A stretch of 64,000 bases of DNA from Acholoe squamosa (Eukaryota > Annelida > Polychaeta > Phyllodocida > Polynoidae). How positions within the stretch are numbered: the first letter of the stretch is position 1; every line of letters begins with the position of its first letter. This document shows positions 1 to 64,000 of this stretch, in pieces. Both the position numbers and the translations under genes were made by a program. The notes under the pieces were generated by a model. That model ran no database searches. It saw only the letters and a program-made list of their open reading frames with translations, and was not told the origin of the DNA. The stretch spans positions 9,767,141-9,831,140 of the forward strand of contig OX439044.1 in assembly GCA_949317995.1 (NCBI GenBank). The letters run 5' to 3'.

Positions 1-747
1 CTACAGACTACATGCAGAATGCATTTGATGAGTGGCAAATGATGTTGGTTTAAGCAAGTGTACATAGTGAGGATGTAATATAGTGATTTTCATGCATGTA
101 CAAAGAGTTTTAAGCCTGTGAGATCAAAGTTGAGAATGTGTGTTAAAATTTTCATCAAAATGAAAATCATCGAAAAATGAGAAATGTCATAACTTTGAAA
201 GTTTATGTGCCTCAGTTCTATTGAAATAGTTGCATGTATTATAAATTATTTCGATCAGTCGGGCAAACAAAAATGATATGGTTTTACTGCGAGTGTGATA
301 AAAACTGACCCCCTGGGAGTTAATGACTTGAATGAACCTTTTCATAAAGCCAAGATACAGGGCTATCAATAAAATAAAGTCTTAAAGTTTAATACTGACT
401 TTGCCTGAATTACTCCTTGACCATGGAAAGTGACATAGTTGGGCGGATCCAGTCATATAGGCCCCCCTGCCCCCTCCCTTTTCCTACGCCCCTGACCCTT
501 ATTTGTAGGTTCAAAATACTGGAGACCTTGCGATTCCTGCTATTTAATACTTTCATTTCAGGAACTGCTTGCATTCCACTCACATCATGTCATGGAGAAA
601 TGTTATATTGTTATCTTTAAGCAGCACAAAGGCAGTGCTGGCACTAAATTACCAAAATCATATTAATGCTTGTTTTCTAAGTGCATGGGCAATAGGCCTA
701 TAGAGCTTATACCCTGCAGGACGGATAATCTATTTAGATTTACCAAC
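1..747. other. AT-rich host flank without a gene
   Basis: I see no credible coding region here. Around 440-510 there is a C-rich stretch ending in TTCCTACGCCCCTGA, the same terminal motif as the MITE at 45.5-45.9 kb, so a relic of that family lies here. Bases from about 540 to 751 closely match 43.65-43.86 kb, which shows that this flank is the left part of a ~413-bp tandem repeat monomer interrupted by the nested insertion that follows. Confidence 0.6.
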
Positions 748-751
748 ATGA
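748..751. repeat. Left 4-bp target-site duplication (ATGA) of element D
   Basis: ATGA at 748-751 immediately precedes D's terminal repeat. The same ATGA occurs at 43446-43449, right after D's last three bases. The uninterrupted paralogous copy near 43855-43865 has a single ATGA at this point, which supports a target-site duplication. Confidence 0.7.
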
Positions 752-1180
752 AAGTAGTATATAGGTGCAAACTCAGCTACAGAAATCTGTTCGACCTACT
801 TACGAACCGGAAGTGACCTTTTGACCTCGACCTCTTGACCAATCAGAAGCCAGCATTTGACCAGAAGTGAGGTCATAACCTAGTTTCTCGAGCTCTGATT
901 GGATGAGAGGTGGTTGCCATGGCAACAGCAAAAGAAAATGTGTCATGGCAATGTCATGTGGACCGTAGGAAAGAAATAAACAAAAGACATGACATAATCA
1001 GCTGACACCTAGTGGATATTATTGGAACTGCTTACAGCTGGGTTTAGTGGAGCCCCTTTGTGGTTAAAAAATAAAAAAATAAAACCTAGTAGCGCCCTCA
1101 CGCCTGACATCTGGTGGATATTATTGGAACTGCTTTTAGTAACGTTCAGTGGAGCCCCCTTGCGGTTAAAATACTAGTGT
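752..1180 (+). repeat. Left inverted arm of element D
   Basis: This arm is the inverted counterpart of 5537-6031. It contains several TGACCT half-sites, an ETS-like CCGGAAGTGA, a perfect palindrome GTTGCCATGGCAAC (913-926), AGGTCATAACCT (870-881), and two copies of a unit containing GGTGGATATTATTGGAACTG and a GGAGCCCC box. Confidence 0.75.
913..926. promoter_or_regulatory. Perfect 14-bp palindrome GTTGCCATGGCAAC (X-box-like)
   Basis: The sequence fits the consensus of palindromic X-boxes bound by RFX factors (two GTTGCC half-sites). A near-identical site, GTTGCTATGGCAAC, lies at the mirror position 5856-5869 in the other arm. Binding is inferred from the motif only. Confidence 0.4.
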
Positions 1181-2433
1181 CGCCTTCACCAGGGAGTAAT
1201 GGTTTTGACGCCAAGTGTGTTTATGACAATGTTTGTTTTTTTTTCATTTAATGCTGTAAACCAACGTTATTACCTGGAGTAGTAGATGTAGTGAAATAAA
1301 ATACTTTGAGAGGTTTTTCAACAATTTTTTTTTGCATTGGAACATTGGCGGTGTAGTGAGCAGTGAACCGCCTGGGCGTAAACAACATTAGTGTGCCTGC
1401 TTTGCACCAGGTGGCCACATTTGCTCTTTTAGAGACGCCAACCGCCTAAACACATAGCATCTCTTTTTTCGTTTATTGGGGAGGCTGACTGCAGTGGTGC
1501 AGCATTGGGTGACAATTGACCTCCTCTCAGCATTAGTGCGTCTGTTTTTCACTAGGTGCCGCCACTTTGCGCTTTTTAGAAACACCAACCGCCTAAGCAC
1601 ATAGCATCATTTCGTTTATGTGGGGGAAAATGTGGCTTATAATCCCTACTTTATTTCAAAAGATGAAAATCACAGCTCGTTGAACACTTGTAGTAATAGA
1701 ATAAATTTGACAAGATACAACAGATGGTTTAGATCGTTCGCTTTCTATTTTTCCACTTTAGCACACACCATATTTGTGGGTTCTACATAGGCCGTGGGTA
1801 TATAAGTACGCTTCACCCTAATAGATATTGAGGAGGTCCTTACCCAATCTGTTACAGTCTGCTTGCAGCAGCAAATTAATTCTGATATATTATTGCTTTG
1901 TGACATGTGAGCCTGACGTCACAGTTGATCTGGTCTTGGGATCAGCAAAAAGTTTGTCTCTCTCTCTATTTTCACTCACATCCTCCTAAGCCACACTAAA
2001 AGCACTACAAGCTCCTAAATCACACTAAAAGTTCAGTGGCGGCAGCAAGCAGCAGTAGCTGGTTTTTAAAACAAATTGACTACAATATCTTCCATTCTTT
2101 TTTCATACGTGGTCTTTTTTCCACCGCTTTTCAATGATTCCTCCGTGTAACAGCTTGCCTTTTTTTTTTAAGTCAAATCCATGTAGGACGTCCACTAAAA
2201 CTTCAAAAGGTTTATGAGCATCAGTTAGTTTGAGATGGATGTAGGCAAAGTGGTAAGTTCCACATCAGTCAAATAAAGCTGCATGAGCCTTCCATAATGC
2301 TCAGGGGGATCGTCTTCACGTGTAAGATAGTGTAAGCTACTCCTAGCTCCTTCAAAAAGAATAATCTCCTATCATTTTCACCAATATTTAAACAGTGCGG
2401 AATCTGTGGGATATTTTGCTTTCACCATTGTTG

Positions 2434-2525
2434 GGTGGTAGGTAGGTAGGTAGGTAGGTATGTAGGTAGGTAGGTAGGTAGGTAGGTAGGTAGGTAGGTA
2501 GGTAGGTAGGTGAGTGATTAGGTAG
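2434..2525. repeat. (TAGG)n microsatellite
   Basis: About twenty tandem TAGG units with a few interruptions. The apparent tyrosine/proline/threonine-rich reading frames on the other strand are products of this repeat and not genes. Confidence 0.95.
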
Positions 2526-5500
2526 GTAGATAGGTAGGGGTAGGTATATATAGGGTAGGGAAGAAAAAGGGGAGGGGGGTATGTTATACATATGCGCATG
2601 TGTGTGTGGCGCCCCCTTGCCCCCCTGTTACTTAAGGGGTGTCCCCGACCCGATACTTTACCCCTACCCCACCCCACCCTACCTCTTTTACACCTACCTA
2701 TTCTATCCTATCCTACCTAAATTTTTTCTCTGCCTCGTTTATTTTAGCTTAAACATCAAAAGAAAATTGTTTGTTATTCAACCACGAACCAGTGACCAGC
2801 AATGGGTGTGTGGGGTGGTGGTGGTGGTGGTGGTGGGGAAAATGTTATGATGAGTAGGGTTCAGATGTCAAAGGTTAATTGGAAGATGTTGATAGGGTCA
2901 TTTATTTTTGTAACCTTGCGGTGGGAGAATATTATGGTGTAGGGGAGGGGGTAAACTTTGTCGCCTTTTCTTTTGATCTTTACACCTGAAAGCAAAATTT
3001 GTTAATTGTTATACAAGCATGGAGCAGTGTCCAGTGGTTGATGCTGGTGAGTTGTGGTGTGAGAATGTTATGATGAGTGGGGCTGAAGATTTTCCTTTGA
3101 TCCTAAAACATATGGCATGCGTGGCTTGGCAGAGTGCACCATGTTGTCAGTGGACTATTCTGGGTATTATCATTATTTTACACCTTTATCAATTTCTTTG
3201 CCACACAAGCCTGAGCTCTGCCCACGGACCTACAACTCACCCCCCACCTTAACTCAAATATAAGCAGAGACTGCTCATTAGAGAACAACAACAAACCTTG
3301 TCTCCCCCAGTGGGACCAGTGGATTACCCCACACAACCACTGGAGTATACAAACAAGATTGTCCCTAAAAACAACCCCACTTGAGACATTGCGACATTCC
3401 AGATCCTACCAGATCCAGTTGGATCCAACCAGATACAACTGGATCATACCAGATCACACTAGTCAAAACCAGTGAGCTGCTCACCGCCTTGGGCAATGCA
3501 GATTGCAACATCTGTGTTGCGATACGGGATGAGCAGATTGTGACATGTTGTGACCTGCTCACTGAGTATATAATAAGCCACAGGAGCAGCTCACATCATC
3601 TCTCCATACCCATACCTACACCTCACACCTAGAACCTATGACAGGTTAAGCCAGAGGCTCAGGGGCAGAGCGTGGACACTGGCGAGTGTATCATTTTTAC
3701 CACCTGTATGAACACTTATGTCAGCAGTGCAATAAAGAGGATCAAATGAACTTGTCTAGATTCAGTGTTTATCACTTTACCCACATGTAATGGTTCATTG
3801 ACAATGTAAAAGGCTAATTGGAACATGTTGATAGGTTCATTCATGGAGAATGTTATGATAAATGAACCGTGAGGTAAAATGCAACACCTTTTTTCTTTTT
3901 GATCCTGAAGCATGTGGCATAGGCGTGGCTTGTCAGATTTTTTTTCAGTTTATACATGAAATCGTTTATTATGCAAACAGGGTGTAATCCATAAATTTGA
4001 ACACGTTAATATGATGAGTAAGACGGGAAAAAGTAAAAGTGTATACTGTGTAAAAAGATTTTTAAAAAAGTAACCAAAAAGGGAAAAGTAATTGTATAAA
4101 ACAGTAAGATTTTACTAAAAGATAATGTTAAGGTTGTATTTTATCGTGCATCCTGCATGAAATTCTGTCATTTGTATACATACTGTGTGTGAAAAAAAGG
4201 ATAAACAATCCCCCCAAAAAAAACTAGGCACGAGAAACAAAAAACAAAAGTGATTGTGTAAAACAGTTCAGTTTTTTTTTCTTTGTGTCATCTTCACCAG
4301 ACAAGAGGTTTTTTCCCTTATCTGGTCTTTGGTAGTGTTTTAGCTAAGCAGGCACCATGATGTCTAACCCTCCTTTGGAATTTTATATGGGGTCTGATAT
4401 ACAGTCGAGCACAACATACGGTAAACCTTCTGCAATTACTCCAGGCAATAATATAAGTAGTGTGTTATCTGGATGTGACGAAAACTTTTTCTGGGAAGCA
4501 ATTCCTGTAGACAACATTCAATATTTTCGAGGAGCTGAACCAGACACTGTCGACCACTGTTTAAATAGCCTTAATATGTACAAGTTCTTTAATTTGGCTT
4601 TTTGAGATGCTTTTCCCATTTGCATTGACTACTGTAAACATAACAACGTTACATTACAGACAAAGGATTGGTGTATTGGAGTATACCAAATACACACTAA
4701 AGAGTCATGTCCATGACATTATACCAGGTACACACTAGGCAGCGTACGAAAATTTGCCGCATACCTTCAGGAACTAAAAATTTACCCAAAAGTGGGTGTA
4801 TTATGCCATTGTTAAAGTAATCTAAACATTGGCAAAATATGTGAAACCATATGTTTCACCAGTCTACAATGCACCTTGGAACTTTCAGCTTTAAACTTGG
4901 TTGGGGTAAAAAGTCATTTTTCATTTGGGCTAAATTTCAAGGAAGGCTACCTTTCAGGGCTTTTAGCTTCAGTGAAAAACAACTCCATCTACTTTCTGGC
5001 TCAGGCATTGTTTGAACCTGCTATTGCAAACATAGCTAGAATCGGTAGCACGTGTTATTGTAATACCTGGAATAAAAGCTTAAAGGCCCATAAAGTCAAT
5101 GCATTGAACAAGAGCTAAGTCACTGACCGCAAACACCTCTTTCTGTCGCATATGTACAAAACCTTCTAATAGTAAAAGCACATTTGTATGTCGAGGTTGT
5201 CTGTAAAATGAAAAATAAATGAAATACAAATGAAATACAAGTGCAATACATGTGTTAATTACACATTTCATTTCTTGTCATAACGGGTAAATTGCATTGA
5301 ACAAAAGCATTGAAATCATGCAATGAACATCAATATGGGGAAAAAAATAAGTTTATATCACAGATAGTAAAACATGTCTCCCCTAAAATTCCATGGGTAT
5401 TACACAAATGTCAACCACCAATTGAAGCTTAAGAAATAAGATCATGTATAAAGTATCCAACAAGCAATCAGCGCTCTCCAAAAACTAGGTTATACTTTCC

Positions 5501-5536
5501 CCTACCCCTAAAAGTTACATGGATATTACACGTCAC

Positions 5537-6031
5537 TTCCTAACTACAAGGGGGCTCCACTAAACCCAGCTATAAGTAGTTGCAATAATATCCACTAGGT
5601 GTCAGGCGTAAAGGCGTCACTAATTTTTTTTTAACCACAAGGGGGCTCCACTAAACCCAGCTATGAGCAGTTCCAATAATATCCACTAGGTGTCAGGCGT
5701 AAAGGCGTCACTAATTTTTTTTAACCACAAGGGGGCTCCACTAAACCCAGCTATAAGCAGTTCCAACAATATCCACTAGGTGTCCCAGCTACAAGCAGTT
5801 CCAATAATATCCACTAGGTGTCAGGTGATTACGTCATGTCATTTGTTTTTTTGCTGTTGCTATGGCAACCACCTCTCAGCTCGAGAAAGTAGGTCATGAC
5901 CTCACTTCCGGTCAAATGCTGGCTTCTGATTGGTCAAGAGGTCGAGGTCAAAAAGTCACTTCCGATTCGTAAGTAGGTCAAACGGATTTAAGTAGCAGGT
6001 TCTATGTGCTGAGTTTGCACCTATATACTAC
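5537..6031 (-). repeat. Right inverted arm of element D with ~89-bp subterminal tandem repeats
   Basis: Three copies of a unit starting ACCACAAGGGGGCTCCAC (about 5545, 5634 and 5724, period 89-90) are followed by a shorter copy near 5785, then the mirror of the left arm. Included are a perfect inverted repeat AGGTCATGACCT (5891-5902), the form of a palindromic thyroid-hormone/retinoid response element, and the X-box-like 5856-5869. Confidence 0.75.
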
Positions 6032-6502
6032 TGTAGCGTTCTACCCCTCGATGTTTAATCGAATCTTTCGATAAACAACGAAGAACAACTATTCAGGTTC
6101 CAGTTAAAACTTTATTGTCTAATAACACATAGGCATCAGCCGTTCTCGATCACAGTTACAGGTGGCAGAGTTTGAACTCTATAACAGGTTCGACACTAGG
6201 CCTTCTAGTGTCTACAGTTGATATTCCACATGCACCTCCTCTGTGCAGCAGCACAGAGGAGTACTAGGATATGGTAGCCGGGCAGCTGCCAACCATTGCT
6301 CACGATGGTCAGTCGGGGCTGGACTGACCCTGAGGAAGGCCGTACAACGGCCTTATATACGCCGGAGTCGAGGGCCACGTGACCAAGTGGTGACGTGGCG
6401 CTGGAATCCAGCGCCCCCAGGCGTCGGGTAATAGAGGTGCTCTCGATGTCGCCCACGAGGACCACGAAGGTACCTCGAAGACGACGCGGGACCACCACAC
6501 CA
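6032..6502 (-). repeat. 3' LTR of element A
   Basis: On the minus strand it starts TGGTGTGGTGG and ends GAACGCTACA, giving TG...CA termini. A TATA box (TATATAAGG) lies at 6351-6360 and a polyadenylation signal AATAAA at 6111-6116, in the order expected for an LTR. It matches 42972-43442 over its full length. Confidence 0.95.
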
Positions 6503-6511
6503 CCCCCCACT
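6503..6511 (-). promoter_or_regulatory. Polypurine tract of element A
   Basis: The minus strand reads CTAGTGGGGGG directly before the 3' LTR start. This purine run at the inner edge of the 3' LTR is where plus-strand DNA synthesis is primed in LTR retrotransposons. It fixes the orientation of A. Confidence 0.8.
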
Positions 6512-6657
6512 AGACTGAAACGAGGTCTCCGAAAATTCAGAGACCCCGGATCAGTCTAAACAAATAGATAATAATATGAACTACTGGATCTGTCGACATA
6601 GTCGACAGAAACAGTAGAGGAATATATAGAAATATAGTTTCTACTGTACTGTAGAAA
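6512..6657 (-). other. Three consecutive hairpins next to the polypurine tract
   Basis: Arms 6512-6518/6551-6557 (AGACTGA with TCAGTCT) enclose an inner stem 6524-6529/6540-6545 (GGTCTC with GAGACC). Next come CTGTCGAC/GTCGACAG (6590-6597/6601-6608) and TTTCTAC/GTAGAAA (6638-6644/6651-6657). All lie in the 3' untranslated part of A between the third ORF and the 3' LTR. The rest of this 590-bp stretch (6658-7094) has no gene that I recognise. Confidence 0.6.
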
Positions 6658-7094
6658 AAAAATTATTATCATAGTTAATTTATAAGGTGTTGCTCCCTCC
6701 AACGTAGGAGACCAGTGTCGAAACACTGCTTCACGACCTGCTCCTGGTCGATCCGAGGGAGGCACGACCGGGTATGGTAACCGGGGTCGTGTCGTTTCCT
6801 CCCTGTCTCGTTGAGAAGCTCCTTCCAGCGTAGGAAGCCCATCGATAGTGTACAGTACGACTATGATGGTCCTTCGACCATGAGGCCGAGGATGTGTGGC
6901 ACCACCGGGTCCTAAGACCAGGGTGGCGTCGGATCCACACAGCTTCGCAGGAAGGTCCGGGGACTGGAAAGGTACCCCCACTCGTGGAGGGTACACCGTC
7001 GTCCGGGAACAAGTTCCCAGGGGTTCCGTGCTGACATCGAGACTCTGTCCGATGTCAGCGATCCAAGCTGGAGAGGAGGAACAGTAGTATCATA

Positions 7095-9905
7095 CTACTG
7101 ATCCCCCGAGATGGACCCTGTAGCGGCGTCGATTTCAGCCTGCTCCCCGTCAGTGCGTTCCTCCTCATGTGAAGCACTGGCGGCTAGCTGGCCCGAAAAC
7201 GTCGGCGACTCCGGCAATGGAGCCACACGGTCCATTGTCGTACTCCAAGCCTCGTTAGAGGTCTCAGGTGCATCCCGGGAGTCCCCCTCAGCATCTGAGT
7301 GGAGAACGGCCGAGTCTGCTGAGTCGCTTCCGTCGTCGTCGTCGTCGCTCTCCCGACCTTCATGGTCATCCTTGCCTCCCTGGTCAGGGGGAGCCGTTGG
7401 GGAGTGACCGACGACATCGACGTCCCCGTCTGTATCCATCGACTGTTCCACCTCGGCAGGTTCTACTGCTTGGGCGGAAGCCGACGGGTCCGGGCAGACG
7501 GCTACGTTCGCCGGGGCCAGAGGAGTGATGCCCTGAAGATCCGGATGGATCCTCGGTGACACCACTCTCTGGACCGGTGGCGGCGTAGGCTCGGTGGTTC
7601 CCGAGAGGGTTATCAAGGGAACCGAGGAGGAAGACGGGGCTGCTGGCGGGTAGACGGAGGCACCGAGAGACCTACCCGGGGTGTCAGGCTTGTCCTGCAC
7701 CACCTGCTCTCGGCCCAACATCGTCATAGCCGAGCTCAGACTGTCCATCTTTGGAGACAATTCTCTCAACGGATTTGTCTGAGCCGCCAGCGTCCTGACG
7801 TCAGGAATCACTCCACCCTCAACGAGGTACCTCTGCGCTTCGCGAGAGGGCTCGGTTCGAACGGGCTTCAGGGTTCGGACGCCATGGTGTTTGTCCCTCA
7901 TCCATTCCGAGAGTTGGACCCCGAAGACTCTAAAGAATTCGCGGTCGATTTCCTCCCAGCCTTCTATTATACTATCCCTCTTGGTAATATCATATTGGGC
8001 CTGTGCCTCAAAGTTATTGAGACGCGTTCGGACATCGGTCAGACGAGAGTCCATCTCCATCTGAACGGTCTGGCGCGCCTCATTCCTAAGAGCCGGAAGG
8101 AGCTTGTTACGGATGGCCATGTTCATTCTGTCGAACAGGCCGAACAAGTAGGCACTTGCTTCCTCACGAAATGCCTTACCGAACTTGTCGATAGCAGGGC
8201 TGCCCGTCATCTGTAGGAGTCCCTTACAACGTTCCACGAACGTCTCCGGGACCCCACGTTCGACGCCATCGCCGTAGGCAGGCTGTGCCAACTCCCAACG
8301 CAAGGTTGCTGTTGGGGTGTCGGTGCCTGTCACAACGTTGGAGAAGCTAGCTCCTGCTGCCGAGGTCAGTGTCGCACCTCCCACATGAACATGCGGCGTG
8401 GCAGCTGGGGTGCTGTCCTCCGCCGCCGTAGGGGGTTTGACAGGGGGAGACGAGTTGGTGGTCACCTTGGGTTGCCGATCATGACCACTCCGGGATTCCA
8501 CCGTCTTGCCTCCAGTTTTAGCACCACTGGTGCTTGGTTTGGCTGAACCGGTCGAAGCAGTCTTCGACTTTTTAGGAGCCGGGGCCGGGGCGGCTTTCGA
8601 TGCCTTTTCGGGCTTCGAGGGAGCAGCCTGCGGCTTAGGCTTCTTAGGTTCAGTCGAACCGGCAGACTTCCCAGCTTCTGTAGAGTGGGGCCTCTTGTTC
8701 CCACTCGTTGAAGCTGTCGGTCCTGGGTCCCGAGGACGACTGGCCTCCCGCTTCTTCCGTTGCTCTACCCTGAACTCGGGGTAGGCACCGTAGAAAGCGG
8801 GCATCAGCTCCGGTCTGATATACAGGCGCTTCGTAGACGGGGGTGCGGGGGCCATCCGCATCCAGTGTCTAGTCGGCGCGCCTGTCTTCTCATTCCGTTC
8901 GCACTTTCCAACCAGCGTCTCCACTAGTTGGATAGCGCCCTCGGCGTTGTACTTATGGGGCTGCTTGTACGACTTAAGATGAAGCGCCATCAAGCCCCTT
9001 CGTGAAGTCACGAAAGGAGGAGAGGTCGGGTCATCAGGGTCCTGATAACATGGAATGGTCTTTTCCACCTTAACACAACCGAACTGCGGACGGATGGCTC
9101 GATGCTCTTCAACCAAGTGTCGAGCATACCTGCCGTCTGTCGCGTATACGCGAGGAGGGAACCCCTTACGTGTGCAGTTCTCGAAAGCACACTGCTGCCC
9201 TGGATTGAAGATGCGCCATGCGAACCCAATCCGCTGTCGCTCGGGCAGCGACACCCCCGACGAGTCTGAGGCATTCGTGATATTCTCGATCATCGAGACA
9301 TACCAGTCAATGGCATGACTATCGTCCGAATACCATTCCTCGTCGTCACTACCATCCTTTCCGACGAGACTAGGGAGTACCACTTGACCATTCTTACGGT
9401 AGTCCTGAAGCTTTGTCAGTGGCCTGTCATCGACGTACTCAGCACGTCGTTTGGCAGTGATCGCTGACAGTCGCTTCCACTCGTCGACAGCCCTGGCCGT
9501 GTCTGGGGGTGAGGATACGGTGCTCTCCACGGCACCGGCATCGACCTCCGACGGCTCGGTTCCAGGTTCCGGTGGAGCAGTAGACTCGCTACTCCTCTCC
9601 CGGGCCGGAGCCTTCTTGGCTGCGGATTCCTTTTTGCTACCTTCCTTCTTGGGCACCCTAGGGATCTTGAAATCTTTCAAGGTGTCCTTGGATGCCTTCG
9701 ATTCAGTGGGCTTCTTGCCCTTAGAACCTGAAGGGGTAGCACTTTTCGATGGAGCAGGCGTCGACGGCTCGTCGACCTCCATCTCATCGGGAGAAGAATC
9801 TCTCGAGGCGGCAGCAGCTGCGACCTTCAAGTCGCGCTTCTGCTGCTTAGCTGCCTCTTTCGCCTTCCGGCGGAGCTCCTTCTCCCGCTCCTGGGACTCG
9901 GCCAA
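7095..9905 (-). CDS. Third ORF of element A: unrecognised acidic/basic protein with paired zinc-finger-like motifs
   Basis: An open frame of 936 codons, continuing open upstream beyond the TTG-type start at 9905, which is not a credible start. A good Kozak ATG (ACCATGG) lies at 10072-10074, but in a different frame; a frame change in the GAA/AAG repeat near 10000 would be needed to join it. In the 936-codon numbering the N-terminus is Lys/Glu-rich and probably helical. Residues 239-268 give C-x4-C-x18-H-x4-H, and residues 277-317 add two further Cys and two His. Serine/proline/lysine-rich linkers follow, and the C-terminus is strongly acidic. It occupies the position that env has in other retroelements but has no signal peptide or membrane segment. 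I do not recognise the family. Placement on A's strand, just before A's polypurine tract, assigns it to A. Confidence 0.65.
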   Translation of the reverse strand: MAESQEREKELRRKAKEAAKQQKRDLKVAAAAASRDSSPDEMEVDEPSTPAPSKSATPSGSKGKKPTESKASKDTLKDFKIPRVPKKEGSKKESAAKKAPARERSSESTAPPEPGTEPSEVDAGAVESTVSSPPDTARAVDEWKRLSAITAKRRAEYVDDRPLTKLQDYRKNGQVVLPSLVGKDGSDDEEWYSDDSHAIDWYVSMIENITNASDSSGVSLPERQRIGFAWRIFNPGQQCAFENCTRKGFPPRVYATDGRYARHLVEEHRAIRPQFGCVKVEKTIPCYQDPDDPTSPPFVTSRRGLMALHLKSYKQPHKYNAEGAIQLVETLVGKCERNEKTGAPTRHWMRMAPAPPSTKRLYIRPELMPAFYGAYPEFRVEQRKKREASRPRDPGPTASTSGNKRPHSTEAGKSAGSTEPKKPKPQAAPSKPEKASKAAPAPAPKKSKTASTGSAKPSTSGAKTGGKTVESRSGHDRQPKVTTNSSPPVKPPTAAEDSTPAATPHVHVGGATLTSAAGASFSNVVTGTDTPTATLRWELAQPAYGDGVERGVPETFVERCKGLLQMTGSPAIDKFGKAFREEASAYLFGLFDRMNMAIRNKLLPALRNEARQTVQMEMDSRLTDVRTRLNNFEAQAQYDITKRDSIIEGWEEIDREFFRVFGVQLSEWMRDKHHGVRTLKPVRTEPSREAQRYLVEGGVIPDVRTLAAQTNPLRELSPKMDSLSSAMTMLGREQVVQDKPDTPGRSLGASVYPPAAPSSSSVPLITLSGTTEPTPPPVQRVVSPRIHPDLQGITPLAPANVAVCPDPSASAQAVEPAEVEQSMDTDGDVDVVGHSPTAPPDQGGKDDHEGRESDDDDDGSDSADSAVLHSDAEGDSRDAPETSNEAWSTTMDRVAPLPESPTFSGQLAASASHEEERTDGEQAEIDAATGSISGDQ

Positions 9906-10456
9906 GGCTTTCTGTGCATCCTCGATCTGCTTCAGAAGGGCTGCACTTTTAGCCGAGGTAGACTCGAGCTCTTGCTCTTGCTCTGGTCCTCTTGGACTTC
10001 TTCTTCTTCTTCTTCTGCGACTTGTGGCTCGCCGAAGAGCTGTATCCTGACTGCTCGTCGGACGAGGACCCCATGGTTCTTCCTGAACTGCCGGGTTCCA
10101 CCAGGGAGAGAAGACTCCGGGTCTTGAACCGTACTCAGACGGGACGAGACGTCGAAGAGAATCTTCGAGGTTTTTCGATCCGCACTCTGGCGGGTCGAAG
10201 CCTCAAAGGTGCCTTCAATGTACCTCGAACCGCACTCAGGCGGCTCGAGGGACAGAAGACTGGAGCCTCGAGAGAACACGAACCTGCGCTCACGCAGGTC
10301 GTGTCCCTCGACACTAGGCGGGGAGACCTCCTACACTCAGGTAGGAAGTCCCCGGACGGAGTGTACCAGCTGGAATAAGCTAGGCTTAGTCCAGCTTATC
10401 TGCGTCCGACTCTCACGAGAAAGGCGCAGATGTGACCTCCGTGGTGTGCGACGCGG

Positions 10457-10529
10457 CCTTTTATCCCTGTGGCGCACGCCTCTGATTGGAGGAAGGGCCT
10501 ACGTGACCGAGGAGGGCGAGCCCTATTGG
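10457..10529 (-). promoter_or_regulatory. Promoter-like TATA box and two CCAAT boxes upstream of A's third ORF
   Basis: On the minus strand there is GGGATAAAAGG (10457-10467), preceded upstream by CCAAT at 10485-10489 and again at 10525-10529, a classical promoter arrangement. The ATG at 10074 lies about 380 nt downstream. The same block recurs at about 12410-12482 in the second copy of T1. It may drive the third ORF independently of the LTR; this is inferred from motifs only. Confidence 0.45.
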
Positions 10530-10851
10530 TCCACAGCGCATCACGCCATGACCAAATAAGGTAATGCTCAAAAAAATAGAACGACTCACTCTCCCCTCAC
10601 CGTCACGCTCTGGTTCTCCAGTCGCAATTTTTGCATATGCCGTTATTTCCTATGCGGTCTATGGGTTCCAACACTATTAACATTGATAATTTGGGCACCC
10701 CCTCTTCATCAGACTACCGGGATTTAAAAAAAAATGGTTCCAATATGGATCTACCCTTCGGGCAGAATCCACCAGCCTATGCTGGGAACCCCTCCACACA
10801 GTCAAAATAAAAGACGGACGCCCCACATTTCCATGTTTCTAGCATCAGGTT

Positions 10852-11274
10852 GTATTGAGGTTTGATGGCTACTTGATGGTTAGGGAATATCCAGCTCTAT
10901 AGTAAAGGTTTACTCCTGAGTGTGTGCTCCTAAAGTCTCCTATGCTGTACCTTAAGCTTACTCCTATATATATAGTTCCTTAAGTAGAGCTCCCCTTTGT
11001 CCCATTCAAGACCAGTGAGAGGCTTTTCAAGAACCACTTATTTATTCACAGGTTAGTGTAATCATGCAAGATAAAGGTGCACTTATGGCTATTAAATATA
11101 GTACTTAGCTGGCATACAGTGGTAGGAGAGAGTGGTGGTGGTCTTAACTCCAGGCCTGCTCTGCTTCAAGTGTGTATAGTATACACACAGTGGCCTAACC
11201 TGCCCAATGTGGTAACTAGGCTTATCCAAATCCCGCGAGACCTAACCCTTGCGGTGCTGGTGTTGGCCTTAAGA
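10852..11274 (-). repeat. Extra copy of element B's LTR created by duplication T1
   Basis: It matches 12805-13229 almost base for base, with the same flanks on both sides because it lies within the duplicated unit. It is not an independent insertion. Confidence 0.85.
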
Positions 11275-11629
11275 CTACCCCCCCCATCCAACCAAAGTCC
11301 ATGCTTCCACTGCATGCAGTTGGATGCTAGGGCAGTGTTTCGGCCCAGCATCGCCCACCACTCACCGTACCCCCGTGCCGTTGTCTTTTCTGTGCATCAC
11401 CGGGTGTTATTATTCCTTATACTTTTTATTACATTCACTCGTCACCCGAACAATCTCCACAGACATATATGTATATATACCTTTTCATACTAAGCGTTTG
11501 CATTTCCTATTTAGTTGAATGTGAGTTACTGTGGTGAACCTCATTTTATTTTTATCACCACAGATAACTTTACAGACCAACTTCGAAATGACGTCATTAA
11601 CATATATTCCAAACAATAATTATACTACA

Positions 11630-11938
11630 TTATCTAAAATAATTATTTTTCAGGAGCTCGCTCCCCTTGTGCCGTCCCGGGCGCTGCCTCTCCTCCTCGC
11701 GAACCCGATATAGGCGGTCCTGTCGGTTGATCCAGGAGAGGAATCCCCTTCCGACCGCCCTTTCCCGCTCGATAGGTGCCCAAATGATCTTGCCGTTTCT
11801 GTCAAGCGGGCGACACACGTTCACCGGGAGGTCGATCCGTCGGGGGCCAAGCACCACTGGCCTCGGCTGCTGGGTTTGTTGGGGCTCCGGGACGTCCGGG
11901 CAGTTTTTTGGGAGCTGAAGTGGCAAGGTGTCATACAT
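11630..11938 (-). CDS. Duplicate of B's small 3' ORF
   Basis: This is the T1 copy of the ORF at 13585-13893, with one residue difference. Through the duplication junction its frame is open to an upstream segment derived from A, giving a chimeric 200-codon frame. Its status is as uncertain as that of the other copy. Confidence 0.35.
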   Translation of the reverse strand: MYDTLPLQLPKNCPDVPEPQQTQQPRPVVLGPRRIDLPVNVCRPLDRNGKIIWAPIERERAVGRGFLSWINRQDRLYRVREEERQRPGRHKGSELLKNNYFR

Positions 11939-12804
11939 TTGAGAGAAGTATTCTTCTTCTTCTTCTTCTGCGACTTGTGGCTCGCCGAAGAGCTGTATCC
12001 TGACTGCTCGTCGGACAAGGACCCCATGGTTCTTCCTGAACTGCCGGGTTCCACCAGGGAGAGAAGACTCCGGGTCTCGAACCGTACTCAGACGGGACGA
12101 GACGTCGAAGAGAATCTTCGAGGTTTTTCGATCCGCACTCTGGCGGGTCGAAGCCTCAAAGGTGCCTTCGATGTACCTCGAACCGCACTCAGGCGGCTCG
12201 AGGGACCGAAGACTGGAGCCTCGAGAGAACACGAACCTGCGCTCACGCAGGTCGTGTCCCTCGACACTAGGCGGGGAGACCTCCTACACTCAGGTAGGAA
12301 GTCCCCGGACGGAGTGTACCAGCTGGAATAAGCTAGGCTTAGTCCAGCTTATCTGCGTCCGACTCTCACGAGAAGGGCGCAGATGTGACCTCCGTGGTGT
12401 GCGACGCGGCCTTTTATCCCTGTGGCGCACGCCTCTGATTGGAGGAAGGGCCTACGTGACCGAGGAGGGCGAGCCCTATTGGTCCACAGCGCATCACGCC
12501 ATGACCAAATAAGGTAATGCTCAAAAAAATAGAACGACTCACTCTCCCCTCACCGTCACGCTCTGGTTCTCCAGTTGCAATTTTTGCATATGCCGTTATT
12601 TCCTATGCGGTCTATGGGTTCCAACACTATTAACATTGATAATTTGGGCACCCCCCCTTCATCAGACTACCGGGATTTAAAAAAAAATGGTTCCAATATG
12701 GATCTACCCTTCGGGCAGAATCCACCAGCCTATGCTGGGAACCCCTCCACACAGTCAAAATAAAAGACGGACGCCCCACATTTCCATGTTTCTAGCATCA
12801 GGTT

Positions 12805-13229
12805 GTATTGAGGTTTGATGGCTACTTGATGGTTAGGGAATATCCAGCTCTATAGTAAAGGTTTACTCCTGAGTGTGTGCTCCTAAAGTCTCCTATGCTG
12901 TACCTTAAGCTTACTCCTATATATATATAGTTCCTTAAGTAGAGCTCCCCTTTGTCCCATTCAAGACCAGTGAGAGGCTTTTCAAGAACCACTTATTTAT
13001 TCACAGGTTAGTGTAATCATGCAAGATAAAGGTGCACTTATGGCTATTAAATATAGTACTTAGCTGGCATACAGTGGTAGGAGAGAGTGGTGGTGGTCTT
13101 AACTCCAGGCCTGCTCTGCTTCAAGTGTGTATAGTATACACACAGTGGCCTAACCTGCCCACTGTGGTAACTAGGCTTATCCAAATCCCGCGAGACCTAA
13201 CCCTTGCGGTGCTGGTGTTGGCCTTAAGA
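12805..13229 (-). repeat. 3' LTR of element B
   Basis: It shares its full length with 32361-32783. On the minus strand it carries a palindrome around GTATACTATAC, a TATA-like TATATTTAAT, an AATAAA signal and a TATATATATA run. The first bases are TCTTAAGG, where the 5' LTR has TGTTAAGG. It is preceded by a G-rich polypurine tract and followed by sequence of element A. Confidence 0.85.
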
Positions 13230-13245
13230 CTACCCCCCCCATCCA
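13230..13245 (-). promoter_or_regulatory. Polypurine tract of element B
   Basis: The minus strand reads GGATGGGGGGGGTAG just before the LTR. This marks 12805-13229 as the 3' LTR of a minus-strand element. A duplicate lies at about 11275-11289. Confidence 0.7.
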
Positions 13246-13584
13246 ACCAAAGTCCATGCTTCCACTGCATGCAGTTGGATGCTAGGGCAGTGTTTCGGCC
13301 CAGCATCGCCCACCACTCACCGTACCCCCGTGCCGTTGTCTTTTCTGTGCATCACTGGGTGTTATTATTCCTTATACTTTTTATTACATTCACTCGTCAC
13401 CCGAACAATCTCCACAGACATATATGTATATATACCTTTTCATACTAAGCGTTTGCATTTCCTATTTAGTTGAATGTGAGTTACTGTGGTGAACCTCATT
13501 TTATTTTTATCACCACAGATAACTTTACAGACCAACTTCGAAATGACGTCATTAACATATATTCCAAACAATAATTATACTACA

Positions 13585-13893
13585 TTATCTAAAATAATTA
13601 TTTTTCAGGAGCTCGCTCCCCTTGTGCCGTCCCGGGCGCTGCCTCTCCTCCTCGCGAACCCGATATAGGCGGTCCTGTCGGTTGATCCAGGAGAGGAATC
13701 CCCTTCCGACCGCCCTTTCCCGCTCGATAGGTGCCCAAATGATCTTGCCGTTTCTGTCAAGCGGGCGACACACGTTCACCGGGAGGTCGATCCGTCGGGG
13801 GCCAAGCACCACTGGCCTCGGCCGCTGGGTTTGTTGGGGCTCCGGGACGTCCGGGCAGTTTTTTGGGAGCTGAAGTGGCAAGGTGTCATACAT
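13585..13893 (-). CDS. Small basic ORF (102 codons) at the 3' end of element B
   Basis: It has an ATG at 13893, twelve bases after a run of about 14 A residues. The product is rich in Arg, Pro and Glu, without a signal peptide, membrane segment or recognisable motif. It lies between env and the 3' LTR, where accessory genes of retroviruses can sit. The AAAATAATTATTT stretch at its 3' end departs sharply in composition from the GC-rich body, so the last six codons may lie outside the original coding unit. It could be non-coding. Confidence 0.4.
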   Translation of the reverse strand: MYDTLPLQLPKNCPDVPEPQQTQRPRPVVLGPRRIDLPVNVCRPLDRNGKIIWAPIERERAVGRGFLSWINRQDRLYRVREEERQRPGRHKGSELLKNNYFR

Positions 13894-13904
13894 TTGAGAG
13901 AAGT

Positions 13905-14400
13905 TTTTTTTTTTTTTTGTTTTAAGCCGTCTACCTTCCTTTTTCTTTTCGACTTTCGGGCTATGATTTAATTAACTTTTGACCTAATTGTTTTCTTTTC
14001 ATAGATTGGTTCTGGGCATTAGATCTGATTCTCTAGCTCTGTATTATGCAGTATTCTGATAAGATTACTTTTTCTACTCTGTCATGGCTGATCTTTGCCC
14101 TATTAGGGCTCTCCTGGCTTATTGATCACCTATTTAAAAGGAAAACAAACGTCGATTTTACCTTTCTGCAGCTTCTGTAATGGAATATTGATTTATTAGC
14201 CTTAAAATAGTCTTCTTAGTGTTCTATGATGAGTCTTGTCCAAATCCTATGTACTAGTCTCTTATTGAGGGTTATCTTACTTTTTATTCCTATTTCTTAT
14301 CTTAACTCCTTAGAACAACAAATCCATTATCATGAAGGTGAGGACACATATCATCCCTTATAGTACTTACTGTTGCATGTTTTTCCGGCACTTACCTCTT
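13905..14400 (-). other. Non-coding stretch between env and the small ORF of B
   Basis: It begins with a poly(A)-like tract (minus strand), followed by AT-rich sequence up to the env stop. I see no gene; it may be part of the env transcript's 3' end. Confidence 0.5.
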
Positions 14401-17400
14401 CTAGTCTGAATCGAAGTCAGACGCTGAGGAGTATTTGAGGCGCCGCTTATCGTCTGCCTCTGCTCCTCGGAGGGATCTGTACCCACCTTTACGATCCTTA
14501 TGGTAGTCTGGCACATGTATGTCTGGGGCCGACGGGGCCAATGCCATGGCCCCCTCTGGGTCCATGGAGGTCTGTCCTTGATGATAGGGCGGGGGCTTAA
14601 CCTTGAGGACCATTTCCCCTGTGGTTAGGGAAGAGGCAGAGGCTGTTTCGGCTACTTCCCTCCTTTTTCTGTCTTCCCTTCTGGCCATTCGGTTTAAGCC
14701 TGACAACACGTCTATGGGTAGGGGGTCTGTTGACTCCGGCATTCTACTGATGGGGAGGGAGGATGACCTTAATCTCTCGGCCAATCCTCTGTCTACTATG
14801 ACAGCTGAATAGGTAGCAATGTTAACCCTTCCATTCTGGAACCTGTATAGCTTCAAGCCCGCCCACCAAGGCAATGCCATGTGGGTAGGGAGATACATGG
14901 TGGTATAATGCATCCCATCCGTTCTACAAATGGGTCCGTCCCAGGACATCCGCAAAGAGTAACCAAGGAATGATCTTTCTACTCTGAGCTGGCTTATCCG
15001 GGGTACTTTAAAGAAGGTCTGATCGTCCATCTTCGTGAGATACTCGTGAAGACGGACGGTCTCATGTACCTCAGGGGAGCCTATCTTCAACAAAACCTTC
15101 ATCCCTGGCAGGGACTCGACCATGTTGCCTATAGCCCCTGAGTCACACATTCGTTTACAAAAGGAACCCTTCTTTGCCCATAAGTATTTCACAATTTTTG
15201 CGGCAATGAATACGCAAAAGACAAATGCCGCCACCTCTGACATTGTGTCTAGGGTCATGATATTATCCTCGAGCAATGAATCCTCATTGTAGGTTGTAGT
15301 TGTCGTCGGCAGTGCCTCGAGCTTGTTTCTTTTTGGCATTGCCAAGGTGTCACCAATTTTGGAATAAACTGCCACTGCGACGGTTAGCTTTCTCATGGTT
15401 CTAGCCATTCTAAAAAGAACTATGCCTTTGATTGCTACTAGAATTGTTAGTGCTACTAACCAGATCCAGATGGAGGGATCGGCTAGTGAGGTGGCCTGAT
15501 AGTACATTTGTGTAAGCCAGTTCTGTCTGGCTTGCTCCTCCCTTTCTTTGGCCTTTTCGTGGAGCTGATTTGCTAAAACATGGAGTGGGACCCCGGCGTC
15601 TAAGGGGATGGAACTATTTCCATACAAGTCCTCAAGGGATGGAAGGGAGAGGGTATATGTGTCATTACTCAGGTCCGACATAAGGAAATCTTGGGGGAGG
15701 TCTAGGTTAAACAGGCTGGTAAGGGGAATATTTATTCCTTGTACGGACTGTACGACCGAAACATTCGAGCACGCTGTAGGGTCTGGGTAGACTGACCGGT
15801 CCTGTGTTGTTATCACGCAGTCACAAGGGAGAGTGACCAGGCAAATGCCACACTCGATAGTGTTTGTGGATAGGCATGTGACGTCTACCCTATGCGTGTC
15901 GGTAATAAGCAAAACCTTCGAGTGAGGGAGTTTTCTGATATAGAGTGGGGCTTTGGTTCTGGGAAAAGCCATATGCGTGCATAGCTTCGCGGCTGCGGCC
16001 ACGTCATTTGTAAAGATGGCATAAATGCAGCTTGGGTCGTGCGTCGGCACCTCATTAGGGACTGCCAGACATTGCAGGAAGTCTTTTCCGAAGCAGTTTT
16101 TGCGGTCATTTTCGTCTATCTCAATGAACCGATCAGTTCGGCGGGACACTGCCAACATACTTGCTGTGGTCTGTACCTTGGTGTATGCCCTAAAATCTTC
16201 GGACTGGGATGGTATGCCCAAGGTGCGTACGTCATACAAGGTATACCATGCTGTGTCCTTGGCTACTGGTATGCGAACGTGGACATAGAATGACTTTTCG
16301 CTGTACAGGAAGGTCGTGGTGACATGAGTATAATAGAAGCTGATAGATGAGTGAACTAGGAGCAGCCCTCTGCGGCCTGCCTGTTTAGCAATTCTTTTGA
16401 TGACCTTTTCGAGATCGCTCGGGGGAACGAGACTGGGGGTGAGATAACCCTGCTTTGCTGCTTCCACATCTGCTAGAAGCTTCGTGTATTCCATGATGTA
16501 GTTATCTATCGCTCTGAACTGCATGGTATATACTGTGATGAATCGCATCACCCCCTCCAGAAACGTAAAATGTCGGTTCGTCTTGGAGGTGGAGTTGTAC
16601 AGGCTTACGAGTGCAGCTGAATTAAGGAGTGTCGCCTCCTTGATGCGGTGGACATGCTTAAATATGTCCTTAGACAACTTATCTAAGGCCTCGGCAGTGG
16701 TATCTGCCACTTTTGCCATGTCGTCCGCAAGGTCTACGGTGTCCCTTTGGGAACGCATCAGCTTGTTATGTAATTCTGCTATTTTATTCGATAGGTGTTT
16801 TACGTCGTCCGTTGTGGCTGTACCGAAGAGAAAAGAGGAAACGTAGCCAATTGCATTTACCAGACCACGTGCGATGCGTGAGGTGCGTGGGTTCTCGGGA
16901 GACGGGAAAAGGATTTCCCCATTGTGAAACACTATCTTAAGTTCGGCCTTTAGACTATCATAAATTTCCCTTATATTCTGAAAGATGGGCAGAAATGGAG
17001 TGCAGGGCCTGAAGTTTGAGCATCGTATACCCCACTGACTGGATAGATCGGGGAGGTCAAGGGGCTCTGGCCGTGGGATTACTATGACCGCGTCATAGAA
17101 TTTGTGCTCGGCCAGGAAATGTTGTGGGAGTTCTTCGAAGAGGACTCCATAGTTCTGCCTAATTATAATATTCTCTATTGGTTCTACTTCAGGGTATGGG
17201 ATGTCCATTTCTTCATAAACATTCTGATGATCATCGGCTATGACTGAGAACGGGGACGGTGTTGTGACGTCCCGCGGGTGGTATAGGGGGGGTCGGGTCT
17301 GGCGTGGGCGGTGCAAAGGGGACGGAGATCGGCGGAGATGGTAGAAAGGATTCGGGGCCCTAGTGGTTGGGTGGGACCGGACAGAGAGAGCCTGGCCCAG

Positions 17401-17442
17401 GACCGTCGCCCAGACAATACATGTTAACAGTTTGTGTACCAT
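14401..17442 (-). CDS. env: Envelope glycoprotein, baculovirus-F / errantivirus-like
   Basis: The ATG at 17442 (context ACCATGG) gives 1013 residues. The reading frame stays open 38 codons further upstream, but without an ATG. A hydrophobic signal peptide covers residues 1-21. An RIAR motif near 189-192 is followed by a Gly/Ala-rich hydrophobic segment and a FGT motif, the arrangement of the cleavage site and fusion peptide in baculovirus F and Gypsy envelopes. A helical heptad-rich region and several Cys-rich stretches follow. A membrane span lies at about 658-678 and a second hydrophobic segment at about 735-754. The C-terminal part after the first span is some 330 residues, unusually long, and carries a PPPY motif. 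A possible splice acceptor (pyrimidine-rich, ...TTCCAG) lies at about 17460-17476 just upstream, fitting expression from a spliced RNA. No break is visible. Confidence 0.85.
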   Translation of the reverse strand: MVHKLLTCIVWATVLGQALSVRSHPTTRAPNPFYHLRRSPSPLHRPRQTRPPLYHPRDVTTPSPFSVIADDHQNVYEEMDIPYPEVEPIENIIIRQNYGVLFEELPQHFLAEHKFYDAVIVIPRPEPLDLPDLSSQWGIRCSNFRPCTPFLPIFQNIREIYDSLKAELKIVFHNGEILFPSPENPRTSRIARGLVNAIGYVSSFLFGTATTDDVKHLSNKIAELHNKLMRSQRDTVDLADDMAKVADTTAEALDKLSKDIFKHVHRIKEATLLNSAALVSLYNSTSKTNRHFTFLEGVMRFITVYTMQFRAIDNYIMEYTKLLADVEAAKQGYLTPSLVPPSDLEKVIKRIAKQAGRRGLLLVHSSISFYYTHVTTTFLYSEKSFYVHVRIPVAKDTAWYTLYDVRTLGIPSQSEDFRAYTKVQTTASMLAVSRRTDRFIEIDENDRKNCFGKDFLQCLAVPNEVPTHDPSCIYAIFTNDVAAAAKLCTHMAFPRTKAPLYIRKLPHSKVLLITDTHRVDVTCLSTNTIECGICLVTLPCDCVITTQDRSVYPDPTACSNVSVVQSVQGINIPLTSLFNLDLPQDFLMSDLSNDTYTLSLPSLEDLYGNSSIPLDAGVPLHVLANQLHEKAKEREEQARQNWLTQMYYQATSLADPSIWIWLVALTILVAIKGIVLFRMARTMRKLTVAVAVYSKIGDTLAMPKRNKLEALPTTTTTYNEDSLLEDNIMTLDTMSEVAAFVFCVFIAAKIVKYLWAKKGSFCKRMCDSGAIGNMVESLPGMKVLLKIGSPEVHETVRLHEYLTKMDDQTFFKVPRISQLRVERSFLGYSLRMSWDGPICRTDGMHYTTMYLPTHMALPWWAGLKLYRFQNGRVNIATYSAVIVDRGLAERLRSSSLPISRMPESTDPLPIDVLSGLNRMARREDRKRREVAETASASSLTTGEMVLKVKPPPYHQGQTSMDPEGAMALAPSAPDIHVPDYHKDRKGGYRSLRGAEADDKRRLKYSSASDFDSD

Positions 17443-17556
17443 GGTCGTGTTCTCAGCCACTGGAACAAAAGGTTGGTTTATTTGCTTACCGCCTGTTGTT
17501 GATAATGCGCGACAACCTGACCTAGGCCGGTGGTAGTACTTATCTATGCAATGCAC

Positions 17557-20282
17557 TTATCGTGGTTATAATTAATGAGTTAACTTATAGCTGAAACACA
17601 GGTAGTAGTTCAACAAGGCTTGACTAAAAGGCACAAGTTGGGTAGCTGTCTCCTATCTCAGATTATAAGACCTAAAGTTCCGTTGAAGGTGGGCAATGTT
17701 TCCTTGGAAAAAAAAAAATTAAAGTGTAGATGTCCCTAATCCGGATAAACTTCGAATCCCTTTTGCAATATCCCACTAGGTGTCAAGTAATATCACATGT
17801 CACCTGGCTAATTCCCAAACAGAAACTCTCCCCAAAGGCTTAAGCCAAAATGTCTACACCCTGATAGGAGTGAGCCATGTCACATGCCAATACATAAGTC
17901 CTAAGTCCTAAATACGGCCACCCTGATAAGTCTCAAGTTCCAAGTGCGACTGATGAATACCAAAGTTAAATATCAAGAACCCAACAAGTTTCAAGCCTGC
18001 ACTCATAAATGTCAAAAGTAAACAAGTCTCAAATCTTAAATGTCATCAACCCAACAAGTTCTAAGTCTGAATACCTACACTCGTAAATGTCAAAAGTAAA
18101 CAAGTCTCAAATCTAAATCTCATCAACCCAACAGGTTTAAAGTCTGAATACCTACACTCATAAATGTCAGGATTTAACAAGTCTTATCTCTAAATGTCAT
18201 TAATCCAACAAGTTTTAAATCTGAAAATGAACAATCAAGTAGCAGGCCTAGTCTGCCTGAGTCATGTAGCCCTTTATAAATCTCTTCCTCCTGTAATTAG
18301 CAAATCTTATTATGACCATGCATGGATTCTATTCCAATCATGTTAACAGCAGTAATGTATCTCTTTTCCAAGGGTTCACTAGCCCATTCCTGCAAGCCAT
18401 TCCTTATTGATAGAAACTTACCTCAAGATGGTCACCTAAGGTATCCAAGTATTGAGGGCTGGCCTGGAGGTGCATATGCGTCCTCCTGTGTGAACCTCCC
18501 CCAACTAGCCACCGAGCCTGTTTGTCCTGGCTTTATACCTCAGTCTGTTGACCGTTGCTTGTTGCCCCTGGATTGTTTACCAGTGGCTGTCTGCTTTGTG
18601 TGTTACAATCCCTGTGTGGCAGCAACGGTTGCTGTTATTGCCTACTGGTCCCCTACCGGGATATATCCCAGTGGTTGCTGCCATTGCATATTGGCCCCTA
18701 CTGGGATCCATTCCCGCACCTATTTAATGCTGCCCAGTTCTCCGGCTTTACCAGGGGCCACCTACGAGTATTAATCTCTTATTCCTGGTTACGTGTTACG
18801 TACGGCACATGTTTTCGCTATACAGGCTTCTAATAAGAAGCTTTACCTCTGCTTCACCTTGGTGTATATGGGGTCAAAATTGAGTTCAACTTGTGAGCTT
18901 ATATACGACGTCAGTGGATTGGTCATCTAACCAGTACTTATACCTGCCCTTCATTCACTGCTGCCTAACCTGAAAAAGGAGAACTGACCCAAAGAAACAG
19001 GCTCATAATTTTGAAAATTGGTCTGGAGTTTACCTTACCTTAGGACAATGCTGTCCTGTGCATTTTACATCTTACTCCCTCCATTGCATCCAGAAGATAG
19101 TGGAAGTGGTGGCCATCCACTCCACTAAAAGCACCATGTCAGCCATGTTTGGGGTTTAGTGCATTCATAAACATAAATATCCATTTGCAGCGACCTAGCA
19201 GTACTGTTTCACCTAGGACTTTTCTTTTATTTCCTTTACCTTGTGTGCACACATTCAGCTTTAGCTTCATCTGACCCTCTTTTTCCACTGTGACTTACCT
19301 GTCCTTCCTCTCACTTATAGTATTCACAAGTAACCATCAATTCATATGTTAGACCCTTGACAAAGGTGGACTTCTCGCGCCACCTACATATCTATATTTC
19401 CAGCAATAACACACCTCCTTACTACGGGCTCTTTTTCCTCTAATCTTTCGTTACCCCCGAAGCTTGTGCCTTTTGGGTTAATACGTAACTGCTATGCTAG
19501 TTAACACTGTGGTGCCTGATGGGGGACTGTATTACCATCTTCCTTCATCGGTGTCGCGGTGTTCATATTCTCGCCTTAGTGGTACGGTTGCCTTAGCGGT
19601 ACGAATGCCTGGAGGATAATTATCAGTTGGAATCATAAATGGTGGTGGGGTTCTCGGCTTATGGTCCATTCATTAATTAGGGGAATAACTCTTAGAAATA
19701 GGGGAGGCCAAGTGTTATATAAAGATTCTTGATAAACTACTGAGGCAGACTGCCACCTAAATTATAGAGGATTATTCCGCTTCTTTATAAATTACTTCAT
19801 ACTTAAAGGGTTATTTGCTACCCCAGGGGAAACCTTCCTCAATGATACCCTAAGGATATTTTTCCCACTGTGTCACACATACTAAAAACTGTGCTTCATA
19901 ACAATCATCCTGGTGCCAACTACCTCACAAGTCTATATACATATACATTTCTATTTTGTCCACAGCACACAAAGAACCTATTTAATGGTGCTTTAAGAAA
20001 ACTCACCCTATAAACATTGCGAAGTTAGCTTATGATAAAGGGGTCGGGTGCTCTCTCTTTTCTTATGAAAAGGAGAGTGTATAATATGCGAGCTTAGAGT
20101 AATGGGTCTTACCTCGATCTGCCTCTTCTGGCCCACTGCTTTTTACACAAAAAACCTCTGAAACCACACGTATTGGGCTCCCCCATCCTTATTGAGGGGT
20201 CGCCGAACTGGACATAATTCGCCTTCAAGGGCTACCTGAAATACGGCGGCCAGACCCCTGTTCAATCTTGATAGGAGAAAAC
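17557..20282 (-). other. 2.7-kb pol-env spacer of element B, mostly non-coding
   Basis: There is no convincing ORF on the element's strand. Directly repeated units with a period of 77-78 bp (CAAGTCTCAAATC... at 18023, 18101 and 18178, and more diverged ones from about 17929) lie near the env side. A second small direct repeat (GGTTGCTGTTATTGCC... and GGTTGCTGCCATTGC...) is at 18630-18720. Such a long spacer is unusual for an env-bearing retroelement, where pol and env normally adjoin or overlap. Confidence 0.6.
17929..18220 (-). repeat. 77-78-bp tandem repeats in the pol-env spacer
   Basis: Three clear copies start at 18023, 18101 and 18178, preceded by diverged copies. Each contains an AAATGTCATCAACCCAACAAG-like core. 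The function is unknown. Confidence 0.7.
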
Positions 20283-23200
20283 TCATTTTATAGCCTTGGG
20301 CAGGACGTCCCCCTCAATGAAGCGCTTCCTGGCCGCCTCATTCAGGGACGTAACGGGGACCCATTCCTCCTTTCCCCCCACAAAAGTCACCTTGACACGG
20401 GCCACGCCTTGTGCCCTATCTATGTCGGTAACCTTTTCAATTTCTACCGGAATTTCTATTCCCTCCTCGTTTTTCACAAAGGCCATTGGGGTCCTTCTAC
20501 TGATGCGAGATCCGGCAGGCCTGTCTGTGGCCCCCATGTTCGCACTGGTCTTGAGACTCAGTGGCTTATGGGGTGTATCGTTTGTGGCGGGGTATTGTTG
20601 CGTCTTATTGTTTTGAGGTTCTACTGTCTCTCCATCATCCCCTTTTCTCTGCATAGCTTCCTCTGCTACTTCGGCGAAGCTGTCCGGGGGCAGGTCTGTT
20701 GCGTCGAGTCCGGGCACGTCGTCGGGTATCAGCCTGTATTTCCGTATGTCTGACGAGCCCATTTTTTTCAGTCTGGCCACCGCGACGGGTTTTGTAATAT
20801 ACTTACCTGTCGTCACATCCTTCAGGTACACCGTAGTATCCGTGTGGAATTTCAGGATAACGAACGGGCCCTGGAAAATCTTTGCCAGTTTCAGTTTTTT
20901 GGATAGGCCTTGCACCCGTGGGACATAGACCCATACCAGGTCTCCCGAAGACAGTGGAGCTTCATAGGCTTTTAGGTCGTACCTTGCCTTCATCTTTTCT
21001 GCGCTCTCTTTTATGGCGGCCGTCGCCTGTACATGCGCTTGATGTTGGCAATCGAGATTGTCGGCAAAATGCTGAGCAACCGACCTAATAACGTTAGACG
21101 GGTTTGGCAGCTGATTCATATCAGGGAGGATAGGTTCGAACCCATGGAGCAGCAGGTAGGGTGAGACCCCCGAAGACGCGGCCTTGGAACTATTTAAGGC
21201 GAAAGAGAGAGGGTCCAAAAGAAGGTCCCAATTCCTCTGATCTTCATCCACATAGGCTCTGATAATGTTGAGGATGCTTCTGTTAAACCTCTCCACCAAG
21301 CCATTGGACTGCGGATGCAAGCTTGAGCTTAGCCTGTGCTGGATGCCAAAATAGGCCGTGAATTCTTTCCATGCTGCTGATATAAAGCACGAGCCATTAT
21401 CGCTCACCATAGTGTGGACCGACCCGAGCTTGTAAACCACATTCCCGGCAAAGTGCTGTATCAGCGTGGCCGCTTGCAAATCTTCCTGGCTCCAGCACAC
21501 CACGAAGCGTGAATAATAATCCACCATGACAAATATATGCTTCTGCTTTCGTGGTGTCTCGGGCAACCGCTCCAGATAATCAATGTTTACACAGTACAGC
21601 GGACGCGGACTGGCGTCCCTTAGAGTCAATGGCGGCCGATATGGATGTGTAGCTCTCTTGGTGGCACAACATATTTCGCACGACTGAATGTAATCCTTCA
21701 CGTCCTTAACCATACCCCTCCAAAACACTGTCTTTCTCAGCTTCCCCATCATTTTATGCAGGCCGACATGTCCACTATGTGGGGCGTCGTGGCTCTGCTG
21801 AAGGAAATGGAGCTGTAGGCTCCGTGGCGCGACGAGCCGTACCTCCAAGTCGGCTCTTCGGACAGCAGGGAGAGAGAATCGGAAAAGGATATCGTCGTAA
21901 ATGAAATAATCTTCCTCCGAGAGGACAATGTGTCTAGCCAGCTTGCGGTCCTCTGGGAGTTCCCCCCTCTGGATGAAGAGGCGCACGCTCGCGCAGAATT
22001 CGTCCCTCTTTTGCGCCTCAACCACTTCCTGTGGGCTCAGGGATACTAATCCGACAACCTCCAAGGCCTTCCCATTGGCTACCGCCTTATGCTTCTGACG
22101 CCTTTTACGCGTTATGGGGTACGGCGTCTTAACTTGCTCTATAGCTGCCTGTGTTAATGCCGTGTCCTCGGCCACATCATGAGTGGATGTTTCCACCGCC
22201 TCTTTCTGTTGTCCCGATTTGTTATGTGACGGATCACCAAGGGGAGTCCTGTCCTTATCTATGGGGACATATATCCTGCTCCAAAAATCGGGGACTACAT
22301 TGTCAGCCCCTGGCACATGGCGGATAATAAACTGGAAATGCTGCAGATAGTCCACCCACCTAAGCACCTGTGCTGACGACCCTAGGTCTTTGGACAGGAT
22401 ACGGGATATAAGGGGCTTGTGGTCGGTGTGGATCTCGAAGCACTTACCTTCAAGGTATACTTTATAATTTTTTACAGAGTGGAAGATGGCCGCCAATTCC
22501 TTGTCAACCGCGGCGTACCGCGTCTCCGCATCTCTAAAAGGTTTTGCCCAGAATGAAACGGGTCTCAGGTTACCGTCTTTGTCTTCTTGTGATAGAACTG
22601 CCCCGATACCCCAGTCGCTAGCGTCTGTAGCGAGGACAAAGGTCTTGGTAAAGTCGGGGTACATCAGAAGGTTACTACTTGTTAGCATCCTGCGGATAGA
22701 CTGAAAGGCGTCTTCCTGAGCGTCCCCCCATACGAAGGGAGTATCCTTCTTGGTAAGGTCATAAAGGGGCTGCGCCACTTTGGCATATTTTGGCATAAAC
22801 TTCCTGTAATAACCTGAGAGCCCGAGGAAGCGACGGACCCTGCGGACCGTATTTGGGCGCGGAAGTTCTATCAGCTTTTGGATATTATCGGGCGACGGGG
22901 AAACCCCGTCGGTGGTCAGTATGTGACCAAGAAATTTTATCTTATTGCGCCCAATGTCACACTTGGATGGCTTCAACACCAGATTGGCCTGGATGACACG
23001 GTCGAGTACTTCGGCCAAGTCGTCCATGTGCTGTTCAAACGACGAGCTCCACACTATTATGTCATCCATATAGGCGAGACATTTTTTGTACCTCAATCCG
23101 GATAGGACCAGATCGACCATTGATTGGAACGTTGCCGGGCTATTGACCAAACCCATAGCGAGACGTCTGTATCGGTACTTTCCTGACTGGGTCAAGAAAG

Positions 23201-25325
23201 CTGTTAACTCCCTACTGCCTTCTTCCATCTCTATCTGGTGAAACCCCATTTCTAAATCGAGCGCGGGGAAATAGCGGGGGCGGGTCTCGCCCACGGCGTC
23301 AATAATCTGGTCTATTCTAGGGATGCACACTGTCTTAGGGACTGTGCTTTGGTTAACCCGTCTAAAATCTACCACGAGACGGAAGCCACCATTCTTTTTC
23401 TTCACTAGGAAGGCAGGGGAGGCCCATGCGCCGCCCCCTCCTTCCTCTAGTATTCCCTTATCTAGCTGATCCTGTACTACCTTATCCATCTCCCGTTGCA
23501 TGGGAGGGGCCATTCTATATGGCTGAGACATGACTGGCTTGGCACCTGGTACCAAGTCTATCCTATGCCTCACAAGATGGGTATGACCGAGCTCGCCCTT
23601 GACGGCAAAAGCAGGGCGCTTGCTCTCTAGCATTTTCATACAAACCTCTTTCTCTTCTTCAGTAAAAACGGATTCGGACAAGTCTATGGGTAAAGGCTTT
23701 TCTTGATCTAACTCTTTCCCCTCTAGGTACTCATCTTCCTCTTCCTCGTACGTCAGAGTACATTTCAGGTCCCCCTCTTGTGATGTCTGCGGCTGACTAC
23801 CTACATTATCGTGCCGCTCAACTGCTGAGGTCTCTACTTGTACCACGCCCATGTTTATATCCCTAGGTATCATGTTTGAATAGTTTCCCACTACTGTTCC
23901 CCTCTTAAGGACCCTTTCCCTGGAGGCGAGGTTAATAAGTTTAACTGGCACCGACCCGTGGTCAATCCGCACCAGAGCCGTCTTAACTGCCCGGCAGTCG
24001 AATTGCCTAATAGACGGTGCAGCATTAAAAATTCCCTCTTGGCCATCCCATACATCAGGCCCCAACAATACCTGTCCCTGGAGATATGCCTCTGACCTAC
24101 CAGGTAGAACTACCTCTGACTCTAACCTAACTGGTACTGTCCTATCTATCTTGTGGGAATCTGAAAAGTTTAAGGTCATTGAGAAGTCCCTTAGAAAAGA
24201 TCTGCCCAGAATCAATTCATTAGAGAGATTTTCCAGAACGTGAAACAAAACTGTATACTTATGCCCGTCAATAAATATAGGAAGGGTGACGTCACATATA
24301 GCCTTCTGCCTTGCACTGTTGGCCATGACGCAGCTGATGGTACTGTCCTCTACTACGGCACCAACCGCTTGCAGGTCAAGGGCCCTGAAGGTTGCTGCAT
24401 TCATTACGCTCTCGCAGGCGCCGCTGTCAATGAGAGTCTTGAAGTGTCTGTCTCCGACCCTGACCATCGTGCATCCACTGTCGGTGAGGCTATGTGTCAC
24501 GATCTCCCTACGACCCCCAGCGGTTGAAGGCACCTGGTGGAACATCTGTATGGCCTTACTGTCTGATTCGTACTGACATTGCTGACATACGAGGGCCTTC
24601 AATAGGCCGGCCGTCTGGGGCAGGGCATGAGATGTCTTATCGTCGAGGAACCGTTGCACCTCACCTTTGTGCAGCAAGTGTGATCCGCCGGGTGAGCATG
24701 CCGGTTGCCGCCTACAAATGGACGGGACCTGATGTTGATTTATGCAGTCAGCTGAGGCTTGAGCCGTAGCACGTACACAGTCCTGTTCATCTACACAGTT
24801 CGCCTCGTCACACTCTATCTCATGCCGCAGCGCTGCATGAAGAACTATTTCGAGTATAATGTGGCGCAGACTATTTATACAGTGCCCGTCTACTATATGA
24901 CAGTTACACATTGGTATCCAGCTGCCCTCTGGATCCATTGTCATGAGACAGATACATGAATTGGGGCAATGGGCACAGTCAAATTTCACGCCAGAATGTT
25001 TGTTATTATCCGAGGGCTGCGGGAGATGTTTTTGCTTCCTGGAGACCGGAGGCGGTCGCAGAGGGTGATTTTTATACAGTTTCTCAACCAGCGCTAACTT
25101 CCAACCCTCCATGCGTGGCCGGCCTTCTATGTCCGTCATAGCTGTACTGACGACCGGGGCGCCCAGTGCCCGCACGTCTTTTTCTATACACAAGTCTTCA
25201 ATTACAGGTTTATACACGCCTTCCAGATCAATATTGGCCAACGACCAAGGGATCCCGCTGGCGTATCCGTATAAGGGGGATTCCTTACCGCCATCCTCTC
25301 TGTTTACCACCTCGTTATCTTCCAT
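20283..25325 (-). CDS. pol: Pol polyprotein of element B (protease, RT, RNase H, integrase)
   Basis: 1680 codons from the ATG at 25325, uninterrupted. Residues 1-280 are an unusual N-terminal region with many Cys. The protease motif DSGA is at 300-303. The reverse transcriptase has YMDD at 752-755. RNase H acidic residues are at D901, E943 and D968. The integrase zinc domain uses H1179, H1186, C1216 and C1219; its catalytic triad is D1249, D1309 and E1345 with 35 residues between the last two. A GPF motif is near 1485. After it the protein continues for about 190 residues, ending in a compact basic/beta-rich segment (1622-1665) that could be an SH3/chromo-like fold. The pol frame is open upstream of the ATG back to the gag stop, consistent with synthesis as Gag-Pol by -1 frameshifting. 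The domain order places it in Ty3/Gypsy. Confidence 0.93.
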   Translation of the reverse strand: MEDNEVVNREDGGKESPLYGYASGIPWSLANIDLEGVYKPVIEDLCIEKDVRALGAPVVSTAMTDIEGRPRMEGWKLALVEKLYKNHPLRPPPVSRKQKHLPQPSDNNKHSGVKFDCAHCPNSCICLMTMDPEGSWIPMCNCHIVDGHCINSLRHIILEIVLHAALRHEIECDEANCVDEQDCVRATAQASADCINQHQVPSICRRQPACSPGGSHLLHKGEVQRFLDDKTSHALPQTAGLLKALVCQQCQYESDSKAIQMFHQVPSTAGGRREIVTHSLTDSGCTMVRVGDRHFKTLIDSGACESVMNAATFRALDLQAVGAVVEDSTISCVMANSARQKAICDVTLPIFIDGHKYTVLFHVLENLSNELILGRSFLRDFSMTLNFSDSHKIDRTVPVRLESEVVLPGRSEAYLQGQVLLGPDVWDGQEGIFNAAPSIRQFDCRAVKTALVRIDHGSVPVKLINLASRERVLKRGTVVGNYSNMIPRDINMGVVQVETSAVERHDNVGSQPQTSQEGDLKCTLTYEEEEDEYLEGKELDQEKPLPIDLSESVFTEEEKEVCMKMLESKRPAFAVKGELGHTHLVRHRIDLVPGAKPVMSQPYRMAPPMQREMDKVVQDQLDKGILEEGGGGAWASPAFLVKKKNGGFRLVVDFRRVNQSTVPKTVCIPRIDQIIDAVGETRPRYFPALDLEMGFHQIEMEEGSRELTAFLTQSGKYRYRRLAMGLVNSPATFQSMVDLVLSGLRYKKCLAYMDDIIVWSSSFEQHMDDLAEVLDRVIQANLVLKPSKCDIGRNKIKFLGHILTTDGVSPSPDNIQKLIELPRPNTVRRVRRFLGLSGYYRKFMPKYAKVAQPLYDLTKKDTPFVWGDAQEDAFQSIRRMLTSSNLLMYPDFTKTFVLATDASDWGIGAVLSQEDKDGNLRPVSFWAKPFRDAETRYAAVDKELAAIFHSVKNYKVYLEGKCFEIHTDHKPLISRILSKDLGSSAQVLRWVDYLQHFQFIIRHVPGADNVVPDFWSRIYVPIDKDRTPLGDPSHNKSGQQKEAVETSTHDVAEDTALTQAAIEQVKTPYPITRKRRQKHKAVANGKALEVVGLVSLSPQEVVEAQKRDEFCASVRLFIQRGELPEDRKLARHIVLSEEDYFIYDDILFRFSLPAVRRADLEVRLVAPRSLQLHFLQQSHDAPHSGHVGLHKMMGKLRKTVFWRGMVKDVKDYIQSCEICCATKRATHPYRPPLTLRDASPRPLYCVNIDYLERLPETPRKQKHIFVMVDYYSRFVVCWSQEDLQAATLIQHFAGNVVYKLGSVHTMVSDNGSCFISAAWKEFTAYFGIQHRLSSSLHPQSNGLVERFNRSILNIIRAYVDEDQRNWDLLLDPLSFALNSSKAASSGVSPYLLLHGFEPILPDMNQLPNPSNVIRSVAQHFADNLDCQHQAHVQATAAIKESAEKMKARYDLKAYEAPLSSGDLVWVYVPRVQGLSKKLKLAKIFQGPFVILKFHTDTTVYLKDVTTGKYITKPVAVARLKKMGSSDIRKYRLIPDDVPGLDATDLPPDSFAEVAEEAMQRKGDDGETVEPQNNKTQQYPATNDTPHKPLSLKTSANMGATDRPAGSRISRRTPMAFVKNEEGIEIPVEIEKVTDIDRAQGVARVKVTFVGGKEEWVPVTSLNEAARKRFIEGDVLPKAIK

Positions 25326-25567
25326 GATGTCGGTTTGCTGGAGGCAGTCATATCCGACATCTTGGAAGTCGCCTATGTCATTGTATGACCTCTTTTCACC
25401 CTGAGGTCCGCTATCTGATGTTTCGAGTGGAGGGAACGCACTGCGGTCCTTAGACTGTCCATTACTCCCTTTATAACAGTAGGATTGGTCGTTGGCTGAT
25501 ACCCTTCGCTCTTCTGATGGTCCTATGGGTCCCCTATACTGAAGGGTTTGCTCGCGGGGACCCCATC

Positions 25568-25831
25568 CTAGTTTCCCTGCTGGGAAGAAGAGCTCATGTT
25601 CAAGAGTTCGTGTGCTAAGTTTCTTATCGACTCCCTGGAAAGGGAATTTACCTGCGGGGGTCCTTGGTGGTACACGCCTTGCTGGACTTGGCCGTAAGAG
25701 AGGCCAGGTTCAGTGGGCCACCCTGACCCATTCTGACCTTGTCTGTCCGAATAGCGACCGTCACGTCTGTTTCCGTATAAGGGGGATTCCTTACCGCCAT
25801 CCTCTCTGTTTACCACCTCGTTATCTTCCAT
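25568..25831 (-). pseudogene. Chimeric pol-start / gag-end frame made by duplication T2
   Basis: 87 codons: the first 20 from pol's N-terminus, the rest a second copy of the Gag C-terminus, ending at the same stop with its own slippery heptamer (25571-25577). It is a by-product of the duplication and not an ancestral gene. Confidence 0.75.
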
Positions 25832-26032
25832 GATGTCGGTTTGCTGGAGGCAGTCATATCCGACATCTTGGAAGTCGCCTATGTCATTGTATGACCTCTT
25901 TTCACCCTGAGGTCCGCTATCTGATGTTTCGAGTGGAGGGAACGCACTGCGGTCCTTAGACTGTCCATTACTCCCTTTATAACAGTAGGATTGGTCGTTG
26001 GCTGATACCCTTCGCTCTTCTGATGGTCCTAT

Positions 26033-26083
26033 GGGTCCCCTATACTGAAGGGTTTGCTCGCGGGGACCCCATCCTAGTTTCCC
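26033..26083 (-). promoter_or_regulatory. -1 programmed frameshift signal at the gag-pol junction
   Basis: On the minus strand the last sense codons of gag form the heptamer G GGA AAC (plus 26077-26083), directly followed by the TAG stop (26074-26076). Seven nucleotides downstream of the heptamer an 8-bp stem, GGGTCCCC with GGGGACCC (plus 26062-26069 with 26033-26040), encloses a 21-nt loop. The -1 frame entered here is open into pol. A heptamer of type X XXY YYZ plus a downstream stem is the classical retroviral arrangement. A second copy of the heptamer is at 25571-25577. Confidence 0.8.
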
Positions 26084-27519
26084 TGCTGGGAAGAAGAGCT
26101 CATGTTCAAGAGTTCGTGTGCTAAGTTTCTTATCGACTCCCTGGAAAGGGAATTTACCTGCGGGGGTCCTTGGTGGTACACGCCTTGCTGGACTTGGCCG
26201 TAAGAGAGGCCAGGTTCAGTGGGCCACCCTGACCCATTCTGACCTTGTCTGTCCGAATAGCGACCGTCACGTCTGTTTCCGTCCCGGAAACTTCCTCTGT
26301 TACCTCTGTAGCCACCGTTACCTCTTCGCCCATTTCCTCGGCCCCCAGAGCGCTGGGCGGACGTAATGTTTGGGCAGCCGGACCGGAAATGGTCGCCTCC
26401 ACATTCCCAACATTGTACTGAGCGCCGCTGAGGCTGGGATTGCTGTTGCTGGTAGTCCTGCTGGTTCTGGGAGTATTGCGACGAGCCCTGGGATTGGTCG
26501 CCCGAAGGCAGGGCATAGTGTGTTGTTGCTTGCCCCGAACCCTGGCGCGTAGCGTTGACTTGAATCAAATTAGAATTGGCTTTTGCCACATCAAGGACGG
26601 ACAAGACGTTTGTGCTAATGACCTCCATTCCATCATGCACAGTGCTTTGGAGACTCTTCATGTGGGATTCTAATGTATCGAGCCTTTCGGTGTTCTGGTG
26701 GCTAGCGCGGAACGACTCGTAGGCTGTCTGCGCTGCTGACGCTAGCGCGGTTAAGTCATTAAACTGTTCCAAGTCAAGAGTCTCTCTCACAGATGGGAGG
26801 AGACCGTCTTTGTAGATTCGGCGTATATCTGCCGGCTGCGTTTTACCGGCTTGCGAGCATACCTTTAGAACGCGTCGGCAAAACTCGTGCGCATCCTCGC
26901 CTGGCTTCTGTGACAAGGCCCTGATCATCGAGTGGATCTTTTCTTGACTGGGACCAGTGAGATTGAGGAGGTGCGTCTTTGCCTCCTGCCAATTGTTGAT
27001 ATCCTGAATGAAGGCAAAAATGTTGGGTGGGAGGTGGGTCGGCAGCTGGCGAAGCTTTTCGGCCGGGAGATCGGCGTCTCCATAGACCTTCTGGATGAAA
27101 TTTTCAAAGTTTCTCACCCACTCGATAGCTCGGAGCGGCTCGTCTACAGGGAAGTCGCCCGGATGGAGCGATTTAAACACCCGCCTTGCGGCGTCAATGT
27201 GACGCATCTGCTGGCGTGCTTCCTCCATGTCTGCTGCCAGGGGGTTGTGAACAGGGTCAGGTGGAAAGAGTTCCTGACCCTCGTCTATGGGAGGCAAGAG
27301 TGGTGGATTATTGCCGCGGGGTGCCCGGCGTGCGTGTAAGCGTAGGTGTTCGTGGGCAATGGGGAACGGGAGGTGGGCTAGGTTGTCTCTTATTAGGCCC
27401 CTCTCTGCTGCTTCCCTCCTCCTGGCTTGTCTCCGTATTATTTCTTGTTCGTTGAAGATGTGTTGCGGGAGCTCGGCTAAGTCCTGCTGGACATTTCTCT
27501 GCCTTTCCCTCGTCTGCAT
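26074..27519 (-). CDS. gag: Gag polyprotein of element B
   Basis: 481 codons from the first ATG at 27519. The frame is open upstream through 27570 to the TAA that ends the zinc-finger ORF. The N-terminal part is helical and charged. A capsid region (about 120-270) carries a major-homology-like stretch around QKPGEDAHEF. A Gln/Ser-rich linker leads to one zinc knuckle, C370-x2-C373-x3-H377-x4-C382, one residue shorter than the standard C-x2-C-x4-H-x4-C. An Arg/Gly-rich nucleocapsid tail follows. The last codons overlap the frameshift site. The coding sequence is intact. Confidence 0.9.
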   Translation of the reverse strand: MQTRERQRNVQQDLAELPQHIFNEQEIIRRQARRREAAERGLIRDNLAHLPFPIAHEHLRLHARRAPRGNNPPLLPPIDEGQELFPPDPVHNPLAADMEEARQQMRHIDAARRVFKSLHPGDFPVDEPLRAIEWVRNFENFIQKVYGDADLPAEKLRQLPTHLPPNIFAFIQDINNWQEAKTHLLNLTGPSQEKIHSMIRALSQKPGEDAHEFCRRVLKVCSQAGKTQPADIRRIYKDGLLPSVRETLDLEQFNDLTALASAAQTAYESFRASHQNTERLDTLESHMKSLQSTVHDGMEVISTNVLSVLDVAKANSNLIQVNATRQGSGQATTHYALPSGDQSQGSSQYSQNQQDYQQQQSQPQRRSVQCWECGGDHFRSGCPNITSAQRSGGRGNGRRGNGGYRGNRGSFRDGNRRDGRYSDRQGQNGSGWPTEPGLSYGQVQQGVYHQGPPQVNSLSRESIRNLAHELLNMSSSSQQGN

Positions 27520-27570
27520 GTGGTGGTAAGATAACCCCACTGGTCGCTTAGGACAATCGTGGCCGTCCCT

Positions 27571-28122
27571 TTAAGCTTTGCACTTCTTGAACCTCTTACT
27601 CTGTGGGCCGCGATGGCAATGGTTCTTAAGATGCCCGCCTATGTAATCTGACCTTTTCCTGAAGTGCTTGCCGCAATCCTGGCATCTATAACTTCCAACA
27701 GTATGCTCGACTTTTCTATGTCTAGACAGGTTTGACTGATAAGAGTAGGCCACTCCACATATGTCACATAGGAAATGGCCCCGTCTCTGCCTTAGAGGGG
27801 TCTCTTTCACTGTGGTCCGGGGGCGCCTTGGCGATGTTGCGCCTCGTGTGCTACCAGTGCCAGCCTTTCGGTGTTCTACCCTTATGCCCTGTACTACCTC
27901 TACTTTTACCCTTTGGGTTGCGGTCGGGACACATAGGCCAACAAGTGGTAACTGTTGTGTCTGAGATCCTTGCTCTTTTGTTTCTATCGGTTCTGTCTGG
28001 GCTTGCGCGGTATCGGTCGCGACTGCCCTAATCAAGAGGGGTACCGACAGTGTGTTATTCAAATCATGAATCCTCTTGACGAGCTTTTCTTCGACTTTTG
28101 TGTATGCCTGATGGCTGTCCAT
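27571..28122 (-). CDS. Two-finger C2H2 protein of element B (copy adjoining gag)
   Basis: 183 codons from the ATG at 28122. The first ~115 residues are low in recognisable features, with Gln/Thr-rich and Arg-rich parts. Near the C-terminus are two zinc-finger modules: C-x2-C-x12-H-x4-H, then C-x2-C-x13-H-x3-H. The tail is strongly basic. It stops with TAA at 27571-27573, and gag continues in the same frame after the stop. C2H2 pairs bind DNA or RNA; a role in regulation, packaging or targeting is possible but inferred. It is identical at protein level to the copy at 28781-29332. Confidence 0.75.
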   Translation of the reverse strand: MDSHQAYTKVEEKLVKRIHDLNNTLSVPLLIRAVATDTAQAQTEPIETKEQGSQTQQLPLVGLCVPTATQRVKVEVVQGIRVEHRKAGTGSTRGATSPRRPRTTVKETPLRQRRGHFLCDICGVAYSYQSNLSRHRKVEHTVGSYRCQDCGKHFRKRSDYIGGHLKNHCHRGPQSKRFKKCKA

Positions 28123-28143
28123 TGGCGACAATGATATGTGACC

Positions 28144-28242
28144 CTAGAGACTGTGGATGCTACTGGCAAGGAGGTGAACGCTGGGCACTGTTTGGTCAGT
28201 GTCGTCCCTATTCGACTCGAGTCCCGACGGGGAGACTCTAAA
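28144..28242 (-). pseudogene. Detached C-terminal tail of the pseudokinase (T3 copy a)
   Basis: This repeats the last ~33 codons of the Tribbles-like ORF, which are fused at 28242/28243 behind the truncated gag copy. There is no start of its own. Confidence 0.75.
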
Positions 28243-28729
28243 GGTGGGTCGGCAGCTGGCGAAGCTTTTCGGCCGGGAGATCGGCGTCTCCATAGACCTT
28301 CTGGATGAAATTTTCAAAGTTTCTCACCCACTCGATAGCTCGGAGCGGCTCGTCTACAGGGAAGTCGCCCGGATGGAGCGATTTAAACACCCGCCTTGCG
28401 GCGTCAATGTGACGCATCTGCTGGCGTGCTTCCTCCATGTCTGCTGCCAGGGGGTTGTGAACAGGGTCGGGTGGAAAGAGTTCCTGACCCTCGTCTATGG
28501 GAGGCAAGAGTGGTGGATTATTGCCGCGGGGTGCCCGGCGTGCGTGTAAGCGTAGGTGTTCGTGGGCAATGGGGAACGGGAGGTGGGCTAGGTTGTCTCT
28601 TATTAGGCCCCTCTCTGCTGCTTCCCTCCTCCTGGCTTGTCTCCGTATTATTTCTTGTTCGTTGAAGATGTGTTGCGGGAGCTCGGCTAAGTCCTGCTGG
28701 ACATTTCTCTGCCTTTCCCTCGTCTGCAT
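28243..28729 (-). pseudogene. Truncated gag copy made by duplication T3
   Basis: It is the same sequence as the first ~160 codons of gag, with a stop created at the duplication junction (28238-28240). It lacks most of the capsid and the zinc knuckle. If translated it would give an N-terminal Gag fragment. Confidence 0.8.
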
Positions 28730-28780
28730 GTGGTGGTAAGATAACCCCACTGGTCGCTTAGGACAATCGTGGCCGTCCCT

Positions 28781-29332
28781 TTAAGCTTTGCACTTCTTGA
28801 ACCTCTTACTCTGTGGGCCGCGATGGCAATGGTTCTTAAGATGCCCGCCTATGTAATCTGACCTTTTCCTGAAGTGCTTGCCGCAATCCTGGCATCTATA
28901 ACTTCCAACAGTATGCTCGACTTTTCTATGTCTAGACAGGTTTGACTGATAAGAGTAGGCCACTCCACATATGTCACATAGGAAATGGCCCCGTCTCTGC
29001 CTTAGAGGGGTCTCTTTCACTGTGGTCCGGGGGCGCCTTGGCGATGTTGCGCCTCGTGTGCTACCAGTGCCAGCCTTTCGGTGTTCTACCCTTATGCCCT
29101 GTACTACCTCTACTTTTACCCTTTGGGTTGCGGTCGGGACACATAGGCCAACAAGTGGTAACTGTTGTGTCTGAGATCCTTGCTCTTTTGTTTCTATCGG
29201 TTCTGTCTGGGCTTGCGCGGTATCGGTCGCGACTGCCCTAATCAAGAGGGGTACCGACAGTGTGTTATTCAAATCATGAATCCTCTTGACGAGCTTTTCT
29301 TCGACTTTTGTGTATGCCTGATGGCTGTCCAT
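28781..29332 (-). CDS. Two-finger C2H2 protein of element B (copy adjoining the pseudokinase)
   Basis: It starts at the ATG at 29332, 21 nt after the kinase's TAG (29354-29356) and in the same frame as the kinase. It has the same two fingers and basic tail as the copy at 27571-28122. Tight spacing on both sides (kinase upstream, gag downstream) indicates that the ancestral order was kinase, zinc finger, gag. Confidence 0.75.
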   Translation of the reverse strand: MDSHQAYTKVEEKLVKRIHDLNNTLSVPLLIRAVATDTAQAQTEPIETKEQGSQTQQLPLVGLCVPTATQRVKVEVVQGIRVEHRKAGTGSTRGATSPRRPRTTVKETPLRQRRGHFLCDICGVAYSYQSNLSRHRKVEHTVGSYRCQDCGKHFRKRSDYIGGHLKNHCHRGPQSKRFKKCKA

Positions 29333-29353
29333 TGGCGACAATGATATGTGACC

Positions 29354-30343
29354 CTAGAGACTGTGGATGCTACTGGCAAGGAGGTGAACGCTGGGCACTG
29401 TTTGGTCAGTGTCGTCCCTATTCGACTCGAGTCCCGACGGGGAGACTCTAAACCAGGGGTGACACAGGATTTCTTCTGCCGTCAGGCGCTCCTCAGGTGT
29501 TCTCCTTAAGAGACTGCTGATCAGGCACTTGGCTCTATCGCTGACTGTGTCTGGGATGTGATATTCGCCGCGGCCTATCTTGCTGAACAGGGCGCTGAAT
29601 TCAGTGTCGTGAAAAGGGTAGCGCCCAATGAGCAAAGTATATAGGGCCACGCCCAGACTCCACACGTCTGCTGCCTTACCGGAGTACGGTCCCTGGGTGT
29701 TGAGGATCTCTGGGCTCACGTAGGCAGGACTGCTCTGCTTGCCGTCTAGTCGGTCATCCTGGCCATCTTCTAGCACAAGGGAATCCTCCAAGTCTACCAA
29801 CTTCAACGCGGTTCTTGCCTCATCTTTGAAGGCGAACTTACGCAGCTTAAGGTTCGGAAGGAGGACCCCTCTTTGATGGCAAGCGGCAACAGCTGAGACG
29901 ATTTGGTAAAACAAGTGGATAGCTTTTTTCTCACTCACCTTCTTTCTGTCCCGTATAAAAGAGTGCAAATTCCCGTGGTTCTGAGGGAAGAACACATAGG
30001 CCAGGGTCTCCCCTATTAGTATTTCCTCTATTTGGTCTACGTGCTCGTGAAAATCGACCCTCCGATATGCTGAAAATGTCTCTTCATATGACGACGCCGG
30101 GAGGACCTTACATAAGTATTCCTCCCCAGTCCAGGAGAGAATGGACTTACAAATGCGAACGCCCCCTACGGTGTCTTGGTGCTCTAATAACAAATAGCCC
30201 CCTATTTGACTTACGGCCAAGCCGTCACGATCATCACCTAGCTTGCTGTCCTCTGACACGCGTGGGGAATTTGGATGTAAGCCCTGGTTGAGGTCCACCC
30301 CTTCCAGGTTGGGCGACTGAAGGTGAGTACTAGGCGTCGTCAT
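29354..30343 (-). CDS. Tribbles-family pseudokinase carried by element B
   Basis: 329 codons from the ATG at 30343, the first ATG after an upstream in-frame stop; no intron. Residues about 45-298 form a kinase domain most like animal TRIB proteins. K79 is the beta-3 lysine. The catalytic-loop motif LKLRKF typical of Tribbles is present, with N164 where active kinases have the catalytic Asp. DLE (184-186) replaces DFG. The AYVSPEIL and YSGKAADVWSLGV motifs follow. The domain ends in a HPWF motif, and the tail keeps a DQTVPS motif (313-318) resembling the COP1-binding motif of TRIB proteins. Tribbles proteins are scaffolds linking substrates to the COP1 ubiquitin ligase and MEK/AKT signalling. 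It sits between B's leader and gag, which implies capture of a host cDNA. A host retrocopy hit by chance is the alternative. Confidence 0.88.
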   Translation of the reverse strand: MTTPSTHLQSPNLEGVDLNQGLHPNSPRVSEDSKLGDDRDGLAVSQIGGYLLLEHQDTVGGVRICKSILSWTGEEYLCKVLPASSYEETFSAYRRVDFHEHVDQIEEILIGETLAYVFFPQNHGNLHSFIRDRKKVSEKKAIHLFYQIVSAVAACHQRGVLLPNLKLRKFAFKDEARTALKLVDLEDSLVLEDGQDDRLDGKQSSPAYVSPEILNTQGPYSGKAADVWSLGVALYTLLIGRYPFHDTEFSALFSKIGRGEYHIPDTVSDRAKCLISSLLRRTPEERLTAEEILCHPWFRVSPSGLESNRDDTDQTVPSVHLLASSIHSL

Positions 30344-30700
30344 ATGAAGGAAGGGGGGGAATAAGCGGATTCTCTATGTCGAAACTCTCATTTCATGTGG
30401 GAGCGGGGGTTATTGCAGTTGACCTCGGAAGTATAGCCTCCTAGTTTGCCGAGTTAAGAACACTTCGATCCCATGAGTGATTGGAGAATTTTGGATAGAA
30501 GGTTCTAAAAATCCCAGAGGGCATCAATACCTAGTCCTAAAAGACGGCATTCCAACTATGAAAAACACTTCCCATGCATTTTAGGTTCGAGTTGACATTA
30601 TATGCTAGTGGTGTCCTACCCTCTAGCAATATGAGTTAAGTCTATAAATGTTCAAAGTTAGTTCCCAGGTTTTAAATAGAGGCTAAGTATGGTGAGTCGA

Positions 30701-31000
30701 ATTGTTCCTATCTACTACCGGTGCGCTGAGACTGCACCAACATACTACTCGCTTTTAGCGTGTAATGTGCACATGGATTGTTCTTATATACTACCGGTGG
30801 GCTGAGACTGCACCAACGTACCACTCATTTTTGCCATGTAATGTGCGCATGGATTGTTCTTATATACTACCGGTGCGCTGAGGCTGCACCAACATACTAC
30901 TCGTTTTTACCATGTAATGTGCACATGGATTGTTCTTTTATACTACCGGTGCGCTGAGGCTGCACCGGCATACTCCCCACCTTTCCTGGAAAATGGTTCA
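30701..31000 (-). repeat. Four 76-bp tandem repeats in B's leader
   Basis: Units start at 30701, 30777, 30853 and 30929, exactly 76 bp apart, the last one incomplete. Each contains CTACCGGTGCGCTGAG followed by CTGCACC, which can form a small GGTGC/GCACC hairpin, and an ATGTGCACAT-type palindrome. The position after the 5' LTR corresponds to that of the insulator repeats in Drosophila gypsy. Confidence 0.85.
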
Positions 31001-32348
31001 ATGGGAACGTTCCTCCGTTTTACATTAGAAATGTTCTTATTGGCAGTACAGTTTTCATTATCAGTGTTCATTTGCCATCCATTGATGATACTACTCCTTA
31101 ATGGCTATGACGAATGTAGGGTTTGGCTTACCGTGGACTTGTGCTCGCTGGATGCTCTAGGCAGTAGGGGCCACACCTGGATAATACTTAATCAGAATCT
31201 TTATATCCACATTATCATATACTGGTTATCATATAAGCAATTGCGGATGAAGTGTCATACTTGTGGTTCATACTGTGTGGCCCAGTGTTGTCAGGTGCCC
31301 TGCGCTACTACCTACAAGATGTTGATACTGTCAGGCAGATTGTACCAATAATCATGTAAAATTCTGTTGCTGTTTTTCTTTTGTTAGAAGGTCAGGCTGG
31401 GAAAGGGTGTGGGGGGGGGGGGTGGACTTCCAGTGGGCAATTGCTATGGTACAGTGTTTATATCGTACCATCTCCAAGGCCCCAACTACTGTGTACTGGT
31501 GACATGCAAAATTCATATACGCAAATTCCAAATAATCACCTGCCTAGAGCATAAGAATATTCCAGTTGGAGAGGTGATACTGACGGATTAGTTGATAAAT
31601 CTGCATAGGCTATATTGCTATGCACATTGAAACCACTATCTATCAACTGAGAAGTCGCTATAACTTGGGGCTTTGCCTTAACCTTAACCATTACACTGAT
31701 CCCAAAGTTATTAAAAGTTCCAACTTGGATTGGCTGTAGCTCGCTTAATAATAGGTCTTTTTTTTCCCTGATTTCGCTGAGACGTAGCTTAATATCTCAG
31801 CTGTAAACTGAGACCCTAAGAGCCTAGAAATTCTCCTTATTAGTGGGAGTAATCGTCGACGATAGACGACGACGCGTTACGGTAATTCCAACGGTTTTTG
31901 TTTTTTTTGCATACTATTGTGAATTTACTAGCAGGTTCTGGCCTTAACACTTCTAGGGCACTACTGGGGACTACTTCGTCTACATCCTCACGGAAAGAAG
32001 CTGTTTTTGGAGCATTGTTGAGGTGTAGGGGGGCTCTCAAAGTCAACTCCCCACATGAAAATTTTTAAAGGAAAAAGTTCATAAAAGTCTTAGAATTCCA
32101 TGTATGGTGCAGATAAACATTTGGTATTCGTGCACTGCCTTTTGTAGAATAGTTAATGTAAGTTATGTGACTATCACACTTTGTCCTCTAAGCTGTGACC
32201 TTGTTGTTGCTTGGAGGACAAGGAATCCTAGACTTGTCCTAACATGCACAAACACACACACCACCAAACCAGCCCCTGCACACTCTTACCAAGTACAATA
32301 ACCATTTTGCAATCTTCACCTATGCATGCACACCAATTTATATTGTTT

Positions 32349-32360
32349 GGTTCTCCACCA
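32349..32360 (-). promoter_or_regulatory. Candidate primer binding site of element B
   Basis: Directly after the 5' LTR the minus strand reads TGGTGGAGAACC. The first nine bases match the complement of the 3' end of animal tRNA-Ala (...TCTCCACCA); the match stops there, so the assignment is weak. Confidence 0.4.
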
Positions 32361-32783
32361 GTATTGAGGTTTGATGGCTACTTGATGGTTAGGGAATATC
32401 CAGCTCTATAGTAAAGGTTTACTCCTGAGTGTGTGCTCCTAAAGTCTCCTATGCTGTACCTTAAGCTTACTCCTATATATATAGTTCCTTAAGTAGAGCT
32501 CCCCTTTGTCCCATTCAAGACCAGTGAGAGGCTTTTCAAGAACCACTTATTTATTCACAGGTTAGTGTAATCATGCAAGATAAAGGTGCACTTATGGCTA
32601 TTAAATATAGTACTTAGCTGGCATACAGTGGTAGGAGAGAGTGGTGGTGGTCTTAACTCCAGGCCTGCTCTGCTTCAAGTGTGTATAGTATACACACAGT
32701 GGCCTAACCTGCCCACTGTGGTAACTAGGCTTATCCAAATCCCGCGAGACCTAACCGTTGCGGTGCTGGTGTTGGCCTTAACA
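32361..32783 (-). repeat. 5' LTR of element B
   Basis: It starts TGTTAAGG on the minus strand and is nearly identical to 12805-13229. It contains a palindrome around GTATACTATAC, TATATTTAAT and AATAAA. It is flanked upstream by element A pol 3' sequence. Part of it (from about 32604) was copied to 35098-35275 by duplication T4. Confidence 0.85.
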
Positions 32784-32954
32784 CTTGTCTCAAACTAAGA
32801 GACAATCGCATGACTTCTCGTTGTGTAATTTTTTTATTCACCGTCGGCCTCACGTCCACAGACAGATTTACTCAAGAACGGCACCCGTTATTTTAAAGCC
32901 TCGTTAAAAACACAGGTTAGTAAAGCTGCTGCTTAGTATTGTGCGAAACATCGA

Positions 32955-35097
32955 TTACTGAGTAGGGTTTAATCTAGGACTTTTCCTGATTTTAACCTTT
33001 ACTACAGGAACGAGTGTTGAGCCTCGGGGCGGGTTCCTATCACCCCCTCCTAGCCCGCCGTCCTTTGATGTGGCCGGGCCGACCGGGCTATTAACCCGTT
33101 TCCGTCGGCGTCTGCCTCCCATCACTTGTGACGGTGTGGATGTAGGAGCCAGAGTGTTTGCTCTGGGTTTCCTTTCATCCTCGACACTCGCTGACCGTTC
33201 CTTTGATGAGCCTTGGCGCTTAAGCCTCGCTCGAGTCATAGGTCCGGACTGGAGTGACTGATCCTTGACTTCAATCGAGACATTTCGATGTGAAGTTTGT
33301 TCAGTCGTTCGCACCTTCGAGAGGGGGTCGGGCTTCCGACATCCCTTCAAAGGCGGTTTAGATGCTTTCGACTTATCTCGACGGGCCGGTCGACCACGGC
33401 GCCGCTTTGATGGTTTACTGGCATCCAACACCTCCACCTCGCTCAGTTTTCGAGCCTTTTGCTGTCGTTTTCGATGACCCTGCGTAGTTAGTTTTTTAGA
33501 CTGAACTTCTGGCCGCGACCTTTCGATCTCTATTTCGACCTGTCCAGAAACAGACTTAGCCCTTTTCGTAGCCTTACGAGAAGGTGAATCATCATCAAGT
33601 CGTGGTTGCAACAACTCGACAGTCTGTGATAGCTCTACGCCCAACCACCGGCGCACTCTATCAACATTGCTCTTTTGCAACCGTCCGCGGGATGATCGAA
33701 GTAATAATGTCGACTCAGAGAGGACAGAATCTACTACGAACGGCCCATCCCAGTTGGGGGCAAGCTTCATAGCTGCTTGGGGGGTGTGGTACCTCACCAC
33801 CTGTTCCCCAACTGAGTATCTTCTCTGCTTTAGCCCATAGTCATACCCGACCTTCTGGCGTTCCGCAGATTTACCTAGGTTTTCCCTTACCATGCTATAA
33901 CTCTCCCTCAATCGGTCACGAAGTTGTTCCACGAAAGTGACGGAACAAGGGACTTCGAGTGGGTTCTCGATTGAGCCGAAAATCACATCCGCTGGCATGA
34001 GAATTTCTTCCCCGAATACCATCATATTTGGACTGCATCCAGTAGAACTGTGCTCAGAGCTGTTATATGCGGACACCACATATTTAGCCTGTTCATCCCA
34101 GTCGTCCATATGTTTGTCTACCAACATAGTCAGACTCTGAATCAACGTCCTATTGAACCTTTCCACCTGACCATCGCTCTGTGGCCTGTATGGATTGGTT
34201 CTCTGTTTTACAATCGTCAAATATTCACACATCTCAGAGAAGAGTCGAGATTCAAATTCTCGACCTTGGTCGGAATGCAGAAGCAACGGGACTCCAAAGG
34301 TCAAAACCCATTCGTCCACGAAGGCTTCTGCACAGGTCTCTGCTGTGTGATTTGGTAGGGGAATAGCGCGTACATACTTGGTGAAGTAATCCTGGATTAC
34401 TAACATGCAAGTATTCTTGTTTGGCGTGGGTGCAAATCCCGAGATGATATCCATAGCTATCCTCCCGAATCTCACCCCGAACAACTCTTGGTGTAGAGGA
34501 GACTTACCCATGCCCTCGCCGGGCTTTACCAGGCAACAGGTAGGACAGTGCCGAACCCAACGACCTATGTCCTTTCCCATTCCGGGCCAGTAATATCTCC
34601 TTTTCACTTTTTCGAGCGTTCGTTTACGACCAAAATGTGCCGCTGTTCGGTGTCCGTGGCAAAAGGAGAGTACCTCACCCCTCAGTTGGCGTGGTACAAC
34701 TACTTGAATCGTGCGTCTAGCTCGACCCGCCTCGACTTTCCAGCGACACAACAAGCCTTCACGGAAGGTTAATAGAGGCCATTGCCCTACTAATTTCCGT
34801 ACTTCGGCGCTCTCGATTGATACATCAGGCCTAGTGGGTTTAGCCCCCTTAACTAGCCATTCAGCAACTCGTTTGATGTCGGCGTCCGCTTTCTGAGCAT
34901 CAATGAGTTCATCGAGAGACCAAAATGCAACACCCACCCGGCTGTCTACTAAACCACCTACAGCTGCCATCACAGCATTATGACTGCCACAGTCTGTGCA
35001 ATCCGACCTCTGGCATAGCCGCACAGGGATACGACTAAGACTATCGGCGTTTAGATGCTTGGCCCCACTTCGATGTTCGATCTTAGAGTTCTCGAGA
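32955..35097 (-). pseudogene. Duplicated 3' part of A's pol (integrase and basic tail)
   Basis: It starts at the T4 junction inside the RNase H/integrase linker and runs through the HHCC zinc domain, the catalytic triad (IAMDI, HSDQG, DGQVERFNR) and the GPF motif to the true C-terminus at 32955. It lacks protease, RT and RNase H. The open frame reads 35 codons further upstream into copied B-LTR sequence (to 35231), which is not pol. The C-terminal tail is intact here, whereas the other copy is frameshifted. The tail is rich in Lys/Arg and has an AT-hook-like RRRGRPARR motif. Confidence 0.8.
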
Positions 35098-35275
35098 ATA
35101 TAGTACTTAGCTTGCATACAGTGGTAGGAGAGAGTGGTGGTGGTCTTAACTCCAGGCCTGCTCTGCTTCAAGTGTGTATAGTATACACACAGTGGCCTAA
35201 CCTGCCCACTGTGGTAACTAGGCTTATCCAAATCCCGCGAGACCTAACCCTTGCAGTGCTGGTGTTGGCCTTAAC
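35098..35275 (-). repeat. Partial B LTR copied by duplication T4
   Basis: It matches 32604-32783. It ends abruptly at the T4 junction against the pol sequence TTCTCGAGA, so it is a by-product of the duplication. Confidence 0.8.
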
Positions 35276-35447
35276 ACTTGTCTCAAACTAAGAGACAATC
35301 GCATGACTTCTCGTTGTGTAATTTTTTTATTCACCGTCGGCCTCACGTCCACAGACAGATTTACTCAAGAACGGCACCCGTTATTTTAAAGCCTCGTTAA
35401 AAACACAAGTTAGTAAAGCTGCTGCTTAGTATTGTGCGAAACATCGA

Positions 35448-38400
35448 TTACTGAGTAGGGTTTAATCTAGGACTTTTCCTGATTTTAACCTTTACTACAG
35501 GAACGAGTGTTGAGCCTCGGGGCGGGTTCCTATCACCCCCTCCTAGCCCGCCGTCCTTTGATGTGGCCGGGCCGACCGGGCTATTAACCCGTTTCCGTCG
35601 GCGTCTGCCTCCCATCACTTGTGACGGTGTGGATGTAGGAGCCAGAGTGTTTGCTCTGGGTTTCCTTTCATCCTCGACACTCGCTGACCGTTCCTTTGAT
35701 GAGCCTTGGCGCTTAAGCCTCGCTCGAGTCATAGGTCCGGACTGGAGTGACTGATCCTTGACTTCAATCGAGACATTTCGATGTGAAGTTTGTTCAGTAG
35801 TTCGCACCTTCGAGGGGGGGTGGGCTTCCGACATCCCTTCAAAGGCGGTTTAGATGCTTTCGACTTATCTCGACGGGCCGGTCGACCACGGCGCCGCTTT
35901 GATGGTTTACTGGCATCCAACACCTCCACCTCGCTCAGTTTTCGAGCCTTTTGCTGTCGTTTTAGATGACCCTGCGTAGTTAGTTTTTTAGACTGAACTT
36001 CTGGCCGCGACCTTTCGATCTCTATTTCGACCTGTCCAGAAACAGACTTAGCCCTTTTCGTAGCCTTACGAGAAGGTGAATCATCATCAAGTCGTGGTTG
36101 CAACAACTCGACAGTCTGTGATAGCTCTACGCCCAACCACCGGCGCACTCTATCAACATTGCTCTTTTGCAACCGTCCGCGGGATGATCGAAGTAATAAT
36201 GTCGACTCAGAGAGGACAGAATCTACTACGAACGGCCCATCCCAGTTGGGGGCAAGCTTCATAGCTGCTTGGGGGGTGTGGTACCTCACCACCTGTTCCC
36301 CAACTGAGTATCTTCTCTGCTTTAGCCCATAGTCATACCCGACCTTCTGGCGTTCCGCAGATTTACCTAGGTTTTCCCTTACCATGCTATAACTCTCCCT
36401 CAATCGGTCACGAAGTTGTTCCACGAAAGTGACGGAACAAGGGACTTCGAGTGGGTTCTCGATTGAGCCGAAAATCACATCCGCTGGCATGAGAATTTCT
36501 TCCCCGAATACCATCATATTTGGACTGCATCCAGTAGAACTGTGCTCAGAGCTGTTATATGCGGACACCACATATTTAGCCTGTTCATCCCAGTCGTCCA
36601 TATGTTTGTCTACCAACATAGTCAGACTCTGAATCAACATCCTATTGAACCTTTCCACCTGACCATCGCTCTGTGGTCTGTATGGATTGGTTCTCTGTTT
36701 TACAATCGTCAAATATTCACACATCTCAGAGAAGAGTCGAGATTCAAATTCTCGACCTTGGTCGGAATGCAGAAGCAACGGGACTCCAAAGGTCAAAACC
36801 CATTCGTCCACGAAGGCTTCTGCACAGGTCTCTGCTGTGTGATTTGGTAGGGGAATAGCGCGTACATACTTGGTGAAGTAATCCTGGATTACTAACATGC
36901 AAGTATTCTTGTTTGGCGTGGGTGCAAATCCCGAGATGATATCCATAGCTATCCTCCCGAATCTCACCCCGAACAACTCTTGGTGTAGAGGAGACTTACC
37001 CATGCCCTCGCCGGGCTTTACCAGGCAACAGGTAGGACAGTGCCGAACCCAACGACCTATGTCCTTTCCCATTCCGGGCCAGTAATATCTCCTTTTCACT
37101 TTTTCGAGCGTTCGTTTACGACCAAAATGTGCCGCTGTTCGGTGTCCGTGGCAAAAGGAGAGTACCTCACCCCTCAGTTGGCGTGGTACAACTACTTGAA
37201 TCGTGCGTCTAGCTCGACCCGCCTCGACTTTCCAGCGACACAACAAGCCTTCACGGAAGGTTAATAGAGGCCATTGCCCTACTAATTTCCGTACTTCGGC
37301 GCTCTCGATTGATACATCAGGCCTAGTGGGTTTAGCCCCCTTAACTAGCCATTCAGCAACTCGTTTGATGTCGGCGTCCGCTTTCTGAGCATCAATGAGT
37401 TCATCGAGAGACCAAAATGCAACACCCACCCGGCTGTCTACTAAACCACCTACAGCTGCCATCACAGCATTATGACTGCCACAGTCTGTGCAATCCGACC
37501 TCTGGCATAGCTGCACAGGGATACGACTAAGACCATCGGCGTTTAGATGCTTGGCCCCACTTCGATGTTCGATCTTAGAGTTCTCGAGACCGAACTCCGA
37601 AAGGTGGGCCAGCCACCTACCCATCATTCCTTCAGCCTCTTTGAAATTCAGGAGCCATTTCAAAGACGAATGATCGGTGCGGATAGTGAAGTTACCACCT
37701 TAAAGGTAGTGCCTAAACTTCCTGGTGTACACGACAACCGCCAGCAGTTCTCTTTTGGTGGTGCAGTAGTTTCGTTGTGTTTTACTTAGAGTGTTGCTAG
37801 CAAATGAGATTGGGACCTCCACTCCATCCTGCACTTGGGATAGAACAGCCCCGATCGCGGTATTACTAGCGTCAGTGTCTAAGATAAAACGACTGTCGGG
37901 TGTTGGGAATCGAAGCACAGGTGTCTCCCTGAAACTTCGTTTTAACTCGACAAAGGCATGTTCGGCTCTTTCCGTCCACGCGAATGCCTCGTAACGACCT
38001 CTACTACCTTTAGGTTTTTGGATCACTAAGTCCTGTAAAGGGCTTACGAGTTCCGCGAACCCCGGGATGAACTCTCGGTAGTAGGAACAAAAACCAATGA
38101 AGGATCGAATTTCCTTCACTGTAGTGGGCCTAGCCCAAGTCATTACATCGCTAATTTTCCCCGGGTTGGCTTCTATACCCTGTTCAGACACGATTCGGCC
38201 GAGGTACTCGACTGAAGTCCTAAAAAGTTGACACTTTTTAGGTTTCAACTTCAGTCCCCATGCCCGAATCCTGTTGAAGACTTCTGCCAGATTCGCCATT
38301 GCTTCATCCGTCGTTTTGCCGAAGACGATGATATCATCGAGGTAAACCAGGCAACTTTTACCTAGCAAACCTCTCAACATCTCCTCCATCATTCGCTCAA

Positions 38401-39943
38401 ATGTGGCGGGGGCGTTACACAAACCAAACGCCATACGATCGAACTCGTAGAGCCCCCTCTGGTAGGAAAAAGCGGTTTTCTCGACATCGTCGGGATTCAT
38501 CCCGATCTGCCAATATCCCGATTGGAGATCGAGACAACTAAACCACTTGTTTCCTCCTAGGGCATCCAAGGATTCGTCGATGCGCGGGAGGGGGTAAGCA
38601 TTTTTCTTAGTCACTCCATTCAGACATCGATAATCGACGCAGAATCTCATGGTCCCATCCTTCTTCGTCACCATCTGGACGGGACTGGACCAGGGACTAG
38701 TACTTGGCCTAACCACCCCCGTATCCAACATCTCCTTAAGTTGTTCATCCGCCGCAACTTTCTTGCTGAGCGGAATCCTTCTATAAGGGACTCGGATTGG
38801 TTGTGCGTCACCCGTGTCGATGTTATGCAGACATCGATCGGTGCGCCCTAACGGTTCATCTGGGGATTTAAAGACGTCCACATGCTTACGTAGTAAGGCA
38901 GACAGTTTCAGTCTTTCTTCTGGCTGGGTCAGGTGGGTGTCGCCATACATGTCTAACAGCCAGGTAGGGAGCTCCCCCGTGCGGGTGCTCGCGATTTCCG
39001 CCGTCTCGATGTCCCCAGCTTCTTGCTCGAGACGCATCATCACAGATCCTACCTCCGGTGAAGAGAGTTCACCGTTTCTGTCAGCGTACTGTACAGTACC
39101 GACCACCTGGCCTTTCTCCAGGACAATGTCTCGATTTAGTGGATTACAGACGGGAAACACTGTTCGACGGACATTGCTGACAAGGGCAGCCTCACCAACC
39201 AACCCGAAAGCTCTCAGAGTATTCAGGTCGGGTTCGACTATGCCCTGTCGCTCTCTTTCCAGACCGTCGGATTTTACCAAGACATCGCACCGATGTCTGG
39301 CAGGTATCCTGGTGGTCTGTGCTACTGAGGCTATCGATGACACTCTCTTCAGTTTACACTGATGGTGCTCTTCTACCGGCTCGGTCATGACCAATTGACC
39401 CGTCCTTGGGTTCAGGATCATACCATATAATGCCGCGAAGTCGAGCCCCAAAATGCCATCGTCAGCCACATTGGCCACTATTGGGCTAAACACATAGTGG
39501 GTCGATGCGACCTTAAGAGGTAGAACCAATTGACCATAGGTCCGCATTTCAGCTCCAGACGCAGTGCACGCCGTTATTCCCTCGTAGAGATTATCTGACG
39601 GCACCACTAACGTTTTCGCGAGTTCCCGAGAGACAATGGTGTGGCTGGCACCAGTATCTATCAGGAAGTCTAGAGAACGTCCTCGAATCTCTGCAGACAG
39701 GTACCATCGTTTCCCCGACAAGGGGGCGGTTCCTGCTAGCATTCTCAACCCTACGTCAGTACTCAGATCGATCCCTCTCTTCTTCAGAAAAGAGAGACAG
39801 GGATCATCTGAGGGAAGCTCTGTTGCGCAGACTCTGGCCAGCTGCCGCATCAGGGCCTCTCTCCCGGCGTCGACTTTCACTTTCGATCCAGTCGAACCCT
39901 CGACTTCGGAGTTCGGGCTGCCAGCGCCCTGTTCCTTGGCCAT
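35448..39943 (-). pseudogene. pol: Pol of element A, broken by a nonsense codon and a frameshift
   Basis: It starts at the ATG at 39943, which follows a TAA immediately. It has a protease (IDTGAS), a reverse transcriptase (YLDDIIVFG) and the start of RNase H (DTDAS). It stops at TAA 37700-37702, and the same frame then continues without further stops through the rest of RNase H and the integrase (HHCC, then D, D and E with the DGQVERFNR motif, then a GPF motif). A one-base length difference in a G-run near 35815, compared with copy a of T4, shifts the frame so that the remaining tail (to 35448) is out of frame. The domain order is Ty3/Gypsy. Intact length would be roughly 1500 codons. Confidence 0.88.
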
Positions 39944-40067
39944 TTAGGCTTTTTCTACACCTACATCTTCGGAACCCGACCGGTGATCAACCGGTGCCAC
40001 TGTGGTAAAGGGCTGGGACGGCCCTACCGGGACCTTACCTAGTTCCCTCGAATCTACTGTCGTCTGA

Positions 40068-42911
40068 TCAGGAGTGCCAGAGGTGCTGATACCTTGGCTT
40101 TTCGATGGTCGGGCAGCTAGATTGCCACGTCGAGCCGCCCGCCTCAGTTTTCCGTCGCGTCAGGTGGTAGACCTTTAATCGGCTCGGGGCAAGTTCGTGC
40201 GAAATGCCCCTGCTTCTTGCAGTTCCAACACTTGGCGTCGGATGGATGGGTACTCGGCTTCCCGAGCTAGTACCAGGGACATCCCCTCCCTCGATAACCC
40301 TGAGTAAATTCTTCAATTGACTCAGCGAGAAGGTCTGCTCCTGTACCTTTGGTTTGGAGGCCTTGTTTGGTGTTTTCGATTTACCAGCGGATTTCTGACC
40401 TTTCTTAGTCTTACTCCCCGCCCCGGGCTTCGAGTATGAGGACACTTCCCCCTGTCCCTCCTCGACCAAAGCGGCGTCGGCCAGCGCCGACAAGGCATTT
40501 GTCGAGGTAGGATTCACCAACTTCGGCAGGAGTTGTCGTTTCCGCAACAACTCGTCTGTCAAGTCCATGAGATCCTTTAGGGACATGTAAGTGCGCCACT
40601 CCCGAAGAACGTCTTGTTGTAAATCAACGTCATACAATCCTCCTATGAACAACTGGTTGACTTTGGTTATGAGCCATTCAACCGAGAAGTCCACACCTGG
40701 ATAGGCATCGCCGGCAAGACGTCTCAAAGCAAAGCCATAGGCTCTAATGCTTTCGTTCTTGCCTTGGCGTCTCTTCTCCATTGTAACAATGGGGTCCTGA
40801 AGGCTAGAAGTCATGGCTTCCGTTACCATGTCGACCAGTCCCTCCAGAGTCCCATCTCCATGCTCCTCCCATAGCCACACAGTATCAGCTGCAGGGCCAT
40901 TCTGGAGTAACATGAGGAGTTGAGCTAATGCCATACTCGAGGTCCATACATTTACTCGACGGACGTGATTGAATCCGTGGTACCAACGGAGCCAATCGTC
41001 CTTCCATGTAAATGGAGGGCACTCGACTGACCTAGTTCGGGCTGGTTCATGCCCGATAGAGGTGTTTTCAAACATTCTGCTTGATCTCCTGACCTGATCG
41101 AGAGCGAATGTTGTGCCTCTTCTAGGTATTTGATGGTCCATCCCCATGTTTCTCATAGTCGTGTCTGCACGACTGTGGTTCATCCCCCAGGGATTACCCG
41201 AATCGGCATCACTCAAGCGCGAAGCCTCGAATCTGATATCCCTATATTTGGGCGGATCAACATGTTGTTGGGTCGTGGTAGGGGTCGAGAACTGTCCGAT
41301 CACTCCACTTAGACCATCGGTGCGTGGCATCGAAGGAACAGGTAGGGTCCGACGCGACCTCGAATCAATTTTCGAGATGTCGTCGATTGCCCCCACCATT
41401 CTATCTATCTCTGCCTGCTGTTTTGAACGTTCCGCCTGCCTTAATTCCGATACTAGGAATTCCAGGCGGGTATGTTCAGGCTTCGAGAGATCTCGTTGCT
41501 CGCTGATGGCAAAGAGTTGCTTGACCTCCTTCATGGCACGGTCGAGCCACCCTCTGTAGTCAGGGTTTTCGACTAGATCCCCTTGAGTAGCAACCATAGT
41601 AGCGCTGCATTCACTACTTTGTTGCTTATCTCGAAGTCTAGCGGTACGCAATTTCGATTCCGTCTGCTCCTTCAGACGTTCTTCGAGTGCGAGTTCATCT
41701 CGAACTTCTTTATTCACCCTGGCTTCGTCAGCCTTCCTGCGAGACAATATCTCTCGTCGGAGCTCATCGATTTCATCACGCATGGCTCCCAGAGTATCCG
41801 AATCCTTCTGATCTTTCAGTGACTGGGCTACTAGGGATTCAGACTTCAAGGAATTAAGCTCGGCCTCGTGCCTCGCTTTCTGTTCCATTAGGACCTGATA
41901 TTCCGCCATTTTGTTTGCGTGTTCGATTCGTTCCTCACAGCGACGACGCATTTCTGCCTCGTCCCTGGCTCGAGCATCCTCGTCAGCTTGCATCTGACAG
42001 AGTAACGACTCCCGTTCCTGACGTAGCTGGCTCACCTGCTTTTCATAAGCCGTTAGGTGCTCAGCTACTTCTTCAGTATGCTCGGCTGATTGTTGGTTCA
42101 ACTCATGCCGCAACTCTTGCAGTTGTTCCTCCAACATAGTCTTTTCTACTTCTTGTAGTTTCAACTTATGTTTAAGGGACGTCTGCTCGTGCTGGGCATC
42201 CGGAAAATCGTTTCGAGCTCTCTCGACACATTCTCGGCGGCTAGTAGCAAGGCGATCGATTTTCGCTTTTAGCGATTGACAATCCACTGCTGTCAACCGA
42301 CTACGCTCGATCTCTGACTTCGTTGCAAGCAAGGACTCCTTTTCGCTAGAGAGCTGCTTGACCTTCTCCTGAAGATCAGTAAGTTCTCTATTCGCGATCT
42401 GAGTCTTGTTCGAAGCCTCTAACGCCTGCTGCCTAAGCTGTTCCAATTTCAGCTCTATTTCTGTACTCTTCTCCTGAGCTTTCGTGGTGTTACTCGCGAG
42501 AGCCTCCAACTGCTGGCGACCCTGGCGCAGCTGGCGTTGCTGCTCTTGTAGCAACTCCTCGTTGAGTCCCCTGCCACTGTCAATACTTCCTTGTATCGAC
42601 ATGGGCGAGGGACCCTCGAAGGACCAACTGCCAAGGCCCATTGGAGTTCCCACGGGCGAGGCTGATTTTTCTACATAGGACAAACTCTGTGTCCTCAAGA
42701 AGTTCTCAGCCGCCGGAGAGAGTTGAGTCGATACTCGCCAATTGAGTAGTCGGCTCCTTTGATACAGGCCCAACGGGTCAGACGATGGACCTAATATCAG
42801 GGTGTGGTTCAAACCACCACCAATTAGTGGATCATTCCTATCCACTAACGAGCCTGTAGTCACTTGATGTTGGTGATTGGGGTCATCACCTTCATCCAAG
42901 TGACCCTGCAT
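40068..42911 (-). CDS. gag: Gag of element A (coiled-coil rich, zinc knuckle frameshifted)
   Basis: 947 codons from the ATG at 42911, 47 nt after the primer binding site. Residues about 120-480 are Gln/Glu/Lys-rich with heptad patterns, predicted coiled coil, unusually long for Gag. Residues about 634-790 resemble the Retrotrans_gag capsid region (W..W..., MTSSLQDP, ESIRAYGFALRRL). A CCHC knuckle (C-W-N-C, then H, then C) is encoded at about 40189-40230 but in another frame, so a one-base change just upstream (near 40265) has disrupted the C-terminus; the last ~65 residues of the open frame are then not native. Confidence 0.8.
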   Translation of the reverse strand: MQGHLDEGDDPNHQHQVTTGSLVDRNDPLIGGGLNHTLILGPSSDPLGLYQRSRLLNWRVSTQLSPAAENFLRTQSLSYVEKSASPVGTPMGLGSWSFEGPSPMSIQGSIDSGRGLNEELLQEQQRQLRQGRQQLEALASNTTKAQEKSTEIELKLEQLRQQALEASNKTQIANRELTDLQEKVKQLSSEKESLLATKSEIERSRLTAVDCQSLKAKIDRLATSRRECVERARNDFPDAQHEQTSLKHKLKLQEVEKTMLEEQLQELRHELNQQSAEHTEEVAEHLTAYEKQVSQLRQERESLLCQMQADEDARARDEAEMRRRCEERIEHANKMAEYQVLMEQKARHEAELNSLKSESLVAQSLKDQKDSDTLGAMRDEIDELRREILSRRKADEARVNKEVRDELALEERLKEQTESKLRTARLRDKQQSSECSATMVATQGDLVENPDYRGWLDRAMKEVKQLFAISEQRDLSKPEHTRLEFLVSELRQAERSKQQAEIDRMVGAIDDISKIDSRSRRTLPVPSMPRTDGLSGVIGQFSTPTTTQQHVDPPKYRDIRFEASRLSDADSGNPWGMNHSRADTTMRNMGMDHQIPRRGTTFALDQVRRSSRMFENTSIGHEPARTRSVECPPFTWKDDWLRWYHGFNHVRRVNVWTSSMALAQLLMLLQNGPAADTVWLWEEHGDGTLEGLVDMVTEAMTSSLQDPIVTMEKRRQGKNESIRAYGFALRRLAGDAYPGVDFSVEWLITKVNQLFIGGLYDVDLQQDVLREWRTYMSLKDLMDLTDELLRKRQLLPKLVNPTSTNALSALADAALVEEGQGEVSSYSKPGAGSKTKKGQKSAGKSKTPNKASKPKVQEQTFSLSQLKNLLRVIEGGDVPGTSSGSRVPIHPTPSVGTARSRGISHELAPSRLKVYHLTRRKTEAGGSTWQSSCPTIEKPRYQHLWHS

Positions 42912-42957
42912 GTCGAACTTAAGCTCGCAGTACCTATGCGGACTAAAGTTAACAACT

Positions 42958-42970
42958 GGTCACGGCACCA
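42958..42970 (-). promoter_or_regulatory. Primer binding site of element A (tRNA-His type)
   Basis: The minus strand reads TGGTGCCGTGACC one base after the 5' LTR. Its first 12 bases are complementary to the 3' end of animal tRNA-His (GTCACGGCA plus CCA), recalled from known tRNA sequences. The position and orientation fit a minus-strand element. Confidence 0.75.
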
Positions 42971-42971
42971 G

Positions 42972-43442
42972 TGTAGCGTTCTACCCCTCGATGTTTAATC
43001 GAATCTTTTGATAAACAACGAAGAACAACTATTCAGGTTCCAGTTAAAACTTTATTGTCTAATAACACATAGGCATCAGCCGTTCTCGATCACAGTTACA
43101 GGTGGCAGAGTTTGAACTCTATAACAGGTTCGACACTAGGCCTTCTAGTGTCTACAGTTGATATTCCACATGCACCTCCTCTGTGCAGCAGCACAGAGGA
43201 GTACTAGGATATGGTAGCCGGGCAGCCGCCAACCATCGCTCACGATGGTCAGTCGGGGCTGGACTGACCCTGAGGAAGGCCGTACAACGGCCTTATATAC
43301 GCCGGAGTCGAGGGCCACGTGACCAAGTGGTGACGTGGCGCTGGATTCCAGCGCCCCCAGGCGTCGGGTAATAGAGGTGCTCTCGATGTCGCCCACGAGG
43401 ACCACGAATGTACCTCGAAGATGACGCGGGACCACCACACCA
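42972..43442 (-). repeat. 5' LTR of element A
   Basis: It matches 6032-6502, with a TATA box at 43291-43300 and AATAAA at 43051-43056. It is followed outward by D's last three bases (CTT) and the ATGA duplication at 43446-43449. Confidence 0.95.
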
Positions 43443-43445
43443 CTT

Positions 43446-44000
43446 ATGAGTATCATATTGTCCTAAATTTAGAATAAAGTTCCAAGTTCAAAATAACATT
43501 CCGAATTTTACTGTGTGTTCTGTAAAAGCATTTAGCAAAATATTTTCATCATTCTTGCACTATCCTTGGTTACACAGCAACATCCCATTATATTTAACAT
43601 ACCTCGCTATTCTTGCTGTTTGATACTTGAAGTGGATGAATTGCTCACATTCCACTCACATCACATCATCTATATTACAATCTGGAGGTTATTTCATTAG
43701 AGTCTGATGCCGTACCCTCAATTATGTTGGTGCTATCTTCAGGTAGCATAAAGCAGTTCTGGCACTAAATTACCAAAATCATATTAATGCTTGTTTTCTA
43801 AGTGCATGGGCATTAGTTTATACCCTGCACGACTGAAAATAATCCATTTAGATTTACCAACATGAGTATTATTTTGTTCTAAATTTAGAATAAAATTCCA
43901 AGTTCAAAATAAGATTTCAAATTTTACTCTGTGTGTTCTGTGAAAACATTTGGCAAAATATTTTCATCATTTTCGCATTATCTTTGGTTGCACAGTAAAA
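43446..44000. repeat. Host ~413-bp tandem repeat (right part of the insertion site and next copy)
   Basis: 43446 onward (ATGAGTATCATATTGTCC) matches 43859 onward (ATGAGTATTATTTTGTTC), and 43775-43862 matches 640-751. Together these reconstruct a tandem repeat into one copy of which element D inserted. Confidence 0.75.
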
Positions 44001-44164
44001 ACCTATTATCAGAGCCTTGTCTAATTAAGGGCAGATCCAATGGTCACATGTGTTGAGCGAACACCTAAATTTAGACCTTTTCTGGTATCCGAGGCCTCTG
44101 TACCAAAGCAGCGCTGTGAACAGTTACTTACTGCCATGGCGGGCTTCCCTAGCCCACTTAAATA

Positions 44165-44335
44165 AAAGGGTCTGTTTCTGCTCTTTTCTATCCTCCCGGA
44201 CGTGTGTGGTGCACATATGCGCAGGCACCGACACATTCCCCTGTGAAATTGTGTAATATAGTTCTCATCATGAATATGACCTTAGATGTTGAAATGGCGT
44301 TAAACATCTATTACTCACTCACTTACTGCCATGGC
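44165..44335 (+). repeat. Short interspersed repeat with TCAC tail
   Basis: It matches the reverse complement of 63813-64000 over about 150 bp, ending in GGCGTTAAACATCTATTACT followed by CACTCAC units. Repeats of this form are common in mollusc genomes. It could be a SINE or a MITE; I see no clear A and B boxes. Confidence 0.6.
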
Positions 44336-45535
44336 AGCTACCGTTAGTTTCATCTCCCATCTAAGGAGGTAAATATGTCTCACCAGCAACAGCTACCTGC
44401 CATGATTGAACATGATAGAAGTGGGCTAAACAAGAACCTAGATAAGAAACTTTAAGCTCTAATCCACCTAGACAAAACAACAATTGTGTGTTCTATGTGT
44501 TTTCTTTGGTTAGCAGCTATTTGGTTAGTCCATGGTTAGTCACTACCCAGCACCGAACTATGCCTTTAGACTGTTAGACTCCTGCCTGTCCTATGCCTGT
44601 CCCTGCTTAATGATGTGTCCCCACAGGTCCCAAAGGAGATGCTTCAGTCACATGCCTCTAGAGATTTCTAATAGATACAAGAAGAATGATGATATTGATA
44701 TACAACTATAACTACTACAGACCTATTCAATGGAGACCAACAGGCTGTTATATATCTATCTCTTCTAGAATAACACCCTAAAAAACGTGTTGTTGAAATG
44801 ATCAATAATTTCAACATTTCTCAGTTCCAATGACGATTCCTCGAGTCAGAACAACATTTTCTCTTTTTTTCATATCAGACCTAGAGGAGTGAAAGTGACA
44901 CATGACGCCCACAATAGGATTGATTGCCTTGACTCTTTGTGCAATTAGTGTCAATGGCCTCTGCCTGCAATCTTCCTGTCCCCTATTTATGTAAGTGTTT
45001 TACAGGCCTTAGTTATGTATGAGGGAGACTGAGAGAGGTCCTGTGTCTCAATAGCTAAAAGCACCGCCAATAAACACTGTATAAAATACCATCGCAATAA
45101 CAATGGTTTCCATGTAACTTTGGAACGAAGTTCTCATGGTTATTTTCAAGGGGATTTTTATAAAACAATGTCATAATGGACTGTTTTCTGGTGCTTTATG
45201 TAGAAACAGGTGTGTAGTAAAGGGGGGGCAGGGGGGCCTGGGCCCCCTCAATCATAAAGGAGGGGGGGCTGAGTATGTCTGGGCCCACAGACATACTCAG
45301 GGCATATTCATGATAAATTAGACTAGAAGCTAAAAGATTTGCTTCCCACGCCTCTGAGAAATAACTTCACTTTACAGCATCACAAATATGAAAGTTCACA
45401 GGTTTTTTTTTTATTTTTGAGCATGTTTGGTAGATTTTAATAGTAATTTCTTAGAGGCTCTTAGTGATGGTGATTAAAAAAAGAAAAATGTTACACTCCA
45501 AGGACCACATAGCGTTTTAATAGTTTAATGCATTG
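44336..45535. other. Gene-free stretch with G-rich repeat relic
   Basis: No gene is seen. At 45220-45300 a run of G/C-rich sequence ends in a 13-bp-arm hairpin (CTGAGTATGTCTG, 45269-45281, with its complement at 45288-45300). It looks like an internally deleted relative of the MITE that follows. Confidence 0.5.
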
Positions 45536-45877
45536 CAGAGGCGTAGGAACCAAATCTTGATTGGGGGGGCCCAGGGCCAAGCCCAGGGGGGCCCTGTCAC
45601 ACCAAGCGTATTTCATCGGATAGAGTGGGCTGACACTTATTCATGAGTACATAAGATATATGTATTAAAATATCTTTGATGACTTTTGCCTGTGATTTAA
45701 AGCCCAGGGCCCCCTTTTTCCATTGTGCTACCATATTTGTGAAAAATTTGGGGAAATCTTTGCATTTTATCATGGGTCTTGACAAATATTGGGGGGGCCC
45801 AGACATATTCAGGCCCCACCTCCTCTGGGATTGGGGGGGCCCGGGCCCCCCTGGCCCCCCCTTTTCCTACGCCCCTG
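45536..45877. mobile_element. hAT-like MITE, 342 bp
   Basis: The ends are CAGAGGCGTAGGAA and TTCCTACGCCCCTG, inverted with one mismatch, followed inward by G- or C-rich segments. CATTG flanks it on both sides (45531-45535 and 45878-45882). The CAGRGGCGTAG terminus is typical of hAT elements, although hAT normally duplicates 8 bp. There is no coding capacity; short frames inside are repeat-derived. Confidence 0.6.
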
Positions 45878-45882
45878 CATTG

Positions 45883-47336
45883 GGCTTGATACATCCCAAA
45901 GGGTCGATGTGATGCTCTGATACAGTGCTGCTCACTGAGTAGACTCAACACCTCTAGGGAGATTGATATACCACCTACCAAAATAGTGGACAGGTCAACA
46001 GGGGTTGATAAGGATATCACTTTTGAAATAGCCTTCTCCTTTGAGATGTAAGCGCCAAGGGAAATTATAAATCATGATAAAATTTGGTTAACTTTGTAGT
46101 TTTATTATATAAAACACATATATATGTCTGTCTACACCTTCTATAACAGGCTTTAGTTTTATGCTATAATTATTTAATTAGTAAATCATTATTTCCATTA
46201 AGTTGAAATATGAGAGACTGGGATATTTTTTCTGATGATTCATTCTAGCTACACATTCCTGCATGAAGCAGAATTTAATACAAAAGTACACTCTCAGAAC
46301 AGGAGCGTGTTGCTCCTATAGTAAAAGGAAGAGCTGGCTAAAATGCCCTTGTTTCCAGTCCTTTCTTTTCATGTAGCTATAACTTGTCCCTTTTGTTGCT
46401 CACAAGTGGTCATTCAAGTACGGTGCTAAAAAAGGGGGATTTGAGTAGGTACCTAGTTGGGAGAAGTCAGTCAGTATAATAAACTATAGAGCGTGTGACA
46501 TGAGTAGGTACCTGGTAGTGCAGCTCTCTCTATTTTAAAAGGCAGGTGACTTTTCAGACTGATGTGGTGAGTGCAAGTACTTTGGTGAAGCAGTGCACAA
46601 CTTGTTTAGAAAAGAGGGCACATACTCACAGCTCTTTTTACAATAGGAGCAACACCCTCCAGGTGTTTAGAATCTAAACACATTCCTAAACACAATGTTA
46701 TCCCACTTTTTGGAACGCGTTTAGACCCTAAACATGTTTAGAATCATAGGTGTTTAGACAGAAGTGTTTAGAAAAAGCTAGTGTTTAGGTTCTGATGTGT
46801 TTATATTATCATTGTGTTTAGACATGATGTGTTTAGGTGTTTTGCTTTTATTCAGGGCTGGGGGGAAACATCACTTAAAAGTAATCTAATATAGTATTTC
46901 ATCCTCTAGAAGGTAGATGGTAATCCATTGTAGTTGGTGATTCTGTGGGTGGGGATTCATCTCACCAAAGGAACCTGAAAAGAGAAAAAACATTTAGTTT
47001 CAAGTTGTGATGGAGTTGACTGTATGAAATGAGAACAAAGTTAATTCTATATTAATATAATTGGTTGATACTGAGAAGTCATCTAGTATATATATGAGAA
47101 AGCAATTTCAGTTACTTATTGGCTTAGGAGGTTTCCAAATAGAATTATAAGAGAAGTTGAAGTTTTAACACTGTTTATTGGCTAGAGAAAGCACTACATG
47201 TGTAGTTGTTACATTCAATCGCCGAATACAATATATCATATAATCATAGTACAGGGTGTAGTTTTAATGTAACAAGTGGTTTCCATGAACTATCGTGCAC
47301 AATGTTTCTCCTATTCCATATATTTCTCATTATAAT
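45883..47336. other. Gene-free AT-rich stretch with a TGTTTAG-rich cluster
   Basis: No gene is seen. Between about 46655 and 46860 there are around ten GTGTTTAG or CTAAACAC motifs in both orientations. A similar cluster lies at 50685-50825, on the far side of the LINE relics. Confidence 0.5.
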
Positions 47337-48365
47337 TCACAATCTGCTCATTGTTGTTAATATTTCTCCTTTTAAGCTCGATTTAAAGACACCTATATTA
47401 GGTTTTAATTGTATTTCTGATGGTAATATATCCCATAATTGGTTCCCACGGTACAATGGACTATTTCTATAAATTTCTCTCTTGGGTCTACTCACAATGA
47501 GTTTCTTCTTATTATTTCCTCTTAATTCTCTGGTGGGAACCATAACATTATCTTCATTTCGAGCATACCTGTACATATAACATGCTAAGGATTTTTTACG
47601 CCTGATACTGAGCGTTTCCACTCTACATCTCATCAAAAGATCAGGTATATGTATATCTTGGGCATTCTTTATCCTCATACATGCTCTTAGACAATGGTTT
47701 TGTATTACATCTATGTGGTCTACAATAGTTTCAGGTCCAGATTCGTGCACAAAGCTACAGTATTCTAGTATAGGTACAATCATTTGTTTATATATCTTTA
47801 AAGAACTTTCAATATCAAGATATTTTACAATGTTTCTTAGTTGTTTTAACTTTGCCGTACCCATTCCATCTATTTTCTTACAGTGCTGTTTGAAATTTAA
47901 GTCTTTGTCTATTATAATACCTAGGTAGTTGAATTTATCCACATTTGCTATTACAGTACCCTGCATGGTAATATTACTTTCATGTTTATATTGTCTTATA
48001 GAACTACACCACATGGTTTTTGTTTTCTTGACATTAACAGTAAGGACATTCAATCTACACCATTTCTCAACTTCATTGACATCCCTTTGCAGCAATGCTG
48101 TCATTATTATAGGGTCTTTTCAATTTATTACCAATGCCACATCATCAGCATAAAGGAAACATTCACAATTTACTACTCTACTAGTAATATTATTGATATA
48201 TATATATTGAACATCAATGTACCCAGTACCGTGCCTTGAGCCACTCCACAATCCACAACCTTTGCACTAGAAGACATTCTGTTAACTCTGGTGATCTGGT
48301 ATCTATTCATTAAAAAACTTTTTAGCCATTTTATACATTCTTCATCACAGTTTATATTTTGGAAT
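47337..48365 (-). pseudogene. Non-LTR retrotransposon fragment (RT, C-terminal half)
   Basis: The open frame 48104-47337 (255 codons) is the RT thumb and C-terminal part of a Jockey/CR1-type LINE, with the phrases YLGIIIDKDL and ILEYCS. Upstream, in other frames to about 48365, are GVAQGTVLG and LYADDVALV, the RT core motifs, separated by frameshifts. Endonuclease and 5' parts are absent. Confidence 0.75.
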
Positions 48366-48659
48366 TTTGTTACCTATTATGTATGTAAAGCTCCTAAGCA
48401 TAGAAAACTCCAGTTCCAGTAGGCCTATTATGACAGTTTCCCCTTCCTGTCTCTGTGGTGGACTGCCTAAGACTGACAGTATATGGGTAGGTGGGGACTA
48501 ACTTTATAGTTTGAAGGTAACTTGATACCAATGTATAGAGATGCCACCATAAGTTAGCCTGTCCCCAATGGAATTAACCACCACATGTCCAAATAAGTGA
48601 CACCCATCACTGTCTCAGAGATTGGTTACCTAGGTTACCACCAAAGCCAAAAAGTGTAG

Positions 48660-50450
48660 ACCTAGTGTGGTAAATGTAGCCTTAGCAAGGGCGAAACAAA
48701 CCCAGAAAAATATAAATAAAAGATTAGACATTAAAAGGAGGACTGTTACTACCAATCTTCTCAATAAATATAAGTACAATCCAAGGAGGTTCTGGAAGGT
48801 TCTGAATAGTGTGTGGAAAGAAAGAAGTAGTACACCTGTTATGTGTTTAAGAGATGATAATGGTAATGTGATAGATACATTGGATACTGCAAATTTTGTT
48901 CATAATTATTATGTACAAATTGGTGCTGATCTTGCACGACAGATTGAAAGTCTTGGCTATATACAAAATGACATAGAAACTGACAGTATTATGAGTTTGA
49001 CTGATACCACCATAAACCACTGTATTAAAGTAGTTAAATCCATAGCTGGACACAAGAGTTTGTGTATCAAAGATATACCTTGTAGTGTTATAAAATGCCT
49101 TCTCCTACATAAGCCTATATTGTTACAGAGTATTGTAAACAAGTCTATCAATACCAGTATATTGCCTGATATTATGAAACTTGGGCAAGTAATACCACTA
49201 CCCAAGGATAGTACTCTAACGGATGTATCAAATTGGAGACCTATAACTATGACTAATGTTTTTTTTTTTCTAAACTGGTTGAGAAAAATATCCACTCACA
49301 AATCTTGAATTATATTGTAGAACATGGTATGGTTAGTAAAAACAATATGGTTTTATACCAGATGGGTCGACTGTTGATGCCACTTTTAAATTAATTCAGT
49401 ATTTAATGGAAGCAAGGAACAGAGGTGAAGTACTTTAGTACTTTTTTTAGACATGAACAATGCGTTTAACACGGTAAATTTGGATATTTTAGTTGTATTG
49501 GTTGTGATAATGGTTGTCTAAATTGGTTGAAAAGCTTCTTGTATGGTAGAAAGCGAACTACAATGGCGAATGGTGTATTATCTGACGAAAAATTGCTGGA
49601 CTATGGAGTAGCACAGGGGACAGTAATGGGTCCAATACTGTTTAATATTTATATAGATGATATAACACGTGTAATAGAAAATTGTGAGTTTTTTCTATAT
49701 GCCGATGATGTTGCTTTAGTGTAAATGGCAAAGATACTGAAATTATGCGATCTCTTATGCAAAGTGATGTTAGTAATATAGACAAATGGTGTAGACAAAA
49801 TATCTTAACAATGAATGTTAAAAAAACTAAAGTCCTTTGGTGTCATTCAAATAGGCAGCATATTGTTAAACATGATATTTTTTTAATAATTGTGCATTAG
49901 GTAGAGTGGAACACCTTAACTATATATCTAGGAGTTGTTATAGACTTTGATTTAAATTTTAAAGCACATTGTAGGAAAGTTGAGTCACAGGGTAAAGCTA
50001 GGCTAAAGCAGTTAAGAAATATTGTGAAATACCTAGATGACAACACTAGCCTTCAGATATACAAAACAATGATTATACCATTATTGGAATACTGTAGTTA
50101 TATCCTAGAGAGTGGTCCTAATACTTTAGTTGATCACCTAGATGCATTACAGAACCACTGCCTAAGAGCACGTAAAAAAAATCAGACATCCACAAGATAT
50201 TCATGTAAATGATTTATTGACGTTGTGCAATGTTGATACATTTATTACACGAAGGAAAAAAGGTACTAGCATGTATGACGAATAAATATGTGAAAGATAA
50301 TGATAACATAGTTGTCCCATCTAGACCTCTATGGGGAAATGACAAGATTAAAATCAAAGTAAGCAGACCGAGTCTTGAGTTATATAGACATAGTCCTCTG
50401 TATAGGGGTAACATTACCTGGGAATCACTACCCGCAAATGAACAATAAAG
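48660..50450 (+). pseudogene. Decayed non-LTR retrotransposon (RT region)
   Basis: An RT-related reading in several broken frames: 48667-49308 (RT N-terminal part with WRPITMTNVF), about 49448 (DMNNAFNTVN, motif A degenerate), 49527-49724 (GVAQGTVMGP, YADDVAL), 50024-50212 and 50230-50448 (C-terminal part). It is homologous to the oppositely oriented fragment at 47337-48365 but clearly diverged, so the two are separate copies of related families. No endonuclease is seen. Confidence 0.75.
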
Positions 50451-53110
50451 TGAAAAGATGCATATAAGAATTATATTTTGTATAGGACGTTACTGATTTG
50501 AAAGGACTTGTTCATGGAAACCATTTGTGATACACTGAATGATAACCATGGTAATATGCCTGTATTATGTTGTATTATTCACCAACTGGCTAATCGTTAT
50601 AAAAGGTTCAATGATACTATTGGCCAAAACTCACTGAGGTGGGATTATGTATCAGGGGATTAAGAGGGGTCCTCTAAACACTATGGTGTTGAGATGCTGG
50701 AAATTGTCCAATATTGTGTTTACAACCTCCATGTGTTTAGGTTTTAAACACACAAAAAAAATGTCATGTGATTAGAAATTAAGCACAATATCACCCTAAA
50801 GATGTTTAATTTCTAAACACCTTCATGACAGTGTATATATCATAAATACAAACCTCTCTGCCAGGATTGAATGGGGCATAGCGACACAATACAACGCAGT
50901 GGTCATAGCAGAATTTAACCAATTTGAAACAGCCTCCAAGCTTATTCGATACACGACTTGATGCATTTTGAGTAATTGTGACATCATACAATGCATCAGA
51001 TAAGCCTGCTTCCTGGCCCTATGATAGGAAATATGATACTAAGTATGCCACAGTATTTCTATTCAATATATAAACTAGCAAATGAAGTCCAAAGAGCATT
51101 GAAATGATGCACCAATTCTGCTGAGGCGAGCTACCACAAGAGCAGCAATCATGGCAACCATTAATGCAGCATGCAATCTTAAAAGACTAAACACCTACAG
51201 CCTGACCTGCATCCCACAAAGCCCCATGGAGACGCTGGTCAGGTAGTGTCTCCATGGTAACCAGTGACGTCACAGTACCACTCAGGGTGCAGCCAGGTGT
51301 GTGGAAGGGGAACCTGCATATTGGTTTGACAGCATACCTACTTACAGCGCCTTATAGCACCTTCCCCATAATGGTGCTTACTTACTAGAAATCAAATACA
51401 ACATGAATTTTTCACTTCTTTATAATTCTTTCCTCTCCTTTATTTACAGGCATAATTATAACTATATTATAAAGAAAAAAATTCTTAAGCCACTTCTTAT
51501 GCCTTTCACTAGTAGATATATTCAGAAATAAACATTTTGGAAAGTTAGTGGGACCTAATTACCCTGGAATAAATAGCTTGCTGAATTGTTTTTTTTTTTC
51601 ATTTAAACACATGTTTTAACAGACTTTTATAAGAAAGCCCTGGTTATAATGCTAATTCTAACCATCTATTAAACATGTTCAAAACTTTTTAAATTGACCC
51701 TTAAGTAAAAGAATGATGCAATTTGATGACCAACTTTAAGAACACATGTTCTATCAATAAATACCCTAAATATTTTGACAAGATTCCAAAAGTCAAAGTC
51801 GTTTTTTTTTTATAACATGTCGTCACTTTTTATGAATCAGCTTGCAGGTGCCACAACTCTGGTCTGTTTCTTTCTTCTTCTTCTTTTTCTCATAATTCAT
51901 TGTTTAATTAACTTGTTAATAATGTCCGTCCAAAATTCCTGGAACAAATATTAAATGAAAAGTTCCTTATAAACCATTAGTAAACATACATATACATACA
52001 TATAAATTATATGGATCCGCAGCAGACACTGTGAAATTAAAAGTCAAAAATGAAGATGTAATTGCCTCAGCAGTATTAAATATTCAGAAACGATCAATAA
52101 TCTAACCATTTTAAGTCATATATTGACATCTGGAAGTTCTTACATGAATTCTGAAAAGGTGCAACACCAGGTTATTCCCACCACACACTGTAGAAAATAG
52201 GTGTTGAATCTATCAGTGATTTTCGTTAAACTGAACAGTGGATAACTCTAATTGTAAAGCCCTGCACCAGTGTAGTTTTTACAAGAACCCCAGGTGGCAG
52301 TACAGTGGTACATAAATGTACTAGGAATCTATGTGAAAATAATGACGCTTCTCTGGCAACTTTGTGACGAGGTATGCGCCGTTATTTAGAGGATTTTTTT
52401 TTCTTTTACAGTGTGCAGTATCCATCTTGAAGAGAATGTGGCAAATGGTGCCCACAATACTCGCAGTGATTGCACTCACTCTGTCTGAAATCAGTATCTC
52501 AATGTTATGTCCATGTCCCCGGCCTTAGTGTCCCCTCTTTTAGTTAAACCTTTTGACAACTCTTCTTTTAGTCTGTTTTCCTACATCAAGCTTGCTAAAA
52601 ATGGTGTTCTAGCTCAAATTAATATAACATGCAGCAACATATTGTGGCATAGACCCGGCGGTGGAAGTGAAACCATCCTGGCATGGGGGTGTGGAAGCCC
52701 CCAATCCCGTAGTCATGTTAGGAGTGAACATCGCCCATCGGTGTTCGGGGGAGGTGGTTCACGCTGGCACAGCTGGCACAGTGCCAGCATTGGGGGAATG
52801 GCAAGCGTATAAATAGTTGCTATGTTTTTCCGACAGTCAGTCGGGTTAAGTGCTGATCGAGACTCATAGTAGGACTTGCCCCTAGTGGATATAGAGAAAA
52901 GGTAACATTCTCCAACGAATTAGCTGGTGTGGCAGAGAAAGCCAGGTAATAAACAGTATTGATATCTAAGATGACGGAGTTCTTGTAATCCTTTATCCCA
53001 GCGGCAATATAGAATATTCGGAGCGCTACAGTATTCTTAATATAATGTTTTATCATAACCTGCTAAGTAAACGACTATAAATTATGTTTTGATAATGGCC
53101 CTCTAGTATG
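50451..53110. other. Gene-free AT-rich stretch
   Basis: I see no coding region, RNA gene or clear element. It includes the second TGTTTAG-rich cluster (50685-50825). Confidence 0.5.
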
Positions 53111-53119
53111 ATGATACCC

Positions 53120-53780
53120 CAGCAAATTGTCGTGACTCCTCATCAACCTGTATGAAGTGGCTCACACATGTCGCTAGATGGAACATGACGTCGCTATAGC
53201 ACAAGATCACCAGGAATAGCAATGGTGGTGATCACATGGCCTCACCTCAGATGGCGAGGATGGTGAGCACTCAGACTCACCAATGATGGCGACTCGGGTG
53301 ATCACTCACCTCGCTAGATGAAACATGCACCTCGTCATAGCACATGTTCACCAGGAATGGCGAGGATCGTGATCACTCATCCTCACCAGGGATGGCGACA
53401 TGAGTGATCACTCATCCTCACCAGGGATGGCGACATGAGTGATCACTCACTCCGCTAGATGAGACGCAAACCACGTCATAATGCACATTCACCACGGATG
53501 GCAAGGATTGTGATCAGTCACCTCGCTAGATAAAACGCATACCTTGTGATAGCACAGGTTCTCCGCAGATGGTGAGGATCTTGATCACCCACGCTCACCA
53601 GGGATGGTGACACGAGTGATCACTCGCCTCGCTAGATGAAACGCACACCATGCCATAGCGCATGTTCACCACGGTTGGCGAGAGTGGTGATCACTCAGAC
53701 TCACCAGTGATGGGGATGCTGGTGATCACTCACCTTGTTAGATGAAAAGCTCATGATCATCGACATTGGTAATCATGCAG
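53120..53780. repeat. Minisatellite with ~35-bp sub-periodicity
   Basis: CGCTAGATGAAAC-type motifs recur at about 53171, 53311, 53453, 53524, 53630 and 53728, at spacings near multiples of 35. They alternate with CACCAGGGATGGCGA and GTGATCACTCA motifs containing TGATCA palindromes. Confidence 0.75.
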
Positions 53781-54109
53781 CCTCACATCTGCCAGATTAA
53801 AGTATGTTTTGCCAGAGAAGGTATTGCCATATGTATCTTCCCTCTAACCACAGACAAGGTGTTCATGTCGATATTTCCCTATATATTTTTCCTGTAACCA
53901 ATGAAAAGGTGTTTATGGATAGTTGCTTTCATTTTAGAGATACCTCTATCTAAATTCAATTGATATTCTCTCTATATAATCTTGTTTGATTCAACTCTGA
54001 AGTATTACATGGAAATCAGTGTGAAACAAAGCACATTTGATACATATGGGACTTATACTTCATGCCCACACTTCCTAGATAGGCTACATGTTGAACAGTG
54101 GTGCTGTCT

Positions 54110-54672
54110 CAACAACTTTGGCAATGGTGGTGATAAGTTGCCACTGTGAGTGAGAGTGAGTGACAGATGATGCAATCCTCAGAGAGCATTGACTTGGAGT
54201 GACACAAATTCACGTATTGAGTGAGACCAATGTTGGCAATGGTGGTGATAAGTCCCCATTTTAAGAGAAGATTAACTAGGAGTGATACAAACTCACGCAG
54301 TGAGTGAGAGCCATGTGACAATGCAGGTGAAAAGTTGCCATTCTGAATGAGAGTTGACAAACAGTGGCACATATTGACTGAGTGAGTGAGATCCATGTTG
54401 GCGATGGTGGTGATAAGCTGCCATTCTAAGTGAGAGTTGACTGGGGTGGTGCATAATCCCGCAGGGAGTGAGATCCATATTAGCGATGTTGGTGATAATT
54501 CACCATTCTGAGTAAGAACTGACTGGGAGTGGCACATAATCACACAATGAGTCAGATCCATGTTGGCGATGGTTGGGATAAGCCGCCATTCTGACTGAGA
54601 GTTGACAGGCAGTGGCACATACTCACGCAGTGAGTTAGATCCATGTTGGCGATGGTGGTGATAAGTCACCAT
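54110..54672. repeat. 82-84-bp minisatellite, left part
   Basis: The phrase GATGGTGGTGATAAG recurs about every 82-84 bp (54308, 54391, 54473, 54557, 54641). It is interrupted by the LINE and resumes at about 59639. Minus-strand frames here with repeated phrases are repeat products. Confidence 0.8.
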
Positions 54673-54777
54673 GCTAGTTACAGGGCGTTATATAGGTCAA
54701 GGCCTGCCACGTGATTTGGTAAGACATGCCAATTGGTTAATCAAATCAACGACGTTAAATTATGACGTCACATCCAT

Positions 54778-55485
54778 ATGTCGAAGAGGAAACTGTCTAA
54801 AACTTGTCGGATCTTTGTTATGGGTCATTTACCGCTACAGCATTGGAATATGCATCTATTGAAGAAAAAGATTATTACGGATGGTAGGGGTGGTATGGAC
54901 AATCAACTGGAATATTTCCTAAACTATTTAAGTGAGCTATGGAATTCTGAAATAGAAGTAACAACTGTTAAAGATGCTGACATTGCTACTTTATGTTACA
55001 AAGCAGATGATATGATAGAAAATGACCCACTGTCTACGTATTATATCATGGGAGGCATTAATACATTACTAAAAGAAAATGAGTTGGGTCAAAAATACTT
55101 TGATTACACAAGTATTGATGAAGGTTTCGAACACCTAATGGAAGAGTATCAAAGCAGTATCACCTATATCAGGTATCGCCATGAATACACATTAATACAC
55201 CTGTGTCCAATGGTGGGAGTGGATCTAATGAGATATTGCAATTGGGCTATGGGAGAAACAGCTCAAAAAACTTTGAGTGAAACAGTTGTCTCTTTCAATG
55301 ACTACATCTACTCACTCAACCACTTGTATGGTACCTCAACTCCTGATATTGACAAAACAATTCACTACAAAATAGATGGATATTGGACTCATCACTATGA
55401 TAAGCTGCTTGATGATGGATACACTGGAACATTGGATACTACCGAGAAATGGGCAATAAGTCTTCTGAACCACATGTGTTATTGA
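54778..55485 (+). CDS. LINE ORF1, possible SGNH-hydrolase-fold protein
   Basis: 235 codons from an ATG. The layout recalls the SGNH/esterase domain found in ORF1 of some CR1/Jockey LINEs: a short N-terminal strand (FVMG), a central GGIN phrase, and a C-terminal HHYDKLLDDGYTGTLDTTEK stretch similar in position to the Asp-x-x-His block. The catalytic Ser of the first block and the His of the last block are not evident, so if the fold is right the protein is probably non-catalytic. It lacks zinc knuckles and a long coiled coil. It lies about 670 bp upstream of ORF2. The assignment is tentative. Confidence 0.55.
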   Translation: MSKRKLSKTCRIFVMGHLPLQHWNMHLLKKKIITDGRGGMDNQLEYFLNYLSELWNSEIEVTTVKDADIATLCYKADDMIENDPLSTYYIMGGINTLLKENELGQKYFDYTSIDEGFEHLMEEYQSSITYIRYRHEYTLIHLCPMVGVDLMRYCNWAMGETAQKTLSETVVSFNDYIYSLNHLYGTSTPDIDKTIHYKIDGYWTHHYDKLLDDGYTGTLDTTEKWAISLLNHMCY

Positions 55486-56154
55486 TTCTAAGGTAAATCA
55501 AATAATAATACATGGTTAGACAACACTGATGATATCTCTCATTATAGCACCTAATTTTCTAAGAATCTTTCCCCTTACCTGATAAAGACCATGCAAATAT
55601 TATGGATGTCAAAAGGACATATTTACCGGTATATATATTAATATCCTTACATTGTTAAGGCGACGAACATTAATTACCGGTAATAAATCATAATTATATG
55701 TTAAACAAGACCTTGTAATACTGTGTTTAACAAATATTTACAACAGGCATAATACAAGATGGCAGACGAAGGAAAAAAGCTCCACAGCGAGGGATTAATA
55801 CTTCCAAAATGAACTCCAATATTAACATCAACAAGAGTGCACAGTTGAAGCTATGAAACGACTCGATGTATATATCAAAGAAAATCAACAAGATACCTAC
55901 TACAATTTGGACTAATTTATTTGTTAATTTATATGTACTTGTAAACAGATGTAAATAGTGTTGAATATGATAATTGTTGTGTGTAAATCCAAATTATACA
56001 TAGTTTAAGAATTCTATGAGCCCAGCCTTTTCCATGTTAATTTTGCATAATCTGAGAAAGGCATAGGCTGATTTTTTCAGATTGTATAAAATGTTAGATT
56101 TTAAGTTTTGTGTTTTATTTATGTTGAGGAAAACAAATTTAATAATAAAATGCT
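55486..56154 (+). other. Spacer between LINE ORF1 and ORF2
   Basis: AT-rich, about 670 bp, without an ORF of note. It is long for a LINE inter-ORF region, where ORFs usually adjoin or overlap. Confidence 0.55.
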
Positions 56155-59106
56155 ATGAGAAAGGATCACATAAAAACTTCACTATGGGTAGAATTTTCTA
56201 CTTTGAAAATGTCTATTGATACAATTGATAGCTTACAAAAAAAGTCAGGACAAAAGTTTTTGCACTTAAATGTACGAAGTTTAAAGAAAAAAGGTAAAAT
56301 TGATGAATTTAGGGCCAGATTTACAGGATCTGATTTTGAATTTATCTCGCTCACTGAAACTTGGTTAAAGGAAAATGATAACATAAGTACTTTTAACTTA
56401 GGCGGGTATGTGATGTACAGACAAGATAGAGAATGGCATGATAATGAAAACCCTCATGGAAAAAAACAAGTTAAAAATGGTGGAGGAATTTGTATATATG
56501 TCAATGATTCAAAATATTGTTCTACATCGATATATAAAAAATATAATTTCTCAGAAAGTTATATAGAAATGTTATGTGTCTCTATAACAGGTCCTCAGGG
56601 AACTAATATAGTATGTACGGTGTACAGACCCCCAAAAGGTGATATTGAAAAGTTTTTTAATAAGATAGAATACGTTATTGGTGAACTGACAAAGAACAGT
56701 ACAAACAACTTAATTTTGATTGGTGACTTCAATATTGATTTACTTGATGTTAAACTACAAAATTTAAGTGACATGCTCATAAATACAATGATGCAATATG
56801 GTCTTCTAAATTGTATAAAAAAACCCACACGTACACCAGAATATCAGAAAGATTCATGCTTGGATCTGTTATTCACAAATATTGATAGGATAGAAAACTC
56901 TGATGTAATACCATTTGATATTAGTGACCATCATATTATATACGGTATAATTCCATTGAAACAAAAGATTAATGATAGTATAGAATATGTATGTAGATCC
57001 ATGAAGGAATACGATGACGAGCGAATCCTTAATAATTTTTTGAATTTAAACTGGGAAATATTTTACAATAATGTAAACCCGGATTGGTTATGGTCTTATT
57101 ATATTGGTAATTTGCAAAGTATTTTGGATGAAATGTGCCCTTTCAAAACTTTTAAATTCAAAAAACAAAAAGAAGATTGGATTAACTCAGATCTTCTTGA
57201 AGAAATATTAATAAAAGATAGACTTTTAGCAAGATCGTACAAAACAAAAAATGATATAGATAAAAGAATAGCTAAAGAAGCAAGACTGAATATTAGTCAG
57301 AAAATATATAATTCAAGACAAAATCATATTATGACTCTAACAGAGGAGTGTAAAAAAGACTCAAAAAGATTTTGGCGAGAAGTATCGAAACTATTACCAT
57401 CAAAAAAGAATAAAAATCCAATACAACTTGCACATAATGATGGCACATTTATTGATAATACTGATATACCAAATTACATAAATAATTATTTTGGTAACAT
57501 AGGAAAAAATCTTGCAAAAAATTTAAAAGATGATTGGTCTTATAATGGAAAATGTGTTTCAGAAGTTAGTATAAATGAAATAGGGGTTACTGATGAAGAC
57601 ATCATAAAGTTTATAGAAGAAATTAATGTAACGAAATCTTCTTCAGTGACGGGCATTAACTCAAAAATATTAAAATCAATATTTTTGAAAACTGTACCAC
57701 AATTAAAACATATTTTTCAGGTATCTATACAATATGGAGTAATACCTAATTGTTGGAAAATAGCAAAAGTTGTTCCTATCCCCAAAGGTGGTGATGACAG
57801 TCTAGTGGAAAATTTAAGACCAATATCTCTACTCTCATTGCCTAGTAAAATTTTAGAAAAAATTATACATAAATATCTATTAAATTACTTAGAAAATAAT
57901 AATCTACTTTCTATTTACCAATATGGTTATAGGAAAAATTTGTCAACAATTGACTCTGTGAGTAAACTTACTGATGACATTTTAATTAATAAAAATTTAG
58001 GACAAAATTCTATTGCAACATTCTTTGATTTAAAAAAAGCCTTTGATACGGTAAATCATAAAATTTTAATTGAAAAGATGAAACTACTAGGCATTAATGG
58101 AAGAGTCTTAAATTGGCTAAAGGATTACCTGAGTAATAGAAAACAACTTACATTGGTAAATAATCTAGAATCAGAAGAAATTGATATAGGATGTGGGGTA
58201 CCACAAGGATCTATATTAGGACCGCTATTGTTTTTAATATACATAAATGATTTACAGAATGTCTGCAAATTCTCAAACATTTGTATGTTTGCTGATGATA
58301 CGGTTATTTATACCTCTAATGTATTAGAGAAAGAAGCAGAACAGAATATGCAATCTGATATTGAACGGTTTGTCAATTGGTGCAAAATTAACAAATTAAC
58401 TGTTAATATTAGTAAAACAAAATATATGGTTTTTGGCAATAAAAAAAGTTTCAAAAATACTAGATTATATATTGATGCCAAAGAAATCAAAAGAGTTCCG
58501 TGCTATAAATATTTAGGTATTAATTTAGATCCTGTTCTAAATTATAGTTCACATATGAGAATTCAAATGAGAAATATTGCTTATAGATCATATCAATTAT
58601 CAAAATTAGCTAGGTTTCTGAGTAAAGAAAATCTGTTAAAGATTTATAAAGCTTATATACTACCATTGTTTGATTATGGTGACATTTTATATGATAAGGC
58701 GAATAATACTTGTTTGGACAAACTACAAAGAATGCAAAACAGGGCAATTAAGATCTGTCTAAAATTAGATATTAAAACAAGCACAACATTTATTCACTCG
58801 TTATCAAAAATGAATTACTTATGTCATAGAAGAAATTCACATTTACTGTTAGAAGGTTTTAAAAGATGTAAAAATGATAATAACATAAGACATGTTAATG
58901 TAATATTGAGAACTACTAAAGGAAAATTGTTGAATAATAATATTCCAAAATGTGAAGCATATAAAAGAAGTGTACAATATAAAGTCTCAATTGCTTGGAA
59001 TAAGTTATCAGAAACTAAAAGAAATTACACAGAAATAAGTTTCTTTAAATCTCTTTTAAGAAGAGAATTGAAACAACTTATTCCAACAAAAAATGGTGTC
59101 ACATAG
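56155..59106 (+). CDS. LINE ORF2: endonuclease and reverse transcriptase
   Basis: 983 codons, uninterrupted, from the ATG at 56155. The N-terminal APE-type endonuclease spans about residues 35-270, with N39, E68, YRPP near 157, GDFN (D191, N193) and SDHH (D258, H259). The reverse transcriptase follows, with FFDLKKAFD near 623, GVPQGSILGP, and FADD near 712, and then a thumb and C-terminal domain. This is the organisation of the Jockey/CR1 group. All catalytic residues that I can see are present, so the copy may be competent or only recently dead. Confidence 0.93.
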   Translation: MRKDHIKTSLWVEFSTLKMSIDTIDSLQKKSGQKFLHLNVRSLKKKGKIDEFRARFTGSDFEFISLTETWLKENDNISTFNLGGYVMYRQDREWHDNENPHGKKQVKNGGGICIYVNDSKYCSTSIYKKYNFSESYIEMLCVSITGPQGTNIVCTVYRPPKGDIEKFFNKIEYVIGELTKNSTNNLILIGDFNIDLLDVKLQNLSDMLINTMMQYGLLNCIKKPTRTPEYQKDSCLDLLFTNIDRIENSDVIPFDISDHHIIYGIIPLKQKINDSIEYVCRSMKEYDDERILNNFLNLNWEIFYNNVNPDWLWSYYIGNLQSILDEMCPFKTFKFKKQKEDWINSDLLEEILIKDRLLARSYKTKNDIDKRIAKEARLNISQKIYNSRQNHIMTLTEECKKDSKRFWREVSKLLPSKKNKNPIQLAHNDGTFIDNTDIPNYINNYFGNIGKNLAKNLKDDWSYNGKCVSEVSINEIGVTDEDIIKFIEEINVTKSSSVTGINSKILKSIFLKTVPQLKHIFQVSIQYGVIPNCWKIAKVVPIPKGGDDSLVENLRPISLLSLPSKILEKIIHKYLLNYLENNNLLSIYQYGYRKNLSTIDSVSKLTDDILINKNLGQNSIATFFDLKKAFDTVNHKILIEKMKLLGINGRVLNWLKDYLSNRKQLTLVNNLESEEIDIGCGVPQGSILGPLLFLIYINDLQNVCKFSNICMFADDTVIYTSNVLEKEAEQNMQSDIERFVNWCKINKLTVNISKTKYMVFGNKKSFKNTRLYIDAKEIKRVPCYKYLGINLDPVLNYSSHMRIQMRNIAYRSYQLSKLARFLSKENLLKIYKAYILPLFDYGDILYDKANNTCLDKLQRMQNRAIKICLKLDIKTSTTFIHSLSKMNYLCHRRNSHLLLEGFKRCKNDNNIRHVNVILRTTKGKLLNNNIPKCEAYKRSVQYKVSIAWNKLSETKRNYTEISFFKSLLRRELKQLIPTKNGVT

Positions 59107-59638
59107 ACATTGATTTAACGATTGTTATACTTATAATGTATAACGTATGATATATTACTTTACCTACAACTAGATTACTTGCTATATATAATATTTTGAT
59201 CTACTTGATTCAAAGAGTATTGTCTGTATAAGATTATAGTTGTGCTAATTACTGTTAAATTTATAAATGTTGCTCATTATATTGTACAATATTTATCAAG
59301 TTATCTGAAATAACTTAAAATTTATTTGTACTTCCTTTAAATATAATTCACAAATATTATCATTTTCCTCATTGTATTGTCCTGTTAGTTGTGTAATCAA
59401 GTTTTATGTATTATATTCACCTTCAATAATTAAAAGTGTTGAATATAGGTGGCCAACTAAAACTAATTTATTAAGCGGCAACCTTTTTGTCATATATAAT
59501 ACTGGTTTCAATATATTATAGTATAATATTATCATTATTATAATGTACAATGTTATAAAATACTAAACTATAAATGATGTATGAATTTTAAATATGACAA
59601 ATAAATTCTTCTTGAATCTTGAATCTTGAATGACAAGG
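59107..59638 (+). other. LINE 3' UTR
   Basis: AT-rich sequence ending in AAATTCTTC and repeated TCTTGAA units, the likely recognition end for target-primed reverse transcription. Confidence 0.65.
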
Positions 59639-59780
59639 GGTGGCACATACTCACGCAGTGAGTGAGATCATGTTGGCGACTGTTGTGATAAATCGCCATG
59701 CCATGTGAGACTGACACACAGTGGTGAAAGATGACGCAGTGAGTTATCACTCAGAAAGGAGTCACCATTGATGACCAATC
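59639..59780. repeat. 82-84-bp minisatellite, right part
   Basis: It continues the array of 54110-54672 (GGCACATACTCACGCAGTGA, then TGTTGGCGACTG...), showing that the LINE landed inside the array. Confidence 0.75.
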
Positions 59781-62315
59781 ATGGCGACAGATAACGACAA
59801 TTTGCTGGGACCATGAATATAAGGAATGGAAAATGTGATGATGCAACTTGAATGTTTCCCAGGAGGGCATTTAGAAATGATAGTTTGAGATATCATTTGA
59901 AATGCCCTGCTGACATTCCTTCATACATATGGAGGAAACCTCCTAGGTTACATACGATTATTATAGACACTACTGAAAATAACTAGACCAGCGTTCTTGA
60001 AAGTGTTTCACAGCCTTAGTTCTGCCGTGGGTGAGGGCTTATGGATAAAACCAAGACCATTTTGATAATTCGCCTTCTTTCCCTTTTAACAACTAAGCAT
60101 TCATTGGTATAGTGACATTCATTTATATATATATTCTTTTAGGAAATTGAACATTTGAATTTGACCAAATAATAAAGGTGGTTTGAAGATGCTGGGCCCT
60201 ACCTAGAAAAGCAAGGCCAACTTATAGCAATGTATCCCCAACGCTGAAAAGGTTTTGTAGTTTAGGGTCAGTGTTATGTCAGTTTAATCAAGTACGAATT
60301 GTAGCAGTAACTTGCAAGTATTTTTTTGCTTTTATTTCTTTCTTGTTTTCAGCAATAACAATATTTGCAAAATGTCACGCACCTATATCTATCTGAACAT
60401 GGTCAGTATAATATTTCATGATGATAGAGTTCTAGGCGATGCACTCAAAGGTAGTAGGTGTGACATATTTTGAGACATTATGTAACAGAATTTGTAGGAG
60501 GAAATGATACACAAAATGTCAGAACGTGCTGTTGTCATAACTTTATAGCTCTTGGACAAAATGAGCTTTGGCTACCCCCTCCCTCTCCAGCAACCTTTAT
60601 CATCATCAGCTTTGTGTCCACAGGGCGACAAAATTGGTAACCGAAAAATTTCCAAAAACATGCCCAGTATCCATTTTCAATGATAAAACTACTTTTGTCA
60701 GTTTCCGATGACAAATATCAAACATGTCAGATATTATTGTCGGAAATGGACGCCAAAAGTGGTTTTATTGTTGGAAATGAACAAATGACATTAAAAGTGT
60801 CTTTGTCATCGAAAAGAAAAACTGGAATTTGTCATCGTAAATTCTTACGTCCAAATTTAAAAATGTAACTTGATCCCGGTAGCGTTAGTCGCCCACTGAA
60901 ACAAGCCACCTCTGGTTCCTGTCACATTGCTTAACTTGTTCCCGGGAGGAATATCTGTACCCCCTCCATTTTCTCAATAGTTTAGTTCCTTTGGCTGAAT
61001 ATAGCCATAAATTTTGGCTAAACTTTTTATTAATTTAGAAGAAAGTTGAATATCACACAAAACCAGACACTGGAATTTTAGTTTCAACATTTATTTTCAT
61101 TTTGTAGAAATTTTTACATTGTATGATAAATTGTTGGTATATTGTAGTTTTTAGAGTGATCTTTGTTGCAAAGTTTCGACTAATTTTATTAGTCTACTTC
61201 AGGCAAGATTTTATTTCTTTTATTAATAAAAAATAGTTGGTGATCGTCTAGAGGGCTTTCCTCCTACTAGAATCTGGAAGTGGTACTAGTAGGGCAATTT
61301 GGTTAGTGTCAATCATTCTGAAACATACCCCTGGTTATATCATGCAATTTGCGTGCATGATAGCTGCAGAAATATCACGTGATATTGGCTGCTGCACCGA
61401 GGATTCAGAGCCCTCGCTAGTGGACATGTGTTGAATTATGGAATAGGATGTAACCGCAAGCTTGAACACATGGGACCATTTAGAAACAATGCATTGTCTG
61501 AGGGCACTATGACAGGCACGCATTCCTACACAATATGGATTATGTAATACACATACACTATTTGCTTTCCTGGAAGGTTGCATCTACATTTCTAACCACC
61601 CGATTCTTTCTAAGAATTATTCATCTTATATTGAACTTAATTTGAGTTCATATTAAAAGGGGAGTGCTCATGATGGGGTAATTGTAATTTTCTTTGGGGC
61701 AATTCTCGGAATCCTCTGTTTTTAAGTTATCATGGTAGCAATAATTCCCATAGAATATTATCACAGCAAAGAATGAAAGTTGACTCGCTGACAAATAACT
61801 AACAATAACATGGAATGGAGATGTCCACGTTTTGTGTAGAATTTATATTAGAATTGAGATCATATTTCGGTGTAGGAAAGAAGTATTATTAACTACACAA
61901 AATGTGATGATACATTATTTGAAAATGGAGAACGCCGTTCACTGTGTGGAACAATATTATGCATCTTAAAGTACAAATATAATATTGATGCTGAAGTTGC
62001 CATAAGCATTATGTGACCCATCTTTATAAAATGGATTGAAAGTCGAACATGGAAAATGTCAAAATCTTACCATATTGCTGTTCTATAAGTCACCACAGCC
62101 TTCATATTTTATACACTTCTCGTCTTTTCTCATCTTTTGTATACCTTTCTCGTCTTTTCCCGCGAGAAATCTGACATTACGTGGATTGTGTATATTTTGG
62201 GAACTAGCAGCACAATGAGACTTTGGCACCGCTTTGGCTGGGAACGGTGATTGCATATACATTTCAGCCAACAGACGGGAACCAACTCTCGTGTGCCACA
62301 TATCCCGGTAGAACG
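59781..62315. other. Gene-free AT-rich stretch
   Basis: I see no gene. At about 60665-60790 an imperfect inverted repeat (CAATGATAAAACTACTTTTG against CAAAAGTGGTTTTATTGTTG) looks like an old MITE relic. Confidence 0.5.
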
Positions 62316-62319
62316 CTAT

Positions 62320-62905
62320 AAGTCTGTATTTTAGTAGGTACGGGTTGTTGCTAAAGGTATGTAATGAGATATCTCGACTTCCAAGTGTGTGTGCAACTTC
62401 CGACCCATTTTGTATGGTTGGGTTACATATACATGTACAGCCCACAAGTGAGTCTGTTAGGTAGATGTAAGGATGACCACTTTAGGTCCTCAAGTTGACG
62501 ATACCTAAAACTACAACTTTAGGTAGTCAAAATGACGACTTTAGGTCATCATCCTGATGACCTCAGTCATCAGGATGACAATACTGACAGTACAGAGTTG
62601 TCAAATTGATGACTCAGGTCGTCAGAATGACGACCTAAAGTCATCATTTTGACTACCTAAAGTTGTAGTTTTAGGTATCGTCAACTTGAGGACCTAAAGT
62701 GGTCACCGCTGACTAGTTTCGGATCTTCCATGTTTTCAGTGTAGGGATGACATAGATATTCACAATATTTAAGTCTGTATTTTAGTAGGTACGGGTTGTT
62801 GCTAAAGGTATGTAATAAGATATCTCGACTTCCGACTTCCGACCCATTTTGTATGGTTGGGTTACATATGTACAGCCCACAAGTGAGTCTGTTAGGTAGA
62901 TTGAC
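62320..62905. repeat. Direct duplication flanking a foldback
   Basis: About 62320-62465 and 62755-62900 are near-identical (TTTTAGTAGGTACGGGTTGT ... GTGAGTCTGTTAGGTAGAT), offset about 430 bp. The foldback at 62474-62705 lies between them. Confidence 0.8.
62474..62705. repeat. Foldback with 74-bp inverted arms
   Basis: Arms 62474-62547 and 62632-62705 are inverted copies with one mismatch (left begins TGACCACTTTAGGTCCTC). The 84-bp centre contains further short direct and inverted units of GATGAC and AGGTC. No coding capacity; it is MITE- or foldback-like. Confidence 0.85.
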
Positions 62906-63715
62906 GTTGTACATTAATGTCTTACACTTGCAAAGCTGAATTAGAAACCTAATATGTATACAGTGTTTATTGATAAATATCAGTATAAACCTAGAAGAGT
63001 ATAAGAATGTGCTTCAAGCCTTTAGCACAGACAATTCCAAAGTTCAGACTCAGCTATTATGTGAATGGGTATTGAGGGACTACATAGGAATAGACCAGGA
63101 TAATTGTCTGCATCTATCACACACTATTATGGGCTACATCCCCTAGACTTGCGTGAACTACTAGCTAAGATTCCTCATAGAGTCTATGATAGACTGCAGA
63201 TCAATAGTGTTGTAATGGAGTTGTCTGAGTACTTGTAGGTATTAACTGTAGCTTGTAGTCTCACGTATAAGCCGTGCCTACATATGAGTTACACCCTGAC
63301 TTCAGGAAAAGTCTCTGGGTTTCATTTATTTTTTATTGAAGAGTAATAAGCATTGCATTTCACCACATGGGTATCTAGATTTTTGTCTTGGACTTCAGAC
63401 TGAAATTGGGAATAACTATTCTGGACAATATAATTAGTGCAGGTTTTGAAATGCCCTTTATTTGGAAATATCCCAACATGATATCAAGGAAGATATTTTT
63501 CCGGCAATATCATGATGTGCCAGATGTAAAATTACTGCATATTTTAAAGCAGTTCATCCAATTTTGGCTTAGAGCTGGCTCTGTTAGTGCAGTCTTTTTA
63601 ACAGAATGTAGCCTGGGAAAGTGCGTGAATAGAGGAGTGAGATTAAGTTAAGAGGGTTATTTCCTCCTTATGGCCTTAGAGTCAATTTAGACATACCCTC
63701 AATGTACTCTGCCCA
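62906..63715. other. Gene-free stretch
   Basis: No credible gene. The longest frame (63388-63651) shows no recognisable domain and its composition is that of the surrounding DNA. Confidence 0.5.
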
Positions 63716-63717
63716 CT

Positions 63718-63792
<75 letters not shown>
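63718..63792. repeat. (TA)n microsatellite
   Basis: About 35 TA units with one GTACA interruption. Confidence 0.95.
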
Positions 63793-63795
<3 letters not shown>

Positions 63796-63812
63796 TGTAC
63801 CTATAACTTATA

Positions 63813-64000
63813 CAGTTTTGTGAGTGAGTGAGTGAGTGAGTGAGTGAGTGAGTGAGTAATAGATGTTTTACGCCATTTCGACAGCTAAGGTCATATTCAT
63901 GGCGAGAACTACATTACACAATTTCACAGAGGAATGTGTCAGTGCCCGCACATATGTGCACCACACACATCTGAGGGGATAGGAAAGGTGAGATATAGAC
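63813..64000 (-). repeat. Second copy of the TCAC-tailed interspersed repeat, cut by the window end
   Basis: It begins with (GTGA)n and continues as the reverse complement of 44165-44335. The inner end lies beyond the window. Confidence 0.6.

Follow-up and report, generated by a model that had tools for sequence, protein, structure and literature searches.

Within a 64,000-nucleotide stretch of Acholoe squamosa DNA (the window; positions refer to it unless a contig of the source genome is named), an env-bearing Ty3/gypsy LTR element on the minus strand carries an open reading frame for a derived Tribbles pseudokinase between its leader and gag. We consider it probable that the lineage of this element (element B) captured a spliced Tribbles mRNA of the host lineage and kept it as an altered, non-catalytic adaptor. 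Counting for this reading are the Tribbles identity of the frame, seven related elements that lack it, the contrast between nearly identical LTRs and a far diverged cargo, and a retained COP1-type tail.

Element B carries two extra genes ahead of gag

The Tribbles ORF (hereafter the cargo) occupies 29354..30343 on the minus strand, where its 329 codons run from ATG to TAG without an internal stop; its assignment draws on the frame itself, Pfam, PDB, homologues, introns and a tree. An earlier note, made from the sequence alone, had placed the ORF here and inside an env-bearing LTR element between leader and gag. We confirmed both points: the cargo lies within an LTR pair, on the sense strand of the element.

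Element B, all of whose features lie on the minus strand, begins with a 5′ LTR (32361..32781) that is 99.3% identical to its 3′ LTR (12805..13227; tandem copy at 10852-11274). Read from the sequence, a primer-binding-site-like stretch (TGG..., 32349..32360) directly follows the 5′ LTR, and a polypurine-tract-like run of eight Gs (13233..13240) adjoins the 3′ LTR. A 2.0-kb leader (30344..32360), which includes a 76-bp tandem repeat at 30701-30974, precedes the cargo. To the earlier description we add a C2H2 zinc-finger ORF (28781..29341; 186 aa from a TTG, first ATG at 29332) that stands between the cargo and gag (26074..27540; first ATG at about 27519). The pol region (20283..25325) encodes protease, RT, RNase H and integrase in that Pfam domain order, and its open frame begins at 25709, overlapping the end of gag in the -1 frame. 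An env of the baculovirus F type follows (14401..17556; 1051 aa from a GTG; Pfam Baculo_F 8.1e-07), and downstream of it lies a 102-aa ORF of unassigned function (13585..13893). By eye, a similar ORF sits beside a B-type LTR on contig C4.

The three best database pols were 45-49% identical to B pol across the whole alignment. Searches of a viral contig database returned no relatives of the cargo, of pol or of the pol alignment, and prokaryote genome contigs returned none of B pol. None of 8000 scored candidates in the env protein search exceeded the threshold, and an Rfam scan of the window gave 0 matches.

How the cargo might be expressed was addressed from sequence signals. The cargo, the zinc-finger ORF and gag share one frame, separated by TAG and TAA (an arrangement with chance odds of 1/9), and 12 nt separate the cargo from the zinc-finger ORF. 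RNA structure scores after the cargo stop, after the zinc-finger stop and near the end of gag (z of -0.70, -0.13 and +1.06) were all non-significant, so structures promoting readthrough or frameshifting are unsupported. Splice donors of the form GT[AG]AG numbered three in the 2-kb leader, within chance expectation. A simple rule found acceptor-like sites before the zinc-finger ORF (29372) and before env (17459), and none before the cargo or gag. Of nine genes used as codon-usage models for the cargo, B pol performed best, barely above even usage (-1.213 vs -1.225 per codon); codon usage carries next to no information on the cargo.

The zinc-finger ORF matches Pfam zf-C2H2 (5.9e-07) and ZNF568 in the PDB (5.8e-21). 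A homologue 34-37% identical over most of its length lies at 42.793 Mb of contig C18 (L046, C18:42791851-42795342) and immediately precedes a gag other than that of B (Retrotrans_gag 3e-07, zinc knuckle 2e-09). Because this homologue precedes a different gag, the zinc finger appears to serve as an accessory gene in at least two element lineages, and the region before gag in B looks like a slot for extra genes.

A 238-bp stretch of contig C5 (L045, C5:74558240-74558477) is 100% identical to the middle of the B zinc-finger ORF. The surrounding 3.3 kb held no other B sequence, and exon-like borders were unconvincing. With no other pieces near this stretch of identity, we dropped the idea that the zinc-finger ORF is a fresh host capture.

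The insertion is young and lies within a duplicated composite

Across 423 aligned columns, one substitution and one 2-nt indel separate the two LTRs of B, and the gag, pol and env frames of the window copy are full-length and open. B is nested in an outer gypsy-type element, A, whose LTRs (6032-6503 and 42972-43443) are 98.7% identical; neither the 947-aa ORF in the gag position of A nor a 936-aa ORF of A matched Pfam. The window holds four near-perfect head-to-tail duplications (0.5-2.5 kb, 99.4-99.9% identical), all within the A/B composite (9998-13904, 25263-26282, 27032-29452 and 32604-37589). Two, of 506 and 1210 bp, lie within B, and two, of 1953 and 2493 bp, cross its borders. We found no target-site duplication at B (flanks ATCAGGTT / CACTTGTC); since both borders lie inside tandem duplications, its absence concerns this copy rather than the family.

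The 1210-bp duplication (minus strand, 27032..29452, as 27032-28242/28242-29452, with one mismatch) covers the cargo tail, the zinc-finger ORF and the start of gag. It doubles the gag start and the final 99 nt of the cargo, and it accounts for a second, cut copy of the gag 5′ part at 28242-28750. This duplication may be real or an assembly artefact, and all four may be artefacts of assembly. These four duplications, two of them across the borders of B, and the missing target-site duplication are what one would cite for an assembly chimera that joined a Tribbles segment to gag. We regard such a chimera as extremely improbable, however: both tandem copies run without a break from the end of the cargo through the zinc-finger ORF into the gag start, similarity to seven related elements on the leader side extends to a sharp breakpoint, and none of the 66 TRIB matches in the source genome marked another locus from which the cargo could derive.

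The cargo is a derived descendant of a TRIB gene

The cargo matched the Pfam Pkinase family (E 4.2e-33), and its top four PDB matches were TRIB2 (7upm, 7.5e-92) and three TRIB1 chains, above all other kinases shown. A homologue search returned 751 sequences, with 59% the highest identity among the 120 listed. The best-scoring homologue was a pseudoscorpion protein with an internal duplication, which probably inflated its score.

Alignment to the 120 listed homologues bore out the Tribbles motifs named in the earlier note (an LKLRKF loop with Asp replaced by Asn, DLE, HPWF and DQTVPS). The cargo reads LPNLKLRKF where 118 of these homologues have L[RG]DLKLRKF, carries VDLED in the place of SLE/DFG, and retains HPWF. 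It ends in DQTVPS, a C-terminal VP-type COP1 motif; [DE]QxVP occurs within the last 60 residues of 111 of the 120. The residue after VP is Ser, not D/E, as it is in some homologues and in the host TRIB gene on contig C8. Where a typical Tribbles protein would have SLE or GLE and a retained DLK, the cargo has DLE and NLK; by closeness and nesting it belongs with Tribbles (TRIB2 and TRIB1 in the PDB, 100/100 support with host TRIB genes). By alignment and tree, then, the cargo is a descendant of a TRIB gene and a derived rather than typical member of the family.

The parent is a TRIB gene of the host lineage or a near relative

We searched the source genome (1.48 Gb, 63 contigs) for TRIB sequences and obtained 66 matches, among which the window copy alone was near identity. 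Two host TRIB loci, at C8:23.427-23.446 Mb and C14:5.335-5.352 Mb, were each detected as three exon pieces. Borders were read for the C8 gene, and its GT/AG intron borders sit exactly where the cargo runs on uninterrupted; the C8 introns are precisely absent, as in a spliced copy. Resemblance between the cargo and the C8 protein is seen at the start, in the stretch VSQ(I/V)G(G/D)YLLLE and in the DQTVPSV tail; a stretch of 14 residues near the start is missing from the cargo. The closest host TRIB is 65% identical to it at the protein level.

The phylogeny with the intron-bearing host gene that the earlier note had called for united the cargo with the C8 and C14 genes (100/100) and made it sister to the C8 gene (95/88). 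The three fell in an annelid-containing clade of 21 rows (93/98) whose only named member is Lamellibrachia; an earlier tree built from sequences other than the host genes had placed the cargo in an annelid-containing clade of 24 rows (99/98). AU tests of the cargo alone rejected no alternative placement (outside the annelid-containing clade, p 0.45; with molluscs, 0.20; with chelicerates, 0.20; with vertebrates, 0.096). An arthropod parentage, hinted at by the pseudoscorpion match, was dropped once the host's own TRIB genes settled the parentage of the cargo in the tree. Because the cargo groups with the C8 gene and lacks precisely its introns, its parent, by tree and junctions, is the host lineage's own TRIB gene (C8) or the orthologue of a near relative. 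The same junctions and support values favour the uptake of a processed host transcript by B, as the note had proposed. No run of A follows the cargo stop.

The capture appears old, and the cargo has evolved under purifying selection

Over 260 codons, the cargo and the C8 gene differ by a dN of 0.18 and a dS of about 1.2, compared with 0.055 and 1.07 between the C8 and C14 genes. Pairwise distances give the cargo branch a dN of 0.17 and a dS of about 1.3, a noisy estimate near saturation; with dS in this range, branch-specific values are rough. At the 142 codons identical in C8 and C14, the cargo shows 50.7 synonymous changes over 88.7 sites and 53.3 non-synonymous changes over 337.3, a ratio of 0.28, and overall the N/S ratio on its branch is about 0.13-0.28. 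About 35 stops would be expected per neutral substitution per site (3.5 per 0.1), and the cargo has 0; without selection, a frame is most unlikely to remain open across such a distance. Judged from these substitution patterns, purifying selection on the cargo is visible and is weaker than on the host TRIB genes.

The age of the insertion sets this divergence in context. Given a dS of about 1.2 and one substitution in 423 LTR columns, the insertion is far younger than the cargo divergence; by implication the cargo had already been evolving as an open gene, most simply within the element, when this insertion took place. The capture therefore appears old, and a late retrocopy into the present insertion is very unlikely. 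The general form of that alternative, a host retrocopy or chance neighbour with no role that was inserted as a processed TRIB pseudogene once this copy of B had integrated, could draw on the presence of the cargo in a single copy and on the loss of the TRIB region and gag start from the other B copy. It predicts near-identity to a host TRIB gene, however, against the observed 65% protein identity and dS of about 1.2 beside LTRs with one substitution. The intact ORF, an N/S below 1, the missing A-tail and the 12 nt to the next ORF also speak against it, and we hold it to be highly improbable.

Purifying selection in the past would also be compatible with a captured gene that was formerly useful and is now drifting, its lineage losing function. 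The cargo has lost 12 of the 96 most conserved columns, its end branch in the tree measures 0.75 against 0.015 for the C8 gene (about 50-fold), and its region is deleted in the B copy on C8. Yet there is no stop or frameshift, the N/S ratio of about 0.13-0.28 applies to the cargo branch itself, and several losses are concentrated at residues 163-164 and 201-205, within the catalytic and activation loops. We judge drift to be improbable.

Related elements lack the Tribbles ORF

A search of the source genome with B gag gave at least 39 matches, a lower bound because 89 of 545 candidates were scored. Among them we found a single further gag-bearing copy of B, at C8:51.8756-51.8769 Mb, with identities to B of 98-99% (LTR), 94.7% (leader), 97.9% (gag, with two stops) and 96-98% (the examined part of pol). 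In this copy a leader repeat meets gag at nt 162 of gag, across a CACC that both share; the deletion removes the leader end, the cargo, the zinc finger and the gag start, and leaves any prior TRIB content unreadable. The cargo is thus present in one of the two gag-bearing B copies found, the second having a deletion across the site.

Seven relatives (L011-L016, L018) are 70-74% identical to B over the first two thirds of gag and, where matched, 38-39% over the gag end (protein). They share the leader (about 30698-31399) with B at 93-96%, and this similarity breaks off at window position 30698. From the breakpoint, 313-314 nt of unrelated sequence lead up to the gag ATG in all seven; in B, this place is taken by about 2.0 kb holding the cargo and the zinc finger. 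No TRIB match lay near any gag match outside the window (66 TRIB and at least 39 gag matches). On this comparison, either B acquired the cargo or the other elements lost it once B and the seven relatives had split. A leader identity of 93-96% beside a gag identity of 70-74% suggests recombination between element lineages; the contrast could stem from a recombination event in the recent past, or the leader may be strongly constrained.

Searching with the B LTR gave 13 matches, four of them in the window, and pieces adjoining five of the other nine were examined. One of the five belongs to the second B copy on C8. B sequence was absent from 1.5 kb on one side of the C16 LTR and of the C3 LTR, and from 10 kb that follow the first of the two LTRs on C18. 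On C4 (C4:83826642-83838164), four B-type LTRs stand at 3.7-kb steps, and 1.5 kb of one interval consists of env and post-env pieces, perhaps marking a tandem array of the 3′ part of B.

Altered loops and a retained tail suggest an adaptor with changed substrates

To place the residue changes, conservation classes were set by 25 homologues outside the clade of the cargo. The cargo keeps 84 of the 96 most conserved columns and loses 12, whereas 23 rows of the clade lose 1-5. Relative to the 120 listed homologues, its losses include D125N, R163P, D164N (DLK to NLK) and P249F, and in the activation loop D201G, H203Q, G204S and C205S (DKHGC to GKQSS); HGC precedes PAYVSPE in 119 of the 120. Several of these losses fall together at positions 163-164 (catalytic loop) and 201-205 (activation loop).

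The earlier note had read the conserved tail as selection on the scaffold function. Our results uphold this in part: the cargo retains its tail and most of the strongly conserved columns, with a dN/dS under 1. An unchanged function does not fit so well, since the cargo no longer has the DLK Asp or the activation-loop residues and its branch is about 50 times that of the host gene, from which we infer that its function is probably altered.

Known targets of Tribbles proteins are Cdc25 and mitotic entry, C/EBP, and Akt. According to a review (PMC7923445), the V and P of the tail are critical to COP1 binding, and Cdc25 is degraded via Tribbles. Work on TRIB1 describes a C/EBP site formed by ordering of the activation loop and a COP1 tail released when SLE moves (PMC8235551). 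Lost loop residues combined with a kept tail suggest that the cargo acts as an adaptor with changed substrates.

Loop changes of this kind could instead have made the cargo a dominant-negative decoy that dimerises with host Tribbles and blocks it. Cdc25 and C/EBP would then be stabilised and Akt released, so that the cell divides or grows, an outcome opposite in sign to that of an adaptor. The changes from DLK to NLK, SLE/GLE to DLE and DKHGC to GKQSS are in keeping with this idea, as is a Drosophila report in which Gly at the Glu of SLE yields a stable, dominant-negative Tribbles, with Akt activity up and String and Slbo stabilised (PMC12070071). In the same report, however, the effect is specific to that one change: other Gly changes in the SLE motif and SLE/A behave as wild type, and a D/NLK change alone leaves the distribution like wild type (PMC12070071). 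The cargo retains both the Glu of the motif and the tail. We consider this main rival unlikely, and return to the adaptor reading.

In outline, an env-bearing Ty3/gypsy lineage would have taken up the spliced mRNA of the C8 gene or of a near relative's orthologue and come to hold the cargo and the zinc-finger ORF between leader and gag, with gag, pol and env retained. The putative non-catalytic adaptor would be translated from element RNA, would reach a COP1-type E3 ligase through its VP tail, and would pick other or fewer substrates than host Tribbles. The cell might thereby be tuned, for example in Cdc25 and mitotic entry, C/EBP or Akt, for replication or germline entry. Against this explanation stand the single cargo-bearing copy, a dS near saturation, the Ser after VP, the lack of significant RNA structure and of a target-site duplication, and uninformative codon usage.

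A second Tribbles carrier near telomeres

Beyond B and the host genes, a tandem pair of intron-less ORFs (about 39% and 34% identical to the cargo), present at about 20 places (for example L005-L008), accounts for 42 of the 66 TRIB matches. Matches to the first kind of ORF in the pair number 20: a contig start is no more than 190 kb away for 14 of them and a contig end for 3, one match sits 272 kb inside its contig, and the other 2 carry no contig-end distance. Contig C15, which has one such pair, starts with CTAACC telomere repeats. Over 3.8 kb, four compared copies of the pair-bearing element share 99.3-99.8% identity.

Near the pair at C15:20-60 kb (L021-L024), we identified a BIR protein (3.3e-07) and a 1086-aa helicase-like ORF (ResIII 2.5e-05; no match in a PDB search). 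A 792-aa glycoprotein ORF near this pair is 20% identical to B env (7e-14, two-sequence blastp), and Pfam placed no F family in it. The other long intron-less ORFs scanned in this region had no convincing Pfam match. Both pair proteins end in GDQVVP tails, and the tree did not place these Tribbles-like proteins closely. From its gene content and location, the pair-bearing element looks like an endogenous large DNA virus or a virus-derived element near telomeres.

We raise as a possibility, somewhat short of an even bet, that unrelated mobile or viral entities in one host genome have taken up Tribbles-like genes on two or more occasions: B from the C8 gene, and the large DNA-virus-like element found close to telomeres on many chromosomes as a tandem pair, both with VP-type COP1 tails. 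If true, hijacking of the Tribbles-COP1 route would be a convergent viral strategy, and B would be an infectious-type element with an adaptor re-aimed at new substrates.

Comparison with known captures

The cargo shares the pseudokinase domain, LKLRKF loop, HPWF and [DE]QxVP COP1-type tail of Tribbles proteins (TRIB1/2/3 and Drosophila Tribbles). It differs from them in NLK, DLE, the lost DKHGC residues, its encoding by a retroelement and a branch about 50 times that of the host gene. B resembles errantivirus-type env-bearing Ty3/gypsy elements in its LTRs, gag, PR-RT-RH-IN pol and Baculo_F env, but differs from other env-bearing Ty3/gypsy elements in having two extra ORFs (Tribbles and C2H2 zinc finger) between leader and gag.

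The best-known cases of host-gene capture come from vertebrate retroviruses; they are mostly recent and came at the expense of viral genes. Acute transforming retroviruses (v-src, v-akt) carry a spliced host signalling gene within a retroelement; unlike them, B keeps gag, pol and env, and its capture appears old and its cargo far diverged. Walleye dermal sarcoma virus encodes a retroviral cyclin and an ORF upstream of gag. Like B, it is a complex element that places an ORF ahead of gag and carries a host-like gene, here one of the cell cycle, but the gene is a different one and the virus is a vertebrate epsilonretrovirus. Crocodilian ERVs, as described in PMC4299795, captured KIT-ligand or nectin3 mRNA and thus, like B, carry a captured host mRNA; in the KIT-ligand case no ERV domain was lost and there are signs of purifying selection. 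Unlike B, these are vertebrate retroviruses with a ligand or adhesion protein rather than a Ty3/gypsy element with a pseudokinase. In titles and abstract openings of the CC-licensed PMC literature, we found no description of a Tribbles gene in a retroelement or virus, and the literature there on captured genes, errantiviruses and extra ORFs yielded no element with Tribbles cargo.

Element B thus combines, in an invertebrate gypsy-type element, a signalling pseudokinase that appears to be an old capture with open gag, pol and env, and its probable parent gene lies in the same assembly. It makes testable both the retrovirus-like evolution of accessory proteins in Ty3/gypsy elements and the Tribbles-COP1 route as a target of selfish elements. 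For the Tribbles family, the loss of the DLK Asp and activation-loop residues from the cargo amounts to a natural experiment on which parts of a Tribbles protein serve which functions.
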